The translations under genes and the position numbers were made by a program. From Aquabacterium humicola (GTDB lineage Bacteria; Pseudomonadota; Gammaproteobacteria; Burkholderiales; Burkholderiaceae_C), in assembly GCF_030167915.1 (NCBI RefSeq), contig NZ_JARGNB010000014.1, positions 1 through 50,349 on the forward strand: a DNA stretch of 50,349 nucleotides, read 5' to 3'. Within the stretch, counting starts at the first letter, position 1; each line of letters starts with the position of its first letter. The notes under the pieces were generated by a model that was not told the DNA's origin, made no database searches, and saw only the letters and a program-made list of their open reading frames with translations. Below are positions 1 to 50,349 of this stretch, one piece after another.

Positions 1-127
1 CCAGTCGCTTGGCCAGGTCCTCAGTATCGAAAGCCTCTGACATAACGATCCCACGTAAGGTACATGGGTTCGTAGGCTCTCAGTTGCCTTCGCGGGAATC
101 AAGGACGTGGTTGCTCGATCGCTTACC
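1..127 (-). repeat. Left copy of 127-bp terminal inverted identity (IS66-type IS end)
   Basis: Bases 1-127 are the exact reverse complement of 50223-50349; the match stops at base 128. Read on the minus strand it starts GGTAAGCGATCGAG, and IS66-family termini typically begin GTAAGCG. The right end of the IS66 remnant in this window (4306 inward) also starts GTAAGCG and shares a CACGTCC block about 20 bases in. An ATG at 43-41 opens a reading frame (MSEAFDTEDLAKRL) that runs off the edge and could be the first transposition gene. The length of 127 matches a common maximal de Bruijn k-mer, so the repeat probably marks a contig edge inside a multicopy IS. Confidence 0.8.
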
Positions 128-832
128 CCTGAACCGCCCGTTGAAGCTCTCGATGTAGCCGTTCTGCATGGGCCTGCCGGGCTCGATCAGCAGATGCTCG
201 ATGCCGTGAGCCTGGGTCCATGCGATGAAGGCGCGGCAGGTGAACTCCGGGCCGTTGTCGGTACGCACTGCCTTCGGGTAGCCGCGAAATCGCGCGGCCT
301 GGTCCAGAAGCCGGATCACGTACTGCCCGCTGATGCCAAAGTCCACCGCGATATCGATGGCCTCGTGGGTGAAATCATCGGCCACCGTCAGGCACTTCAG
401 GCGCCGCCCGTTGGCCAGGCTGTCGCTGACGAAGTCCATGCTCCACACCTCGTTGACCCGCGTGGCCACGCTCAGCGGCAGGCGCTCCGACGGCGGCCGG
501 CGCACCTTGCGGCGTTTCTTTACCGCCAGGTTGGCCGCCCGGTACAAGCGGTACACGCGCTTGTGGTTCACCCCAGGAAACCTACGCCTGACCATGTCGT
601 GAACCCGTCTGTAGCCGAATCGCCTTCGCTGGTGAGCGACGGCAACGATCTCGCGCTTCAGCGCCTCTTCCTGCGCGCTCGGTTTCGGTGGATGTCGGTA
701 GCTGTCTCGGCTCAGCCCCACAAGCCGGCACGCTCGGCGCTCCGACAGTCCATGCTCGCGCACCAGACGCCCGATCGCCTCGCGCTTGGCCTGTGGGGCT
801 ATCGCTTTACCCCAAGAACGCTCTTCAGCGCG
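128..832 (-). pseudogene. IS3-family transposase OrfB, 3'-truncated
   Basis: This is the catalytic IS3 subunit with an rve integrase core. The DDE residues are visible: D in VWSMDFVSD, D in VRTDNGPEF and E in GYIESFNG. The HTH_21 region (RRRFGYRRVHDMVRR) precedes the core. Right after SFNGRFR the frame passes into the IS66-type terminus and ends with unrelated residues, so roughly the last 40-50 residues are lost. An active transposase is unlikely without this C terminus. Confidence 0.88.
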
Positions 833-1074
833 TGCATGTCCAGGTGCGCCTCGGCCAGCAGCTTCTTGAGCCTGGAGTTCTCCTCCTCCAGCTCGCGCAG
901 CCGCCGTGCGTCCGACGCCTCCATGCCCCCGAACTTCGCACGCCACTTGTAGAACGTCGCGTCCGAGAACCCGCCCTTGCGGCAGATCTCCGCCACGGCC
1001 ATCCCGGCCTCGGCCTGCTTGAGGAACCCGATGATCTGTTCCTCGCTGAACTTGCTCTTCTTCATGTCCGCCAT
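799..1074 (-). CDS. IS3-family transposase subunit OrfA
   Basis: This 91-residue protein is a complete IS3 OrfA, the DNA-binding half of the transposase. An N-terminal helix-turn-helix (KFSEEQIIGFLKQAEAG, then DATFYKWRAKFGG) is followed by a leucine-zipper-like coiled coil (LRELEEENSRLKKLLAE). OrfB lies in another frame just downstream and overlaps its end, as expected for a fusion made by programmed frameshifting. The start could be this ATG or the one three codons later. The gene is intact, but its partner is truncated. Confidence 0.93.
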   Translation of the reverse strand: MADMKKSKFSEEQIIGFLKQAEAGMAVAEICRKGGFSDATFYKWRAKFGGMEASDARRLRELEEENSRLKKLLAEAHLDMHALKSVLGVKR

Positions 1075-1132
1075 TCTCCTGATCGGCGGACTCCTCTACC
1101 TCAGACTGGTACGGCTGGAGGGAAGCAGGTCA

Positions 1133-1324
1133 TCGGCTCCGGTGCAGACGGCGTTCGTGCCGGTGCCGATCGAGGTGGCGATGACACCGACGCCGACGAT
1201 GTCGGTGCAAGTGCGCCTGCCAAACGGCGTCGTCATCGACCTGCGCGGTTGCGACTCCACGCAGGCTTGCCAGATGATCGAAGCGCTCGGGAGCCTGCGG
1301 TGTTCCGTCTCGACGAAGGGTTGA
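1133..1324 (+). pseudogene. tnpA: IS66 TnpA, C-terminal remnant
   Basis: Only about the last 63 residues remain (VQTAFVPVPIEV ... VRLPNGVVIDLRG ... ACQMIEALGS), the usual tail of IS66 OrfA/TnpA. The N-terminal helix-turn-helix was lost when the IS3 inserted at 1132. The stop at 1322-1324 lies inside the start of tnpB, a translational-coupling overlap typical of IS66. Confidence 0.8.
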
Positions 1325-1650
1325 AGGTCTACCTGCACCGAGCGCCGGTGGACTTCCGACTGAGCATCAACGGCCTGGCCGCGCTGGTGGAACAGGCGCT
1401 CGGGCTGAACCCGTTCGCTGCGTGCGCGTACGTCTTCAGCAACCGACAACGCAACCGGGTGAAGATCCTCGGCTGGGACCGAAACGGCTTTTGGCTGTTA
1501 TTGAAGCGCCTCGAGCAGGACCGCTTCATCTGGCCGAGCGAAACTGCCGCGCCGACGCTGACGGTGGAGCAGCTGCACTGGTTGCTCGAGGGCATCGACA
1601 TCGGCGTTGTCCAGCGGCATCCGAAGCGTCTGTACGATCGCGTTGCCTGA
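1300..1650 (+). CDS. tnpB: IS66 accessory protein TnpB
   Basis: This 116-residue protein has the full length and motifs of IS66 TnpB (Orf2): VFRLDEGLKVYLHRAPVDFR, AYVFSNRQRNRVKILGWDR, GFWLLLKRLEQDRFIWP and the tail VVQRHPKRLYDRVA. It starts at GTG 1300, overlapping the end of tnpA by 25 bases. TnpB is needed with TnpA and TnpC for IS66 transposition, but its biochemical role is unclear. This copy looks intact although the element is dead. Confidence 0.9.
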   Translation: MFRLDEGLKVYLHRAPVDFRLSINGLAALVEQALGLNPFAACAYVFSNRQRNRVKILGWDRNGFWLLLKRLEQDRFIWPSETAAPTLTVEQLHWLLEGIDIGVVQRHPKRLYDRVA

Positions 1651-1725
1651 CGAGGTCGGCCGAGCCGGTTCAGTGCGGAGAACACGAGTGGTGGGCGGGT
1701 CCTCGTCGGGCAAGAATCTGCCCCG

Positions 1726-2796
1726 ATGGTTCGCATGCCCACCGCCGACGAGTTCGCCGCCCTGCAGCAGGCGCTGGCTGAGGCCACGCAGCGCAGCGAG
1801 AAGCTGGCCGGCGAACTGCGCGTGGTGCGCACCGAACGCGACCTGCTCCAGGAACAGCTGAACAGGTTCACGCGGCGGCTGTTCGGCGCCAGTAGCGAGG
1901 TCGGTGGCACGCACCAGAAGGAGCGCCACGAGCTGCCCGAGGGCGAGCGGGTCTGCCCGCACGACGGCGCCGTGCTGCGCGAGATCGGCGTCGAGACCAG
2001 CGAGCAGTACGACATCATCCCGCAGCAGGTGCGCGTCATCCGCCATGAGCGGGTGAAGTACGCATGCCCTTGCTGCGACGGGGGCATGCGCCTGGCGCCC
2101 AGGCCCCCGCAGGTCATCCCCAAAGGCCTGTTCACCGAGAACGCGATCGCCTGGGTGATCAGCTCCAAGTACCTGGACGGGCTGCCGCTGTACCGGCAGG
2201 CCGCGCTGCTGGGTCGCTTCGGCGGCACCGACGTCTCGCGCAACACCCTGGCCGCCACGGTCGTGCGCAGCGGCCAGGCGACGCAGCCGGTGATCAACCT
2301 GCTGCGCGACATGCTGCTTGACTCGCCGATCGTGTATGGCGACGAGACAGAGGTCCAGGTGCTCAAGGAAGCCGGCCGCAGCGCCCAGGCGAAAAGCTAC
2401 ATGTGGGTGCAGATGACCAATGGCTCCGGCAAGGACGGCACCGGACCGCCGATCCGGCTCTTCGCGTATGCGCCGAGCCGCAGCCTGCAGACGGCCAAGA
2501 GGTTGTATGCCGGGATGCGCTTGGGCGCGGTGCTGATGAGCGATGGCTACGAACCCTACCGGGCAGCCTGCTCGGCAAGGCGCTGCACTACCTGTCGTCG
2601 CAGTGGGCGAAGATCAAGCGCTACGTGGACGACGGCAGCTTGCCGATCGACAACAACGCCTGTGAAAACAGCATCAGGCCATTTGTCGTCGGGCGGCGCA
2701 ATTGGCTGTTCGCCGACACAGTGGCCGGCGCCAACGCGAGCGCGAACCTGTACTCGTTGCTGCAGACATGCGCGGCCAGAGCCGGCTCCGCCCGCT
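1726..2796 (+). pseudogene. tnpC: IS66 transposase TnpC, deleted and interrupted
   Basis: The DDE transposase of IS66 begins at ATG 1726 with a coiled-coil region (VRTERDLLQEQLNRFTRRLFG), a zinc-finger-like part (RVKYACPCCDGGM) and the catalytic core (DSPIVYGDETEVQVL, VLMSDGYEPY). Just after GYEPYR, near 2562, about 120 residues are missing and the frame shifts; the C-terminal part (GKALHYLSSQWAKIKRYVD, DNNACENSIRPFVVGRRNW) continues in another frame to LYSLLQTC. The last part (NGIDGYRYLAALL ... EALLPWRLM, stop at 4269) lies beyond the IS3 inserted at 2797-4127. The gene is non-functional. Confidence 0.88.
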
Positions 2797-2922
2797 TGAA
2801 CACGCAGCGTCCTGAGATAAGTGGATTGGCTGCGGTTTGAACGTTTGAACTTCTTCAATCCCGGGCCCCCGCCAGGCCGCCGGAGGCGCCCCGGTTGAGC
2901 CATGTACTCATGGTTCAACCCA

Positions 2923-3753
2923 TCAGGCCGCGACCTGCATCGACGGCAGCGCGTTGAAGTAGACCATGTCCGGCGTGCGTCCGTCATGGCTCTGGTGCGG
3001 CCGGCGCGCGTTGTAGAACTCGAAGTACGTGGCCAGGCTTCGCCGCGCCGCGCTGACGCCGTCGTAGGCCTTCAGGTACACGTCCTCGTATTTCACGCTG
3101 CGCCACAGTCGCTCGACGAACACGTTGTCGCGCCAGCAGCCCCGGCCGTCCATACTTTGGCGCGCGCCGATGCGGCGGACCTCGGCGACGAACTCGGCAC
3201 TGCTGAACTGACTGCCCTGATCCGTGTTGACGATATCCGGCGAGCCCCAGCGCGCTGCCGCTTCGCGCAAGGCCTCCACGCAGAAGTCGGCCTCCATCGT
3301 GATCGACACCCGGTGCGCCAGCACTCGGCGGCTGTGCCAGTCCAGCACGACGACCAGATACACCCAGCCGCGCGCCATCGGCACGTAGGTTATGTCCAGG
3401 GCCCAGACCTGGTTCGCCCGCTCGATGGCCAGCCCTCGCAGCGCGTACGGGAATACCGGATGGGCCGGGTGCTTCTTGCTCGTGTTGGGCTTGCGGTACA
3501 GCGCCTGGATGCCCATGCGCCGCATCAGCGTGCCCACATGCCGACGCCCGACATCGAAGCCCTGCAGCCGCAACAGGTCCCGCAGCATGCGACTCCCAGC
3601 AAACGGGTGTTCCAGGTGCAGTTCGTCGATGCGCCGCATCAACGCAAACTCCGCTTCGGGTACCGGCTCCGGGAGGTAGTACACCGAGCCTCGGCTGATG
3701 CCCAGCAACTCGGCCTGACGCTTGAGCGGCAGATCGTGCTCTCGATCGATCAT
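2923..3753 (-). CDS. IS3-family transposase OrfB
   Basis: This 276-residue protein has normal OrfB length. HTH_21 lies at about residues 40-85 (HPFAGSRMLRDLLRLQGF, VGTLMRRMGIQ). The rve core has the DDE triad: D in VWALDITYVP, D in VNTDQGSQFSS and E in NVFVERLWRSVKYE. Its ATG overlaps the orfA stop (ATGA), which suits coupling or frameshifting. The gene looks intact and may still be active. Confidence 0.93.
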   Translation of the reverse strand: MIDREHDLPLKRQAELLGISRGSVYYLPEPVPEAEFALMRRIDELHLEHPFAGSRMLRDLLRLQGFDVGRRHVGTLMRRMGIQALYRKPNTSKKHPAHPVFPYALRGLAIERANQVWALDITYVPMARGWVYLVVVLDWHSRRVLAHRVSITMEADFCVEALREAAARWGSPDIVNTDQGSQFSSAEFVAEVRRIGARQSMDGRGCWRDNVFVERLWRSVKYEDVYLKAYDGVSAARRSLATYFEFYNARRPHQSHDGRTPDMVYFNALPSMQVAA

Positions 3754-4055
3754 CGCTTTGCGCTCAGCAATCCGGCCTTGCTGAGCGCGCCTTCCAAAAA
3801 ATCGTTCTCCAGCGTCAGCTGTCCGATCTTGGCGTGCAGCGCCTTCAGGTCCACCGGCGCTGTCTCAGGCGCTACCGCGCCCCCGAACACGCCGGCGGCA
3901 CGCTCCATCAACTGCCGGCGCCACTCGGTCACCTGGTTCGGATGCACATCGTGCTTCTGCGCGATCTCGGCGATGGTCTTGCCATCGGCCAGCGCCTCGA
4001 GCGCCACCTTGGCCTTGAACGCCGGCGAGTGGTTGCGCCGCGGTCTCCTGCTCAT
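3750..4055 (-). CDS. IS3-family transposase OrfA
   Basis: This 101-residue protein is an IS3 OrfA with a helix-turn-helix (HSPAFKAKVALEALADGKTI, then HDVHPNQVTEWRRQL) and a C-terminal coiled coil (LKALHAKIGQLTLENDFLE). The ATG at 4055 is preceded by purine-rich AAGGAG and AAGGAC stretches. A longer frame begins upstream, but its extra residues are not OrfA-like. It forms an intact pair with the overlapping orfB. Confidence 0.92.
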   Translation of the reverse strand: MSRRPRRNHSPAFKAKVALEALADGKTIAEIAQKHDVHPNQVTEWRRQLMERAAGVFGGAVAPETAPVDLKALHAKIGQLTLENDFLEGALSKAGLLSAKR

Positions 4056-4399
4056 GTCCTTCTGCTCCTTCGTCTCGGGCTCTATCCTCGCCCATCGGAG
4101 CAGCCGTTCCACCTTTCGCCGTGTTCAGATTCGCGCGGCCGGCTCTGCCAACGGCATCGATGGCTACCGATACCTCGCAGCGCTTCTGGTCGAGCTGCCC
4201 AAGACCAAGACCGCCGACGACCATGAAGCCTTGCTGCCCTGGCGGCTCATGCCTCCTACCGCTAAATAGACACGTCCGCAAGGGACGTGTCTGGAGGAGC
4301 GCTTACAGAACAAGAGCCAAAGGCTCAGGTTCTATCGGGGCGACAGGGGCGGGGGGGTTTGTCCATGGCGGCGGTCGGCGCTTGCGACGAACCGACCGA

Positions 4400-4595
4400 C
4401 GCGGTGGGCAAGTCGGTCGTCATCTTGCGCGGGGGCTCGCGTGAAGCGGTCAGCGTAGAGGATCGCGATTGACTCATCGCGGCCTTCCAGTCATGCGCTG
4501 CGCGCCCCCATTCGGCGGTGATGTTGCACCGCCAGCGAGTGCCGCATGTCGATCATCGAGTCCAGTCAGGCACGGAAGAAGTCGTCGGTTGGCAT
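4400..4595 (-). pseudogene. Scar: IS5-type N-terminal remnant joined to IS256-type C-terminal remnant
   Basis: On the minus strand from 4595 the frame reads MPTDDFFRA, stop, LDSMIDMRHSLAV, the usual start of one IS5-type transposase group with an in-frame stop. It runs directly into NITAEWGRAAHDWKAAMSQ and, after a frameshift, AILYADRFTRA, which resembles the C-terminal end of IS256-family (mutator) transposases. Both are short, broken pieces. Assignment is from remembered family motifs only. The rest of 4307-4764 shows no gene; 4307-4333 is a small dyad (AGAAC ... GTTCT around GAGCC/GGCTC). Confidence 0.5.
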
Positions 4596-4764
4596 CGGCG
4601 GCGCTCTCCAAACATCTCAGAGATCGTGTGCCATTTGAGCGATTTCCGGGAGTTCCTGCCATCGGCAATCACCGTCCGCAGCCAGCGTTCATACGGGGTA
4701 GCGGCCTTTTGCAAGGCCGACTACCGAGCGATGCGAAGCGGCTGTGCTATTCACATAAGAGCTT

Positions 4765-7700
4765 TCACCGTACGCCAGTCGACCATTGGATAGAGTCGAG
4801 TGGATTCGAAAAGGGTAGCAACTTCACTTGGTCGTTCAAGTAATGGGGATTGTGGAATGTTCTGGCTACGTTTGCGTCCCAGGATACTTCCCACAGCGAC
4901 AAGGCGATCTGGAAGCCATTGCGGGGCGAGACATATGTCGGATCCGAATTCGTGGCCTCGGCGTTCCTGCCGTACCAATAGAGAAGTTCTTTGCTCGGCG
5001 CAGTTCGCTCCGCTTGAAGCAGGTGGCTTCTAATTCCGTGATCGACTCCCGGCGTAGATGTAATGAGACCTGGGTCGACAGGCACTCTTCCGCTTTGAAT
5101 AATTCCCAGGAACTCTGCACTTCCGTAGTCTCTGGCGTCGAGGGAGACAACCGAAAGACCTTTCGCCTTCGCCCGATCCAGGAGAACTCCATCGAACACG
5201 GTTGGAGTGATGTAGCCCGCATCGAAGAGCCTTTTCGCGGCAGTCCAGCGGTTGCCCAACTGACCCATTCTGATGCCGGCCGCGGTTGCTAATGTTCCCA
5301 TGTGGGCGATCATTCCAGAATCGTCGCCAAGAATGCTGTGCAAGTATTGAGCACTTTTCAAGACATCCGGGGGCAGTTGATGAGCGGCCTTTTCGAACGC
5401 ACGGCTGGCTGCCTCGGCATGCCTGAGGTTGACCAGTTGTCCGGCTCCAAGTTTGGCGGCGAGTTCCATTTGTCCTACCGCCACTTCGATGTTGCGACTG
5501 AGATTCCGACTCAAGGCGCTCGGCACATGTATGGTTACCCCGCCTTTCTGAACGATAGGGTCTTGGCCCGCCCCAATGCCAAAGCTCACCAACTGGTTCG
5601 TGCGAAGCGCCACAGGCGCGCCCTCGATCTCAGGCTCGACAGGCGCGATTTCGTTCGGGCTCATCCGTCGAAGCAGCGGAGAGGCCTGTTGCTTCGCCTC
5701 CCAAGTGTCCTGGTTCAGCTTCCGGGCGTGCTCGAGCGAAGGCTCAAAGGCCTGTCTTATCCTGCTCGGCTCAGCGTCGTACCACGCGTCAATGTCGTCG
5801 CGTCGCACCAACGCTCTCTTGAGTAGAGCGGGAGTCACGTCTAGCGCATCCGCAAGAATTCGAACTCTCGCGCTTGATGGTGGTTCGTGGGCGACCGTGG
5901 CCGGTGCATCTACCACCGTGCGCAGGACGGAAGTTTCACTGATCGGGGAGGCGCCGACCGTCACCCCGAGACTAGGCCCGGAGATCAGTGAACCAGCCCG
6001 GCGCACATATGCCCCGGGCACTGCCGATTGGTCGATCCGTCCTAACTCACGACCACCGCCTGTCCTCAGTATGGAAAGCCCTGTATCGCCGAGGGTCCAA
6101 ACTCCAACAGTGCCGCGGGTGCCATCTATCGGCACGACAATTCCATTTACTACTTCAACATTGTAGAAGTGGCCGCCACCGAGTTCGTTGCCAGCGTGGA
6201 CGATTCCGCGAGCTCCATCGCCCCAAGTCTGCGCAATTGCGCTTACCTCGGCCGGGCCACTCAAGCCATGCAGCCAGGAAGCACCACCATTGCTTTCAGC
6301 GAAGACAGATTCATAGACACGAAACTGCGAGGGATGATCGCCGCCGTGTTTTGCAACGAAAGGAGGTGCACCCAGGCCATCGCGGTTGCTAAGCGCCACC
6401 GCCTCGCCATATCCGTGTCCCGCGCGTGCTGCATCAACAGCAATGACGTTTGCAGTGCAGTTGTTCGTTATCGGCAGCTCCGCCCTTGGGTGGCTCTCAG
6501 GATAGTAGGGTAGAACGGCCACGGCGTCTGCGCGCATCCGTTCGAGAAGCGCTGGCGGGACTCGCTCCAACCCGTCTGCTGGCACGTAACGCGAATCTTT
6601 CGCACTTACTCCAACCCTGGCCAAAGGCTCGCCGCTGAGGCTGACACTTCGTTTGGGGGGCTGACCCTCCATGTGCGCCATCGCAATCTCGCGCAACGAA
6701 TACGCGAAGAGAAGATTGTGCATTCCCCATGATGCATGATTCGCGGGTAAAAGATCATACTCAGCCGGCTGGTGCGTCGATGGACCGAGGCCTCCCGGAT
6801 CCGGCACGAGGTCCATGATCACCTTGTCGTTCCGGCCTACCGTCAGGGCTGCATCCAGGCCCTTGAATGACACGGTGGCCGTTGTTCCAGTTGAGGGGTC
6901 CACTGCGTTCGATGGTTTGACAGCAATGCCCTGCGCATCGACAACCGCAATGCCGTGGTTGAGGACGAGATTCTCCAATGCGTAGGCGAACGGAATGACG
7001 CCCGCGTCGATCTGCGGAAACTTGGTGCTCAACACGTCTCGATGTTCGCGAATCAGTCCTGCAAGCTCTTCGGGGCCTTTCATCACCGCCGCTGCGACCT
7101 CCATCGTTGCCTGAAGAGCTATGTCTTCCTCGCCGATCCCTGTCTTGGGAATGGCCTTCTCTTGGATCAGCGCGACCACGAGGTCCTTCAGCTTGACGAC
7201 TCCGCCGTGGCCCATTTCCATCTTGTATCCGGCTCTAAGCCCGTCCGCCGAGACGTGAACGCTGGTGGGTTCTATCCACGGCACGTCATGCGCGGCGAGG
7301 CGCCTGGCTTCTGTCACTTCCGCCAGTGGCCCGAGCGGCGATCGATCGTCGAGGTTGAATACCAGGAATTCATCTCCAATAACGCCGCCCGACTTGAACT
7401 TCCCGACGCGAACGTCGGTCGGCGCCAGATTGTCCAGATCATGCTTGATCGGTGAGCCGAGCGCTTCCCTGGCGCGGGCCGCGATGATCTGGTCAAGGCC
7501 CGAGTCGGGATCGAGCATGCGTTCACCCACGCGAATCACCTTGGCGGTTGCCAGCTCCGACTCGTTGTGGACCAGCACGCCTTCTCTGCCGACGAAGTAG
7601 TTGTGCAGCCCATCGACCTCAAAGTTGAAGACATCGGTCTTGCGCCCTGTGTCAATCACCTCGATGACCCGCAGTTCACCTTCACCAGTGATCCGCCGCA

Positions 7701-8322
7701 GCAGCTCTCCCGCCCTCAACTGGTGCGCTGGGGTCCACCCCTTCCCTTTGACCCAGAACGGATGCTCCGTCGTCGCCTCGATCGCCTGCACGGCGCCCGA
7801 ATCGACCCCGCACACCACTTTCAGTACCGGGCGATCTTGCCGCCTGAACAGCTGTACGACGCGCCGCTTGACGGTCTTGCCGGCGACGTCGTCCCATGAC
7901 CAGACCATGTCGCCAACCTGGATCTGCTCGATAGGCTTGACGCGCTGGCCAGGCTGTTCCGCCGGCATGGTGATCTGTCGCGCGCGTTTGCCGTCGATCA
8001 ACGGCCGTCGAGCCTTCTCGACCGCATTTGACGCCGGCGCGTGCGCCTGTCCTGTAGGTGACGTGATGCGGCGCGGCGCGCTTCGAGTTTCGTCGGCGAG
8101 GCCTGTGTCGCTGCCCGCTCGAATGGCCATGACGATGGCGCTAGCCTTATCGATGCTGGTTCCAGCGGACGGAAAGCCGCCTCTTCGCAGTGCACCCATG
8201 GTGGTCACCCCTGTTATCAATGTGAAGAACGTCACACAGAAGATGTCCGAAGGTTTGAAACAGGCGTAAAGGGCAGACATGAAAGAATCGGACGGGGCGT
8301 GAATGCTGCGCATGCCCGGCAT
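4765..8322 (-). CDS. Polymorphic-toxin-like protein with pretoxin HINT and papain-like domains
   Basis: A ~1185-residue protein. Residues 27-45 form a hydrophobic, possibly membrane, segment (IFCVTFFTLITGVTTM). Residues 115-253 are a HINT domain (KPIEQIQVGDMVWSWDD, TTEHPFWVKGKGWTPAHQL, ending VLVHN at Asn253). Instead of a short toxin tip, about 930 residues follow. They include a papain-like unit resembling Tox-PL (Cys622 in PITNNCTANVIAVD, His718 in LGGGHFYNVEVVNG, Asp733 in VVPIDGTRG) and a C-terminal ~300-residue domain I do not recognise. The Cys nucleophile expected at the start of HINT (CFxxGT) is not visible. The frame is open to ATG 8622, but that start would overlap the divergent araC-type gene; ATG 8322 has GGATGGG just upstream and is tentative. 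No immunity gene is evident downstream. It is probably an exported or surface-delivered effector. Confidence 0.75.
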   Translation of the reverse strand: MPGMRSIHAPSDSFMSALYACFKPSDIFCVTFFTLITGVTTMGALRRGGFPSAGTSIDKASAIVMAIRAGSDTGLADETRSAPRRITSPTGQAHAPASNAVEKARRPLIDGKRARQITMPAEQPGQRVKPIEQIQVGDMVWSWDDVAGKTVKRRVVQLFRRQDRPVLKVVCGVDSGAVQAIEATTEHPFWVKGKGWTPAHQLRAGELLRRITGEGELRVIEVIDTGRKTDVFNFEVDGLHNYFVGREGVLVHNESELATAKVIRVGERMLDPDSGLDQIIAARAREALGSPIKHDLDNLAPTDVRVGKFKSGGVIGDEFLVFNLDDRSPLGPLAEVTEARRLAAHDVPWIEPTSVHVSADGLRAGYKMEMGHGGVVKLKDLVVALIQEKAIPKTGIGEEDIALQATMEVAAAVMKGPEELAGLIREHRDVLSTKFPQIDAGVIPFAYALENLVLNHGIAVVDAQGIAVKPSNAVDPSTGTTATVSFKGLDAALTVGRNDKVIMDLVPDPGGLGPSTHQPAEYDLLPANHASWGMHNLLFAYSLREIAMAHMEGQPPKRSVSLSGEPLARVGVSAKDSRYVPADGLERVPPALLERMRADAVAVLPYYPESHPRAELPITNNCTANVIAVDAARAGHGYGEAVALSNRDGLGAPPFVAKHGGDHPSQFRVYESVFAESNGGASWLHGLSGPAEVSAIAQTWGDGARGIVHAGNELGGGHFYNVEVVNGIVVPIDGTRGTVGVWTLGDTGLSILRTGGGRELGRIDQSAVPGAYVRRAGSLISGPSLGVTVGASPISETSVLRTVVDAPATVAHEPPSSARVRILADALDVTPALLKRALVRRDDIDAWYDAEPSRIRQAFEPSLEHARKLNQDTWEAKQQASPLLRRMSPNEIAPVEPEIEGAPVALRTNQLVSFGIGAGQDPIVQKGGVTIHVPSALSRNLSRNIEVAVGQMELAAKLGAGQLVNLRHAEAASRAFEKAAHQLPPDVLKSAQYLHSILGDDSGMIAHMGTLATAAGIRMGQLGNRWTAAKRLFDAGYITPTVFDGVLLDRAKAKGLSVVSLDARDYGSAEFLGIIQSGRVPVDPGLITSTPGVDHGIRSHLLQAERTAPSKELLYWYGRNAEATNSDPTYVSPRNGFQIALSLWEVSWDANVARTFHNPHYLNDQVKLLPFSNPLDSIQWSTGVR

Positions 8323-8582
8323 CGTCCCATCCGGTCTTTGGGCCCAACTTGGCGCTCTGATGCCTTCGCCGGCGGCTGCGATGGCCCCTGCGGCCGAAAT
8401 ATTCGTTTCGGTAACAGAACAATTGCCACCAAAGCAAGGCAGACAGATTTTCCCGCCACGGCAACAAGCGCTCGGCTGGTTGTTTGGGCACTGAACGACC
8501 GGCGGCGATCGCCGACAACTAGAAGAGCTGCCCTCGTGCGCTTCGGACTGAACCGGGCCGCGGGAACTTGTAGCCCAGTCGA
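8323..8582. promoter_or_regulatory. Divergent intergenic region between toxin-like gene and AraC regulator
   Basis: If the minus-strand gene starts at 8322 and the plus-strand regulator at 8583, the 260 bases between must hold both promoters. No clear -35/-10 pair or operator was found by eye. On the minus strand the region is also open and would encode a cysteine-rich extension (CPNNQPSACC, CLPCFGGNC), so the toxin-like protein could start further upstream. Confidence 0.35.
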
Positions 8583-9470
8583 TTGCATGAAGTGGCTTAT
8601 CAGATCCTTTTCCTTCCCCCATCGCATGCGCTGGCCGAGCATGTCCTCGGCTACGTCGTTCGCCGCCGACAGATCAGCGATGAAGTTGTGGCCGCTGCTG
8701 TAGTGCCGACGATCATCTATCCGGCGAACATGTACGCGGCACTGACCATCGTGCATCGCGGGCATCTGGGCGATCCGACGGGCGAAGTCATCACTGGGGC
8801 CATCATTTCTGGAGCGATGACCCAGCCGGCCTCGCGAGCCCTGGTCGACTGGCCGGAGACGACCAACGTGTTGTTCAAGCCCGGCCGGATCGCAGAAGTC
8901 GTCCAAGTCCCTGCTGACGAGCTCACGGACCGCTGGGTTCCTGTCGACGCCGTACTCACGCGCGCCGACTCCCTGGAGCTTTGCGAGCGAATGGCCGAGC
9001 AGCCCTCCCTGGCGCGACAGATCGCCGTGCTCAACCAGTTGCTCGAACGGCGGCTGCTATGCGCGCCACGACCGCGAGGTTCGGTCGCCACGTTGGTGGA
9101 GCACTTGATGCACTTGCTGCCGATGATGTCGGTGCATGAGCTCGCGCAGCGAGCCGGCCTAAGCGAAAGGCAGCTGAACCGGCGTGTCATCGACGCGCTG
9201 GGCATGTCGCCCAAGCTCGTATTGCGGCTGGCGCGGCTGCAGCTGGCGCTACGACAGCTTCGCGCGTTGGCAAGGGCAGGCAGGCCGCCCAGCCGTGAAA
9301 GGTTCGGGCCGCTGGCATTGCGCGCCGGCTTCGCCGATACGTCGCACATGGCGCGCGAATTCAGATCGTTTACCGGACACCCGCCGGAGGTCCTGCGAGA
9401 GCGTCTGCGGGTGCCAAGTCCGAACGAGTGGGCATACGACCTGCCGGAGGACTGGCTGGGCGACCGCTGA
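8583..9470 (+). CDS. AraC-family transcriptional regulator
   Basis: A 295-residue protein with an N-terminal sensor-like domain of the DUF6597 kind (ILFLPPSHALAEHVLGYVV) and a C-terminal AraC DNA-binding domain at about residues 180-280. The first HTH (MSVHELAQRAGLSERQLNRR) and the second (GPLALRAGFADTSHMAREFR, then FTGHPPEVLRERL) are both recognisable. The start is uncertain: TTG 8583 gives the best N terminus, but the ribosome site is weak. It diverges from the toxin-like gene and may control it; that is inference from position only. Confidence 0.88.
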   Translation: MHEVAYQILFLPPSHALAEHVLGYVVRRRQISDEVVAAAVVPTIIYPANMYAALTIVHRGHLGDPTGEVITGAIISGAMTQPASRALVDWPETTNVLFKPGRIAEVVQVPADELTDRWVPVDAVLTRADSLELCERMAEQPSLARQIAVLNQLLERRLLCAPRPRGSVATLVEHLMHLLPMMSVHELAQRAGLSERQLNRRVIDALGMSPKLVLRLARLQLALRQLRALARAGRPPSRERFGPLALRAGFADTSHMAREFRSFTGHPPEVLRERLRVPSPNEWAYDLPEDWLGDR

Positions 9471-9584
9471 GCAGTCGGATGTCGCGGTGTCCATGGCCAT
9501 ACGCCTTCATAGAGGCGTGCGAATCGGAGGCCGGCCCGTCAGGTCGGGTCGGACAGGCGGACTACGTGCGGTGCGGCGCGATCG

Positions 9585-10757
9585 TCAATGCAGGCTTTGG
9601 GTGCTGCGTGTGCCGATATAGTGGCGCAACTGCTGCACCAGCGGGAGCAGTCCGTGTCGGCCCGGCGCCCTTTCCAGCAGGTTCTTGACGAGCTGTGCAG
9701 CCTCCTGTTGGCGCCCCGCCATCCCCCACAGAACAGCCTGGGCGAAATCGGCGCTGAATCCGGCAGGATCGAGCTTGCGGGCCACTTTGATCTCGTGCTC
9801 GGCCTCGGCAGCGTTGCCCTGAAGCGCACGGACGGACGCCAGGCCGCCGTGTGATTCGCCGAACGTGCGATTCACGAGCAAGGCTTCGTTGAACACCTTC
9901 TCGGCCCCGGCGACATCCTTCGTCATCAGCATCACCCAGCCGAGTGCGACGCGATTGCCGAGGTTGCCGGGGTCCAGCCGCTGCACGCGCTCGAAGGCTT
10001 CTCTCGCCTGCTCGTGTTCCTGGGCGTACAGGTGCAGCAGGCCGATTCCCTGCCAGGCGAGCGCATCGTCCGGGCGACGCTGCAGTGACGCGTTGAAGTG
10101 GGCGCGGGCGCGCTCGACCTCCTGCCGTTCGACTGCTGCAAACCCGGCTATCGCATGGGCCTCGCCGTCATTCGGCGCGGCGGAGAGGACGGAATCGGCA
10201 ATGCGGCCGGCGGTTTGCGCGTCGCCGTCGTCGAAGTGCAACCGAGCCAGGCAGCCGCGGCTGCCTTGTGCATCGACCTCGGTCTTGGCCGACTGCACCC
10301 ACTGATGGGCGACCTCGATCGCCTCGTTCATGCGGCCCAGATGCCGAAGCGCTTCGATCCAGCGGCGGAAGTTGGCCGCGTGCACCAGTCCGCGGCCGGA
10401 GGCGTCGGCGAAGCAATGACGGGCTTCATCCCAGCGCTGCTGCATGGCCAGGCTCAACCCGAGGTTGTGGAGCAGGGCCGGGTCGGGCGTCGCGTGGTCG
10501 ATCAGCGGGCGCAGCACGGCCTCGGCCTCTTCAAAACGATGCTGCGAGAGAAGCACCGAGGCCTTGCGGCCGAGCGCCACAGCGTGGTCCGGCTCATCGT
10601 TTAGCACCTGATCCAGACAGCGCATCGCGTCGCCGAAGCGACCGGCCTGGTGGTACAGATCGCCGAGATCCACGCGCAGGAACGCATTGTCTGGCTCCAG
10701 AGCCAACCAACGCTCACGGCGCTGGATCGCCTGGCTGAGATCGGGTTCGACGGACAT
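9585..10757 (-). CDS. Tetratricopeptide-repeat protein
   Basis: A 390-residue soluble protein made almost entirely of TPR helices, with no signal peptide. Repeats with the W/L-G-Y/A-F-A-P pattern recur from start to end, e.g. FLRVDLGDLYHQAGRFGDAM, GRKASVLLSQHRFEEAEAVL, LAWQGIGLLHLYAQEHEQAR and NRVALGWVMLMTKDVAGAEK. ATG 10757 has AAGGAG eight bases upstream. TPR arrays bind partner proteins; nothing here names the partner. The gene stands alone, converging with the regulator at 9470 and diverging from the dipeptidase gene. Confidence 0.85.
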   Translation of the reverse strand: MSVEPDLSQAIQRRERWLALEPDNAFLRVDLGDLYHQAGRFGDAMRCLDQVLNDEPDHAVALGRKASVLLSQHRFEEAEAVLRPLIDHATPDPALLHNLGLSLAMQQRWDEARHCFADASGRGLVHAANFRRWIEALRHLGRMNEAIEVAHQWVQSAKTEVDAQGSRGCLARLHFDDGDAQTAGRIADSVLSAAPNDGEAHAIAGFAAVERQEVERARAHFNASLQRRPDDALAWQGIGLLHLYAQEHEQAREAFERVQRLDPGNLGNRVALGWVMLMTKDVAGAEKVFNEALLVNRTFGESHGGLASVRALQGNAAEAEHEIKVARKLDPAGFSADFAQAVLWGMAGRQQEAAQLVKNLLERAPGRHGLLPLVQQLRHYIGTRSTQSLH

Positions 10758-10962
10758 CGGGGCGCTCCTTGAGTCGCGGCTGCAAGGCCACTTCCCCGAG
10801 GTCATCCGGCGTTTCGTCGTGGAGTTCAGCCCCGAGTTGGGTGGCTCCGTTGATGCTCTTGAAACGCGGCCATTCAGCGTTGTTGCTGGCGCATCAGGTC
10901 AAGACCACCATGTCGGCGATTGGGCATTCTGAATCGATTTGGCGACCCCAGGAGTCTGAAGT

Positions 10963-13074
10963 ATGACCCGCAATCTGATGAACGCGTCGCGCCGCTGCCT
11001 GTTGATTCTGGCGGCATCGGCTTGGCTTTCCCCGACAATCGCAAACGCACAGGCCGAGCTGCCCGGGATTCCGGGGAAGTACTTCATAAAGTCGGCGGCG
11101 GCGGGGCGCTACCTGGAGGTCGTCAATGCCGACCCGACCGCCGGCAGCACGACTCAGCTCTGGGACAGGGTGCTTCCGCGTCCGAACCAGATCTGGGAGA
11201 TCGTGCCGGCCGCCACGCCGGGCTACGTATACATCAAGTCCGAGTTGGGGCGCTATCTGGACGTGCGCTGGGGCAGCGGCGCGAACGGCACGCTGACGCA
11301 CCTGTGGGACTTCAACGGAGGCGATGCACAGCGATGGAGGCTCGAGCCTCTGCAGGATGGCGGCTACCGCATCCGCTCGCATCTGGGAACGTATCTGACG
11401 CCCAAGTCCGGCGGCAGTACGAACGGAACGCCGGTCTGGATGTGGAGTGCCACGTCCGCTGCTGCGCAGCGCTGGCTGCTGGAAAGCGCCGGAGCAGGCA
11501 CTGCGCTGTCCGGCTTCGCCGACCTGCACACCCATCCGATGTCCCATCTGGCCTTTGGTGGCAAACTGATCCACGGCGCGCCGGACGTCGGCACGCTGAT
11601 GCCGGCCATCCCATCGGGCAATGGCTGTCGCCACTACGAACGTCCGACGACGATCGGTGAGGCCTTACCCAGCGACCGCGCGACGCATGGCGGTTGGGGC
11701 TTTGACAACACCTGTGGCGACGATCTGCGCAAGGCGATCGTCCGGACGCTCGAGAGCGAGCTCGGCGCGCAGAGCAAGCACCACGAAGAGGGCGCCCGTG
11801 GCTATCCGTTCTTCGCCGGCTGGCCATCGTCGAAGGACGTAACGCACCAAGTAATGTGGATCGACTGGCTTCGTCGCGCTCAGCAGGGGGGCTTGCGCGT
11901 GATGGTGGCGTTGGCAGTGAACAACGCGACGCTTGCGCATGCGGTCATGGGCCCCGGCGACATCAACGCAGACGACGTGTCGTCGGCCGACGTGCAGATC
12001 GACGAGATGAAGGCCATGGTGGCGCGACACACGGACTTTATGGAGATCGCGCGCTCGCCCGCCGAGTTGCGGACTATCGTCTCCAAGGGCAAGCTAGCCA
12101 TCGTGCTCGGGACCGAGACTGACAACATCGGCAACTTCCACACCAATTCTGTGGTGAACGCCGACTCCGCCTCCGCGATCTCGATGGCGCCGGTCAAGGC
12201 TGAACTGCAGCGACTCTGGGACAAGGGCGTTCGCTACGTGTTCCCGGTGCACCTGATCGACAACAAGTTCGGCGGCACGGCCATCTACGAGCCGCTATTC
12301 AACCTATCGAATGTTCACCAGAACGGACGCTTCTGGGAGATCGGCTGTGCGCCGGAGGGCAGCGGGATCGGCTACAAGTTCGTCGTCGATGGCTTCGATG
12401 CCGCACTGGCCGCGGCCAAGGCCGTCAAGCTCGGCATGGATCCGTTCCAGTCTCCGCCGCAACCGCCGGCCTGCGCAGGCCATGCGAACAAGCGTGGTCT
12501 GACGGCGCTGGGCAACGCGACGCTGCGCGAGATGATGCGCATGGGCCTTCTGATCGACATCGATCACATGTCGGACCGGACGGCCAACGAGGCCCTCGAC
12601 CTGGCTGCGTCGGTGGACTACCCGGTCAATTCCGGCCACAACCATCAGCGCGGGAGTTCCGGGACCGAGCGCGATCTCAGCGACGCGCAGTACGTCAAGA
12701 TCGCCAGGCTCGGCGGCATGATCGGCCTTGGCCATGGCGGCAAGGCCTCGAACTTCGTCGCGAGTTTCCGCAGGCTGCGCCAGGTCGTCGGTGCCAATGC
12801 CGGAATCGGATTGGGAACCGATGCCAACGGACTGTGGCCGCTGCCGGGGCCCGATGCCAATGCCGCCGTCGACGGAGGCCTGACCGTGACCGGGGTTGCC
12901 GCGTGGGACATTAACGTTCATGGTGTAGCGCATTACGGACTGTTGCCCGACTATGTGCGGAGCTGGACGTCAGCCGGCATGACGGGAGCGGAACGGAACC
13001 AGTTCATGCACTCCGCCGAGCGGTTCGCGCAGATGTGGGAGCGCGCCGAGCGCAACCGCTTGAACGTGAAGTGA
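10963..13074 (+). CDS. Exported ricin-lectin / M19 membrane-dipeptidase-like protein
   Basis: A 703-residue protein with a signal peptide (LLILAASAWLSPTIANAQA). Residues ~35-175 form a ricin-type beta-trefoil with three repeated units (KYFIKSAAAGRYLEV, YVYIKSELGRYLDV, YRIRSHLGTYLTP, each followed by a QxW-like element). Residues ~185-690 resemble metal-dependent amidohydrolases of the M19/renal-dipeptidase group: FADLHTHPM (His189, His191), LGTETDN, DIDHMSDR (from Asp532) and GLGTDANG. AGGAG lies seven bases before the ATG. It may hydrolyse dipeptides or a related amide in the periplasm or outside the cell, with the lectin part binding sugar polymers; the substrate is unknown. Confidence 0.85.
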   Translation: MTRNLMNASRRCLLILAASAWLSPTIANAQAELPGIPGKYFIKSAAAGRYLEVVNADPTAGSTTQLWDRVLPRPNQIWEIVPAATPGYVYIKSELGRYLDVRWGSGANGTLTHLWDFNGGDAQRWRLEPLQDGGYRIRSHLGTYLTPKSGGSTNGTPVWMWSATSAAAQRWLLESAGAGTALSGFADLHTHPMSHLAFGGKLIHGAPDVGTLMPAIPSGNGCRHYERPTTIGEALPSDRATHGGWGFDNTCGDDLRKAIVRTLESELGAQSKHHEEGARGYPFFAGWPSSKDVTHQVMWIDWLRRAQQGGLRVMVALAVNNATLAHAVMGPGDINADDVSSADVQIDEMKAMVARHTDFMEIARSPAELRTIVSKGKLAIVLGTETDNIGNFHTNSVVNADSASAISMAPVKAELQRLWDKGVRYVFPVHLIDNKFGGTAIYEPLFNLSNVHQNGRFWEIGCAPEGSGIGYKFVVDGFDAALAAAKAVKLGMDPFQSPPQPPACAGHANKRGLTALGNATLREMMRMGLLIDIDHMSDRTANEALDLAASVDYPVNSGHNHQRGSSGTERDLSDAQYVKIARLGGMIGLGHGGKASNFVASFRRLRQVVGANAGIGLGTDANGLWPLPGPDANAAVDGGLTVTGVAAWDINVHGVAHYGLLPDYVRSWTSAGMTGAERNQFMHSAERFAQMWERAERNRLNVK

Positions 13075-13143
13075 CGCAGCGGCGACGCCACCGGGCTTAC
13101 TGCCTGGACGTGCCCGGTGCGACGCATAGCCATGCCCGACGAG

Positions 13144-13203
13144 GGTTGACGCTCCACGCAACCATGGCGCGCCGTTGAAGGGCGCGCCAGGTTGTTGGTC
13201 AAC
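13144..13203. terminator. Large nested dyad downstream of the dipeptidase gene
   Basis: Three nested inverted pairs share one centre: GGTTGAC/GTCAACC outermost, CAACC/GGTTG inside it, and GGCGCGCC/GGCGCGCC innermost around a short loop. A second hairpin (CCGCCGCC/GGCGGCGG) follows at about 13214-13235. There is no T tract, so it could be a factor-assisted terminator or an operator for the flagellar operon that starts at 13411. No sigma-28 or sigma-54 promoter could be recognised in 13075-13410. Confidence 0.5.
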
Positions 13204-13410
13204 CGCACGATTGCCGCCGCCATCTTTGGCGGCGGTGTTGCGTCTGCCTGTGCAGATCCGCAGTTGGCTTCCCTCCTGCCTTTGGCGCCGGCGTGGCTCG
13301 GGTGAATCCCTCGGGCCGGAGCAAATGAAACACGGCTGCCCGGTGAGAACAACTGACCTGAAACCACGGCCCCCTAGAGTCGTCTTCAACCGAACGACGG
13401 AGACGATCGC

Positions 13411-13785
13411 ATGACCCAGCCGATCGAAGCGACGACGATGACACTTGTGTCGCTGGCACTGGACGCCGCGGCGATGCGCCAGCAGGTTGGCGCCCACAAC
13501 ATCGCCGTCGCGAACACCGGTGCCCCGCTCGGCCGCGTCGAGTTCGAAGACCGGCTGACCGCCATTCGTAGCCAGCTGCAGTCGGGCACGACCCCGAACC
13601 TCGAGCAGCTGCGCGCGATGCGGCCGCAGGTCATCTGGGACGGCGGCTCCGCGAAGGGGGTGGCCGGGCTGGACCAGGAGGCTGCGCGGTTGTCGCAGAA
13701 CGCCCTGCATTACCAGGCGCTCGTGCGCTCGCTGGGGCACTACTTGGATCTGCGCTCGAGCGCGATCAACGACGGGAAGCGTTGA
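13411..13785 (+). CDS. flgB: Flagellar proximal rod protein FlgB-like
   Basis: A 124-residue protein at the head of the flagellar series. The rod N-terminal motif is degenerate: SLALDAAAMRQQVGAHNIAVANTGAPLG replaces the usual region with ASNIANADTPGY. The end, LSQNALHYQALVRSLGHYLDLRSSAIND, fits the FlgB C-terminal helix. FlgB joins FlgC, FlgF and FliE in the rod crossing the periplasm. GGAG lies eight bases upstream of the ATG, and the stop nearly touches flgC. The name rests as much on neighbours as on sequence. Confidence 0.8.
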   Translation: MTQPIEATTMTLVSLALDAAAMRQQVGAHNIAVANTGAPLGRVEFEDRLTAIRSQLQSGTTPNLEQLRAMRPQVIWDGGSAKGVAGLDQEAARLSQNALHYQALVRSLGHYLDLRSSAINDGKR

Positions 13786-13787
13786 AC

Positions 13788-14228
13788 ATGGACTACCGCG
13801 AGGCTTTCGCTATCAGCGCCACGGGCATGAACTTCGAGAAACAGCGCCTGGATGCAGCCGCCGCGAACCTGGCGAACATGCATGCGACGACCGGCCCCGA
13901 CGGGGCGCGCTATCGCCCGCTGCGCGTCGTCGCCGCGACGCCGTCCACGTCGTTCGCCGCAGCTTTCGGCCAGCAGTCGCCAGGCGTTGCCGCGCTGGGC
14001 GTGCACGGCGTGCGACTGGAGCTCGTGGACAGCCCGCCGCGCATGGTGCATGACCCGGGGCATCCGCATGCCGACGCGAACGGCATGGTGGCCTTCCCGG
14101 GTGTCGACCATGTCAGCGAGATGGTGACGCTCAACTCGGCCCTGCGCAGCTACCAGGCCAACGTGGTGGCGATGAACGCCGCCAAGGCGATGGCGCTGAA
14201 GGCCCTCGAAATCGGGAGCGGTAAGTGA
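13788..14228 (+). CDS. flgC: Flagellar proximal rod protein FlgC
   Basis: A 146-residue protein with the rod/hook N-terminal helix (AFAISATGMNFEKQRLDAAA, then ANLANMHATTGPDG) and the conserved C-terminal helix ending in VTLNSALRSYQANVVAMNAAKAMALKALEIG. The FlgC-specific stretch PHADANGMVAFPGVDHVSEM corresponds to the usual HPDADANGYVxxPNVD segment. It forms the proximal rod with FlgB. ATG 13788 sits two bases after the flgB stop, behind GGGAAG. Confidence 0.9.
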   Translation: MDYREAFAISATGMNFEKQRLDAAAANLANMHATTGPDGARYRPLRVVAATPSTSFAAAFGQQSPGVAALGVHGVRLELVDSPPRMVHDPGHPHADANGMVAFPGVDHVSEMVTLNSALRSYQANVVAMNAAKAMALKALEIGSGK

Positions 14229-14563
14229 ACGGAATCGAACCCGTCGCCTTCCTGCCGGCACTGCAGATGCCGACGTTGGCCGCCCCCCAGGCACCGTGGG
14301 ATGGCGGCGAGGTCGTCGCGGGCACCGCGGCCGTACCGACGAACGATGGCTTCGGTCGCCTGTTCGGCGAGCAGCTCGGCGCGCTCAACGCGAAGCTGGT
14401 CGAAGCGGATCGCAGCCTGCAGGACCTGGCCTCCGGCGAACCGGTGAACCTTCACCAGGTGATGATGACGCTGGAAGATGCCAAGCTCTCGCTGCAATTG
14501 GTGCTGCAGGTCCGCAATCGCCTGGTCGATGCGTATTCCGAGCTGCTGCGGATGCAGGTCTAG
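14225..14563 (+). CDS. fliE: Flagellar hook-basal body protein FliE
   Basis: A 112-residue protein of normal FliE size. The diagnostic C-terminal helices are clear: FGRLFGEQLGALNAKLVEAD, then GEPVNLHQVMMTLEDAKLSL and VLQVRNRLVDAYSELLRMQV. FliE joins the MS ring to the proximal rod. The GTG start overlaps the flgC stop (GTGA), so the two are translationally coupled. Confidence 0.93.
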   Translation: MNGIEPVAFLPALQMPTLAAPQAPWDGGEVVAGTAAVPTNDGFGRLFGEQLGALNAKLVEADRSLQDLASGEPVNLHQVMMTLEDAKLSLQLVLQVRNRLVDAYSELLRMQV

Positions 14564-14575
14564 TAGGAGTCGGCA

Positions 14576-16057
14576 GTGAACAAGGTTGGCGAATTCTGGG
14601 CCGCGCTGGGCCGTCCTGCCCGCGTCGGATTCGTGGTCGGTTGCATCGCGATCGCGGCAACGGCCGTCACCGGTGTCTACTGGGTGACGCGCACTTCGTA
14701 CGGAGTGCTGTTCAGCGGGCTGTCGAACCGCGATTCCGCGGCGATCGTCGCGGCGCTGGAAAAGGACAAGATCGGCTACCGGCTCGACGGCGACGGCAGC
14801 ACGATCCTCGTGCCCGACGAGCAAGTGCACAAGGTCAGGCTGAAGCTGGCCGGCGCCGAGCTGCCGCTGCAGGGTGGCGTCGGTTTCGAGCTCTTCAACA
14901 ACAACGAGGTCGGCATGACCGACTTCGCGCAGAAGGTCAACTACCAGCGCGCGCTGCAAGGCGAGCTGACGCGCACGATCGGCGCGCTGGACGAGGTGCA
15001 GGCCACCCGCGTGCATCTGGCGCTGCCGGAGCAGGGGCTGTTCCGGCGAGCGGGGGCCGCCGCACGGGCCAAGGCGTCGGTGACCCTGACCTTGAAGCCG
15101 GGGCGCCATCTCTCGCGCGAGCAGACCCGAGGCATCCAGCGGCTGGTCGCGGCGTCGGTGCCCGACGTAAGGCCCGAAGACGTCACCGTGCTCGATCAGC
15201 GCGGTCTGGCGCTGACGTCCGAAGGGGGTGGCACAGAGGGCGCACCGACTGGCGCAAGCGGATTCGACGGCAAGCGCGAGGTCGAGGAATACCTGGGCCG
15301 CAAGCTGCGCGACGTGCTGGACGAGACCTTCGGCGCCGGGCTGAGCATCGCCCGCATCGACGTCGTGCTCAACCAGGACCAGACCCGCGTGACGACCGAG
15401 AGCGTGCTGCCGGCCAATTCCTCGCAGGGCCACCCGGCGGGCGTGGTCGTGCGGCAGATGGAAACCGGCACGCCGCGCGATCCGTCGGGTGCGCTGTCGC
15501 CCGAACCGCCGAGCGGCGGGCGGACCCGCGACGTGCACTACCAGGTCGGGCGCCGCGTCGAGCAGATCGTCTCGGTTCCGGGTGGCATCAGTCGCATCAA
15601 CGTGGCCGTGGTCGTCAAGCGCCCGCTGGACCAGCGACAGACGGAGCGGCTGAAAGAGATCGTGGCGGCGTCGGTCGGCTTCAATCGGATGCGCGGCGAC
15701 ACGATGGCGATCCACTCGATCGACCAGATTCTCGGCGCTGGTGAATCGGGGGCGCAGACCGGCGCCTCGTCATCGGGCGACGCGCACGCGGTCGATGCCC
15801 AGGACGACGCGCTGCTGCTGCCGAAGCTCCGGCCGCCCGCGAAGCCAGCGGGTCAGGACTTCGACGCCACGATGCGGACCGCCGGCACGGCAACCGTGGT
15901 ACTGCTGATCGCCGTGATGCTGGCGTTCGCGTGGATGCTTCGCAAGCGGAGCAAGCAGCCGCCGCCGTCCCCGGCCGTCGGCAACCGCGAAGCGCTGCTG
16001 CGCGACGTCCAGGGATGGTTGCGCGAGCGCGCCGACGGCGCTGCGAAGAGGACGTGA
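14576..16057 (+). CDS. fliF: Flagellar MS-ring protein FliF
   Basis: A 493-residue protein, somewhat short for FliF (usually about 530-570). The first membrane helix is at ~18-40 (VGFVVGCIAIAATAVTGVYW). Ring-building motifs follow (VLFSGLSNRDSAAIVAAL, YQRALQGELTRTIGALDEV, ARVHLALPEQ-like VHLALPEQGLF, ASVTLTLKPGRHLSREQ). The second helix is at ~430-452. The tail after it is only about 40 residues (REALLRDVQGWLRERADG) and does not show the familiar FliG-binding end, which fits the reduced FliG-like protein encoded next. GTG 14576 follows AGGAG. Confidence 0.94.
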   Translation: MNKVGEFWAALGRPARVGFVVGCIAIAATAVTGVYWVTRTSYGVLFSGLSNRDSAAIVAALEKDKIGYRLDGDGSTILVPDEQVHKVRLKLAGAELPLQGGVGFELFNNNEVGMTDFAQKVNYQRALQGELTRTIGALDEVQATRVHLALPEQGLFRRAGAAARAKASVTLTLKPGRHLSREQTRGIQRLVAASVPDVRPEDVTVLDQRGLALTSEGGGTEGAPTGASGFDGKREVEEYLGRKLRDVLDETFGAGLSIARIDVVLNQDQTRVTTESVLPANSSQGHPAGVVVRQMETGTPRDPSGALSPEPPSGGRTRDVHYQVGRRVEQIVSVPGGISRINVAVVVKRPLDQRQTERLKEIVAASVGFNRMRGDTMAIHSIDQILGAGESGAQTGASSSGDAHAVDAQDDALLLPKLRPPAKPAGQDFDATMRTAGTATVVLLIAVMLAFAWMLRKRSKQPPPSPAVGNREALLRDVQGWLRERADGAAKRT

Positions 16058-16605
16058 TGAACGACCAACACCGCGCCGCCCTGGCCCTGCATGCCGCGAG
16101 CGCCGACGATCGGGCCTGGGTGTTGACTCAGCTCGCCGCCGGCCAGCGAGAGCCGCTTCAGGCATTGCTGGACGAGCTCGAATCGCTCGGCATTCCTCGT
16201 GAGACCTTGCAGGGCGCACCTGCCGCGGCACCCGCCGCCGCGGCGGACGGGCACGAAGCGGCCGCGGCGCAGACTCCGATCGAGCGCCTGCGCCGTGCCA
16301 GCGCGGCGTCGATGCATGCGGTGCTGGGCGGCGAGCCTGCCGGCCTGACTGCGGCCGTGCTGTCCCTGGGACCCTTCGCGTGGCGCGACGAATGCCTTGC
16401 GTTGCTTCCGTTGCAGCTGCGCACGGCCATCGAGGCCCATGCCCGCCCATCCGCAGCGCTGGCAGATGCCGCATTGCGGGCGGTCGCGCCCCGGCTCGCC
16501 GAGGTGGAGCAACAGCGACCCGTCCCCGTGGCGCCGGAGCAGACGCCGTCTCGGGGGCGCGACCCGCGCATGCTCATCGCGCGCTGGAGCCGTCTGTGGC
16601 GCTGA
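16057..16605 (+). CDS. FliG-like protein reduced to a middle domain
   Basis: A 182-residue protein exactly where fliG normally lies, its ATG overlapping the fliF stop (TGATG). FliG is usually about 330 residues. Residues 85-150 (HAVLGGEPAGLTAAVLSLGP, CLALLPLQLRTAIEAHA, LADAALRAVAPRLAEVE) match the pattern of the FliG middle (ARM_M) domain, where HPQTIAxxLAHL is followed by LALLPExLR. Residues 1-50 are a helical unit that is not clearly FliG_N; 52-72 are an Ala-rich linker. There is no C-terminal torque domain: after ~155 comes only a short basic tail. It probably links FliF to the FliM-like protein without taking up stator torque. Detection is by eye, so the homology needs a profile test. Confidence 0.55.
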   Translation: MNDQHRAALALHAASADDRAWVLTQLAAGQREPLQALLDELESLGIPRETLQGAPAAAPAAAADGHEAAAAQTPIERLRRASAASMHAVLGGEPAGLTAAVLSLGPFAWRDECLALLPLQLRTAIEAHARPSAALADAALRAVAPRLAEVEQQRPVPVAPEQTPSRGRDPRMLIARWSRLWR

Positions 16606-17486
16606 TCCTTCGTGTCCCTTCCTCCGCCACGGGCAAGACGCTGGTCCCGACCCGGCCGCTGGCCGAAGCCGGCGTCGACGCCATGGAGCCGCAGGTCGGT
16701 GCGGACGTCGCGGAAGCGACCGATCCGATCGACGAAGCACTGCAACGGGCCATCGAGCGCGGGCATGCGGAAGGTGTCGAGCAAGGACGCCGGGCAGGCT
16801 TCGAACGCGGCATCGAAGAGGGCCGTGCGGAAGGCCTGAAGCGCGGTGGCACCGAAGGTCGCGAAGCCCTGCAGGCAGCGGCCGAACGGCTGTGCGACCT
16901 GGCCGATGAACTCGCCCGTGCTCGCGCCGCAGCACTGCAGCAGGCGGAGGACGACATCGTCTGCATCGCCTTCGAAGCGCTGTGCAAGCTGGTGGGCGAC
17001 CACCTCGTGACGGCCGAAGGCGTCGCGGCCCACGTGCGCAACGTGATCGAGCGCGTGGCCGAGCCGCGCGGCATCCGCGTGCGTGTGAATCCGCAGGACC
17101 TTGCGCTGCTGAACGATCATCCGCAGGCGCATCGACCCGGTGAATCGCTAGAGTGGTGCGCCGACGCGTCGCTCGCCTGCGGCGGCTGCGTGGTGGAGTC
17201 CGCCGCCGGCGAGTTCCGTGCCCGGCTGGACGAGCAGCTGCGCCAGGTGCTCGGGCTGTTGCAGGACGCGCGGACCCGTTCCGCGGCCGAAGCCGATGCC
17301 ACGGCGCGTCTCACTGCGAAGTCGCTGCCGACGCAAGCGCCAAGGCTGTCGACCGCACCGGTGCCGGCCGCCGAAGTGCGCGTGGAACCCACGGCAGGGC
17401 CGACGCCGCAGAAGCCACCGGTGTCCGAGTCTGCGGCCGGCAAGCCTGCGCCCAAGGTCTTCAGCATGAAGTGGGGCGTCGCGTGA
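16596..17486 (+). CDS. fliH: Flagellar export ATPase regulator FliH
   Basis: A 296-residue protein. The middle has the FliH glycine-repeat helix (AIERGHAEGVEQGRRAGFER, GIEEGRAEGLKRGG) and then the conserved C-terminal domain (IVCIAFEALCKLVGDHLVTA, VRVNPQDLALLNDH, CGGCVVESAAGEFRARLDEQ). FliH binds the ATPase FliI and the C ring. The C terminus carries an extra Ala/Pro-rich stretch of about 70 residues. GTG 16596 overlaps the previous gene by ten bases, and the stop overlaps fliI. Confidence 0.92.
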   Translation: MALILRVPSSATGKTLVPTRPLAEAGVDAMEPQVGADVAEATDPIDEALQRAIERGHAEGVEQGRRAGFERGIEEGRAEGLKRGGTEGREALQAAAERLCDLADELARARAAALQQAEDDIVCIAFEALCKLVGDHLVTAEGVAAHVRNVIERVAEPRGIRVRVNPQDLALLNDHPQAHRPGESLEWCADASLACGGCVVESAAGEFRARLDEQLRQVLGLLQDARTRSAAEADATARLTAKSLPTQAPRLSTAPVPAAEVRVEPTAGPTPQKPPVSESAAGKPAPKVFSMKWGVA

Positions 17487-18793
17487 TGCAGCCTTACCTC
17501 GATTCGATCGCCAATGCGGACCTGGTGAGCCGCATCGGCTACGTGCGCCAGCTGGCCGGGCTCAGCATCGAGTCGCATGGTCCCGAGTCGATCGTCGGTG
17601 AGGTTTGCGAGCTGCGACCGCGCCGGGGCCGGGCCCTGCGGGCCGAGGTGGTGGGGTTTCGCGACGGCCGCGTCACACTGATGCCCTACGGCCACGTGCA
17701 CGGGATCGGACCGGGCTGCGAAGTGGTGGCGACGGGGCACCTGCCCGAAGTCGGAGTCGGCGAGGCGCTGCTCGGGCGTGTGATCGACGCCTTCGGCGAA
17801 CCGCTGGATGGCGGGCTGCGTCCCGCGACGCGGGCCCTGCAGCCCCTGAAGGCCGCACCGCTGAATCCGATGGCCAGGCCGCCCATCCGCGAAGCGATGG
17901 AATGCGGGGTCCGCGCCATCGACACCATGCTGACCCTGGGCCGCGGCCAGCGCGTGGGCATCTTTGCCGGCAGCGGCGTCGGCAAGAGCACGCTGCTCGG
18001 CATGGTGTCGCGCCACTCCACCGCCGATGTCAACGTCATCGCGCTCATCGGCGAGCGCGGGCGCGAGGTGCGCGAGTTCATCGACAGGCATCTGGGCGCC
18101 ACCGGGCTCGCACGCTCGGTGGTCGTCGTGGCGACCTCGGACCAGCCGGCGCTAGCGCGCGCGCGCGCCGCCTATGCGGCCACCGCCATCGCGGAATGGT
18201 TCCGCGACCAGGGCCGGCACGTGCTGCTGACGATGGACTCGGTGACGCGCTTCGCGATGGCAAAGCGGGAGATCGGCCTGACCGCCGGCGAACCACCGAC
18301 ATCGCGGGGCTACACGCCGTCGGTCTTCGCCGAGCTGCCTGAGCTGTGCGAGCGTTGCGGCACGGCGGAGAGCGGCGCCATCACGGCGCTGTTCACGGTG
18401 CTGGTCGAGGGCGACGACTTCAACGAGCCGATCTCCGATCTGCTGCGGGCCACGCTGGACGGGCACATCGTGCTCACGCGCCAGTTGGCCCAGCAGGGCC
18501 ACTACCCGGCCATCGACGTCCTGCAGAGCGCAAGCCGTCTGTTCAGCGAGCTGGTCCCCAAGCCGCGGCGCGAGCTGGTCTACCAGGCGTTCGAGGCAAT
18601 GTCGCTGTACCAGCGCAACCAGCAAATGATCGACATCGGTGCCTACCGTGCGGGCAGCAATCCCGAGATCGATGCCGCGATCCGGTTGGCACCGGGCGTC
18701 AGCCGATTCCTGCGGCAGCACGAAGACGAACGCATCGGCGGTGGCCAGGCCATGGCGGCGCTCGAAGCGCTGGTCGTGAAAGAAAGGAGCTGA
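17486..18793 (+). CDS. fliI: Flagellum-specific ATPase FliI
   Basis: A 435-residue protein of normal length. Walker A is GSGVGKST (from Gly162), followed by ALIGERGREVREF and the Walker B-like HVLLTMDSVTRFA. ALFTVLVEGDDFNEPI and the end QMIDIGAYRAGSNPEIDAAI are typical of FliI and SctN. It hydrolyses ATP to deliver substrates to the export gate. All catalytic motifs are intact. The ATG overlaps the fliH stop. Confidence 0.96.
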   Translation: MQPYLDSIANADLVSRIGYVRQLAGLSIESHGPESIVGEVCELRPRRGRALRAEVVGFRDGRVTLMPYGHVHGIGPGCEVVATGHLPEVGVGEALLGRVIDAFGEPLDGGLRPATRALQPLKAAPLNPMARPPIREAMECGVRAIDTMLTLGRGQRVGIFAGSGVGKSTLLGMVSRHSTADVNVIALIGERGREVREFIDRHLGATGLARSVVVVATSDQPALARARAAYAATAIAEWFRDQGRHVLLTMDSVTRFAMAKREIGLTAGEPPTSRGYTPSVFAELPELCERCGTAESGAITALFTVLVEGDDFNEPISDLLRATLDGHIVLTRQLAQQGHYPAIDVLQSASRLFSELVPKPRRELVYQAFEAMSLYQRNQQMIDIGAYRAGSNPEIDAAIRLAPGVSRFLRQHEDERIGGGQAMAALEALVVKERS

Positions 18794-18798
18794 TCGAA

Positions 18799-19278
18799 AT
18801 GTCCGCGAAACGTGGATTCAGGTACGCGCTGGAACCCCTGCGGGTCAAGGGCGAGTGGGAGCTTGCCGAGATGCAGGTTCGCTTGGCCGATTGCAATCGC
18901 GCCCTTGATGAAGTGCAGGTCGTTGTCGAACGCCTAACGGATGAAGTACGCAGCCAGTTCGATGCGTCGCGGACCGTCTCGGCGCCGAGCGACGCCATGG
19001 CGGCCGAAGTGCAGTCGATGCGGCGGGCCTACCTCGGGCTGCTGTCGCGCCGGCTCGAGTCGGCCGAGCGGGACAGGGGGCGCATCGAGGACCGGCAGCG
19101 CGAGATCGCCGAGCGGACCACCCGCATGCAGCGCTTCAACGATGGCATCGAGCGGCACCGCGACGAGCAATGGCAGGAGCACCTGAAGGGACTCGACGTG
19201 CAGGCCGGCAAGGAGGCGGACGACGCCTGGCTTCGCGGCCGCCATCGCGCGCGTTCGAATGCCAGGAGCAACGCATGA
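18799..19278 (+). CDS. fliJ: Flagellar export chaperone FliJ
   Basis: A 159-residue, charged, almost entirely coiled-coil protein (FRYALEPLRVKGEWELAEMQ at the start; LGLLSRRLESAERDRGRIED later), as expected for FliJ, the stalk that couples FliI to the FlhA gate. Its position after fliI agrees. AAAGGAG lies about ten bases before the ATG. FliJ is poorly conserved, so the name rests on shape and position. Confidence 0.8.
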   Translation: MSAKRGFRYALEPLRVKGEWELAEMQVRLADCNRALDEVQVVVERLTDEVRSQFDASRTVSAPSDAMAAEVQSMRRAYLGLLSRRLESAERDRGRIEDRQREIAERTTRMQRFNDGIERHRDEQWQEHLKGLDVQAGKEADDAWLRGRHRARSNARSNA

Positions 19279-20399
19279 AGATCGACGCCGACTTCGACGG
19301 TTCCGCGAACGAGCGCATGCAACGACAGGCCCGCGACAGGCACAACTCGACCAACGCGTGGCTCAGACAGATGGAAATGGCGATGCTGACGCAACCGGTT
19401 CGTCCGCACGGTGCAGACGCCGGCACACCGGCGCCGAGCGAGGACCGGCGTCCTGCGCTCATGCACGCCACGCCTGCCGGTCGGTCCGCCCCGCAGGTCG
19501 ACGCAAGTGACGCCGCCGCGCGTGGTCAAGGCGGTCGCGAGGATGCATTGGCGGGTCCCGATCGTGCAGTTGCCGGGCGGGACGTGCCCGCCGCCCGTGC
19601 GGGAACTGGCGGGGCGAACGACGACGGCGCTGCGACGTTCCATCGGGCCGGCCATGCAGCGGACCCCGAGCAAAGGGTGCGGTCGAGCGCGTCGAGCGGC
19701 GAGGTCCCCGACTCCTCGGAGAACGCGCCGGGCAAGGTCGCGCCGCGATCCGCGCCCATCGCGTCGTTCGAATCGGTCGCGTCGATCGGCGAGGGCCGGG
19801 CAGCATCGGCGGACGCGCCCGACGAGGTGGTGCATCAGTCCGCGCCGATCGCGGCGCGTCACGGCCATCGCCCCGACCCGCAGACGCGCGACATGACGCT
19901 GACGGCCGAGGCTCGGGCCGCGATGCGGGCCGAGGGTCAGGCGGACGCCGCCGTCGCGCCGCGCGCCGTGCAAGAACTTCGCGCGGCTTTGCGTGCGGCC
20001 GGCATGCCCGCGGCACGGATGCCTGCAGCCGCGGCGAGCGACGCGGCGGAACGCTCCGCAGCGGTGTCGTCGAGGACGACGCAAGCGGATGCGGAACCGT
20101 TGCCGGAGCGGACGCTGCACGTGACCCGCGATGTCGACGGCGTGCACGTCACGATCCGCGACGGCAGCCTTTCCGGCACCGCGCATGCCGCCGTCGTCAG
20201 CCGCCTGCTCTCCGAATTCAGGAGCGCAGGCCTAAACCTTCGCTCCGCCACCATCAATGGCGCCACGGCCTATGCCGCGTGGGCGGACGAAAGCATCGAA
20301 CTGACGTCGGACTCGTTCCAAGAGTCCGCCGACCGCGTTTCCAGCACCGCGCCATTCGATCGGCGCCCAGCCCACGAAAGGACTCGCCATGGCCAATGA
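19275..20399 (+). CDS. fliK: Flagellar hook-length control protein FliK-like
   Basis: A 374-residue protein between fliJ and flgD. Residues ~40-270 are low-complexity, rich in Ala, Pro, Asp and Arg, as in FliK rulers. The C-terminal ~90 residues (RTLHVTRDVDGVHVTIRDGS, HAAVVSRLLSEFRSAGLNLR, SATINGATAY) look like the switch domain of FliK, though divergent. FliK measures the hook and changes export specificity. ATG 19275 overlaps the fliJ stop and follows AGGAG. Confidence 0.75.
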   Translation: MKIDADFDGSANERMQRQARDRHNSTNAWLRQMEMAMLTQPVRPHGADAGTPAPSEDRRPALMHATPAGRSAPQVDASDAAARGQGGREDALAGPDRAVAGRDVPAARAGTGGANDDGAATFHRAGHAADPEQRVRSSASSGEVPDSSENAPGKVAPRSAPIASFESVASIGEGRAASADAPDEVVHQSAPIAARHGHRPDPQTRDMTLTAEARAAMRAEGQADAAVAPRAVQELRAALRAAGMPAARMPAAAASDAAERSAAVSSRTTQADAEPLPERTLHVTRDVDGVHVTIRDGSLSGTAHAAVVSRLLSEFRSAGLNLRSATINGATAYAAWADESIELTSDSFQESADRVSSTAPFDRRPAHERTRHGQ

Positions 20400-20787
20400 A
20401 GTGACCACGGTGCAATCGACCAGCAGCCTGCAGATGCAGGACTTCCTGAAGCTGCTGCTCACCCAGATGACGATCCAGGACCCGCTGTCGCCGCAGAACC
20501 CGCAGGACTTCATGGTGCAGATCGCGCAGTTCACCAACCTGCAGCAGACGCAGCAGATCAGTCAGAACACGTCCCAGATGCTGACGACGGATCTGTCGAC
20601 GCAGTCGATCACGCTGCTCGGCCGCAAAGTGGGCGTGATCGTCGGCAACTCGACCACACCCGTTAGCGGCACGGTGACCGGCATTCGGTTCGATCGAGGG
20701 CAGTCGCTGATGTCCATCGCGCCGACGAGTCCCGGCACCGCTCCGCTCGTCGACATTCCGCTGTCGCAGATCGCCAACATCCAGTAG
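20389..20787 (+). CDS. flgD: Flagellar hook-cap protein FlgD, short form
   Basis: A 132-residue protein; FlgD is usually 210-230. The N-terminal cap motif is strong (FLKLLLTQMTIQDPLSPQNP, DFMVQIAQFTNLQQTQQ) and is followed by a single small beta domain (ITLLGRKVGVIVGNST ... VDIPLSQIANIQ). The Ig-like middle insert of FlgD appears to be missing. FlgD caps the growing hook. The gene overlaps the end of fliK by eleven bases. Confidence 0.9.
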   Translation: MANEVTTVQSTSSLQMQDFLKLLLTQMTIQDPLSPQNPQDFMVQIAQFTNLQQTQQISQNTSQMLTTDLSTQSITLLGRKVGVIVGNSTTPVSGTVTGIRFDRGQSLMSIAPTSPGTAPLVDIPLSQIANIQ

Positions 20788-20799
20788 CCGGGAAACGCC

Positions 20800-22002
20800 A
20801 TGAACGACATCCTGAACCTCTGCTCGTCGGCGCTGGTCGCGTCGACGACTGCGCTCAAGAACACCAGCAGCAACCTGGCTAACATGAACACTGCCGGGTA
20901 CCGTGGCACGCGCATGTCATTTTCCAGCCTGTTCGACTCCGGCACGGGCTCGCACGCGAGAACCGCGAATGGCGGTGTCATGGCGACAGTGGCGTCGCTG
21001 AACACCAAGCCCGGCGGCTATAGCTCGACCGGCAACAGCAACGATCTCGCCGTGCTCGGTGCTGGATTCTTCGTGCTGAAGGACGCCAAGGGCGAACTCG
21101 TCTACACCCGCGCCGGTTCGTTCGAATGGAAGGACAACAAGCTGGTTGCGGGTGATGGCAGCGCCGTGCAGGCGCTGGAGAACGGCGTGCTGAAGGACAT
21201 CACCGTCGGATCGCTTCTTACGGATCCCGGTGTGGCGACGACCAAAGTCACCTTCGACAAGACCGGCAGCAACACGCTTTGGACGGGCCAGACCAGCGAC
21301 AAGTACTCGGTCGGCGTGACGATCTTCGACAGCGCAGGCGGCAAGCATCCGCTGACACTCACCTTCACGAAGGTGACGGCTCCGACGGGACAACCCACCA
21401 GCAATGCCTGGAAGGTGACCGTGTTGGAGAACGACAAGGACATCGGCTCGCCGAATCCGCCCTTCGAGCTGAAGTTCCTGAGCGGCGGCCTGTTGATCGA
21501 CGGGGCCTCCGAGATGAGCTTCAGCTACAAGCCCGAAGGTCAGGACGCCATGAACGTGAAGGTGGACTTCACGGGACTGAAGTCCTTGTCCTCTGCGATC
21601 TCATCGAGTCTCTCGCCATCGGCTGACGGACAGGCTACCGGAAACCTGCAGCTCGACAACCTTGTCTTCGGCAAGGACGGCAAGCTGCAGCTGAAGTACA
21701 CGAACGGCGAATCGGCCGATGGACCGATGCTGGCGCTGGCGCGGACTGAACGTCCCTCGGACTGGATACAGACCGGCTCCAGCCGATTCGAGGTCGCCGT
21801 CGGGGGCAGCGTCCGCTACGGTACGGCCGGCGAGGAGTTCGGCGAGATCGCCGCGGGACAGCTCGAGGGCTCCAACGTCGACGTCTCGCAGGAATTCTCG
21901 GACCTCATCGTCGCGCAGCGCATGTACCAGTCGGCTAGCCAGGTCATCCAGGCCACGAGCACGCTCAACGACGCGCTCCTTCGTGCCGCCGGAGGCCGCT
22001 GA
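20800..22002 (+). CDS. flgE: Flagellar hook protein FlgE
   Basis: A 400-residue protein. The N-terminal helix ends in NTSSNLANMNTAGYRGTRMS, the hook-basal body signature. The FlgE core has LAVLGAGFFVLKDAKGELVY and TRAGSFEWKDNKLVAGDG. The C-terminal helix is GSNVDVSQEFSDLIVAQRMY and ASQVIQATSTLNDALL. It polymerises into the hook outside the cell. The stop overlaps the next start (TGATG). Confidence 0.95.
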   Translation: MNDILNLCSSALVASTTALKNTSSNLANMNTAGYRGTRMSFSSLFDSGTGSHARTANGGVMATVASLNTKPGGYSSTGNSNDLAVLGAGFFVLKDAKGELVYTRAGSFEWKDNKLVAGDGSAVQALENGVLKDITVGSLLTDPGVATTKVTFDKTGSNTLWTGQTSDKYSVGVTIFDSAGGKHPLTLTFTKVTAPTGQPTSNAWKVTVLENDKDIGSPNPPFELKFLSGGLLIDGASEMSFSYKPEGQDAMNVKVDFTGLKSLSSAISSSLSPSADGQATGNLQLDNLVFGKDGKLQLKYTNGESADGPMLALARTERPSDWIQTGSSRFEVAVGGSVRYGTAGEEFGEIAAGQLEGSNVDVSQEFSDLIVAQRMYQSASQVIQATSTLNDALLRAAGGR

Positions 22003-22778
22003 TGGCCACCGTCACCCCCGACGCGTACGCCGTCCGGCCCTTGTCTGCGGAAAGGGTCGAGACGATCCGCAGGCACGCGACCGCTGCATGGCGCGCGTGG
22101 TGCGAGCAGTGGGGCGCAGACGAGCAAGCAGGCAGCGTCTCCTGCCGGCCGGCAACCCGCGAGGACAAGGGCGCGGCCTGGGCGGACGGCGCGGCAGACG
22201 CCGCCCTGGCCGGTGTTCGCATCCAGAGGCACAACGACCTATACGCATCGGTGGCGAGCAGCCTGTTCGGTCCGCTGCCGGATGCCCACGACGCTGCGCC
22301 GGCGGCACGTCAAGTGGCGTACGAAGCGGCCACCGCCCTGTCGCGGGATTTGTCGCGAGCGCTCGCTGAGCTGGCGGGCGCTCCCGGCACGATCCCTTCC
22401 CCGCAGGCATTCGAGCGCCATGCGGGAACGGCGATCGTCGAGCTGCGCATCGCCGAGCACGGCGGCTCGCTGAAAGCACTGGTTCCGGCAGCGTCAATGC
22501 CCGCGCCGAAACCGTCGCGCGAGCGCCCGCTGACGCCGTTGACGCAGGCCCTGGACACGCAGCGTGTGCGCATGTCGCTGACCGTCGGCGAAATCGCGAT
22601 GACGCTCGGCGAGATCGCGCAGGTCGGACCCGGCGACGTCCTGCCGCTTTCGACCCGCATCGACCGACCCCTGGCGTTGCAGCTCGATGACGGCAGCGCA
22701 CCTCTTTCGGCGTTCGTCGGCATGCGTGGAAGGCAGCTGGCTGTGCGCCTCGTCTCGACCGGCGAACACCTCGCCTGA
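22002..22778 (+). CDS. FliM/SctQ-like C-ring protein, short, without CheY-binding motif
   Basis: A 258-residue protein in the fliM position. Residues ~185-250 form a SpoA (surface presentation of antigens) domain: VRMSLTVGEIAMTLGEIAQV, GDVLPLSTRIDRPLALQLDD. FliM is usually ~330 residues and starts with an LSQxEIDALL segment that binds CheY-P. Here the N terminus (MATVTPDAYAVRPLSAERVE) lacks it, and residues 20-170 are not clearly the CheC-like middle domain. In length and layout it is closer to SctQ/HrcQ of injectisomes. It should pair with FliN to build a C ring or sorting platform, without chemotactic switching. Confidence 0.65.
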   Translation: MATVTPDAYAVRPLSAERVETIRRHATAAWRAWCEQWGADEQAGSVSCRPATREDKGAAWADGAADAALAGVRIQRHNDLYASVASSLFGPLPDAHDAAPAARQVAYEAATALSRDLSRALAELAGAPGTIPSPQAFERHAGTAIVELRIAEHGGSLKALVPAASMPAPKPSRERPLTPLTQALDTQRVRMSLTVGEIAMTLGEIAQVGPGDVLPLSTRIDRPLALQLDDGSAPLSAFVGMRGRQLAVRLVSTGEHLA

Positions 22779-22794
22779 CCTTGAAGGAATCACC

Positions 22795-23133
22795 ATGATC
22801 GATGAACGTGCCCTCGCGCCCGCAGCCATGTTGCCCACCGCGATCGAATACTCGGAAATGGACGATGACCGCGCCGATGGGCGCTCGTTGCTGGGCGGCA
22901 ATCTCGGCGTCGTGAAGAACATTAGCGTCAAACTGCAGGTGAAGGCCGGCGAGACGACGTTGAGCGTCGGCGAGCTGCTGGCGTTGCGCGAAGGGCAGGT
23001 GCTGAAGCTCGACGGGCAGGTGAACGCGCCGCTGCAGATCCTGCTTGAGGGCGAGGTGGTGGCCAGTGGCGAGCTGATGGCCATGGGCGAGCACTTCGCC
23101 GTGCGCATCATCGACACCGTGCGCCGCGGCTGA
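22795..23133 (+). CDS. fliN: Flagellar C-ring protein FliN
   Basis: A 112-residue protein of normal FliN size with a SpoA domain: LGVVKNISVKLQVKAGETTL, SVGELLALREGQVLKLDG, PLQILLEGEVVASGELMAMG, HFAVRIIDTV. FliN forms the base of the C ring and docks FliH. AAGGA lies eight bases before ATG 22795. It follows the FliM-like gene by 16 bases. Confidence 0.93.
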   Translation: MIDERALAPAAMLPTAIEYSEMDDDRADGRSLLGGNLGVVKNISVKLQVKAGETTLSVGELLALREGQVLKLDGQVNAPLQILLEGEVVASGELMAMGEHFAVRIIDTVRRG

Positions 23134-23157
23134 TCGCCGCACGTGCCGGAGCTCCGT

Positions 23158-23913
23158 ATGCGTGTCCCCGTCCGCCTGATCGCATGGCTGCTCGCCGGCG
23201 CGCCCGCGCTCGCGGTCGCAGCGGACAGGGCTTCGGTGCAGTTGCCCGGTGTCTCGGTGCAAATCGGCGGCGTGGGCGGAAGCGAGCAGGTCTCCTCGAC
23301 CTTGCTGGTGGCGCTGGCGCTCACGGTGTTGAGTCTGGCGCCGAGCATCCTGGTTTGCATGACGTCCTTCGTGCGCATCAGCATCGTGCTGTCCATGTTG
23401 CGCCATGCGCTCGGTCTGCAAGACACGCCGCCCAACACCGTGCTGGTCAGCCTGTCGCTGTTCCTGACCGCCTTCACGATGATGCCGGTCTTCGAGCGGG
23501 TCCATGTCGAAGCGGTGCAGCCGATGATGAGCGGCCGGATGAGCATCGAAAAGGGCATAGCTGCCGGTCTCCAGCCCATGCGCGAATTCATGCTGAGGCA
23601 AACCCGTCCCGAGGAGCTGGCCACCATGGCCGAGTTGTCCAGGAAGGAGCCGCCGGCCGACGCTGCCGAGACGCCGATCATGCAGCTGATCCCGGCCTTC
23701 ATGCTTTCCGAGCTGCGCATCGCTTTCCAGATTGCGTTCGCGGTGTTCCTGCCATTCCTGCTGATAGACATGCTGGTGGCGACGCTGTTGATGGCGCTCG
23801 GCATGATGATGGTGCCGCCAGCGACGCTGGCGCTGCCAATGAAGATCCTGCTTTTCGTGCTGATCGACGGCTGGAGCCTGCTGGTGCGCTCGCTGCTGGG
23901 CACGATCCGCTAG
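23158..23913 (+). CDS. fliP: Flagellar export gate protein FliP
   Basis: A 251-residue membrane protein. It has a cleavable signal peptide (LIAWLLAGAPALAVAAD) and the FliP signature: SILVCMTSFVRISIVLSMLR, LGLQDTPPNTVLVSLSLFLT, LIPAFMLSELRIAFQIAF and MALGMMMVPPATLALPMKIL. FliP, FliQ and FliR form the export gate in the inner membrane. ATG 23158 has GGAG seven bases upstream; GTG 23143 in the same frame is a weaker start. fliO, which often precedes fliP, is absent. Confidence 0.96.
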   Translation: MRVPVRLIAWLLAGAPALAVAADRASVQLPGVSVQIGGVGGSEQVSSTLLVALALTVLSLAPSILVCMTSFVRISIVLSMLRHALGLQDTPPNTVLVSLSLFLTAFTMMPVFERVHVEAVQPMMSGRMSIEKGIAAGLQPMREFMLRQTRPEELATMAELSRKEPPADAAETPIMQLIPAFMLSELRIAFQIAFAVFLPFLLIDMLVATLLMALGMMMVPPATLALPMKILLFVLIDGWSLLVRSLLGTIR

Positions 23914-23922
23914 GGCGCCGAC

Positions 23923-24708
23923 GTGGAGTCCACTGTGGAGGCGATCGTTGCCGGTTCGCCGGGCGCGAAGGAGCGCGAAGCGGACCTGTGGTTCCGCTGG
24001 CGGCACGAAGGGGACGGCACGGCGCGCGACAAGCTGGTGCACCACTACCTCGAATACGCCCGCATCATTGCCGCGAAGCTCTATCGCACCCGTTACAACG
24101 ATGAATGCGAGTTCGCGGACTACCTCCAATTCGCCACGATCGGAATGCTCGAAGCCATGGAAACCTTCGATCCTGACCGCGAAGTGACCTTCCGGACCTT
24201 CTCGTCGCGGCGCATCCACGGCAGCGTGCTGGACGGCATCCATGCGAGCAGCGAAACGCATCGGCAGATCTCAGCGCGCAAGATGCTGCTCGCCGAGCGC
24301 ACGGACTCGCTGGCGTCCGACAACGCCGATCGCGATGCCGCTGTCGCTGCCGCCGGTGCCGGCGACACGTTCCTCGGTCTGGTGGAGGTCGCGATCGGTC
24401 TGGCGCTGGGCTACATGCTGGAGGGCTCGGCGATGTACCATCCAGCCGATGACACCGCGGCCATCGATAGCGGGTACGAACGAATCGAGTTCAGGCAGCT
24501 CCAGGAGAAGGTGACCGCGCTGGTCAGGTCGCTGCCTCCGCGGGAATCGACGGTGATCCATGCGCACTACTTCAATCAGGTGGCCTTCCAGGACATCGCG
24601 CGTGCGCTCGGCGTCAGCAAGGTCCGCATCTGCCAGCTGCATCGTCAGGCGCTCGAGCGGCTGTATCGGAAGATGGTCGAGCTTCGGCTGACGGATCTCG
24701 CGGCCTGA
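23923..24708 (+). CDS. fliA: Flagellar sigma factor FliA (sigma-28 type)
   Basis: A 261-residue sigma-70-family protein. Region 2 is clear (LVHHYLEYARIIAAKLYRTR, FADYLQFATIGMLEAMETFD, FRTFSSRRIHGSVLDGI). Region 4 is an intact HTH (LPPRESTVIHAHYFNQVAFQ, DIARALGVSKVRICQLHRQA). It directs RNA polymerase to late flagellar promoters. Residues ~140-185 include an extra hydrophobic, Gly/Ala-rich stretch (VEVAIGLALGYMLEGSAMY) in the region 3 area. No flgM is present in the window. The start at GTG 23923 has only a weak ribosome site. Confidence 0.9.
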   Translation: MESTVEAIVAGSPGAKEREADLWFRWRHEGDGTARDKLVHHYLEYARIIAAKLYRTRYNDECEFADYLQFATIGMLEAMETFDPDREVTFRTFSSRRIHGSVLDGIHASSETHRQISARKMLLAERTDSLASDNADRDAAVAAAGAGDTFLGLVEVAIGLALGYMLEGSAMYHPADDTAAIDSGYERIEFRQLQEKVTALVRSLPPRESTVIHAHYFNQVAFQDIARALGVSKVRICQLHRQALERLYRKMVELRLTDLAA

Positions 24709-24713
24709 CCGTC

Positions 24714-25109
24714 ATGACCCGTGTCGACAATCCTTCGCTCGCGTTGGCTGCCCTGCAGGCCGAACTGACGCTGCGGCTGCAGCGAGCCCGGCGTACGCAG
24801 TCGGCCAAGGCCCCTCGTCCAGCGGCCCGGCATTCGTCTAACGTGCCGCGCGGCGAGCGCGATGCCATGCAGCGCGTGCAGGTCCAACTCGGCCAGCTGG
24901 CGGCGGGCGATCCCGATGCGCCCCGTAAGGCCTTTCGTCTGTTTCTCGAGTCCGTCTTCATCGAACAGTTCGGCGAGGCCGTCGTGCTGGATCCCGCATT
25001 TTTCGCGATGGTCGACGAGGTGCAGCGGCAGATGGAAGGCCATGCCGAATTGCGGCGCCGAATGGAGGCGTTGGCCCGTTCCATCCTCAAACCGGGCCCC
25101 GCGCCCTGA
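24714..25109 (+). CDS. Unknown flagellar-operon protein
   Basis: A 131-residue protein between fliA and fliQ. I recognise no family. It has no signal peptide or membrane segment. Residues 1-50 are basic and probably disordered; residues 65-125 are predicted helical with many charges (KAFRLFLESVFIEQFGEAVV, DEVQRQMEGHAELRRRMEAL). Its ATG lies five bases after the fliA stop and fliQ follows at once, so it is surely part of the operon. It might be an export chaperone, an anti-sigma factor for the adjacent FliA, or a structural part; nothing decides between these. Confidence 0.75.
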   Translation: MTRVDNPSLALAALQAELTLRLQRARRTQSAKAPRPAARHSSNVPRGERDAMQRVQVQLGQLAAGDPDAPRKAFRLFLESVFIEQFGEAVVLDPAFFAMVDEVQRQMEGHAELRRRMEALARSILKPGPAP

Positions 25110-25125
25110 CAGGGAGCTCCATGCC

Positions 25126-25392
25126 ATGGTCAGCGATGCAGCACTTCAGCTCTTCTCCGCCTTGCTCTGGAACACCGTGCTGATCTGCGCGCCGGTGCTC
25201 GGCCTGACCTTGCTGGTCGGCGTCGGCGTCAGCATCTTCCAGGCGGTCACGCAGATTCAGGACATGTCGCTCAGCTTCCTGCCGAAGCTCGTCGCCGCCT
25301 TCATCGGGCTGGTTGCTTTCGGACCGTGGATGCTGCGTCGGCTGGTGAGCTATGCCACCCAGGTGATCAGCAGCCTGCCTGGACAGTTCTGA
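25126..25392 (+). CDS. fliQ: Flagellar export gate protein FliQ
   Basis: An 88-residue protein with two membrane helices (NTVLICAPVLGLTLLVGVGV and LVAAFIGLVAFGPWMLRRLV) and the FliQ motif SIFQAVTQIQDMSLSFLPKL between them. AGGGAG lies upstream of ATG 25126. It forms the gate with FliP and FliR. The usual next gene, fliR, is 457 bases further on because of an intervening decayed gene. Confidence 0.95.
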   Translation: MVSDAALQLFSALLWNTVLICAPVLGLTLLVGVGVSIFQAVTQIQDMSLSFLPKLVAAFIGLVAFGPWMLRRLVSYATQVISSLPGQF

Positions 25393-25443
25393 GTTTCGAG
25401 CACCTCCTGCCTCAACGTCCCGGCAATCTCGACCAGCTGCGGC

Positions 25444-25818
25444 GTGAGTGATACCCCATCCCTAACCGAGGAACCCACGGTGATACATGGAAGCTGTGTT
25501 TGCGGTGCCGTGCAGCTCGACATCCAGGAGCCGCTCGAGCACTCCCCGGAAGCACTGCCACTGTTCTCAGTGCAGAAAGCACACAGGGACCCACTGGAGC
25601 GGCATCAACGTACGCCGGAGTGCGCTTCACGTACGAAGCGCGGAGTCAGTCCGGTGGTACCAATCGTCCGCGGTGGTTCAGCGAGGCTTTTGCTCGACCT
25701 GTGGTTCGACCGTGTTCTGGAATTCGACCATCGAGCGCACATGAAGCACGCCTTTGTCGGCGACAAGGGAGGCTACTATGAAATCTCCGACGATGCGCCC
25801 CAAAGTCCTGGGTTCTGA
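25444..25818 (+). pseudogene. GFA-family (glutathione-dependent formaldehyde-activating-like) gene remnant
   Basis: Pieces of a GFA/Mss4-fold zinc protein appear in order but in different frames: VIHGSCVCGAVQLDI first, KHCHCSQCRKHTGTHWSGI next, RWYQSSAVVQRGFCSTCGST with VFWNSTIE after it, and MKHAFVGDKGGYYEISDDAP at the end. All zinc-binding CxC and CxxC motifs survive, but at least two frameshifts break the gene. It lies between fliQ and fliR, which normally adjoin, so it is a later insertion. No IS ends were seen at its borders. Confidence 0.75.
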
Positions 25819-25849
25819 GTAGGCCGCTCCAAGCGCTGGATCCGGTTCG

Positions 25850-26593
25850 ATGGGCCTTGAGCTAGGGTTGGCTCCGCTGTGGCTGGTTCTGCTGTGCAGC
25901 TTCCGCGTGCTGCCAGTGCTGGTGCTGACGCCGCTGCTCGGCAGCTTCCCGATCCCGGCGCTGATCAAGACGATGATCGTGCTCGTGGTGTCGATCGCGA
26001 TGACGGGCTTCACCGGCTCGACGCACGTCCCGCTGCCCGCCGACGTGCTCGGACTGGGTGCTGCCGCGCTGTCGGAGTTCACGCTCGGCGGGCTCCTCAG
26101 CATCGGCATTCACGCCGTGTTCGGCGCGGTCTCGATCGCCGGCAAGCTCATCGACCTTCAGGCAGGCTTCGGCCTCGGCGCGATCTTCGATCCGATTTCC
26201 AGGCGGTCGGCCACCGTCATGCAGTCGGCCCTCGGCATGCTATGCGTGGTGGTCTTCTTCAGCATGGACATGCATCTGGTGCTGCTGCGCATGCTAGCCG
26301 AGTCGCTGCACACCGTTCCGCTCGGCTCGGGACCGTTCGACGTGGATGTCGGCGAGCTAATCCGGCGATCGTCCACACTCTTCGCGCTGGGCCTCGCGTT
26401 CGCGGGGCCGCTGGTGATGCTCTTGTTCCTCTTCGACCTGGGCTTGGCGGTGATGTCGCGCAGCGTGCCCCAGCTCAACGTGACCTTCCTCGGCATCGGC
26501 ATCAAGATCGCCGTGGCGATTGTCTTTATCGCGACCCTCGCGAGCACTTGGGGCGATGCATTCCGCCGGCTGCTTTCGATGATGGCCGGATAA
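25850..26593 (+). CDS. fliR: Flagellar export gate protein FliR
   Basis: A 247-residue membrane protein with about six hydrophobic helices. FliR motifs are present: FRVLPVLVLTPLLGSFPIPA, IGIHAVFGAVSIAGKLIDLQ with AGFGLGAIFDP after it, and DLGLAVMSRSVPQLNVTFLG. It completes the FliPQR gate. Its ribosome site is poor (GGAT only), and the GFA remnant now separates it from fliQ, so expression may be reduced. It is the last flagellar gene: flhB and flhA are not found. Before the IS5 insertion its stop lay 20-45 bases from the convergent AraC gene. Confidence 0.95.
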   Translation: MGLELGLAPLWLVLLCSFRVLPVLVLTPLLGSFPIPALIKTMIVLVVSIAMTGFTGSTHVPLPADVLGLGAAALSEFTLGGLLSIGIHAVFGAVSIAGKLIDLQAGFGLGAIFDPISRRSATVMQSALGMLCVVVFFSMDMHLVLLRMLAESLHTVPLGSGPFDVDVGELIRRSSTLFALGLAFAGPLVMLLFLFDLGLAVMSRSVPQLNVTFLGIGIKIAVAIVFIATLASTWGDAFRRLLSMMAG

Positions 26594-26674
26594 GCGTCAC
26601 GAACCCGGTTCGGCTAGGGCAATGCTGATCAAGTACCAGTCGACCACGGACCGACGCAATGCGTTGAAGACGAC

Positions 26675-27184
26675 ATGAAGCAGCAGACCTTGGCAGTAGC
26701 CGCCGACCAAAACGCGCAGTACGAGCAGTACCGCAGGCCGACGAAGCGAGACGTCTTCCTGGCGACGATGGAAGAGATCGTGTCGTGGGCCGAGTTGTGC
26801 GCCGTGATCGAGCCGCACTACCCGAAGCCCGGCAACGGGCGTCCACCGGTTGGCTTGGAGAGGATGCTGCGCATGTACTTCGTGCAGCAGTGGTTCAACC
26901 TGGCCGACGCCGCGTGCGAGGACGCATTGCTCGACAGCACGGCGCTGCGGCGTTTCGCCGGCATCGACCTGGGCAGCGAGCGCGTCCCCGACGCGACCAC
27001 GCTGCTGAAGTTCCGCCGGTTGCTCGAGACGCACAAGCTGGGTGAGGGGTTGTTCGCCAAGGTAGGCGACGTATTGCAGGCCCGAGGCCTGGGGCACAGG
27101 GACGATCGTGGACGCCACGATCATCGGTGCCCCGAGTTCCACGAAGAACAAGGACAAGAAGCGCGATCCGGAGATGCACTAGTC
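26675..27184 (+). pseudogene. IS5-family transposase, N-terminal remnant
   Basis: The start is a typical IS5-group transposase (YEQYRRPTKRDVFLATMEEI, WAELCAVIEPHYPKPGNGRP, MLRMYFVQQWFNLADAACED, RFAGIDLGSERVPDATTLLK). A frameshift near 27090 moves the DDE entry ([20 protein letters not shown]) to another frame, and the gene stops at RDPEMH. The catalytic C-terminal half is missing. Confidence 0.85.
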
Positions 27185-27210
27185 CACTGAAGCATTGAAA
27201 TTGGCTGTGT

Positions 27211-27597
27211 ATGCTCCACCTTGGAGGGCATGCACAGGTGACTTTGACGGGGGACGAACGGTCCGAGCTCGAAGCGGTGATACGCAAGCGGCATGGCAAC
27301 GCGGCGCTGGCGCGTCGGGCGCGATGCGTGCTGCTTTGGGCGGGCGGCGAGCGGCGAGTGGATATCCGCACCAAGCTGGCCTGCAACGATGCCTTTGTCA
27401 CGCGCTGGACGAAGGCGTTCGAGTTCCAAGGCCTGGCGGGGTTGGTGTCGTTGCACCCGGGCCGCGCGCCGACAAGCCGCGCGATGGTTCGACGCACTGG
27501 AGCAGCCGCAAGCTCGCGGCCGAGCTGGGTGATGTCTCGTTCTCTGCCGTTCAGCGCGTCTGGCGCAAGCATGGCCTGCAGTCGCATCGGCTGCGAG
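27211..27597 (+). pseudogene. IS630-family transposase, N-terminal remnant
   Basis: The frame starts with an IS630 HTH (TLTGDERSELEAVIRKRHGN, ARRARCVLLWAGGERRVDIR, VTRWTKAFEFQGLAGLVSLH). After HPGRAP a deletion shifts the frame, and PRDGSTHWSSRKLAAELGDV with VWRKHGLQSHRL continues in the next one. It then ends abruptly in IS3 sequence at GAGAGGG. The DDE domain is absent. Confidence 0.75.
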
Positions 27598-28877
27598 AGG
27601 GAACGACCACGGCCGAGCATGAGCGAGTCACGGCCCTGGAGCGGGAGAACCGGGAACTGCGCCAGGCCAACGAGATTTTGCGCAAGGCGAGGCAAGAAGC
27701 TCAAGACCACCGTCAGCGATCCGGCCACGCCCTGCCCGCTGGACCGGGTGAACCGGCGGTTCAAGGCCGACCGGCCCAACGCGCTGTGGGTCGTCGATTT
27801 CACCTATGTCACCTGGTCCGGCTTCGTCTACGTGGCCTTCGTCATCGACGTGTTCGTTCGGCGTATCGTCGGCTGGCGAGCGTCGAGCACCGCGAGAACG
27901 GACTTCGTCCTCGACGCCCTGGAACAGGCGCTGCACGAACGCCGCCCAGGCGAGGCCGATGCCCTGATCCATCACTCCGATAGAGGAGTTCAATACGTGT
28001 CGATGCGCTACACCGAGCGGCTGATCGAGGCGGGCATCGAGCCGTCCGTGGGCAATGTTGGCGACTCCTACGACAACGCCCTGGCCGAGACCATTAAGGA
28101 TGGTCTGCAAAACTCAGGGCCAGTCCGCGTAGCGTGACGGCTCTGGCTGAGTGACGATCGAGCCCATGAAGCAGCTCGGACTTGGCCTGAACTTGTCGAC
28201 GAAGAAGACGCGCAAGCGCGAGTTCTTGGAAGAGATGGAACGCGTGGTGCCGTTGGGCGTCCTGGTGCAGATCGTCGAGCCTCACTACCCCCGGGCCAAG
28301 ACGGGGCGTCCGCCCTTGGAAGGCGAGCATCCGCGCAAAGGTCGAGCACCCGTTCCGTGTCCTCAAGCGGCAGTTCGGCTACACGAAGGTGCGCTACCGA
28401 GGGCTGGCAAAGAACACCGTGCAGATCGTCACGCTGTTCGCGCTGAGCAACCTGTGGATAGCGCGACGGCAATTGATGGGAGCCCAGGTATGAGTGCGTC
28501 AGCAACGCGCGAAAAGCGCGTAGTGGAGGCACCGGATGCCTTGTGCGGCAGCCATGCGCTCTGGTTCCGATGCCGACCTCGATCACCATGCTGCGTCAAC
28601 CCGATCGTGCACGGCTTCGTGGCGTGTTGTGCAGACCATCCTTAACGGCCTGTACAAGGCCGAGCTCATCTACCGCCGCGGGCCCTGGAAGAGGAAGGAG
28701 GCAGTGGAGCTGGCCACCCTCGAGTGGGTCCACTGATTCAATCAACAGCGACTTCTCGAGCCGATCGGCTACATCCCACCGGCGGAAGCTGAAGCCGCAT
28801 ACCATCGCAAGCCTGCTGAGTCCGCCATCCTGGTGTGACTCAAGCAAATCGGCCTCCGAGATTCCCGGTGCGGTTCA
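27598..28877 (+). pseudogene. IS3-family orfA/orfB remnant, split by an IS5-derived insertion
   Basis: It opens with the end of OrfA ([27 protein letters not shown]) and then, after a deletion, the OrfB core: LDRVNRRFKADRPNALWVVD, FTYV, HHSDRGVQYVSMRYTERLIE, GDSYDNALAETI. The frame is cut at 28094 and resumes at 28642 (NGLYKAELIYRRGPWKRKEA, LEPIGYIPPAEAEAAYHRK). The right IS3 terminus is at 28877: the minus strand reads TGAACCGCACCGGG, matching the left end of related copies at 40854 and 49037 (TGAACCGCGCCGGG). Confidence 0.8.
28098..28641 (+). mobile_element. MITE-like internally deleted IS5-family element
   Basis: It is 544 bp with inverted ends (GGATGGTCTGCA at 28098 and its complement ending at 28641) and a TTAA target duplication on both sides; removing it restores the IS3 frame ETINGLY. 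Inside are only the first ~50 codons of an IS5 transposase ([37 protein letters not shown]) joined to its last ~55 ([38 protein letters not shown]). It cannot encode a transposase but could be mobilised in trans. Confidence 0.85.
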
Positions 28878-29034
28878 GTCCGTCCGTGAGCGGCGCGGAG
28901 GGCGCTCGCGGCATGTCCCGGGTGTCGAAACATCCCATGCGGAGCTCGAATGCCGTCCAACTTCGCCCACAAATCATCAGTTCCGCACTCGATCTGCCGC
29001 GGCGACTGAAATCGGCGGCTTGATCAGCATTGCC

Positions 29035-30102
29035 CTAGCGCCGCACGTCATGGTAAACGCGGCCGAGTTGCCTTCTCAGGCTTAGCGGCGAGCATCCGGT
29101 CCAACGCCGGAATGCCCGACACAAGGATGACTGCTCGCTGAAGCCGACCTCAACACCGACCTGCATCAGGGGCGTGCGGCCGCGCAGCAGGCGCACGATC
29201 GCATGATGTGCCCGAGTTGCATCGAGCAGTTGCCGAAAGCTCGTCGACTCTGCGCTCAGCCGCCGCTGCAACGTCCGCGTGCTGACGTGTAGTGCGTCTG
29301 CCGCGGCATTCATGTCACCTGTGTCGAGGGGAATGCGCGTTCCGAGCAGCAACGCCACACGCCTCGCGGTCGGGCGATGAGGGCAGGGCCTGACCGCGGC
29401 GGTGCACTCATGTAGCCAGTTGCCGATCGCCGCGTTGAGGTTGCCATCGGCCAATCGGGGCCTCGCTTCGAGGAGATCAGCGGGAACACTCACGCTGTGG
29501 GTGGAAGCATCGAACTCGACGCGGCACTCCAGAAGTTGCTCGTAACGTTGGCGCGTAGCGCAGGGACGATGGGCGAACGTGACGCCGATCTCTTCCGCCG
29601 AGGCGCCGACGAGGTGGCGGGCGAAGGAGACCCAGCCGGCAAGCGTCGCTTCGACGACGGCGGTGTCGACACCTGGCAATGGGTTCCAGATCAACGAGAC
29701 GAACCCGCTTTGGGCCGTGGAGCTCAGGTCCCCGAGGGTGCTGGTCAGCGACGCGAACCGGTGCAGGTGACGAATGGTGTCCCGAAGCGATGTGGCAGTG
29801 GCCGCGGCTACGCCCATCAGGCCGTAACCGGCAGCGCCCGCGCGGATGCCGAAATGCAAGCCGACGAGCGGATCGCCGAGGTTGCGCCGCGCGTCGTCCA
29901 GCACACGAACGAACGTGCTGCCGGGCACCCTGTGCGCGGGAATTGCTTCTACGGGGCGAGAAGGCTCCGGCCACGCTAAGCCCTGTTTGAGCAGAAAGGT
30001 GCGCAGCGCCTCGGCATAGGCACCCGAGACGCTGGGAGAGTCGGACGGTGCGCACGGCCGACGCGGGTCCAGCCCCGCATCGGGCGAAATCAACATAGCC
30101 AT
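29035..30102 (-). CDS. AraC-family transcriptional regulator (Arabinose_bd type)
   Basis: A 355-residue protein. The N-terminal two thirds resemble the ligand domain of OruR/ArgR-like regulators (LGDPLVGLHFGIRAGAAGYG, WLHECTAAVRP). The C-terminal AraC domain has HTH 1 (MNAAADALHVSTRTLQRRLS) and HTH 2 (LMQVGVEVGFSEQSSLCRAF, RRWTGCSPLSLRR). The stop codon lies in the CTAG duplicated by the neighbouring IS5, so the protein end is unchanged. The ATG overlaps the end of the upstream gene by 13 bases, so it is probably co-transcribed with the GMC oxidoreductase and may regulate it. Confidence 0.88.
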   Translation of the reverse strand: MAMLISPDAGLDPRRPCAPSDSPSVSGAYAEALRTFLLKQGLAWPEPSRPVEAIPAHRVPGSTFVRVLDDARRNLGDPLVGLHFGIRAGAAGYGLMGVAAATATSLRDTIRHLHRFASLTSTLGDLSSTAQSGFVSLIWNPLPGVDTAVVEATLAGWVSFARHLVGASAEEIGVTFAHRPCATRQRYEQLLECRVEFDASTHSVSVPADLLEARPRLADGNLNAAIGNWLHECTAAVRPCPHRPTARRVALLLGTRIPLDTGDMNAAADALHVSTRTLQRRLSAESTSFRQLLDATRAHHAIVRLLRGRTPLMQVGVEVGFSEQSSLCRAFRRWTGCSPLSLRRQLGRVYHDVRR

Positions 30103-30713
30103 GGGAACAAGGTGCAGCCGAGGGCTCCAAACATGGTGCGGACGAAGAGGGCCTGGACCTCAAGGGTCTGGTACCAGGGGGTTGCGATCGTCTGGAACGA
30201 AGCGCCGAAGTCCCAGACGACGGCCGGGTTCCACCAATCGAAGTGGAACTCGGAGGACCACTGGGCGCCGGTGATCAGCGCGTTGAAATCCGGCAAGGGC
30301 TGTCCCTTCGGTTGCATCAACCCATAAAGGGTCGTCATCGCGTCGAACACTTCGACGCCCGCAGAATCCCGAACATGCTTGAAGCCGGTAAACTGCACGC
30401 TTGTCCCGCTGAAGCGATAGGCCAGGACGCGACCATCGCCGGTCGGTGCCGAGGCTAAAATGACCAGAGTTCCGGCGATCGGTTGCGCTGGAAGGCGATC
30501 GATGAAGAGCGTTCCGGTGACCGCCGCGGGCAAGTTGAGATTGCCGCGCCACCGGTCGATATCCGGGATCACCACGCGCAGGGAGACGCTCGCCTCTCGG
30601 AACTCGCCCTCGTGGTAGACGTAGCCGCGCATGGTCTCCGAGAACTCGAGGCCGCGCGCGGACGCGTGACCGGTGCACAGCAGCAGAAGCAGGACGGCGA
30701 ACAAGCGTTTCAT
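30090..30713 (-). CDS. Secreted protein associated with GMC oxidoreductase
   Basis: A 207-residue protein with a signal peptide (LFAVLLLLLCTGHASA). The mature part starts LEFSETMRGYVYHEGEF and continues with beta-rich sequence (VTGTLFIDRLPAQPIAGTLV, VLAYRFSGTSVQFTGFKHVR). A similar FxExMxGY segment occurs, as far as I recall, as an extra domain fused to some cholesterol-oxidase-like GMC proteins, so this may be that domain encoded separately. It lies nine bases after the GMC gene and overlaps the AraC gene. No catalytic motif is visible. Confidence 0.75.
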   Translation of the reverse strand: MKRLFAVLLLLLCTGHASARGLEFSETMRGYVYHEGEFREASVSLRVVIPDIDRWRGNLNLPAAVTGTLFIDRLPAQPIAGTLVILASAPTGDGRVLAYRFSGTSVQFTGFKHVRDSAGVEVFDAMTTLYGLMQPKGQPLPDFNALITGAQWSSEFHFDWWNPAVVWDFGASFQTIATPWYQTLEVQALFVRTMFGALGCTLFPWLC

Positions 30714-30722
30714 TGCTGATCC

Positions 30723-32465
30723 TTAGCTCGTGAAGCGCTCGGCCGATCTCTCGGCAAGCGCGGCGATGCATAGCAAAGGGTTGACGCCGATCGACGTCGG
30801 TGCAGTCGAGCCATCCACAACTCTGAGATTGGCGTAGACACTGCCCGAGCTGCCGCGCGGATCGAACACCTGGCCGTTCGCGTTCACGACACCCCGATCG
30901 GCAGCGTCGGCCATCGGGCAGCCACCGAGCGGATGCACCGTGGTCAGCGCCCCTCCGAACATCGGTCCGCTGCGTGGCGGGGCGACATGGCGTCCGGCGA
31001 AGGTTTGAGCATGCCGTTCCATCTCTGCGCGCATGCGGGTGACGAACGGTTCTTGCGCAATCATCGGCCACAGCACCCGTGCATTGCCATTGGAGTCGAG
31101 CACCACCTTCCCGCCGGCGCTGTCGTGCCCGATGCCGAGGTAGACCATGCTGTGGTTCAGCGCGCCATCAGTGCGGCTATAGAGCAAATCGCGGGCGACG
31201 CGCTGGGCGGCCGGAAATGTCGGGAAGACCCCAGCCAATGGCGGCATGCCCAGCCGTAGCGCATCGAACAGCGCGCGTGGGATCGCGCCTTCCTCGATTA
31301 GATAGCGCTGCGACAGCGTCGGATGGTTGCGGTAGCTTGCAGCGGCGGTAATTGTCGGGCCGACGCGGCGCTCGCCGGCCGGCGCGACGCCGTCGCCGAA
31401 GCCCATCACATTAGTCTGGACCGATGTGTTGTAGCCGAGTCCCAGCAAGTCACCGTTTGCCGAGAAGCGCGTGCCGAGCGCATCCGACAGGGCTAGCCCC
31501 TGCGCGCGTGATCGCAGCAGGATCTGCGTGCTGCCCAAGGCTCCCGCGGCGAGCACGACGCTGGCGGCGATGATGTGCCGATGCTGCGCTGCGCCGCCAT
31601 CGGGCCGAATGACCACGTGTACGCGCCATCGGCTGTCGGGCAACCGCTCTAGCCATTCGACTTCGACCCGCGAGAAGATCTGCGCACCCGCGGCGCGCGC
31701 CATTGGCAGGTAGTTCACATCAAGGGTGTTCTTTGCGCCGACGCGGCATCCGGTGACGCAATCGCCACAGTGCGTGCATAGTGCCTGCGCGACGCCGTGT
31801 TCGTTGGGCCGCTGGTCAACGCGTCGCAGGTTCACAGCCAGCGTAAGGGGCTGAAAGCTAGTGTCGGCCCCGCCTCGCGAGCGTGCCAGCGTCGTCGTAC
31901 GATGAAACGCGTGTTTCCGCAGCCCATCCGACTCTAGTACCTGATCGGTGGACAGCACCTTGCGAACACGTTCTTCCCAGGCGTCCATGCGGCCTTGCAA
32001 CACATCCTGTTGGATGCTGGCCGGCCAGCGATTGAAGATTTCGCGGTCCGGCGCGATCACGACGTTGGCATTGATCAGCGAGGTGCCGCCTAGCCCGCTG
32101 CCGCTTAGCACGTCGAGCGACTCTCCGGCCCGGTAGTCGAACAGTCCGAGCGGATTGATCGGCCCCCTGAATTGTGCGAGCACCGTCAGAAGCGCTGACG
32201 GAAAGGTACCAGGCGACCACTCACGGCCGCGTTCGAGTACACACAGCGATCGGCCAGCCGCGAGGCGTGCGGCCATCACCGCGCCACCGTAGCCCGAACC
32301 GACCACGACCACGTCGTAGTCGGACTTCAGCTGGTCGAGTGATACCGACAGGGCAGCGCGTGCAGGCGATCCTGCCTTGGCCGATGTCGCGGCTAGTATG
32401 CCCGCCGTCGCAACGGATCCGGAGGCGGCCACAAAGGCACGCCTGGTTGAGTGGGGCTGAGACAT
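30723..32465 (-). CDS. GMC-family (cholesterol-oxidase-like) FAD oxidoreductase, Tat-exported
   Basis: A 580-residue protein. The N terminus has a twin-arginine signal (STRRAFVAASGSV then ATAGILAATSAKA). FAD binding is at ~51-66 (DVVVVGSGYGGAVMAARL) with SGSGLGGTSLINANV, and a cysteine cluster (CTHCGDCVTGC) follows. The C-terminal GMC signature has VHPLGGCPMADAADRGVV, VVDGSTAPTSIGVNPLLCI. It would oxidise an alcohol, possibly a sterol, outside the cytoplasm. ATG 32465 follows AGGAGG at ten bases. It heads a three-gene operon with a secreted partner and an AraC regulator. Confidence 0.9.
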   Translation of the reverse strand: MSQPHSTRRAFVAASGSVATAGILAATSAKAGSPARAALSVSLDQLKSDYDVVVVGSGYGGAVMAARLAAGRSLCVLERGREWSPGTFPSALLTVLAQFRGPINPLGLFDYRAGESLDVLSGSGLGGTSLINANVVIAPDREIFNRWPASIQQDVLQGRMDAWEERVRKVLSTDQVLESDGLRKHAFHRTTTLARSRGGADTSFQPLTLAVNLRRVDQRPNEHGVAQALCTHCGDCVTGCRVGAKNTLDVNYLPMARAAGAQIFSRVEVEWLERLPDSRWRVHVVIRPDGGAAQHRHIIAASVVLAAGALGSTQILLRSRAQGLALSDALGTRFSANGDLLGLGYNTSVQTNVMGFGDGVAPAGERRVGPTITAAASYRNHPTLSQRYLIEEGAIPRALFDALRLGMPPLAGVFPTFPAAQRVARDLLYSRTDGALNHSMVYLGIGHDSAGGKVVLDSNGNARVLWPMIAQEPFVTRMRAEMERHAQTFAGRHVAPPRSGPMFGGALTTVHPLGGCPMADAADRGVVNANGQVFDPRGSSGSVYANLRVVDGSTAPTSIGVNPLLCIAALAERSAERFTS

Positions 32466-32834
32466 GGACGTCGATCCTCCTGTGGGCAACCTGGCGATCA
32501 GAGAGGCGGCCGGACGAAGCACCGACCGATGACCGGGGCCGGGCTATGCATGATCCGGCACAACGGCACGCGCCTGATTGATGCACTTGCTCGTCTGCCT
32601 CGGGATGGCGTTGAGCATGCTCCCGCCGACCGGCGGCGCTGTCTTGTCTTTACGCGTCAGAGGGCAATCCATGAACGACGCGCTGCTTGTCGAGAGATCG
32701 CGATCCCAAGGGTTAATACGATTGAACCGTGATGACCAGGCGACGGGCGCATGGGGTCAATACCTGCGCCGTGCAGGTCGCCGACATTCCGTCGGCCTTC
32801 GTGCGAGGCGCTTCAAATCTGGAGGATGTCCGAC
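32466..32834. promoter_or_regulatory. Divergent intergenic region, GMC operon / subtilase
   Basis: These 369 bases separate two divergent genes and must hold both promoters. Open frames exist but their residues are compositionally arbitrary and none has a ribosome site with a recognisable product. No clear promoter boxes or operator dyads were seen. Confidence 0.4.
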
Positions 32835-34634
32835 ATGTTTCGATCTATTCAATGCCAACCCGGGCGCGCGGTGCTACGCACGTGTGTCGGACTGGCGGCC
32901 TGGATTGCCACTTCAACCTGGGCGGGTAGCCCAGTGGATGCGCTGTCGCCGCAGGCATTGCGCGGCACGCCGACACGAGAGGAGACGACAGATCGACTGA
33001 TCGTCCGCTACAAGAAAGACTCGCAGGCGTTCAACCGCGTTGACCGGGTGGCTTTGGCGCGTACGCATGAGGTGCTGAACCAGTCGGGCTTTCAGATGCG
33101 AGTTCTGCGTCGCACATCCGACGAAGCTCATGTGCTGCAGTTGGATCGCGAGGGGTCGGTGACGTCGCTCCAAGCGATCGGACGCATGCTGAAAGCGCGC
33201 GATCCGGAGATCGACTATGTGGAACCGGATCGCCGCATGCGCATCCAGTTGACTCCCAATGATCCGCTTTACGGAAGCCAGTGGCACTACCATGAGCCCG
33301 TCGGTGGCCTCAACCTGCCGGCCGCTTGGAACCAGGCAACCGGGGCGGGTGTGACAGTGGCAGTCATCGACACCGGCTATCGGCCGCATGCTGACCTGGC
33401 GGGCAAATTCGTGGGCGGGTACGACATGATTGGTGACCTCGACGTCGCCAACGATGGGTCTGCGCGCGATGCGGACGCCTCCGATCCCGGGGATGGGGTG
33501 GCACCTGGCGAGTGCGGAGTAGGCTGGCCGGCCGAAAGCAGTTCGTGGCATGGAACACACGTGGCGGGGACAATCGCTGCGCTGACGAACAACGGCAGCG
33601 GCGTCGCTGGTGTCGCGTTCAGCGCCAAGGTGCTCCCCGTGCGCGTACTTGGCAAGTGTGGTGGCTACACCAGCGACATTGCGGACGGCATCACCTGGGC
33701 GTCGGGTGGCGCGGTAGCGGGTCTCCCGGCCAATCCGAATCCGGCACGTGTGCTCAACCTGTCGCTCGGCGGAGGTGGCGCCTGCAGTGCGACTACCCAG
33801 TCGGCCATCAACGGTGCTCGGTCCCGTGGCAGCGTCATCGTTGTGGCCGCTGGCAACAGCAACGCAAATGCTGGAAGCTACTCGCCGGCGAGCTGCTCCG
33901 GCGTGATCACGGTCGCAGCGGTCAATAGAAGCGGTGGCCGCTCCTACTATTCGAACTACGGCGCTGTCGTGGACGTTGCGGCCCCTGGCGGCGACGTGCG
34001 CACCAGCGAAAGTGACGGCATCCTGTCGACGCTGAACAACGGTGCGACAACACCTGGCGCGGACACTTACGCCTATTACCAGGGCACGTCGATGGCCGCA
34101 CCCCATGTCGCAGGTGTCGCCGCGCTGATGCTGTCGAGGAACCCCTCGCTGACGCCTGATCAGGTCGAGGCGCTCATTAAGAGCAGTGCCCGTGCATTCC
34201 CGGCGACCTGTAGCCAGTGCGGCAGCGGGATCGTCGATGCCAATGCGGCGGTGTCTGCCGCCGCGAATGTTGGCGGCGGCACCACCACCATTAACGAGGT
34301 GGAGAGCAACAACTCGTTCAATACGGCTCAATCGATTGCAACCAGTCCTGCGCTCGTAAAGGGCGCGTTGTCGTCGGCGGACACCGACTACTTTCGCGTG
34401 ACGCTGGCACCGGGAAAGACTCTAACGGCCACCCTGACGCCGCCGCTGACAGCGGACTACGATATGTATCTCTACAACAGCGCTGGAGCGGTGATCGCCA
34501 GTAGTTACAAGGGAACGGGCGCTGTCGACACGGCGACCTATAAGAACACAAGCGCCTCGGCAGTGACCGTCTACGCACGCGTCTACTACTACAATGGTGG
34601 CTCCGGTAGCTACACTCTCAAGTTGTCGCAATGA
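32835..34634 (+). CDS. Secreted S8 serine peptidase (subtilase) with PPC domain
   Basis: A 599-residue preproprotein. The signal peptide is at ~1-36 (LRTCVGLAAWIATSTWA) and the propeptide at ~50-140 (DRLIVRYKKDSQAFNRVDRV). The catalytic triad is complete: Asp179 (VAVIDTGYRPHADL), His239 (SSWHGTHVAGTIAAL) and Ser419 (YQGTSMAAPHVAGVAALML). A bacterial pre-peptidase C-terminal (PPC) domain follows (ESNNSFNTAQSIA, DTDYFRVTLAPGKTLTATL). It resembles extracellular proteases of the Xanthomonas/Lysobacter type. ATG 32835 lies nine bases after GGAGG. Confidence 0.95.
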   Translation: MFRSIQCQPGRAVLRTCVGLAAWIATSTWAGSPVDALSPQALRGTPTREETTDRLIVRYKKDSQAFNRVDRVALARTHEVLNQSGFQMRVLRRTSDEAHVLQLDREGSVTSLQAIGRMLKARDPEIDYVEPDRRMRIQLTPNDPLYGSQWHYHEPVGGLNLPAAWNQATGAGVTVAVIDTGYRPHADLAGKFVGGYDMIGDLDVANDGSARDADASDPGDGVAPGECGVGWPAESSSWHGTHVAGTIAALTNNGSGVAGVAFSAKVLPVRVLGKCGGYTSDIADGITWASGGAVAGLPANPNPARVLNLSLGGGGACSATTQSAINGARSRGSVIVVAAGNSNANAGSYSPASCSGVITVAAVNRSGGRSYYSNYGAVVDVAAPGGDVRTSESDGILSTLNNGATTPGADTYAYYQGTSMAAPHVAGVAALMLSRNPSLTPDQVEALIKSSARAFPATCSQCGSGIVDANAAVSAAANVGGGTTTINEVESNNSFNTAQSIATSPALVKGALSSADTDYFRVTLAPGKTLTATLTPPLTADYDMYLYNSAGAVIASSYKGTGAVDTATYKNTSASAVTVYARVYYYNGGSGSYTLKLSQ

Positions 34635-34642
34635 GGCAGGCG

Positions 34643-34661
34643 GGACCGCCTAAGGCGGTCC
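34643..34661. terminator. Perfect hairpin between convergent genes
   Basis: GGACCGCC and GGCGGTCC form an 8-bp perfect stem around TAA, centred between the subtilase stop (34634) and the convergent gene's stop (34672). There is no T tract on either strand. It is a likely bidirectional terminator. Confidence 0.65.
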
Positions 34662-34671
34662 TGCTCCAGGG

Positions 34672-35469
34672 TCACGCGGCTGCATGGGCGCCGCAGGCCG
34701 CGGGACGTCGACTAGCAGCACGTGGGACGATCAGGGCGAGCCCGCCGATCAGCGCGAGTGGAAGCGAACCAGGCTCCTGGATTTCGCCCGTCGGGACCTG
34801 TTCGACGGCCAGGCTGTCAATGTGGCCGTAGATGTCGACGTCACCGTAGATGTTGAGCGGGTTGTAGATCTTCTGGGCATGAAACTCCATGTGATTGCTG
34901 CAGAAGATGTTGGCGGCCTGACCCGCGCCGTTGAGGTCGCACTCAGGCAACTCGAACTTAGTAAGGTCGACGCCCAACGGGACTGCGTCGCTGTGGATGG
35001 CATCGAGCAGGAGCGATAGTAGTACGATGCCCGTCTCGACATGCTCGTATCCCTGGGCGTTGTAGAGTTGGCCGTACGCGGTCCAGAGATCGTAGGCTGG
35101 GCCTCCGCTCTCGCTGTAGTCGTTCGCGACTTCGCTTTGGTTGTACGGCAGGCCGCTGTTCTGTACGAAAGCTCCCGGCGAGAAGTCGACGAAGAACTGG
35201 CTATTGCCGCCCATATACAGCGCGCTGTTGGACGCAGCTACGCTGTCGGGGGTGTCGCGATCAAACACGAATCCGCCCTTGAAATAGCCGCCAACTGTTG
35301 GACTATTCGCGACACCGAAGAAGTCTTCCAGCATTTCGCCGCTGACACTGTGCAGCGTTCCGCTGTAAGTGACTTTGAGCAGTTCAGCAGAGGCAGGCTT
35401 CGCGCAGGCAAACGCGCCAATGAATGTGATGATCGCACTTAGACGACGCCAGACGGGGACGTTGGACAT
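34672..35469 (-). CDS. Exported PEP-CTERM-like protein of unknown function
   Basis: A 265-residue protein with a signal peptide (LSAIITFIGAFACAKPASA). The end is PEP-CTERM-like: QEPGSLPLALIGGLALIVP, a hydrophobic stretch, then RAASRRP. The body (LKVTYSGTLHSVSGEMLEDF, GGYFKGGFVFDRDTPDS) resembles beta-rich PEP-CTERM proteins with a YSGTV start. Such proteins are sorted and cut by exosortase at the membrane; no exosortase gene is present here. The motif has an extra basic tail (AACGAHAAA) after the arginines. ATG 35469 follows GGAG at six bases. Confidence 0.75.
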   Translation of the reverse strand: MSNVPVWRRLSAIITFIGAFACAKPASAELLKVTYSGTLHSVSGEMLEDFFGVANSPTVGGYFKGGFVFDRDTPDSVAASNSALYMGGNSQFFVDFSPGAFVQNSGLPYNQSEVANDYSESGGPAYDLWTAYGQLYNAQGYEHVETGIVLLSLLLDAIHSDAVPLGVDLTKFELPECDLNGAGQAANIFCSNHMEFHAQKIYNPLNIYGDVDIYGHIDSLAVEQVPTGEIQEPGSLPLALIGGLALIVPRAASRRPAACGAHAAA

Positions 35470-35669
35470 CAGCAACTCCAGTTAAAAGGTTAGGGCGGGA
35501 TTGACCGGGCGTTCCGGTCACGTCCACGTTGTCGCGCCGCGTCGGCCGCCCGTTAAGGGTTTAGTCCGGATCTTTCACCAGTGAAGTCCGAGTGAAGCCC
35601 CAGTGGCCTGCGGCCACTCGGACTGGCGGCGAAGTGTATGCGTCCGGGCATCCGATCTCCTGACTAGCG

Positions 35670-36200
35670 ATGAAACTCAGCAACCCGTACGACGGGCACA
35701 CGCTCGCTGAGCAACTGCAGCAAGCCGAGGTTCTTCTCCAGGACATCGGCGTCGCCCCGAAGACGGTCGTCGTCGATCTCGGATATCGGGGCGTGGATGC
35801 GATGGTGCCGGAGGTGCAACTGCTGGACCGAGGCAAGAGCCGGTCGATGACGGCGCAGCAGCGGCGGCAGGCATTCGAGCTTGTCATCGGGCACATAAGA
35901 CCGATGGACTATTGGACAAGGACTGGCTCAAGGGCTCGCTCGGCGATGCGATGCACGCCCTGCTCTGCGGGGCCGGGCACAACCTGCGGCTCGTGCTGGC
36001 GCACCTGAGGGTGCTTCTCTTGGCCATCGCCGCGCTCGCTCTGCACGTCTCCTGGCAGATGGCAGGCGCATCAACCTGCTCGAAGCTGAGCGGGTTGTTC
36101 AGGACCGACTACACACACATCAAAGACATCATCCGAAGGTTCTTCCGCGAGTTAAGCCTGACTTACCCGGATCGCTCGTGCTTGGCGGGACGTGTACATT
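35670..36200 (+). pseudogene. IS5/IS1182-type transposase, C-terminal remnant
   Basis: A transposase end is visible from NPYDGHTLAEQLQQAEVLLQ and TVVVDLGYRGVD to FELVIGHIRP. After a frameshift near 35910 come LDKDWLKGSLGDAMHALLCG and AGHNLRLVLAHLRVLL. The N-terminal half is missing, and no intact start or end was found. The flanks 35476-35669 and 36201-36380 show no gene. Confidence 0.75.
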
Positions 36201-36380
36201 GACAACAGGAACTTCTGTTCGTAGAAGTCTTTCGCACCCGAACGTTGAGGTTGGCTTTTTGATGAAGCGCGACTGTGGTTTTGAACACGGTGGAACCGAT
36301 TGCTCATAGCCAGTCTTTAGGTTGTCATCTTTCACATTTTGCAAGAAGCTGCAAAGCGACATGCAGCCTTGTTAGAGTTT

Positions 36381-36992
36381 ATGCAAGCAATCGATGTAGG
36401 GGCATTGAGTCTATTCACCGCCACGGCTGTCGCCCTGTTGGGTTCACCGGGCCCAGTCATCGCGCTACTTGTTGCTGTCGGCCAAGTAGCCAAACCCAGG
36501 GTTGGTTTCCGATTCTATTGTGGGACGCAGATTGGTCTAAGCGCTGCCGCGACCCTAAGTTGCGTTGGTCTTGCAAGCGTTCTTAGTCTCACGAGTACGA
36601 CAACTCAGTGGCTGACGTACGCTTCTTCCGCGTACCTAATTTGGATTGCATATCGCATTGCGACGTCACCCGTGGGAAGCGGGGCGGATGTTGGTGCGAA
36701 TTTGCTGAAGTCGCCCCTTGTCACCGGCGTGGTGGTTGGCGCTGGAAATCCGAAGGCGTATCTCGCATTTGCATCACTATTTGCAAGCCAGGCAATCGTT
36801 GGGGAAGGCGGCTCTGCTGATAGCGGGTTCAAGCTTTTCCTTATTATTGCCGTTATGGTGGTCGTTGATGTTGCTTGGCTGCTGATTGGGTTTGCGCTCG
36901 GGCGAGCCGCGCTTCCGCCAAAGGCTGAAAGATGGCTCAATATCATCCTCGGCGCGTCTGTGGCCCTTTCCGTTGCCGCAGGAGTCAAGTGA
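36381..36992 (+). CDS. LysE/RhtB-family amino-acid exporter
   Basis: A 203-residue membrane protein, the usual LysE length, with about six hydrophobic segments. The family start is clear (LFTATAVALLGSPGPVIALL, matching the SPGP motif), followed by FYCGTQIGLSAAATLSCVGL and VVGAGNPKAYLAFASLFASQ (the GNPK motif). It would export amino acids or homoserine-type metabolites. Base composition looks more AT-rich than its neighbours, and IS remnants flank it on both sides, which suggests horizontal transfer. Confidence 0.9.
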   Translation: MQAIDVGALSLFTATAVALLGSPGPVIALLVAVGQVAKPRVGFRFYCGTQIGLSAAATLSCVGLASVLSLTSTTTQWLTYASSAYLIWIAYRIATSPVGSGADVGANLLKSPLVTGVVVGAGNPKAYLAFASLFASQAIVGEGGSADSGFKLFLIIAVMVVVDVAWLLIGFALGRAALPPKAERWLNIILGASVALSVAAGVK

Positions 36993-37073
36993 GTGGGCGT
37001 GGTGTGGGCGAGATGAACTCTAATGCAGTGCGCGTGAAGTTGTAGACCATATTTTGCTCGGCATACTCCCACC

Positions 37074-37423
37074 TGCCCCTGCAATTTCGGCGCGCGTCAA
37101 GCTACTTGTCGCCTCTCTCATGCAGCCAATGGCTGAATAACTTCGCGACGCGGGGCCACGGGAGCGAGCTGGTCGCGCTCCGGGTTGAGCGTGACGCAGG
37201 CGATGTGCGCCCAGTTGCGCGTGTGACGTGACCAGCGTGCCGGGTGGCGCGCGCGAGCCAGGAGGTGGAGCTCGTGGCGGGCCGCGCGGATCGTGATGGC
37301 CTGGCCTGCGTGACGTTGCGCCGGACTGACGTAGCGGATGCCGCTGTGACGATGGTCGCGGTTGTACCAATGCACGAACTCGCGCGCCCACTCGCGCGCA
37401 GCGCCGAGGTCGGCGAAGCCCGG
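37074..37423 (-). pseudogene. IS3-family OrfB, C-terminal remnant
   Basis: The minus strand encodes the last ~100 residues of an IS3 OrfB (FADLGAAREWAREFVHWYNR, DHRHSGIRYVSPAQRHAGQA, CVTLNPERDQ). The catalytic part is gone. The terminus near 37074 (CACCTGCCCCTGCAATTTCGG) matches the right end of the IS3 at 38663 in inverted orientation. Confidence 0.75.
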
Positions 37424-37427
37424 AGGC

Positions 37428-37527
37428 TCTATGCAGGGATGCGCTCGGGCGCGGTGCTGATGAGCGATGGCTACGAACCCTACGCGTCGCTTGCGAGCGA
37501 ACATCGCCTGGTGCACCTCGGGTGCTG
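37428..37527 (+). pseudogene. IS66 TnpC internal fragment
   Basis: About 33 codons of tnpC (LYAGMRSGAVLMSDGYEPYA, EHRLVHLGCC) are left between two IS3 pieces. The segment closely matches 2505-2560 in the left IS66 remnant at DNA level, but it continues past the point where that copy is deleted. Confidence 0.8.
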
Positions 37528-37592
37528 TGACCTGCCCGGTTTCTTCGGACCACTGATTCCTGGGAAGATGGCTCTTCGCGAGCGAGGAGCCC

Positions 37593-37856
37593 GTGAGGAA
37601 GAGTCGATTCAGCGAAGAGCAGATGGTCACCATCCTGCGCGAGGCTGACCGGACGTCCGTGGCGGAGACGGCCAAGAAGCACAAGGTCAGCGATCAGACC
37701 CTCTACGCCTGGCGCAAGCACTTCGGCGAGCTGGTGCCGAACGACGTCAAACGCCTGAAGTCGCTCGAGGCCGAGAACGCACGGTTGAAGAAGCTGCTGG
37801 CCGAGCGTGATCTGGACATCTCCGTGCTCAAGGAGATCAACGCAAAAAAATGGTGA
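37593..37856 (+). CDS. IS3-family transposase OrfA
   Basis: An 87-residue OrfA with a helix-turn-helix (FSEEQMVTILREADRTSVAE, KHKVSDQTLYAWRKHFG) and a coiled coil (LKSLEAENARLKKLLAERDL). It ends on a run of seven A residues (37844-37850), the typical slippery site for -1 frameshifting into orfB at ATG 37850. The gene is intact. Confidence 0.92.
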   Translation: MRKSRFSEEQMVTILREADRTSVAETAKKHKVSDQTLYAWRKHFGELVPNDVKRLKSLEAENARLKKLLAERDLDISVLKEINAKKW

Positions 37857-38636
37857 GCCCGCAGGCGCGGCGCGAGCAGGTCGCGTTCGCTTGCGAACGC
37901 GGTTTGTCTCGGCGCCGAGCCTGCGGGCTGCTCAACATTGCGCGTTCGACTCTGGGCTACGAGCTGCGGCTGCCGGCCAGCGAAACCGGATCTTCCTGCG
38001 CCGCCAGGGACACGAGGTCGGCATCCATCGCGCGCATCGGCTATGGCGCTTGGCCGGGCTACAGCTGCCGCGCAGGAGGCCGCGGCGGCGCGTTGCGTCG
38101 GGTCGACCACGACCGCTCCAGCCCCTCAAGGCCAACGTCGTCTGGGCCTATGACTTCGTCTTCGATGCGACGGCCTCGGGCAGCAGATCAAGTGCTTGAC
38201 CGTCGTCGACGAGTTCACGCATGAGTGTTTGGCCATCGACGTGGCCGGCTCGATCCGCTCCAAGCGCGTGATCGAAGTGCTCACGCGCTTGATCAGTCTG
38301 CATGGTGCGCCGTTGTTCCTGCGCTCGGACAACGGGCCCGAGTTCGTCAGCCATGCCATCCTCGAGTGGATCTCGCGCAGCGGGATCGCCACTGCGCTGA
38401 TCGACCCCGGCAAGCCTTGGCAGAACGCTACCAACGAGAGCTTCAATGGCAAGTTCCGCGACGAGTGCCTGTCCATCGAGTGGTTCCGCTCGCGCGCAGA
38501 GGCACGCGTCGTCATCGAGACCTGGCGCCACCACTACAACGCCGTTCGGCCACACAGCAGCATCAACTACTTGACCCCTCTGGAGTTCAAGCGCCACCAT
38601 CACCCCATCCCCAACCGAGCCGTCTTCCAGGAATGA
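37850..38636 (+). pseudogene. IS3-family transposase OrfB, frameshifted
   Basis: Three frames must be joined: SPQARREQVAFACERGLSRR with RSTLGYELRLPAS; then RIFLRRQGHEVGIHRAHRLW and NVVWAYDFVFDATASG; then IKCLTVVDEFTHECLAIDVA to the end. DDE residues survive (D in YDFVF, D in RSDNGPEF, E in TNESFNGKF). At least two indels, near 37980 and 38180, destroy the frame. Confidence 0.85.
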
Positions 38637-38880
38637 CTGGCCCGAAATTGCAGGGGCAGGTCACTTTCTCGTTGCGAGGGGCTGGCGGCCACGCCAGAGC
38701 CACGAGTGCGCGCACTTCATCGGCCGCCAGATTACCCATCTACGCCGCATTGGCGCCGCGGCGAAGCCGACCCTCGGTCTTGCCTTAACCCTCGGAAGTT
38801 GCGAACGGAAGTCTTGCGTACTGGACTCCTCAAAGCGCAGACCTCAGGAGTTCGACCTTCCCTCAACAAGGAGACCGATC

Positions 38881-39576
38881 ATGCGCGTTCAACCGAAGAG
38901 CATCCCTCAGAACTTGTTTCGTTTGCTCGGTGCGGATACTGGCCGCACGGGCGCAGCCGATGGCAAGCCGCAGGCGCCTAAGACGTCTGGACAGACTGCA
39001 GCCGATACCTTTGAAACGCCCGCGCCGAGCGCGCAAGCGTCAGAGCGCAGCGCCGCGCCGAGCGCGATTCATTCGACCAGTCGGACAACTGCTGCTGCCT
39101 TGCCGTCGAAGGCGGCATTGCAAGCGAGCACGAGCGGCTGGACGTTTGGGACTGACGTTTCAGCCTTGGCAGTAGTGTCGGAAGTCGAGATCCCCGCGGC
39201 TGTGGCCATCAGTAGGCCGCCCCTGACAGACGAGCAGATTGCCGCAGATGCTGCTCGAATGGCCTTGCAGGGTCAGTTGCAAGCGAAGTACGGCTTCATT
39301 CCGATTTCACCTGAGGAGGCCAAGTCTTCGGTCGACATCAAGTTTAGTGACAAGGACCATCTGCTGGCTAGATTCCTACCCACCATGGAGTTGGTGAAAG
39401 CCGGAAAGATTGCTGCTGAAGACGCACACTACTTCTTGCCGGAATCGATTCTCCACGAGATGCAGCAAAACCCAGATGCGGCTCTGGCGTCGGCCCGAGA
39501 TGCCTATGCTCGTCTGCACCCGGCTGATGGTCCTCGAGTCTGGACCTACAACCAGCTACTGGACCCGCAGTCCTGA
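38881..39576 (+). CDS. Hypothetical protein with disordered N terminus
   Basis: A 231-residue protein that I do not recognise. It has an excellent ribosome site (AAGGAG, eight bases before ATG). Residues 1-85 are rich in Ala, Ser, Thr and Pro and probably disordered; residues 110-231 look folded (LTDEQIAADAARMALQGQLQ, ISPEEAKSSVDIKFSDKDHL, LVKAGKIAAEDAHYFLPESI). There is no signal peptide or membrane segment. It stands alone between an IS3 and an integrase remnant. The upstream 38664-38880 shows no other gene. Confidence 0.7.
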   Translation: MRVQPKSIPQNLFRLLGADTGRTGAADGKPQAPKTSGQTAADTFETPAPSAQASERSAAPSAIHSTSRTTAAALPSKAALQASTSGWTFGTDVSALAVVSEVEIPAAVAISRPPLTDEQIAADAARMALQGQLQAKYGFIPISPEEAKSSVDIKFSDKDHLLARFLPTMELVKAGKIAAEDAHYFLPESILHEMQQNPDAALASARDAYARLHPADGPRVWTYNQLLDPQS

Positions 39577-39684
39577 GTCCCCGCAACGCGAGAGTGCGGT
39601 TCGATCGCCTGATGGGGCGATCGAAGCCTCGATGTTGTTGGCGCCCCTGCGCCGGCAGCGGGGCCGGTGCGTCGTGTGGGGCGG

Positions 39685-40364
39685 TCACGGCTCCTGGCTC
39701 TTGGCCGAGCGTTGCTTGGCGCGCGCAACCAGCGTCCCTGTGTCTCCTTGGCACGGTAGGGACTCGCCCTCGATGCGCACGGCCTCGGACGCCTTGTTGG
39801 TTGTCACCAGGTTCAGGTGCACGGTCAGGCCCTCGCGCCTATGACCGTCTCCCAGCCCAAGCCGGTGGCGCGTCGCGCTGATGGCTGCGTGCCGCGCGTC
39901 GTCTTCGGCATGCAGATAGATGCTGGTGGTAGTCAGCGATGAGTGGCCGAAGGTGTCGCGGATGTGGCGCAGGTCGACGCCATCGGCCAGGCGCGAGCCC
40001 ATGGTGTGCCGCAGCCAGTGCGATGAGGCGGCCTGCACCTTGTCCGCGCGGCCTTGGTGCTCCGGGCCCATCGTTCGCAGTCGCTGCGCGGTCAACCCGA
40101 AGATCTCCTTGAGGATGACGTGGGCCGCTGCGCGCGTCAGCCGCCGCGGCCACTCGATCGGGCCGCGGGCAAGGCCGCGAGGTCTGGCACCCGCCACCAC
40201 ACGGGCAACAGGAGCGTCGAAGGCTCGCCCTGCTGCGGCAGCGGTGGCAGGCCGAGCCAGCACCGGTAGTTCGTGAGCTCAACCATCAGCTCGTTGGTGG
40301 CCGGCACCAGTCGCGCCTTGAGCTGCCCGCCGTTTTTCGTCTTCCAGGAGCCGATGGTTAGCAT
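39685..40364 (-). pseudogene. Tyrosine recombinase (integrase), truncated and frameshifted
   Basis: The catalytic C-terminal domain is partly preserved: KNGGQLKARLVPATNELMVE in one frame, then HWLRHTMGSRLADGVDLRHI, DTFGHSSLTTTSIYLHAEDD in another. The HxLRH, GH and Tyr motifs are visible. A frameshift near 40190 and loss of the N-terminal SAM-like domain at the IS3 boundary inactivate it. It indicates a former integrated element. Confidence 0.8.
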
Positions 40365-40384
40365 CGAGGTCTGAAGGACGAGAA

Positions 40385-40853
40385 GTGAAGAAGATACCGA
40401 AGCAGGAATACACGGCCAAGTTCAAGGAGCAGGCCGTCAAGCACGCGCAAGCGGTGGGCATCGTCGTGGCCGCCAAGGAGCTCGGGTTGGTCGAGCAGAC
40501 GCTGCGCAACTGGGTGAAGGCTGCCGAGGCAGGCAAGCTCGTGGGCGCCGGCGCCAAGCCGGTGACGCCCGAGCAGATGGAGCTGTCGAGGCTGCGCGCG
40601 GAGAACGCCCGGTTGAAGATGCACTTCGAGATCCTAAAAGAAGCGACGGCGTACTTTGCGAAGGATGCGCTGTGGAGTACGCCCGGATCGACGCGCAGCG
40701 GCGAATACCCCCTGCCAGACATGTGCGAAGTGCTGGCCGTGAGCATCAGCGGCTATCGAGCTTGGCGCCGCGGTGGCAAGCCTGATCGCACCCGTCTGAG
40801 TGACCCGCTGGCCGTGGCCATGATTAAGAGCATCCACGCCGAGGTCAAAGCGG
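40385..40853 (+). pseudogene. IS3-family orfA and start of orfB, truncated
   Basis: OrfA (YTAKFKEQAVKHAQAVGIVV, LGLVEQTLRNWVKAAEAG, LSRLRAENARLKMHFEILKE) is read straight into the beginning of OrfB (EYPLPDMCEVLAVSISGYRA, SDPLAVAMIKSIHAEVKA). It is cut at 40853 by the terminus of another IS3. GTG 40385 follows AAGGA. The element's left end is near 40345 but not precise. Confidence 0.82.
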
Positions 40854-41167
40854 TGAACCGCGCCGGGCTTTCTGGAGGCTCCAACCCTTGAGTAAATTGG
40901 AGCCCTATGAACAAGAGCAAGTCCTCGAACAGGTTTGCACCGGAAGTGCGTGACCGCGCGGTGCGGATGGTCCTGGAGCACCAGAGCGATTACGCGAACC
41001 AGTGGGCAGCGATCATGTCGATCGCGCCGAAGTTCGGCTGCTCGGGAGAGACGCTGCGCAAGTGGGTGAGGCAGCAGGAGCGCGACAGCGGCGTGCGAGA
41101 GGGAACGACCACGCCGAGCATGAGCGAGTCAAGGCCCTGGAGCGGGAGAACCGGGAACTGCGCCAGG
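40854..41167 (+). pseudogene. IS3-family left end with orfA remnant
   Basis: The IS3 terminus TGAACCGCGCCGGG starts at 40854. orfA from ATG 40907 reads [40 protein letters not shown], then a one-base loss at 41112 shifts the frame; ERENRELRQ is found in the next frame, where the element ends. It is closely related to the copies at 27598 and 49037. Confidence 0.82.
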
Positions 41168-41290
41168 CAGGCCGACCGTCGTAATCTCCATGGTGGACGC
41201 TCCTGCCGGTTCGAGTGGTCGCGACACATCCACTCTGGCACGTCGATGCCGTCATCGGGTGGGGGCGTCCATCCTATTGCTTACGATGAA
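41168..41290 (-). mobile_element. Possible 5' end fragment of an IS110-family element
   Basis: On the minus strand an ATG near 41192 is followed by MEITTVGL, the usual start of IS110 transposases (MxITTVGIDLAK), cut off after eight codons by the IS3 remnant. About 90 bases of noncoding DNA precede it, with inverted TGGACGC/GCGTCCA blocks. In IS110 elements the guide (bridge) RNA lies in this leader. The fragment is tiny and the call is tentative. Confidence 0.35.
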
Positions 41291-41554
41291 TCTACGAATC
41301 TACCGCGCTTCTGAAGGGGTGAGGCGTGGGCCCAGCGACAGGGGCGGTTTGTAACAGCGCCCGGAAGCGCTGTGGACTCCCGTGCTCCGACGGGTTCCGG
41401 CGCGGGCAGTTTCTGATCAGCCCACACTGAAACAATCGAAGCGACTTCGCTCGAAGTCGAAGCGGCTTTGCAACCATCCCAGTACAACATCTAAGCCGCT
41501 TCAGATATTCGGGCTCGAGGTTCGAGCTCAGTCTTGGAGCAAGGAGCAGTTGCA
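41291..41554. promoter_or_regulatory. Leader region of the response-regulator gene
   Basis: No gene is seen. Inverted and direct repeats of GAAGCG/CGAAGC units occur at about 41437-41470 (TCGAAGCGACTTCGCTCGAA and a following CGAAGTCGAAGCGGC), which could be an operator or RNA hairpin. AAGGAG at 41541-41546 sets the ATG at 41555. Confidence 0.35.
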
Positions 41555-42325
41555 ATGACCGTCGAAGCGACCAACTCCTCCCCACGACTGCTGGTCGTCG
41601 ACGACGACGCTGACCTGCGGTCGTTGATGATCGAGTATTTCGGGAGGCACGGATTCACGGTGCATGGCGCCTCTGGCGCACCGGATGCATTCCGCTTGCT
41701 GGACGAGGCGGTGCCAGAAGTCGTGATTGTCGACTTGCATCTGCCGGCTGGCGAGAGCCTGACTATGGCACGCCGGCTGCGCCGTGCACACCCGAGCATG
41801 GGCATTGTGATGCTGGACGCTGTAGTGGGCGAACCCAGCGACCGGATAAGACTTGAACTCGGCGTTGATGACTACCTGCCGAAGCCCTTTGACAATCGCG
41901 AACTCCTGAGGCGCGTGCGAGGCCTGCTACGTTGCATCGGCCGCACTGCGAAGCCATTGGCGGAAGACGTGCCGTATCAACCGAGGCCTTCCGATGTGCC
42001 GGCGGTGCGGCAACGCATTGCCTTTGGCGCGTGCTCGTTGGATCTGGAAGCCCGGAGTCTGTTCGCGATCGACGGAACGGAAATCCCGACGACTGCAGCA
42101 GAGTTCGATCTCCTCGAACTGCTCTCCCGACATCCAAACCGCCCGCTCAGTCGCAATCGAATCATGGAACACACGCGAAACCAAGCGTGGAACGTGTTCG
42201 ACCGCTCGATCGATCTGCAAGTGATGAAGCTGCGTCGCAAGATCGAGCGTAACCCGGACAAGCCAGTTGTCATCAAGACCGTATGCAGCGTTGGTTACGT
42301 CTTCATGGCGCCTCCATCCAAGTAG
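41555..42325 (+). CDS. Orphan OmpR/PhoB-type response regulator
   Basis: A 256-residue protein. The receiver domain covers ~12-125 with the acidic pair (LLVVDDDADL), phosphoacceptor Asp60 (VVIVDLHLPAGES) and Lys110 (DDYLPKPFD). The conserved Thr/Ser switch position is Asp88 (GIVMLDAVVGE), an unusual change. The winged-helix output domain covers ~150-250 (GTEIPTTAAEFDLLELLSRH, RSIDLQVMKLRRKIERNP, IKTVCSVGYVF). No histidine kinase is adjacent. It starts at the ATG eight bases after AAGGAG. Confidence 0.92.
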   Translation: MTVEATNSSPRLLVVDDDADLRSLMIEYFGRHGFTVHGASGAPDAFRLLDEAVPEVVIVDLHLPAGESLTMARRLRRAHPSMGIVMLDAVVGEPSDRIRLELGVDDYLPKPFDNRELLRRVRGLLRCIGRTAKPLAEDVPYQPRPSDVPAVRQRIAFGACSLDLEARSLFAIDGTEIPTTAAEFDLLELLSRHPNRPLSRNRIMEHTRNQAWNVFDRSIDLQVMKLRRKIERNPDKPVVIKTVCSVGYVFMAPPSK

Positions 42326-42471
42326 AGAGTACGAAATTGGACAAGAATCGGCTGGCGTGGCCGCGCCGGTTTTCGCAAGCGCACCCGGCGCATCGACGAC
42401 TGAGCGTGCACACGGTGTCACTCACAAGAGTGAGCTGAGCCGTCTTCGCCGGGCGCCTGGGCTGACGATGC

Positions 42472-43182
42472 TCAGCGGTTAACGCCAAAGATGGCATGCC
42501 GAAGCATTTCGACCTGTTCGTGCAGCCGTCTCATGTCGCGCTGTTCAGCCGGTAGTTGATTCCAGGCGGCGACGATTTCGGCCTCGCGGCGTCGGAAGTC
42601 GCGCACGCGAGCCTCTTCGCTTGGTGCCCTTGGGCCACCGTCCGCGCTGCCAACGAGATATCGCGCGCGCCAGGCATCGACGCCAGCGCGGCGATGCGCA
42701 GGATCGCGCAACAGCACCTCGAGTATGGCTTCCTTGATTCTTCCGCCTTCGTCGATTCCGATCTGGCGAGCTTCCAGCGCACTGTCGAGATCGGCCTCCA
42801 GCTTCCGAGCCAGACCGAGCATGTCGGAAGAGATTCCTTGTCCGGCAGCGCGCAGTGCGCGGAAGCGTGCGAGTTCGTCCAGGAAGGCCAAGTGTGCCCT
42901 GACGCGCTGCTCTTCCGACGGCAAGAGTGCGGGGCCGAGTGCCAAGGGCGCGTGCACCGCGCCCGCGGGCGGATTGACATGGCCGTGCTCGGCATCAGGG
43001 TCGGTACGCGCGGGCGCAAACGGTGAAGCCATGGCCGAGCCTGGTTCTGCGGTCGCGGCCGCGACGCGGAGCGGCGCGCGCTGGGCCTCGGGCGGGTCGA
43101 AGGTACTCAGCGCCAGCCATCCAGCGCAGGTCAATCCGGCGACGACGGAAGCGGCGACGAGTCGCGTGGGAGGCTGGGGCAT
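42472..43182 (-). CDS. Hypothetical membrane-anchored or exported helical protein
   Basis: A 236-residue protein. The start, RLVAASVVAGLTCAGWLAL, is a signal anchor or signal peptide, followed by a Pro/Ala-rich linker and a long helical part with many charges (EEQRVRAHLAFLDELARFRA, LARKLEADLDSALEARQIGI, RDFRRREAEIVAAWNQLPAE). The layout recalls lipase-foldase (Lif) chaperones, but no lipase gene is near and I would not name it so. It diverges from the DUF1800 gene. The intergenic 42326-42471 towards the response regulator shows no gene. Confidence 0.65.
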   Translation of the reverse strand: MPQPPTRLVAASVVAGLTCAGWLALSTFDPPEAQRAPLRVAAATAEPGSAMASPFAPARTDPDAEHGHVNPPAGAVHAPLALGPALLPSEEQRVRAHLAFLDELARFRALRAAGQGISSDMLGLARKLEADLDSALEARQIGIDEGGRIKEAILEVLLRDPAHRRAGVDAWRARYLVGSADGGPRAPSEEARVRDFRRREAEIVAAWNQLPAEQRDMRRLHEQVEMLRHAIFGVNR

Positions 43183-43387
43183 GGCGGGGCGGGCGTCGCG
43201 CAGTAGGAGGACAACCGCCGAAGGTGCCTTCCGAACGTAGCGATATCTTGTCTGCAAGCGCCTTTCGCGCAATCGCCGGTGCCTTGGGTGCGAAGTTTCT
43301 GACACACGTTTGCGATGGCGGGATGGGACAAGACGTTCCCGGAGCCCTCGGGGAGATTGGCGACCTTCACGAGACCAGGGAGGCAAC

Positions 43388-45271
43388 GTGAGAACTTGTG
43401 CACCATGCGTTCAGCTCTTCGGGCTGGCGGTCGCTCAATGCGTCGCGCCTGCGGCCGCCTTCGCGGCGACCATCACGATCGAGGCGTCATCGACTTCCGC
43501 TCCGCTCGGCGGAACGATCTGGCTGGCTGGCAAGATCGACGGCCAAGGAACGTTCATGAACTTCGCCGTCAATGGCATCCCCGGCGGAAACTCCACGGTC
43601 GGCACAGTCAACTCCCAGAATGGCAAGTACGTCGCTCCGTCGGCACTGCCAACGCCCTCGACGGTCACGCTGACGGCAACCTCGAGCCTGGCGCCAGGGG
43701 CGGTCGGCAGCCTGACGATCACACTGATGGGTCCCGGGATGCCGCCGCCGGCTCCTTCGCCGGCTCCTGCGCCATCGCCATCGCCATCGCCATCGCCATC
43801 GCCATCGCCGGCACCCGCTCCCGCACCCTCCCCGGCGCCAGCTCCCGACTCCGCCACGCTGGCTGCAGCCAGGTTCCTGGAGCAGGCCTCGTTCGGGCCG
43901 ACGCCCGCCGATATCAACCGGGTCAAGCAGATTGGGGCGGCGGCGTGGCTGGACGAACAACTGGCATGGCCGGCCTCGACGATCCCCGTCGGCAGCTCGA
44001 GCGTGGAGCCGGTGATTCGAGACTGGTACCAGAGGATGGTCAGCGGTCCCGATCAACTTCGGCAGCGCATGATTTTCGCGCTATCCCAGGTGCTGGTCGT
44101 ATCGACGGAGAAGAATCCGTACGGCGACGAGATCGTTCCCTGGCTGCAAACGCTGTCGAAGCATGCGTTTGGCAACTTCGGCGCGCTGCTTAAGGAACTG
44201 ACCATCAATCCTGCGATGGGAAAGTACCTGGACCTTGGCAACAGCGCTACGCCTGTTCCGAACGAGAACTATGCCCGCGAGGTCATGCAGCTGTTCACGA
44301 TCGGGCTTCACCTGCTCAACCAGGACGGAACGCTGCAGCTGGACGCAACGGGCGCTCCAATTCCAAGCTATGACCAGGTCCGGGTGAATGAGCTCGCACG
44401 TGCCTTGAGTGGCTGGACCTACGCCGGGGCCAGCCCGACGGGCTTGAACTACCAGAACATGTCGGGACCGCTTCAGCCACGGGAGTCCTACCACGATCGG
44501 GGTTCGAAGACGCTGCTGCTTGGTGCCACGCTGCCGGCGGGGCAGAGTGCGGCGCAGGACATGGACGCCTCGCTGAACAATCTGCTGGCGCATCCGAATC
44601 TTGCTCCCTTCATCGCGACTCGGCTGATCCGGGCGTTCGTGACCAGCAACCCCAGCCCCGCCTACGTGCAGCGCGTGGCGCAGGCCTTCGCAAACGGACC
44701 GCAGGGCAGGGGAGATCTGAGCGCGGCACTCAGGGCGGTCCTGCTCGATTCGGAGGCGCGACAGGACGCCGCCACTGCAACACAAGGTCGATTGAAGGAC
44801 GCCATCCTTCACACGGTCGGGCTGGTGCGGTCGCTCGGCGGCCAAGTGAACGACCCCATCACCCTGTCCTACGACTATTTCAAGATGGGTCAGCGCCTGA
44901 CGGCCGCGCCAAGTGTGTTCAACTTCTACTCGCCGCTCACCCGCCTTCCAGGCAATCCAGGCTACTACGGACCCGAGTTCCAGATATACGGCGCGAGCTA
45001 CTCGATCGCCCGGGCAAACTTCATCTACTCGGTTCTCAATGGCGACATAAAGTCGATCGTCTCGATAGACCTCACGCCTTACGTGAATGCGGCGCCCGAT
45101 ACCCAGGCACTCATCAACCTGGTCGATCGCAATCTGTTGCAAGGCCGCATGTCGTCGCCGACGAGGCAGGCGCTTGCCACCGGGATCGCCGCTTCGACCG
45201 ACATGCGGCAACGCGCCCTGACGGCGCTGTACCTGACGGCGATTGCCGCGGACTTCGCGGTCCATCGTTGA
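43388..45271 (+). CDS. DUF1800 family exported protein
   Basis: A 627-residue protein. The signal peptide is LFGLAVAQCVAPAAAFA; residues ~28-120 form a beta domain (ITIEASSTSAPLGGTIWLAG); a Pro/Ser linker with SPSPSPSP follows. The DUF1800 domain then runs to the end: ARFLEQASFGPTPADINRVK, LRQRMIFALSQVLVVST, MGKYLDLGNSATPVPNENYA with REVMQLFTIGLHLL, and PSVFNFYSPLTRLPGNPGYY. Its function is unknown; DUF1800 genes are commonly paired with DUF1501 genes as here. GTG 43388 follows GGGAGG. Confidence 0.93.
   Translation: MRTCAPCVQLFGLAVAQCVAPAAAFAATITIEASSTSAPLGGTIWLAGKIDGQGTFMNFAVNGIPGGNSTVGTVNSQNGKYVAPSALPTPSTVTLTATSSLAPGAVGSLTITLMGPGMPPPAPSPAPAPSPSPSPSPSPSPAPAPAPSPAPAPDSATLAAARFLEQASFGPTPADINRVKQIGAAAWLDEQLAWPASTIPVGSSSVEPVIRDWYQRMVSGPDQLRQRMIFALSQVLVVSTEKNPYGDEIVPWLQTLSKHAFGNFGALLKELTINPAMGKYLDLGNSATPVPNENYAREVMQLFTIGLHLLNQDGTLQLDATGAPIPSYDQVRVNELARALSGWTYAGASPTGLNYQNMSGPLQPRESYHDRGSKTLLLGATLPAGQSAAQDMDASLNNLLAHPNLAPFIATRLIRAFVTSNPSPAYVQRVAQAFANGPQGRGDLSAALRAVLLDSEARQDAATATQGRLKDAILHTVGLVRSLGGQVNDPITLSYDYFKMGQRLTAAPSVFNFYSPLTRLPGNPGYYGPEFQIYGASYSIARANFIYSVLNGDIKSIVSIDLTPYVNAAPDTQALINLVDRNLLQGRMSSPTRQALATGIAASTDMRQRALTALYLTAIAADFAVHR
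43771..43806 (+). repeat. Six tandem copies of GCCATC
   Basis: A 36-base hexanucleotide array inside the DUF1800 gene encodes the Ser-Pro linker. Because the unit is six bases, changes in copy number alter linker length without shifting the frame. Confidence 0.9.
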
Positions 45272-45303
45272 CCACGGTTCGAGACCTTGCAGGAGATCTC
45301 AGC

Positions 45304-46668
45304 ATGAACAGCCTCAATCCGTCTCGTCGCAGTCTGATGAAGTTCGCAGGCACCCTGTTGTCGATGGGCGCCATCGGCTGGTCGCCGACAGCGAGAGCGG
45401 CCCTCTCGGACTACCGGGCTCTCGTCTGCCTAAACATGATCGGTGGCAATGACGGGAACAACATGGTCGTTCCCCTCGACTCGACGCGCTACGGACGATA
45501 CGTGCAGCTTCGCTCCCCCAGCGGGCTGGCGCTGTCGGTGGCCGCCCAGACTCTGCTACCGCCTCGCGTTGTCGCCCTGAAAGGCACCGCCAGTCCGACG
45601 GACCAGCCCTTTGCCCTGCACTACGGCATGCCCGAGCTTGATGGTCTGTTTGGTGACGGCAAGCTGGCCGTCGTGCTCAACGCCGGTTCGCTGATCCAGC
45701 CGCTCACGAAGGCCCAGTACACCGCAGGCGTGGCCGTGCCATCGCAGTTGTTCTCGCACTCGGACCAGATTCTGCAGACGCAGGCCGGCGCGCCTACGGG
45801 ATCCGGCACGGGTTGGGGCGGACGGCTGCTCGACTCGATGGGTGCGGCCGGCCCTCTAGACGCGGTATCCATCGACAACACCGGACTGTTCGTGGAAGGC
45901 GCGGTCGCGCACGGGAACATGGTACCCAGCACGAGCGAGCTGGCCATTTCCGGAATGAACTTCTGGCCGCAAAGTGCGGCCGATGCCCGCCGGGCAGCAC
46001 TGGTCCAGCTGCTGTCGGCCGAGCAAGGGAACATTATGGCCAAGGCGGCGAACCAGGCCCTGCTCAATGGCTTGAACGTCAGTGCCGTCCTGCGATCGGC
46101 CCGTTCCAGCTCGCTGTTGTCCTCGACGTTCCCGGGCACGTCACTCGGGCAGCAACTGAAACTTGTCGCCCAGTTGATCCATGCCCGGAGCAAGGAAGGT
46201 CCCGGACGACAGGCCTATTACGTATCGATCGGCGGCTTCGACACACACAGTAGCCAGTCCTGGCAACACTGGAATCTGCTCAGCCAGGTGTCCAAGGCGC
46301 TAGCCGCGTTCCAAGCCGCGATGGAGGAGGCCTCGCTCGCTCAGCAAGTCACGACCTTCACCCTCTCGGAGTTCGGGCGCACAATGGCGCCCAACTCCAG
46401 CGGAACAGATCATGGCTGGGGAAACCATCAGCTCGTGTTGGGAGGCGCCGTCGTTGGCGGGCTGTACGGCGAGTTTCCAGATTTCATCATGGGGGGAGCC
46501 GACGATGCGACGGCTCGAGGCACGTGGATTCCGCGCTACTCGAATCAACAGTTCGGCGCCACGCTCGGCCGCTGGTTCGGCGTCGATTCGCAGGTTTTGG
46601 TGGGCACGGTATTCAAAGCGGGACTCGCCAACTTCGCCCAAAAGGACATCGGCTTCATGGGGGGCTGA
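45304..46668 (+). CDS. DUF1501 family Tat-exported protein
   Basis: A 454-residue protein. The twin-arginine signal is SRRSLMKFAGTLLSMGAIGW. The DUF1501 (sulfatase-like fold) motifs follow: ALVCLNMIGGNDGNNMVVPL, LAVVLNAGSLIQPLTKAQY, YYVSIGGFDTHSSQSWQHW, FTLSEFGRTMAPNSSGTDHG with WGNHQLVLGGAV. The function is not established; it follows the DUF1800 gene by 32 bases and is surely co-expressed. ATG 45304 follows AGGAG at eight bases. Confidence 0.94.
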   Translation: MNSLNPSRRSLMKFAGTLLSMGAIGWSPTARAALSDYRALVCLNMIGGNDGNNMVVPLDSTRYGRYVQLRSPSGLALSVAAQTLLPPRVVALKGTASPTDQPFALHYGMPELDGLFGDGKLAVVLNAGSLIQPLTKAQYTAGVAVPSQLFSHSDQILQTQAGAPTGSGTGWGGRLLDSMGAAGPLDAVSIDNTGLFVEGAVAHGNMVPSTSELAISGMNFWPQSAADARRAALVQLLSAEQGNIMAKAANQALLNGLNVSAVLRSARSSSLLSSTFPGTSLGQQLKLVAQLIHARSKEGPGRQAYYVSIGGFDTHSSQSWQHWNLLSQVSKALAAFQAAMEEASLAQQVTTFTLSEFGRTMAPNSSGTDHGWGNHQLVLGGAVVGGLYGEFPDFIMGGADDATARGTWIPRYSNQQFGATLGRWFGVDSQVLVGTVFKAGLANFAQKDIGFMGG

Positions 46669-46731
46669 CGCACGGTCTGCCCTGGCCCGCCCCCTGGTGT
46701 TGTTTCTCCAACCCTTCGGATCCGAGCGACC

Positions 46732-47255
46732 ATGACTCAGTCTGCGCCTCTGTGGAGCGTCGGCCGTGACCTTGACGAGGACGACCTGCGCGTGATCAGC
46801 GCTGGCGTGCTCACCCACGGCCGGGCGCGGGCCGCTGACGGTGATGCTCGGCCCATCGCATGTCTGCTTCGGCGGGACGTACAAGTGACCGCTGGAGCGA
46901 CGGGGAGAACGGAATATGCCCGCCTGTTCGTCTTGTACGTCTGGGTGGCGCCTTCCGAGCGGCAGCAGGGCCCGGGGCTCGGAGGCACTGGCACGTCTGG
47001 AGCGTTAGGCGAGCCTGTCGGCCTGCCGCGATGCGATCATCGAGACGCTCGAGGATCGGGTGGCGGGCCTGTATCGACGCCTGGGCTATCGAGACGTCGC
47101 CTTCGTCGAGAACTACGTGGGCCCGTTCCATCGGCGCATCCTCATTAAGACGCTGGTCGATTCCGCAGGGGGCGGCTACACCGACGTTCGCGGGGAAGTG
47201 CTCAATGGGAACGGTGCCTGCGACCCTTGTTCGCCAACGCAAGCGTTCCTGCCAG
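46732..47255 (+). pseudogene. GNAT-family acetyltransferase, frameshifted
   Basis: The first part reads GRTEYARLFVLYVWVAPSER, then QQGPGL, the acetyl-CoA-binding turn; after indels near 46975 and 47000 the rest continues in other frames (ACRDAIIETLEDRVAGLYRR, LGYRDVAFVENYVGPFHRRI). GNAT order is preserved but no single frame spans it. A start at ATG 46732 is possible. Confidence 0.72.
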
Positions 47256-47438
47256 ACTGACGCTCCAGACGGCAGCAACTACAGCGGCAAGCGCATTTGC
47301 CTCGCCGACGCTCAGTCGAAAGGCCTGTGGGCCCAAGCAAGCCAGAATGACCAAGTAGACCAAGGCAGAGATCAGACTCGACGCGAGAGCGGCAACGGCG
47401 ATCTGCACAAGCCTGCGCAGGTATTTCCTTTGCGCCAT
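47202..47438 (-). CDS. Small two-helix membrane protein
   Basis: A 78-residue protein with two hydrophobic helices (LVQIAVAALASSLISALVYL and ALAAVVAAVWSVSLAGTLAL) and a basic tail (NKGRRHRSH). GAGGAA precedes ATG 47438 by nine bases. I know no family. Its 3' end overlaps the GNAT pseudogene on the other strand. Confidence 0.55.
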   Translation of the reverse strand: MAQRKYLRRLVQIAVAALASSLISALVYLVILACLGPQAFRLSVGEANALAAVVAAVWSVSLAGTLALANKGRRHRSH

Positions 47439-47449
47439 CGTTGGTTTCC

Positions 47450-47917
47450 TCAGTCATAAATGCTACTGCAACTGACCTGCATGGGGCGAGCATCGAGCAA
47501 TTCGCATCTTGTTGGCACGTAGACCTCGTTGCGTCGTCGACGCATAAGCACAATCCGCTTGCCGAAGGTCGTCTTTGCACTCACCTTTGCTTCTGCCGTC
47601 CATTGATTGCGCACCCTGACGCTCGATGCGGCCGGCACGTACAACGCCAAGCACTTCATCGTTCCGCGTCGAACAAAGCCGTACCAGGCAAAGTTCTCCG
47701 TAGCGGTGCGATCAATTACCCACGTGAAATGCCGCGTGGATGCGAAGCTGAAGTTGGGATCGTCAACCGCAGGGTCTCCGAAGTGCTTTGAGACGAACTC
47801 TCTTGCGTTCGTGTAGCATTGACCCAGTCCTTCGAAGTCAAAGCTTTCTAGAGCCTCCCTGCCTGGAGGCAAGCGGAGAGCCGCTGCTGATATCGCGACA
47901 AACAGCGTCTCAATCAT
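47450..47917 (-). CDS. Hypothetical protein coupled to a DUF3303-like gene
   Basis: A 155-residue protein of unknown function. The start is hydrophobic (MIETLFVAISAAALRLPPG) and may be a signal sequence. The rest has mixed composition (GLGQCYTNAREFVSKHFGDP, RHFTWVIDRTATENFAWYGF) and four cysteines. Its ATG overlaps the upstream stop (ATGA), and the small membrane protein gene follows by 11 bases, so the three genes probably form an operon. Confidence 0.65.
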   Translation of the reverse strand: MIETLFVAISAAALRLPPGREALESFDFEGLGQCYTNAREFVSKHFGDPAVDDPNFSFASTRHFTWVIDRTATENFAWYGFVRRGTMKCLALYVPAASSVRVRNQWTAEAKVSAKTTFGKRIVLMRRRRNEVYVPTRCELLDARPMQVSCSSIYD

Positions 47918-48273
47918 CTTGAACTCGTCCTCTGGACTATGCGCCGGCGGCGCTGCGGCGCTCCTGGCGCCGCTGGGCTCTGGCTACCCCGTGACCTTTC
48001 GAGATGCGTTGTGACGACCCTGGAAGTATCAACACTCTTCACGACAGGAACAATTTCGAATGTCATGCCCGTTCCGCGCCAATGCAACACCCACTCCTGA
48101 AGAAGTGCGCAGTCCGAGCATTCCATAAGTTGGAAACATCTTTCAAAGCTCGGTTCGACCCAACTGTCGATGTAGGTCAAGCCCGTAGGGAGTCCGCGTC
48201 CCGCCTGTCCGACCCGTTCATATACTGGCAGCATGTCGTCGTCGACAAATCGCTCAATCACCATAAAGAGCAT
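47914..48273 (-). CDS. DUF3303-like small protein
   Basis: A 119-residue protein. The first ~80 residues match the DUF3303 pattern (MLFMVIERFVDDDMLPVYER, LPTGLTYIDSWVEPSFERCF, QLMECSDCALLQEWVLHW). After VPVVKS comes an extra basic tail of about 40 residues that the family lacks, perhaps because an indel moved the stop. AAAGGA precedes ATG 48273 closely. The frame is open further upstream but without family similarity. Confidence 0.7.
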   Translation of the reverse strand: MLFMVIERFVDDDMLPVYERVGQAGRGLPTGLTYIDSWVEPSFERCFQLMECSDCALLQEWVLHWRGTGMTFEIVPVVKSVDTSRVVTTHLERSRGSQSPAAPGAPQRRRRIVQRTSSR

Positions 48274-48579
48274 GTGTTCCTTTCCAGCGGCGTTCGATTC
48301 TTCAGGCGCCGCGTTGCTCCACCAGCCGACATCCCCATTGGCACAAGAGGGGCGGCGTGCTTGGTCTTGCGCTGCCCGTCGCTTGAAGTGTAGCGACGCC
48401 ATGTATCAGAGCCATTTCAGGGCAGAAGCGTGACACGCTTGCGCGCACGCTGAGTTCGAGCCCGAGGGTTCCGACCAGTCTTTCCCTGCTGCCGGACTTT
48501 GCGCTACGGGAGTTGTCGCAGTCGGGCAAGAGTACGTGAAGGTCGGTGTGCATGATCCCGACCTCACACGGTCGGAGGC

Positions 48580-49036
48580 GTCATGGCGCAGGAACTCGGC
48601 GAGCGACGTGGAGGAGGAATCGCGAGCGGCAGGCGACGGCTGCTGGTCCGCGCCAACGCGGCGCGAGTTGTTGACTTGGGCAGTCCCCGGGCCCGTCGAT
48701 GGCGGCGGGTCTGTGCGCAAGTGTTCTGGTTACATCCACTGCGGCCGCATGGACCTTGCCGATGACACCGTCGGACACGACCGATTGGTTCGACATAGCC
48801 GACACGGTCGCGCTCGCAGCGGCGCCCATCATGCCGCTTTGTGCACCTGTCCGTGGGAACTGACAGCCGAGTGTGTCTCCACTTGCGTCGATTGGAGTCT
48901 TGGCAGGGAATCTCGACGGCGTGCGCGATGATGGTCGCGGAGGAACTCGACGTTGCTCTGACTCTGGTTGACGTGACCGCCGCGGACGCACGGCCGGAGC
49001 TGCTCTTCAACCAACTCACCGGTGGCTCATCGACCT
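48580..49036 (+). pseudogene. Molybdopterin-binding oxidoreductase (IorB/xanthine dehydrogenase type) N-terminal remnant
   Basis: Pieces of a large molybdenum hydroxylase subunit appear in successive frames: SGRRRLLVRANAA near the start, TTDWFDIADTVALAAAPIMP in another frame, then WQGISTACAMMVAEELDVAL with ADARPELLFNQLTGGSSTL, which matches the family motif MGQGIxTAxxMxxAEELD ... ADARPELLFNQLTGGS. It is cut at 49037 by an IS3 terminus. The upstream stretch 48274-48579 shows no gene. Confidence 0.6.
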
Positions 49037-49071
49037 TGAACCGCGCCGGGGTTTTCTGGAGGCTCTAACCC

Positions 49072-49425
49072 TTGAGTAAATTGGAGCCCTATGAACAAGA
49101 GCAAGTCCCCTCGAACAGGTTTGTGCCGGAGTCGCGAGAACGCGCGGTGCGCATGGTCCTGGAGCATCAGAGCGATTACCCGAACCAGTGGGCAGCGATC
49201 ATGTCGATCGCGCCGAAGTTCGGCTGCTCCGGGCAGACGCTGCGCAAGTGGGTTCGGCAGCAGGAACGCGACAGCGGCCTGCGTGAAGGCACGACCACGG
49301 CCGAGCATGATCGCATGCAGGCGCTCGAGCGGGAGGTGCGCGAGCTGCGCCAGGCCAATGAGATCTTGCGCAAGGCATCGGCGTATTTCGCCCAGGCGGA
49401 GCTCGACCGCCGCTTCAAGCCATGA
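49072..49425 (+). CDS. IS3-family transposase OrfA
   Basis: A 117-residue OrfA with HTH ([40 protein letters not shown]) and coiled coil ([20 protein letters not shown]). Compared with the copy at 40907, two extra bases after codon 6 put the usual ATG 49091 out of frame, so translation must start at the upstream TTG 49072 or an internal codon. Expression may be reduced. Confidence 0.82.
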
Positions 49426-49908
49426 AGTCGTTCATCGACGAGCATCGCGACGCCCACGGGGTCGAGCCGATCTGCCGGGTCCTGGAGATTGCCCCGTCGA
49501 CATACCGCGCGCACGCGGCCAGGCAGCGTGACCGCGGTCGCCGACCGGCCCGCGCGGTGCGCGATGACGCGCTGTCGCAGCAGATCCGGCGCATCTGGGA
49601 GAACAACTTCCGCGTGTACGGCGTACGCAAGGTCTGGAACCAGCTCAGGCGCGAAGCCCTGGAGGTGGCCCGCTGCACCGTGGCGCGGCTGATAGAGCTG
49701 ATGGGGCTGCGCGGAGTGATCCGCGGCAAACGCCTCAAGACCACTGTTGGCGAGCCGGCCTTGCCCTGTGCTCTGGACCGCGTGAACCGGCAGTTCAAGG
49801 CCGATCGGCCCAACGCACTGTGGGTGGTCGACTTCACTTACGTCAGCACTTGGGCGGGGTTCGTCTACGTGGCCTTCGTGATCGATGTCTTCGCGCGGCG
49901 CATCGTTG
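49422..49908 (+). pseudogene. IS3-family transposase OrfB, 3'-truncated
   Basis: OrfB starts normally ([40 protein letters not shown]) and reaches the first catalytic Asp (ALWVVDFTYVSTWAGFVYVA) before ending at FARRIV, where another IS3 begins. The second Asp and the Glu are missing. Confidence 0.88.
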
Positions 49909-50222
49909 TGACACTCCCGGTTTCTTCGGACCACTGATTCCTGGGAAGATGGCTCTTCGCGAGCGAGGAGCCCGTGAGGAAGAGTCGATTCAGCGAAGAG
50001 CAGATGGTCACCATCCTGCGCGAGGCTGACCGGACGTCCGTGGCGGAGACGGCCAAGAAGCACAAGGTCAGCGATCAGACCCTCTACGCCTGGCGCAAGC
50101 ACTTCGGCGAGCTGGTGCCGAACGACGTCAAACGCCTGAAGTCGCTCGAGGCCGAGAACGCACGGTTGAAGAAGCTGCTGGCCGAGCGTGATCTGGACAT
50201 CTCCGTGCTCAAGGAGATCAAC
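49909..50222 (+). mobile_element. IS3-family element, cut by IS66-type end
   Basis: This is the same element type as 37528-38663; 49916-50223 and 37535-37842 are identical over 308 bases. It inserted in the previous IS3 and is itself interrupted at 50223, a few bases before the A7 frameshift site, by the IS66-type end. Confidence 0.88.
49974..50222 (+). pseudogene. IS3-family transposase OrfA, 3'-truncated
   Basis: The OrfA is the same as that at 37593 up to LDISVLKEIN, then joined to residues encoded by the IS66-type end (GKRSSNHVLDSREGN). Only the last few residues and the frameshift signal are replaced, so a nearly complete DNA-binding protein could be made but no OrfAB fusion. Confidence 0.8.
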
Positions 50223-50349
50223 GGTAAGCGATCGAGCAACCACGTCCTTGATTCCCGCGAAGGCAACTGAGAGCCTACGAACCCATGTACCTTACGTGGG
50301 ATCGTTATGTCAGAGGCTTTCGATACTGAGGACCTGGCCAAGCGACTGG
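50223..50349 (+). repeat. Right copy of 127-bp terminal inverted identity (IS66-type IS end)
   Basis: This is the exact reverse complement of 1-127. It starts GGTAAGCG as an IS66-type terminus, and an ATG at 50307 opens the same 14-codon partial frame (MSEAFDTEDLAKRL). At both window ends it interrupts a different IS3 gene, so the source genome holds at least two copies of this element. Confidence 0.8.

Follow-up and report, generated by a model that had tools for sequence, protein, structure and literature searches.

Type III machinery has been described in several forms beside the swimming flagellum. In PMC3459982, FlgB, FlgC and FliE are given as flagellum-specific genes, and their absence is a criterion for a non-flagellar type III secretion system (NF-T3SS). 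Myxococcus xanthus has a needleless T3SS* which, according to PMC12075869, has no secretin, needle or translocon, acts together with a Tad pilus and is required for prey lysis. Lysobacter enzymogenes is non-flagellated and keeps flagellar T3SS genes, a state described in PMC7277350 as evolutionary flagellum loss. Among the top-ranked open-licence PMC texts for the search terms used, none linked giant Rhs proteins with a flagellar operon lacking a motor.

The window (the whole 50,349-nucleotide stretch analyzed, from contig C6 of a draft Aquabacterium humicola assembly) carries at positions 13411–26593 a flagellar gene set that is real and intact, with every gene on the plus strand. Thirteen gene names of the first-pass annotation were confirmed by Pfam (flgC, fliE, fliF, fliH, fliI, flgD, flgE, fliM-like, fliN, fliP, the fliA-like sigma factor, fliQ and fliR), and the other four (flgB, the FliG-like gene, fliJ and fliK), which lack a useful Pfam match, take their names from orthologous operons. 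The proximal rod gene flgB (13411–13785) has no Pfam match, and its product is 38.5% and 42.2% identical to that of flgB in the operons of pUYM01 and of a Variovorax plasmid, respectively, in the same gene order. It is followed by the proximal rod gene flgC (13782–14228, TTG start; Flg_bb_rod and Flg_bbr_C), fliE (14225–14563; FliE, 5.5e-23), the MS ring gene fliF (14576–16057; YscJ_FliF and YscJ_FliF_C) and the FliG-like gene (16054–16605), which overlaps the 3' end of fliF. Next come fliH (16680–17486; FliH, 6.2e-16; start uncertain, with the frame open from 16380) and the export ATPase gene fliI (17486–18793; ATP-synt_ab and T3SS_ATPase_C; 68% and 64% identity to the same two plasmid operons). 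Position and weak similarity identify fliJ (18799–19278; similar to the pUYM01 and Variovorax fliJ genes, no flagellar Pfam match) and the fliK-like gene (19275–20399; similar to that of pUYM01, no Pfam match). The flgD gene (20389–20787; FlgD, 4.5e-12) encodes 132 residues comprising the N-terminal domain only, in agreement with the earlier remark that FlgD is short; the median length in relatives is 135 residues. The hook gene flgE (20800–22002; FlgE_D2 and Flg_bbr_C) precedes a fliM-like gene (22002–22778), the product of which has a single C-terminal FliMN_C (SpoA) domain as its sole Pfam match (9.7e-9, residues 184–251), and fliN (22795–23133; FliMN_C, 2.5e-18; likely start, with the frame open from 22687). 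No fliO lies between fliN and fliP: fliN ends at 23133 and fliP (23143–23913; FliP, 7e-73) starts at 23143. The fliA-like sigma factor gene (23923–24708; Sigma70_r2 and r4), a gene for a small helical protein (24714–25109), fliQ (25126–25392; Bac_export_3, 1e-26; start taken from the sequence) and fliR (25850–26593; Bac_export_1, 8.6e-49) complete the set. Between the last two lies an unrelated, apparently broken insert (25444–25818, plus strand, no Pfam match); in pUYM01 fliQ adjoins fliR.

The small helical protein has HMM matches in 21 loci and adjoins other operons of the same kind. Its AF2 model has a pLDDT of 75.5, and an identity as a known chaperone was rejected (best Foldseek E of 1.9; no NCBIfam model matching more than 1 of 20 members). 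On the minus strand a TPR protein (9585–10805; Pfam TPR) is encoded, homologs of which adjoin the operon at 8 of 12 places examined by tblastn. The HINT protein of the window (4765–8622) was also discarded as a missing end of one of the giant proteins described below, as its similarity to one giant (36% identity) is confined to the HINT region and it has no leader.

The FliG-like protein (183 residues) aligned by hhalign to FliG residues 2–185 only (E = 2e-6), and thus the torque domain is missing, as the first-pass annotation had read it. The protein itself gave no Pfam match to MgtE_N, FliG_M, FliG_N or FliG_C; among 45 FliG-like members, 18 matched MgtE_N, 7 FliG_M, 4 FliG_N and 1 FliG_C. 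The 15 best Foldseek matches of its model were all FliG, with a best E of only 0.07. Fold alone did not tell FliG_M and FliG_C apart, both being among the weak matches, and it was the profile comparison that decided for the N and M domains. By sequence comparison the protein is FliG N plus M without the torque domain. The N and M parts of FliG face FliF and FliM.

The second half of the system is on contig C9 of the same draft assembly, where flhB, flhA, flgF, flgG, flgA, flgH and flgI were found, including the P and L ring genes flgI and flgH. The draft splits the set in two (flgB to fliR on C6, flhB to flgI on C9), and the two parts jointly match one contiguous compact operon in pUYM01 and in the Variovorax plasmid. 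The statement that flhA, flhB and flgF to flgL are absent therefore holds for the window contig and fails for the genome. The system has no flgK, flgL, filament, stator or che genes, as had been claimed, but a primary flagellum is encoded elsewhere in the genome, on contigs C2 and C12, and there flagellins, motAB and che genes are present.

Besides the two plasmids, the operon recurs in 80 confirmed loci (the best 80 of 100 from a FliF scan), nearly all in Betaproteobacteria, and many soil and water bacteria keep this flagellum-like set. The locus stretches are at least 20 kb long in 67 of the 80. Export gate, ATPase, MS ring, rod and hook genes were all found, and FlgE was kept in 67/67 loci of at least 20 kb. 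In contrast to a motile flagellum, the FliG torque domain, the filament (flagellin, FlgK, FlgL and FliD) and the stator (MotA and MotB) are lacking: HMMs for full FliG, FliC, FliD, FlgK, FlgL, FliS, MotA, MotB, FliL and FlgJ matched in 0/80 loci (67 with stretches of at least 20 kb). The same HMMs recover those flagellar proteins in control loci.

It could be supposed that the operon specifies a second motile flagellum that uses the FliG, stator and filament of the primary one. In favor of this, N and M are preserved in the FliG-like protein, a primary flagellum is encoded in the window genome, and 40 of 50 carrier genomes hold FliG_C and flagellin elsewhere. The remaining 10 carriers lack FliG_C, lack Flagellin_N and have only FliF of the system type (at least 350 bits; every other FliF in the 50 carriers scored no more than 241). 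MotB_plug gave no match in 8 of these 10 and weak matches of 28.1 and 24.4 bits in the other two (cut-off 24). Caenimonas koreensis and a Ramlibacter are examples of carriers that have no primary flagellum. As those hosts have nothing to borrow, borrowing cannot be general, and we regard it as highly improbable. The first-pass annotation had also offered a non-rotating, flagellum-derived secretion or hook-like system, and it is this option that the torque-less, filament-less set of the 80 loci, the sole FliF system in 10 of 50 hosts, favors. Non-motility of the system is well supported.

Nor do these loci look like the remains of a lost flagellum. Decay, another early suggestion, finds its evidence chiefly in the window genome, in which the operon is split, carries the fliQ–fliR insert and has transposase remnants at its 3' end. 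Moreover, the window FlgD and FlgE depart from the conserved residue at 10/29 and 18/68 sites, respectively, as much as in any locus compared, and flgI of the pUYM01 operon is annotated as two pieces. The split, the insert and the deviating FlgD and FlgE indicate that this copy may have been altered. In contrast, the reduced gene content is shared by 80 loci (the best 80 of 100), the reading frames are open and for the most part under purifying selection (dN/dS was no higher than 0.3 for 71 of 77 values), and even the window FliI, FlhB and FliG-like proteins retain 145/148, 43/44 and 9/9 near-invariant sites. The FliI phylogeny, which like dN/dS had been put forward as a check, groups the FliI of the system in a single clade distinct from the FliI of primary flagella, with support of 100/99 in a tree with 14 rows of the system and 93/89 in one with a larger set of 34 rows. 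Note that the 14 rows were hand-chosen with the long-branch loci L068, L077, L083 and L094 omitted, and that the root was not fixed; the lone SctN in that tree, a single sequence, falls outside the clade on a long branch. As the flagella of the hosts themselves fall outside this clade, the operon is not a remnant of those flagella, and decay of the family seems very unlikely.

Giant Rhs/YD-repeat proteins of up to 12,840 residues with a common N-terminal leader of ~35 residues co-occur with the operon. The leader was found in 47 of 50 carriers (42 of 45 without the 5 carriers of the 47 that, like the window genome, match by construction, because some of the sequences behind the leader model came from carriers). 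In a draw of 399 genomes it was present in 11 of the 14 that carry the operon versus 4 of the 385 that do not (Fisher p 5.4e-16, or 1.1e-14 without the window genome, values that ignore kinship among genomes). The rows used for the leader model had been found by lying beside the operon, and the model also takes in the first part of the Rhs wall and hence does not separate leader from wall; two of its 15 matches in the draw (G235 and G218) miss the leader half. The leader lies on the operon's contig in 28 of the 47 carriers, within 30 kb of fliF in 27, and on another contig in 19. In the window genome a leader giant is on C9, ~2.2 kb from flhB.

After subtraction of 3 partial second matches (in G403 and G425), the 76 leader matches give 73 frames, of which 48 are 3,000–12,840 residues long. 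The C-termini are polymorphic: of 20 giant ends retrieved, 17 were compared (L206 and L209 extend past the available sequence and L195 stops within the repeats), and in these the last 150 residues are alike in 1 of 136 pairs versus 118 of 136 for a 600-residue upstream part. Toxin- or pretoxin-type Pfam domains were found in 6 of 18 C-termini and none of toxin type in the other 12, and a small open reading frame directly follows the giant's stop in 15 of 17. The giants thus have both the YD/RHS repeats (PF05593 in all three N-terminal parts scanned) and the variable, toxin-type C-terminus of Rhs polymorphic toxins. The marks of a T6SS-type Rhs protein are lacking, in that the N-terminal 1332–2016 residues of the three giants contain Rhs and Ig-type domains and no PAAR, and VipB of the T6SS is absent from 17 of the 50 carriers (the other 33 have it). 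As 16 of these 17 have the leader, the T6SS cannot be the giants' route there. A search upstream of 27 leader genes for the sigma-28 consensus gave 0/27 for two bipartite patterns and 1/27 for the -10 core, an uninformative test given that the controls (two fliC genes of the window genome and fliD) were negative for the bipartite patterns and had the -10 core upstream of one fliC only.

These data suggest that a swimming machine was converted to a protein exporter. We consider it probable that the genes in the window make up one half of a non-rotary flagellar type III system that exports giant polymorphic toxins, export being proposed from association. A less likely reading, although one of real weight, is that the operon is a working motorless exporter or a hook-like surface fibre for adhesion or other cargo and that the giants are mere neighbours leaving by another route. 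Retention of FlgE in all 67 of the longer loci would suit a fibre, no leader giant was detected in 3 of the 50 carriers or in 3 of the 14 operon-bearing genomes of the draw, and G249, one of the four leader-bearing genomes of the draw without an operon match, has giants but no system-type FliF. Against this stand the co-occurrence and adjacency of leader giants and operon, the 16 leader-bearing carriers in which the T6SS route is closed and the three giants without PAAR.

Export of the giants by the system, the reading we prefer, builds on the gene content and its conservation, on the stand-alone hosts and on the association with giants that share a leader and have polymorphic C-termini. The machine keeps the gate (FlhA, FlhB, FliP, FliQ and FliR), the ATPase complex (FliH, FliI and FliJ), the MS ring, the rod, the P and L rings and the hook. 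Its C-ring scaffold is reduced to FliG N plus M, FliM-like and FliN proteins, and it has no torque domain, stator, filament or filament cap. MS ring, FliG-like, FliM-like and FliN proteins may form a static sorting platform, and rod, rings and hook an envelope-spanning tube. The leader would direct the unfolded giant to the gate, perhaps assisted by the TPR protein; the giant would exit via the hook, and its C-terminal domain would target neighbouring cells. The sigma factor may set the timing of export. The operon is probably old and seems to move between lineages.

We give about even chances to a broader proposal, that the system is a third fate of the flagellum beside swimming and the injectisome: an ancient, independent, horizontally moving lineage dedicated to the export of giant Rhs polymorphic toxins (of up to ~12,800 residues) that are selected by their short common leader and used between bacteria. 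Its rod, rings and hook would serve as a static conduit, and it would sometimes be its host's sole flagellar-type system. If so, flagella gave rise to a protein-delivery machine on at least one further occasion, with the intermediate rod, rings and hook retained, and the step from flagellum to secretion system becomes directly testable in living bacteria. It would further supply an exporter for the giant Rhs proteins of hosts that lack a T6SS (16 of the 50 carriers searched) and pose the physical puzzle of a chain of 5,000–12,800 residues passing a flagellar export channel.

The system shares with the bacterial flagellum FlhA, FlhB, FliP, FliQ, FliR, FliH, FliI, FliJ, FliF, FliE, FlgB, FlgC, FlgD, FlgE, FlgF, FlgG, FlgH, FlgI and a FliA-like sigma factor. 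It differs in having no FliG torque domain, stator, FlgK, FlgL, FliD or flagellin, in standing alone in 10 of 50 genomes and in its own FliI clade. Like the injectisome, it would use a flagellar core for secretion without motility, whereas it keeps FlgB, FlgC and FliE, the genes whose absence marks an NF-T3SS in PMC3459982, together with P and L rings and hook. As in the M. xanthus T3SS* (PMC12075869), a reduced T3SS would be directed against other bacteria, although here rod, rings and hook are retained and the candidate cargo is a giant Rhs protein. L. enzymogenes, as portrayed in PMC7277350, also retains flagellar export genes without a flagellum; in contrast, the present system is a separate clade with a reduced operon that recurs in many genera. 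Finally, the giants resemble the Rhs/YD polymorphic toxins of PMC3482391 in their YD repeats, their variable C-termini (some of toxin type) and the small open reading frame after the stop (15 of 17). They differ from these toxins in the absence of PAAR from the three scanned, in their frequent length of 3,000–12,840 residues, in their common leader and in their link to a flagellar operon.

The flagellar-type gene block of the window (13411-26593, + strand), assigned by Pfam and by match to orthologous operons, runs flgB, flgC, fliE, fliF, FliG-like, fliH, fliI, fliJ, fliK, flgD, and flgE, followed by fliM-like, fliN, fliP, a fliA-like sigma factor gene, a gene for a small helical protein, fliQ, an unrelated insert, and fliR. 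Four of these (flgB, FliG-like, fliJ, and fliK) gave no useful Pfam match and take their names from the orthologous operons. The stop of fliF is overlapped by the FliG-like gene, and fliO is not present between fliN and fliP in the window. The window is the entire contig C6 of a draft assembly of 44 contigs and 7.39 Mb, in which FlhA is encoded at three loci, on C2 (primary flagellum), on C9, and on C42, where an injectisome-like T3SS gene set is found (loci L009 and L010). C9 (21,971 bases) encodes flhB, flhA, flgF, flgG, flgA, flgH, and flgI, and the C6 and C9 genes match a single contiguous operon on plasmid pUYM01 of Undibacterium sp. YM2. Hence flhA, flhB, and flgF-I, listed as absent in the first-pass annotation, exist at a second locus of the same genome. 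The plasmid operon begins fliQ fliR flhB flhA flgF flgG flgA flgH flgI flgB flgC fliE fliF and continues (FliG-like) fliI fliJ fliK flgD flgE fliM fliN fliO fliP fliA; fliH lies on the opposite strand. A Variovorax plasmid likewise carries a contiguous operon matching the C6 and C9 genes, fliK being without a match there.

Directly 3' of fliR are two transposase-type frames of two different types (26675-27190 and 27211-28137, both + strand), which may have caused the separation from flhB. The insert between fliQ and fliR (25444-25818, + strand) is an unrelated, apparently broken gene, the pieces of which, judged by eye, we take to resemble a GFA/CENP-V-type protein. Upstream of flgB lies a gene (10963-13074, + strand) whose product combines ricin-type lectin repeats with a membrane dipeptidase (M19) domain.

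Profile alignment of the FliG-like protein covered FliG residues 2-185 (E=2e-6, probability 89.5), which agrees with the earlier statement that the torque domain is missing; by this alignment the protein is FliG N+M without that domain. FliG_C occurs once in the A. humicola genome, at the primary flagellum. The genes of that flagellum lie on C2 and C12 and include two for flagellins, motAB, and che genes. Most proteins of the window copy retain near-invariant sites (kept in this genome: FliI 145/148, FlhB 43/44, FlhA 248/263). FlgD, FlgE, and FliE deviate at 10/29, 18/68, and 3/16 such sites, equal to the most deviant loci compared, raising doubt as to whether the split window copy works as in its relatives; judged by these residues, it may be altered.

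A FliF alignment scan of genome contigs confirmed 100 relatives; the 80 best were retained, three of them from Gammaproteobacteria (L069, L084, and L086) and the others, going by their titles, from Betaproteobacteria. Gene content was counted in the 67 kept stretches of at least 20 kb. All 67 encode FlhA, FlgG, FlgI, FliF, FliI, and FlgE, and 60 have the FliG-like gene; recovery was lowest for fliK (16), fliQ (46), fliJ (51), and fliA (55), to which the simple calling of ORFs, the ends of stretches, and poor conservation all contributed. HMM searches of the best 80 of 100 loci found no full FliG, FliC, FliD, FlgK, FlgL, FliS, MotA, MotB, FliL, or FlgJ. All ten were recovered in E. coli loci, and the parts retrieved from the A. 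humicola primary flagellum yielded FliG, FliL, FliC, MotA, MotB, FliD, and FliS; these control loci were also among the training input of the second-round HMMs, and the A. humicola genes were found with the E. coli proteins alone. Five loci (L058, L070, L084, L086, and L091) have by HMM a second FlhB-like frame of 90-107 aa directly 3' of flhA. Among 399 genomes of the window's order, 14 (A. humicola included) have a FliF of the system (E <=1e-90). The FliI sequences of the system group in a single clade, separate from the FliI of the primary flagella in the same hosts and in E. coli, with support of 93/89 (34 rows) and 100/99 (14 chosen rows, wider outgroup), the root being fixed in neither tree. 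dN/dS was at most 0.3 in 71 of 77 gene comparisons from nine pairs of relatives (highest 0.55), some ORFs being over-extended and dS saturated in several pairs. The operon is a family, not a fossil.

Whole genomes were searched for 50 carriers from the 80 loci, the other 30 having been left out: 23 came from MAGs, six were near relatives, and one was an additional contig of a genome already represented. In these 50, FliF of the system scored at least 350 bits and every other FliF at most 241 bits. FliG_C was not found in 10 of the 50, Flagellin_N was not found in exactly the same 10, and the only FliF found there was of the system type. These stand-alone hosts are Ramlibacter sp. WS9, Variovorax sp. 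770b2, Caenimonas koreensis, Caenimonas sp. SL110, Variovorax paradoxus DS1452, Ramlibacter paludis, R. pallidus, R. monticola, Polaromonas sp. A23, and R. cellulosilyticus. MotB_plug was not found in eight of the ten (cut-off 24 bits), and R. paludis and R. monticola gave weak matches (28.1 and 24.4 bits). Independent absences coincide in these ten assemblies, which come without completeness figures. As torque, stator, and filament cannot be borrowed in such hosts, the system there cannot be a rotary flagellum. V. paradoxus DS1452 has a FliF of the system on each of two contigs, C27 and C28 (L048 and L095), with neighbours differing somewhat in length, possibly two operon copies.

Very long YD-repeat frames ("giants") adjoin the operon in six of ten genomes whose flanks were inspected, and occur also on the Variovorax plasmid and on C9. 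Their common N-terminus, the leader, is of the type MVAIVSGNNLGL...LG..G..G and is followed by the start of the Rhs wall; the pUYM01 'tandem-95' protein (gene of 38.8 kb) has the same type of start. In A. humicola the leader giant is encoded on C9, on the strand opposite to flhB and some 2.2 kb away from it, and its frame is cut off by the end of the contig. A 74-residue leader model of seven rows, which include five of the 50 carriers and A. humicola, matched 47 of the 50 carriers, or 42 of 45 without those matching by construction. The leader was on the operon's contig in 28 of the 47, and by estimated frame ends within 30 kb of fliF in 27 and within 20 kb in 25, the operon itself extending about 10 kb either side of fliF. 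Leader frames of at least 3,000 aa were present in 38 genomes (48 of 73 frames counted; longest 12,840 aa). Of the 399 genomes, some of which are also among the 50 carriers, 15 had a leader match: 11 of 14 with the operon vs 4 of 385 without (Fisher p 5.4e-16; 1.1e-14 without A. humicola; 2.4e-13 without it and without matches missing the leader half of the model; kinship ignored throughout). No leader match was found in operon-bearing G025, G074, and G337 (the last 87% complete). Leader-positive G177, with no operon match, encodes a FliF scoring 221 bits at a distance of 14 kb from its giant, with flgI, flgC, and fliI homologs close by; from its genes this locus resembles a diverged copy of the system. 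G298, also leader-positive with no operon match, has a 401-aa leader frame and no such FliF, the model match in G218 (no operon match) misses the leader half, and G249 has giants and no FliF of the system type.

For 20 giants the 3' end was retrieved from its estimated position, and 17 closed frames were compared. The last 150 aa were alike in only 1 of 136 pairs, and the first 600 aa of the fetched stretch in 118 of 136, a value that shared repeats will have raised. Toxin- or pretoxin-type Pfam domains were found in 6 of 18 C-termini (the 17 fetched ends plus L132, open or repeat-ended giants being left out): GH-E nuclease (twice), Toxin-deaminase, AHH nuclease, CDI_toxin_EC869_like, and PT-HINT. 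The other 12 had no toxin-type domain, one of them (L207) giving a weak CBM_6 match. In 15 of the 17 closed giants the stop is followed within 30 bases by the start of a + strand ORF of 60 aa or longer (a count with no chance-ORF baseline), a position like that of immunity genes. In sequence, then, the giants resemble polymorphic toxins. Leader frames of 9,292 and 12,805 aa were seen in a Thiodiazotropha symbiont (G431:C19 near 184912-185130) and Undibacterium flavidum (G411:C13 near 104585-104803). The fetched C-termini of these giants (L205 and L207) gave no toxin-type Pfam match, so some giants may have another role. The window also encodes a 1285-aa protein with a pretoxin HINT domain (4765-8622, - strand), between IS66-type transposase frames and a TPR gene; it has the HINT part alone in common with one giant, and may be either a toxin in its own right or an orphaned fragment. 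PAAR was not found in the N-terminal parts of the three giants scanned. VipB was not found in 17 of the 50 carriers, including five of the ten flagellum-less ones; as 16 of the 17 are leader-positive, the T6SS is not the general exporter of the giants.

A mechanism can be proposed for a system observed in its parts, reduction, conservation, stand-alone hosts, and association with giants. The platform would be static and the hook would serve as a tube; the leader would be recognized by the system, which would export the giants, and these would act on neighbours. Homologs of the window's TPR protein (9585-10805) are found next to the operon at 8 of the 12 sites inspected, and injectisomes have TPR chaperones; by analogy, the flanking TPR proteins are candidate chaperones. 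The operon is probably old and, because it is found on plasmids in two species and is patchy within the order, may move horizontally.

No account of a motorless flagellar operon tied to Rhs giants was found among the top results of searches in open-licence PMC texts, and the accessible portions of PMC12248157, PMC3482391, PMC4122924, and PMC8565462 do not describe the present system. According to the accessible text of the respective reports, the needleless T3SS* of Myxococcus is required for prey lysis (PMC12075869) and flagellar export genes are present in non-flagellated Lysobacter (PMC7277350). In the portion of PMC3459982 available, injectisomes are described as deriving from the flagellum, and flgB, flgC, and fliE are taken as flagellum-specific genes; in contrast to the injectisome as treated there, the operon system has all three.
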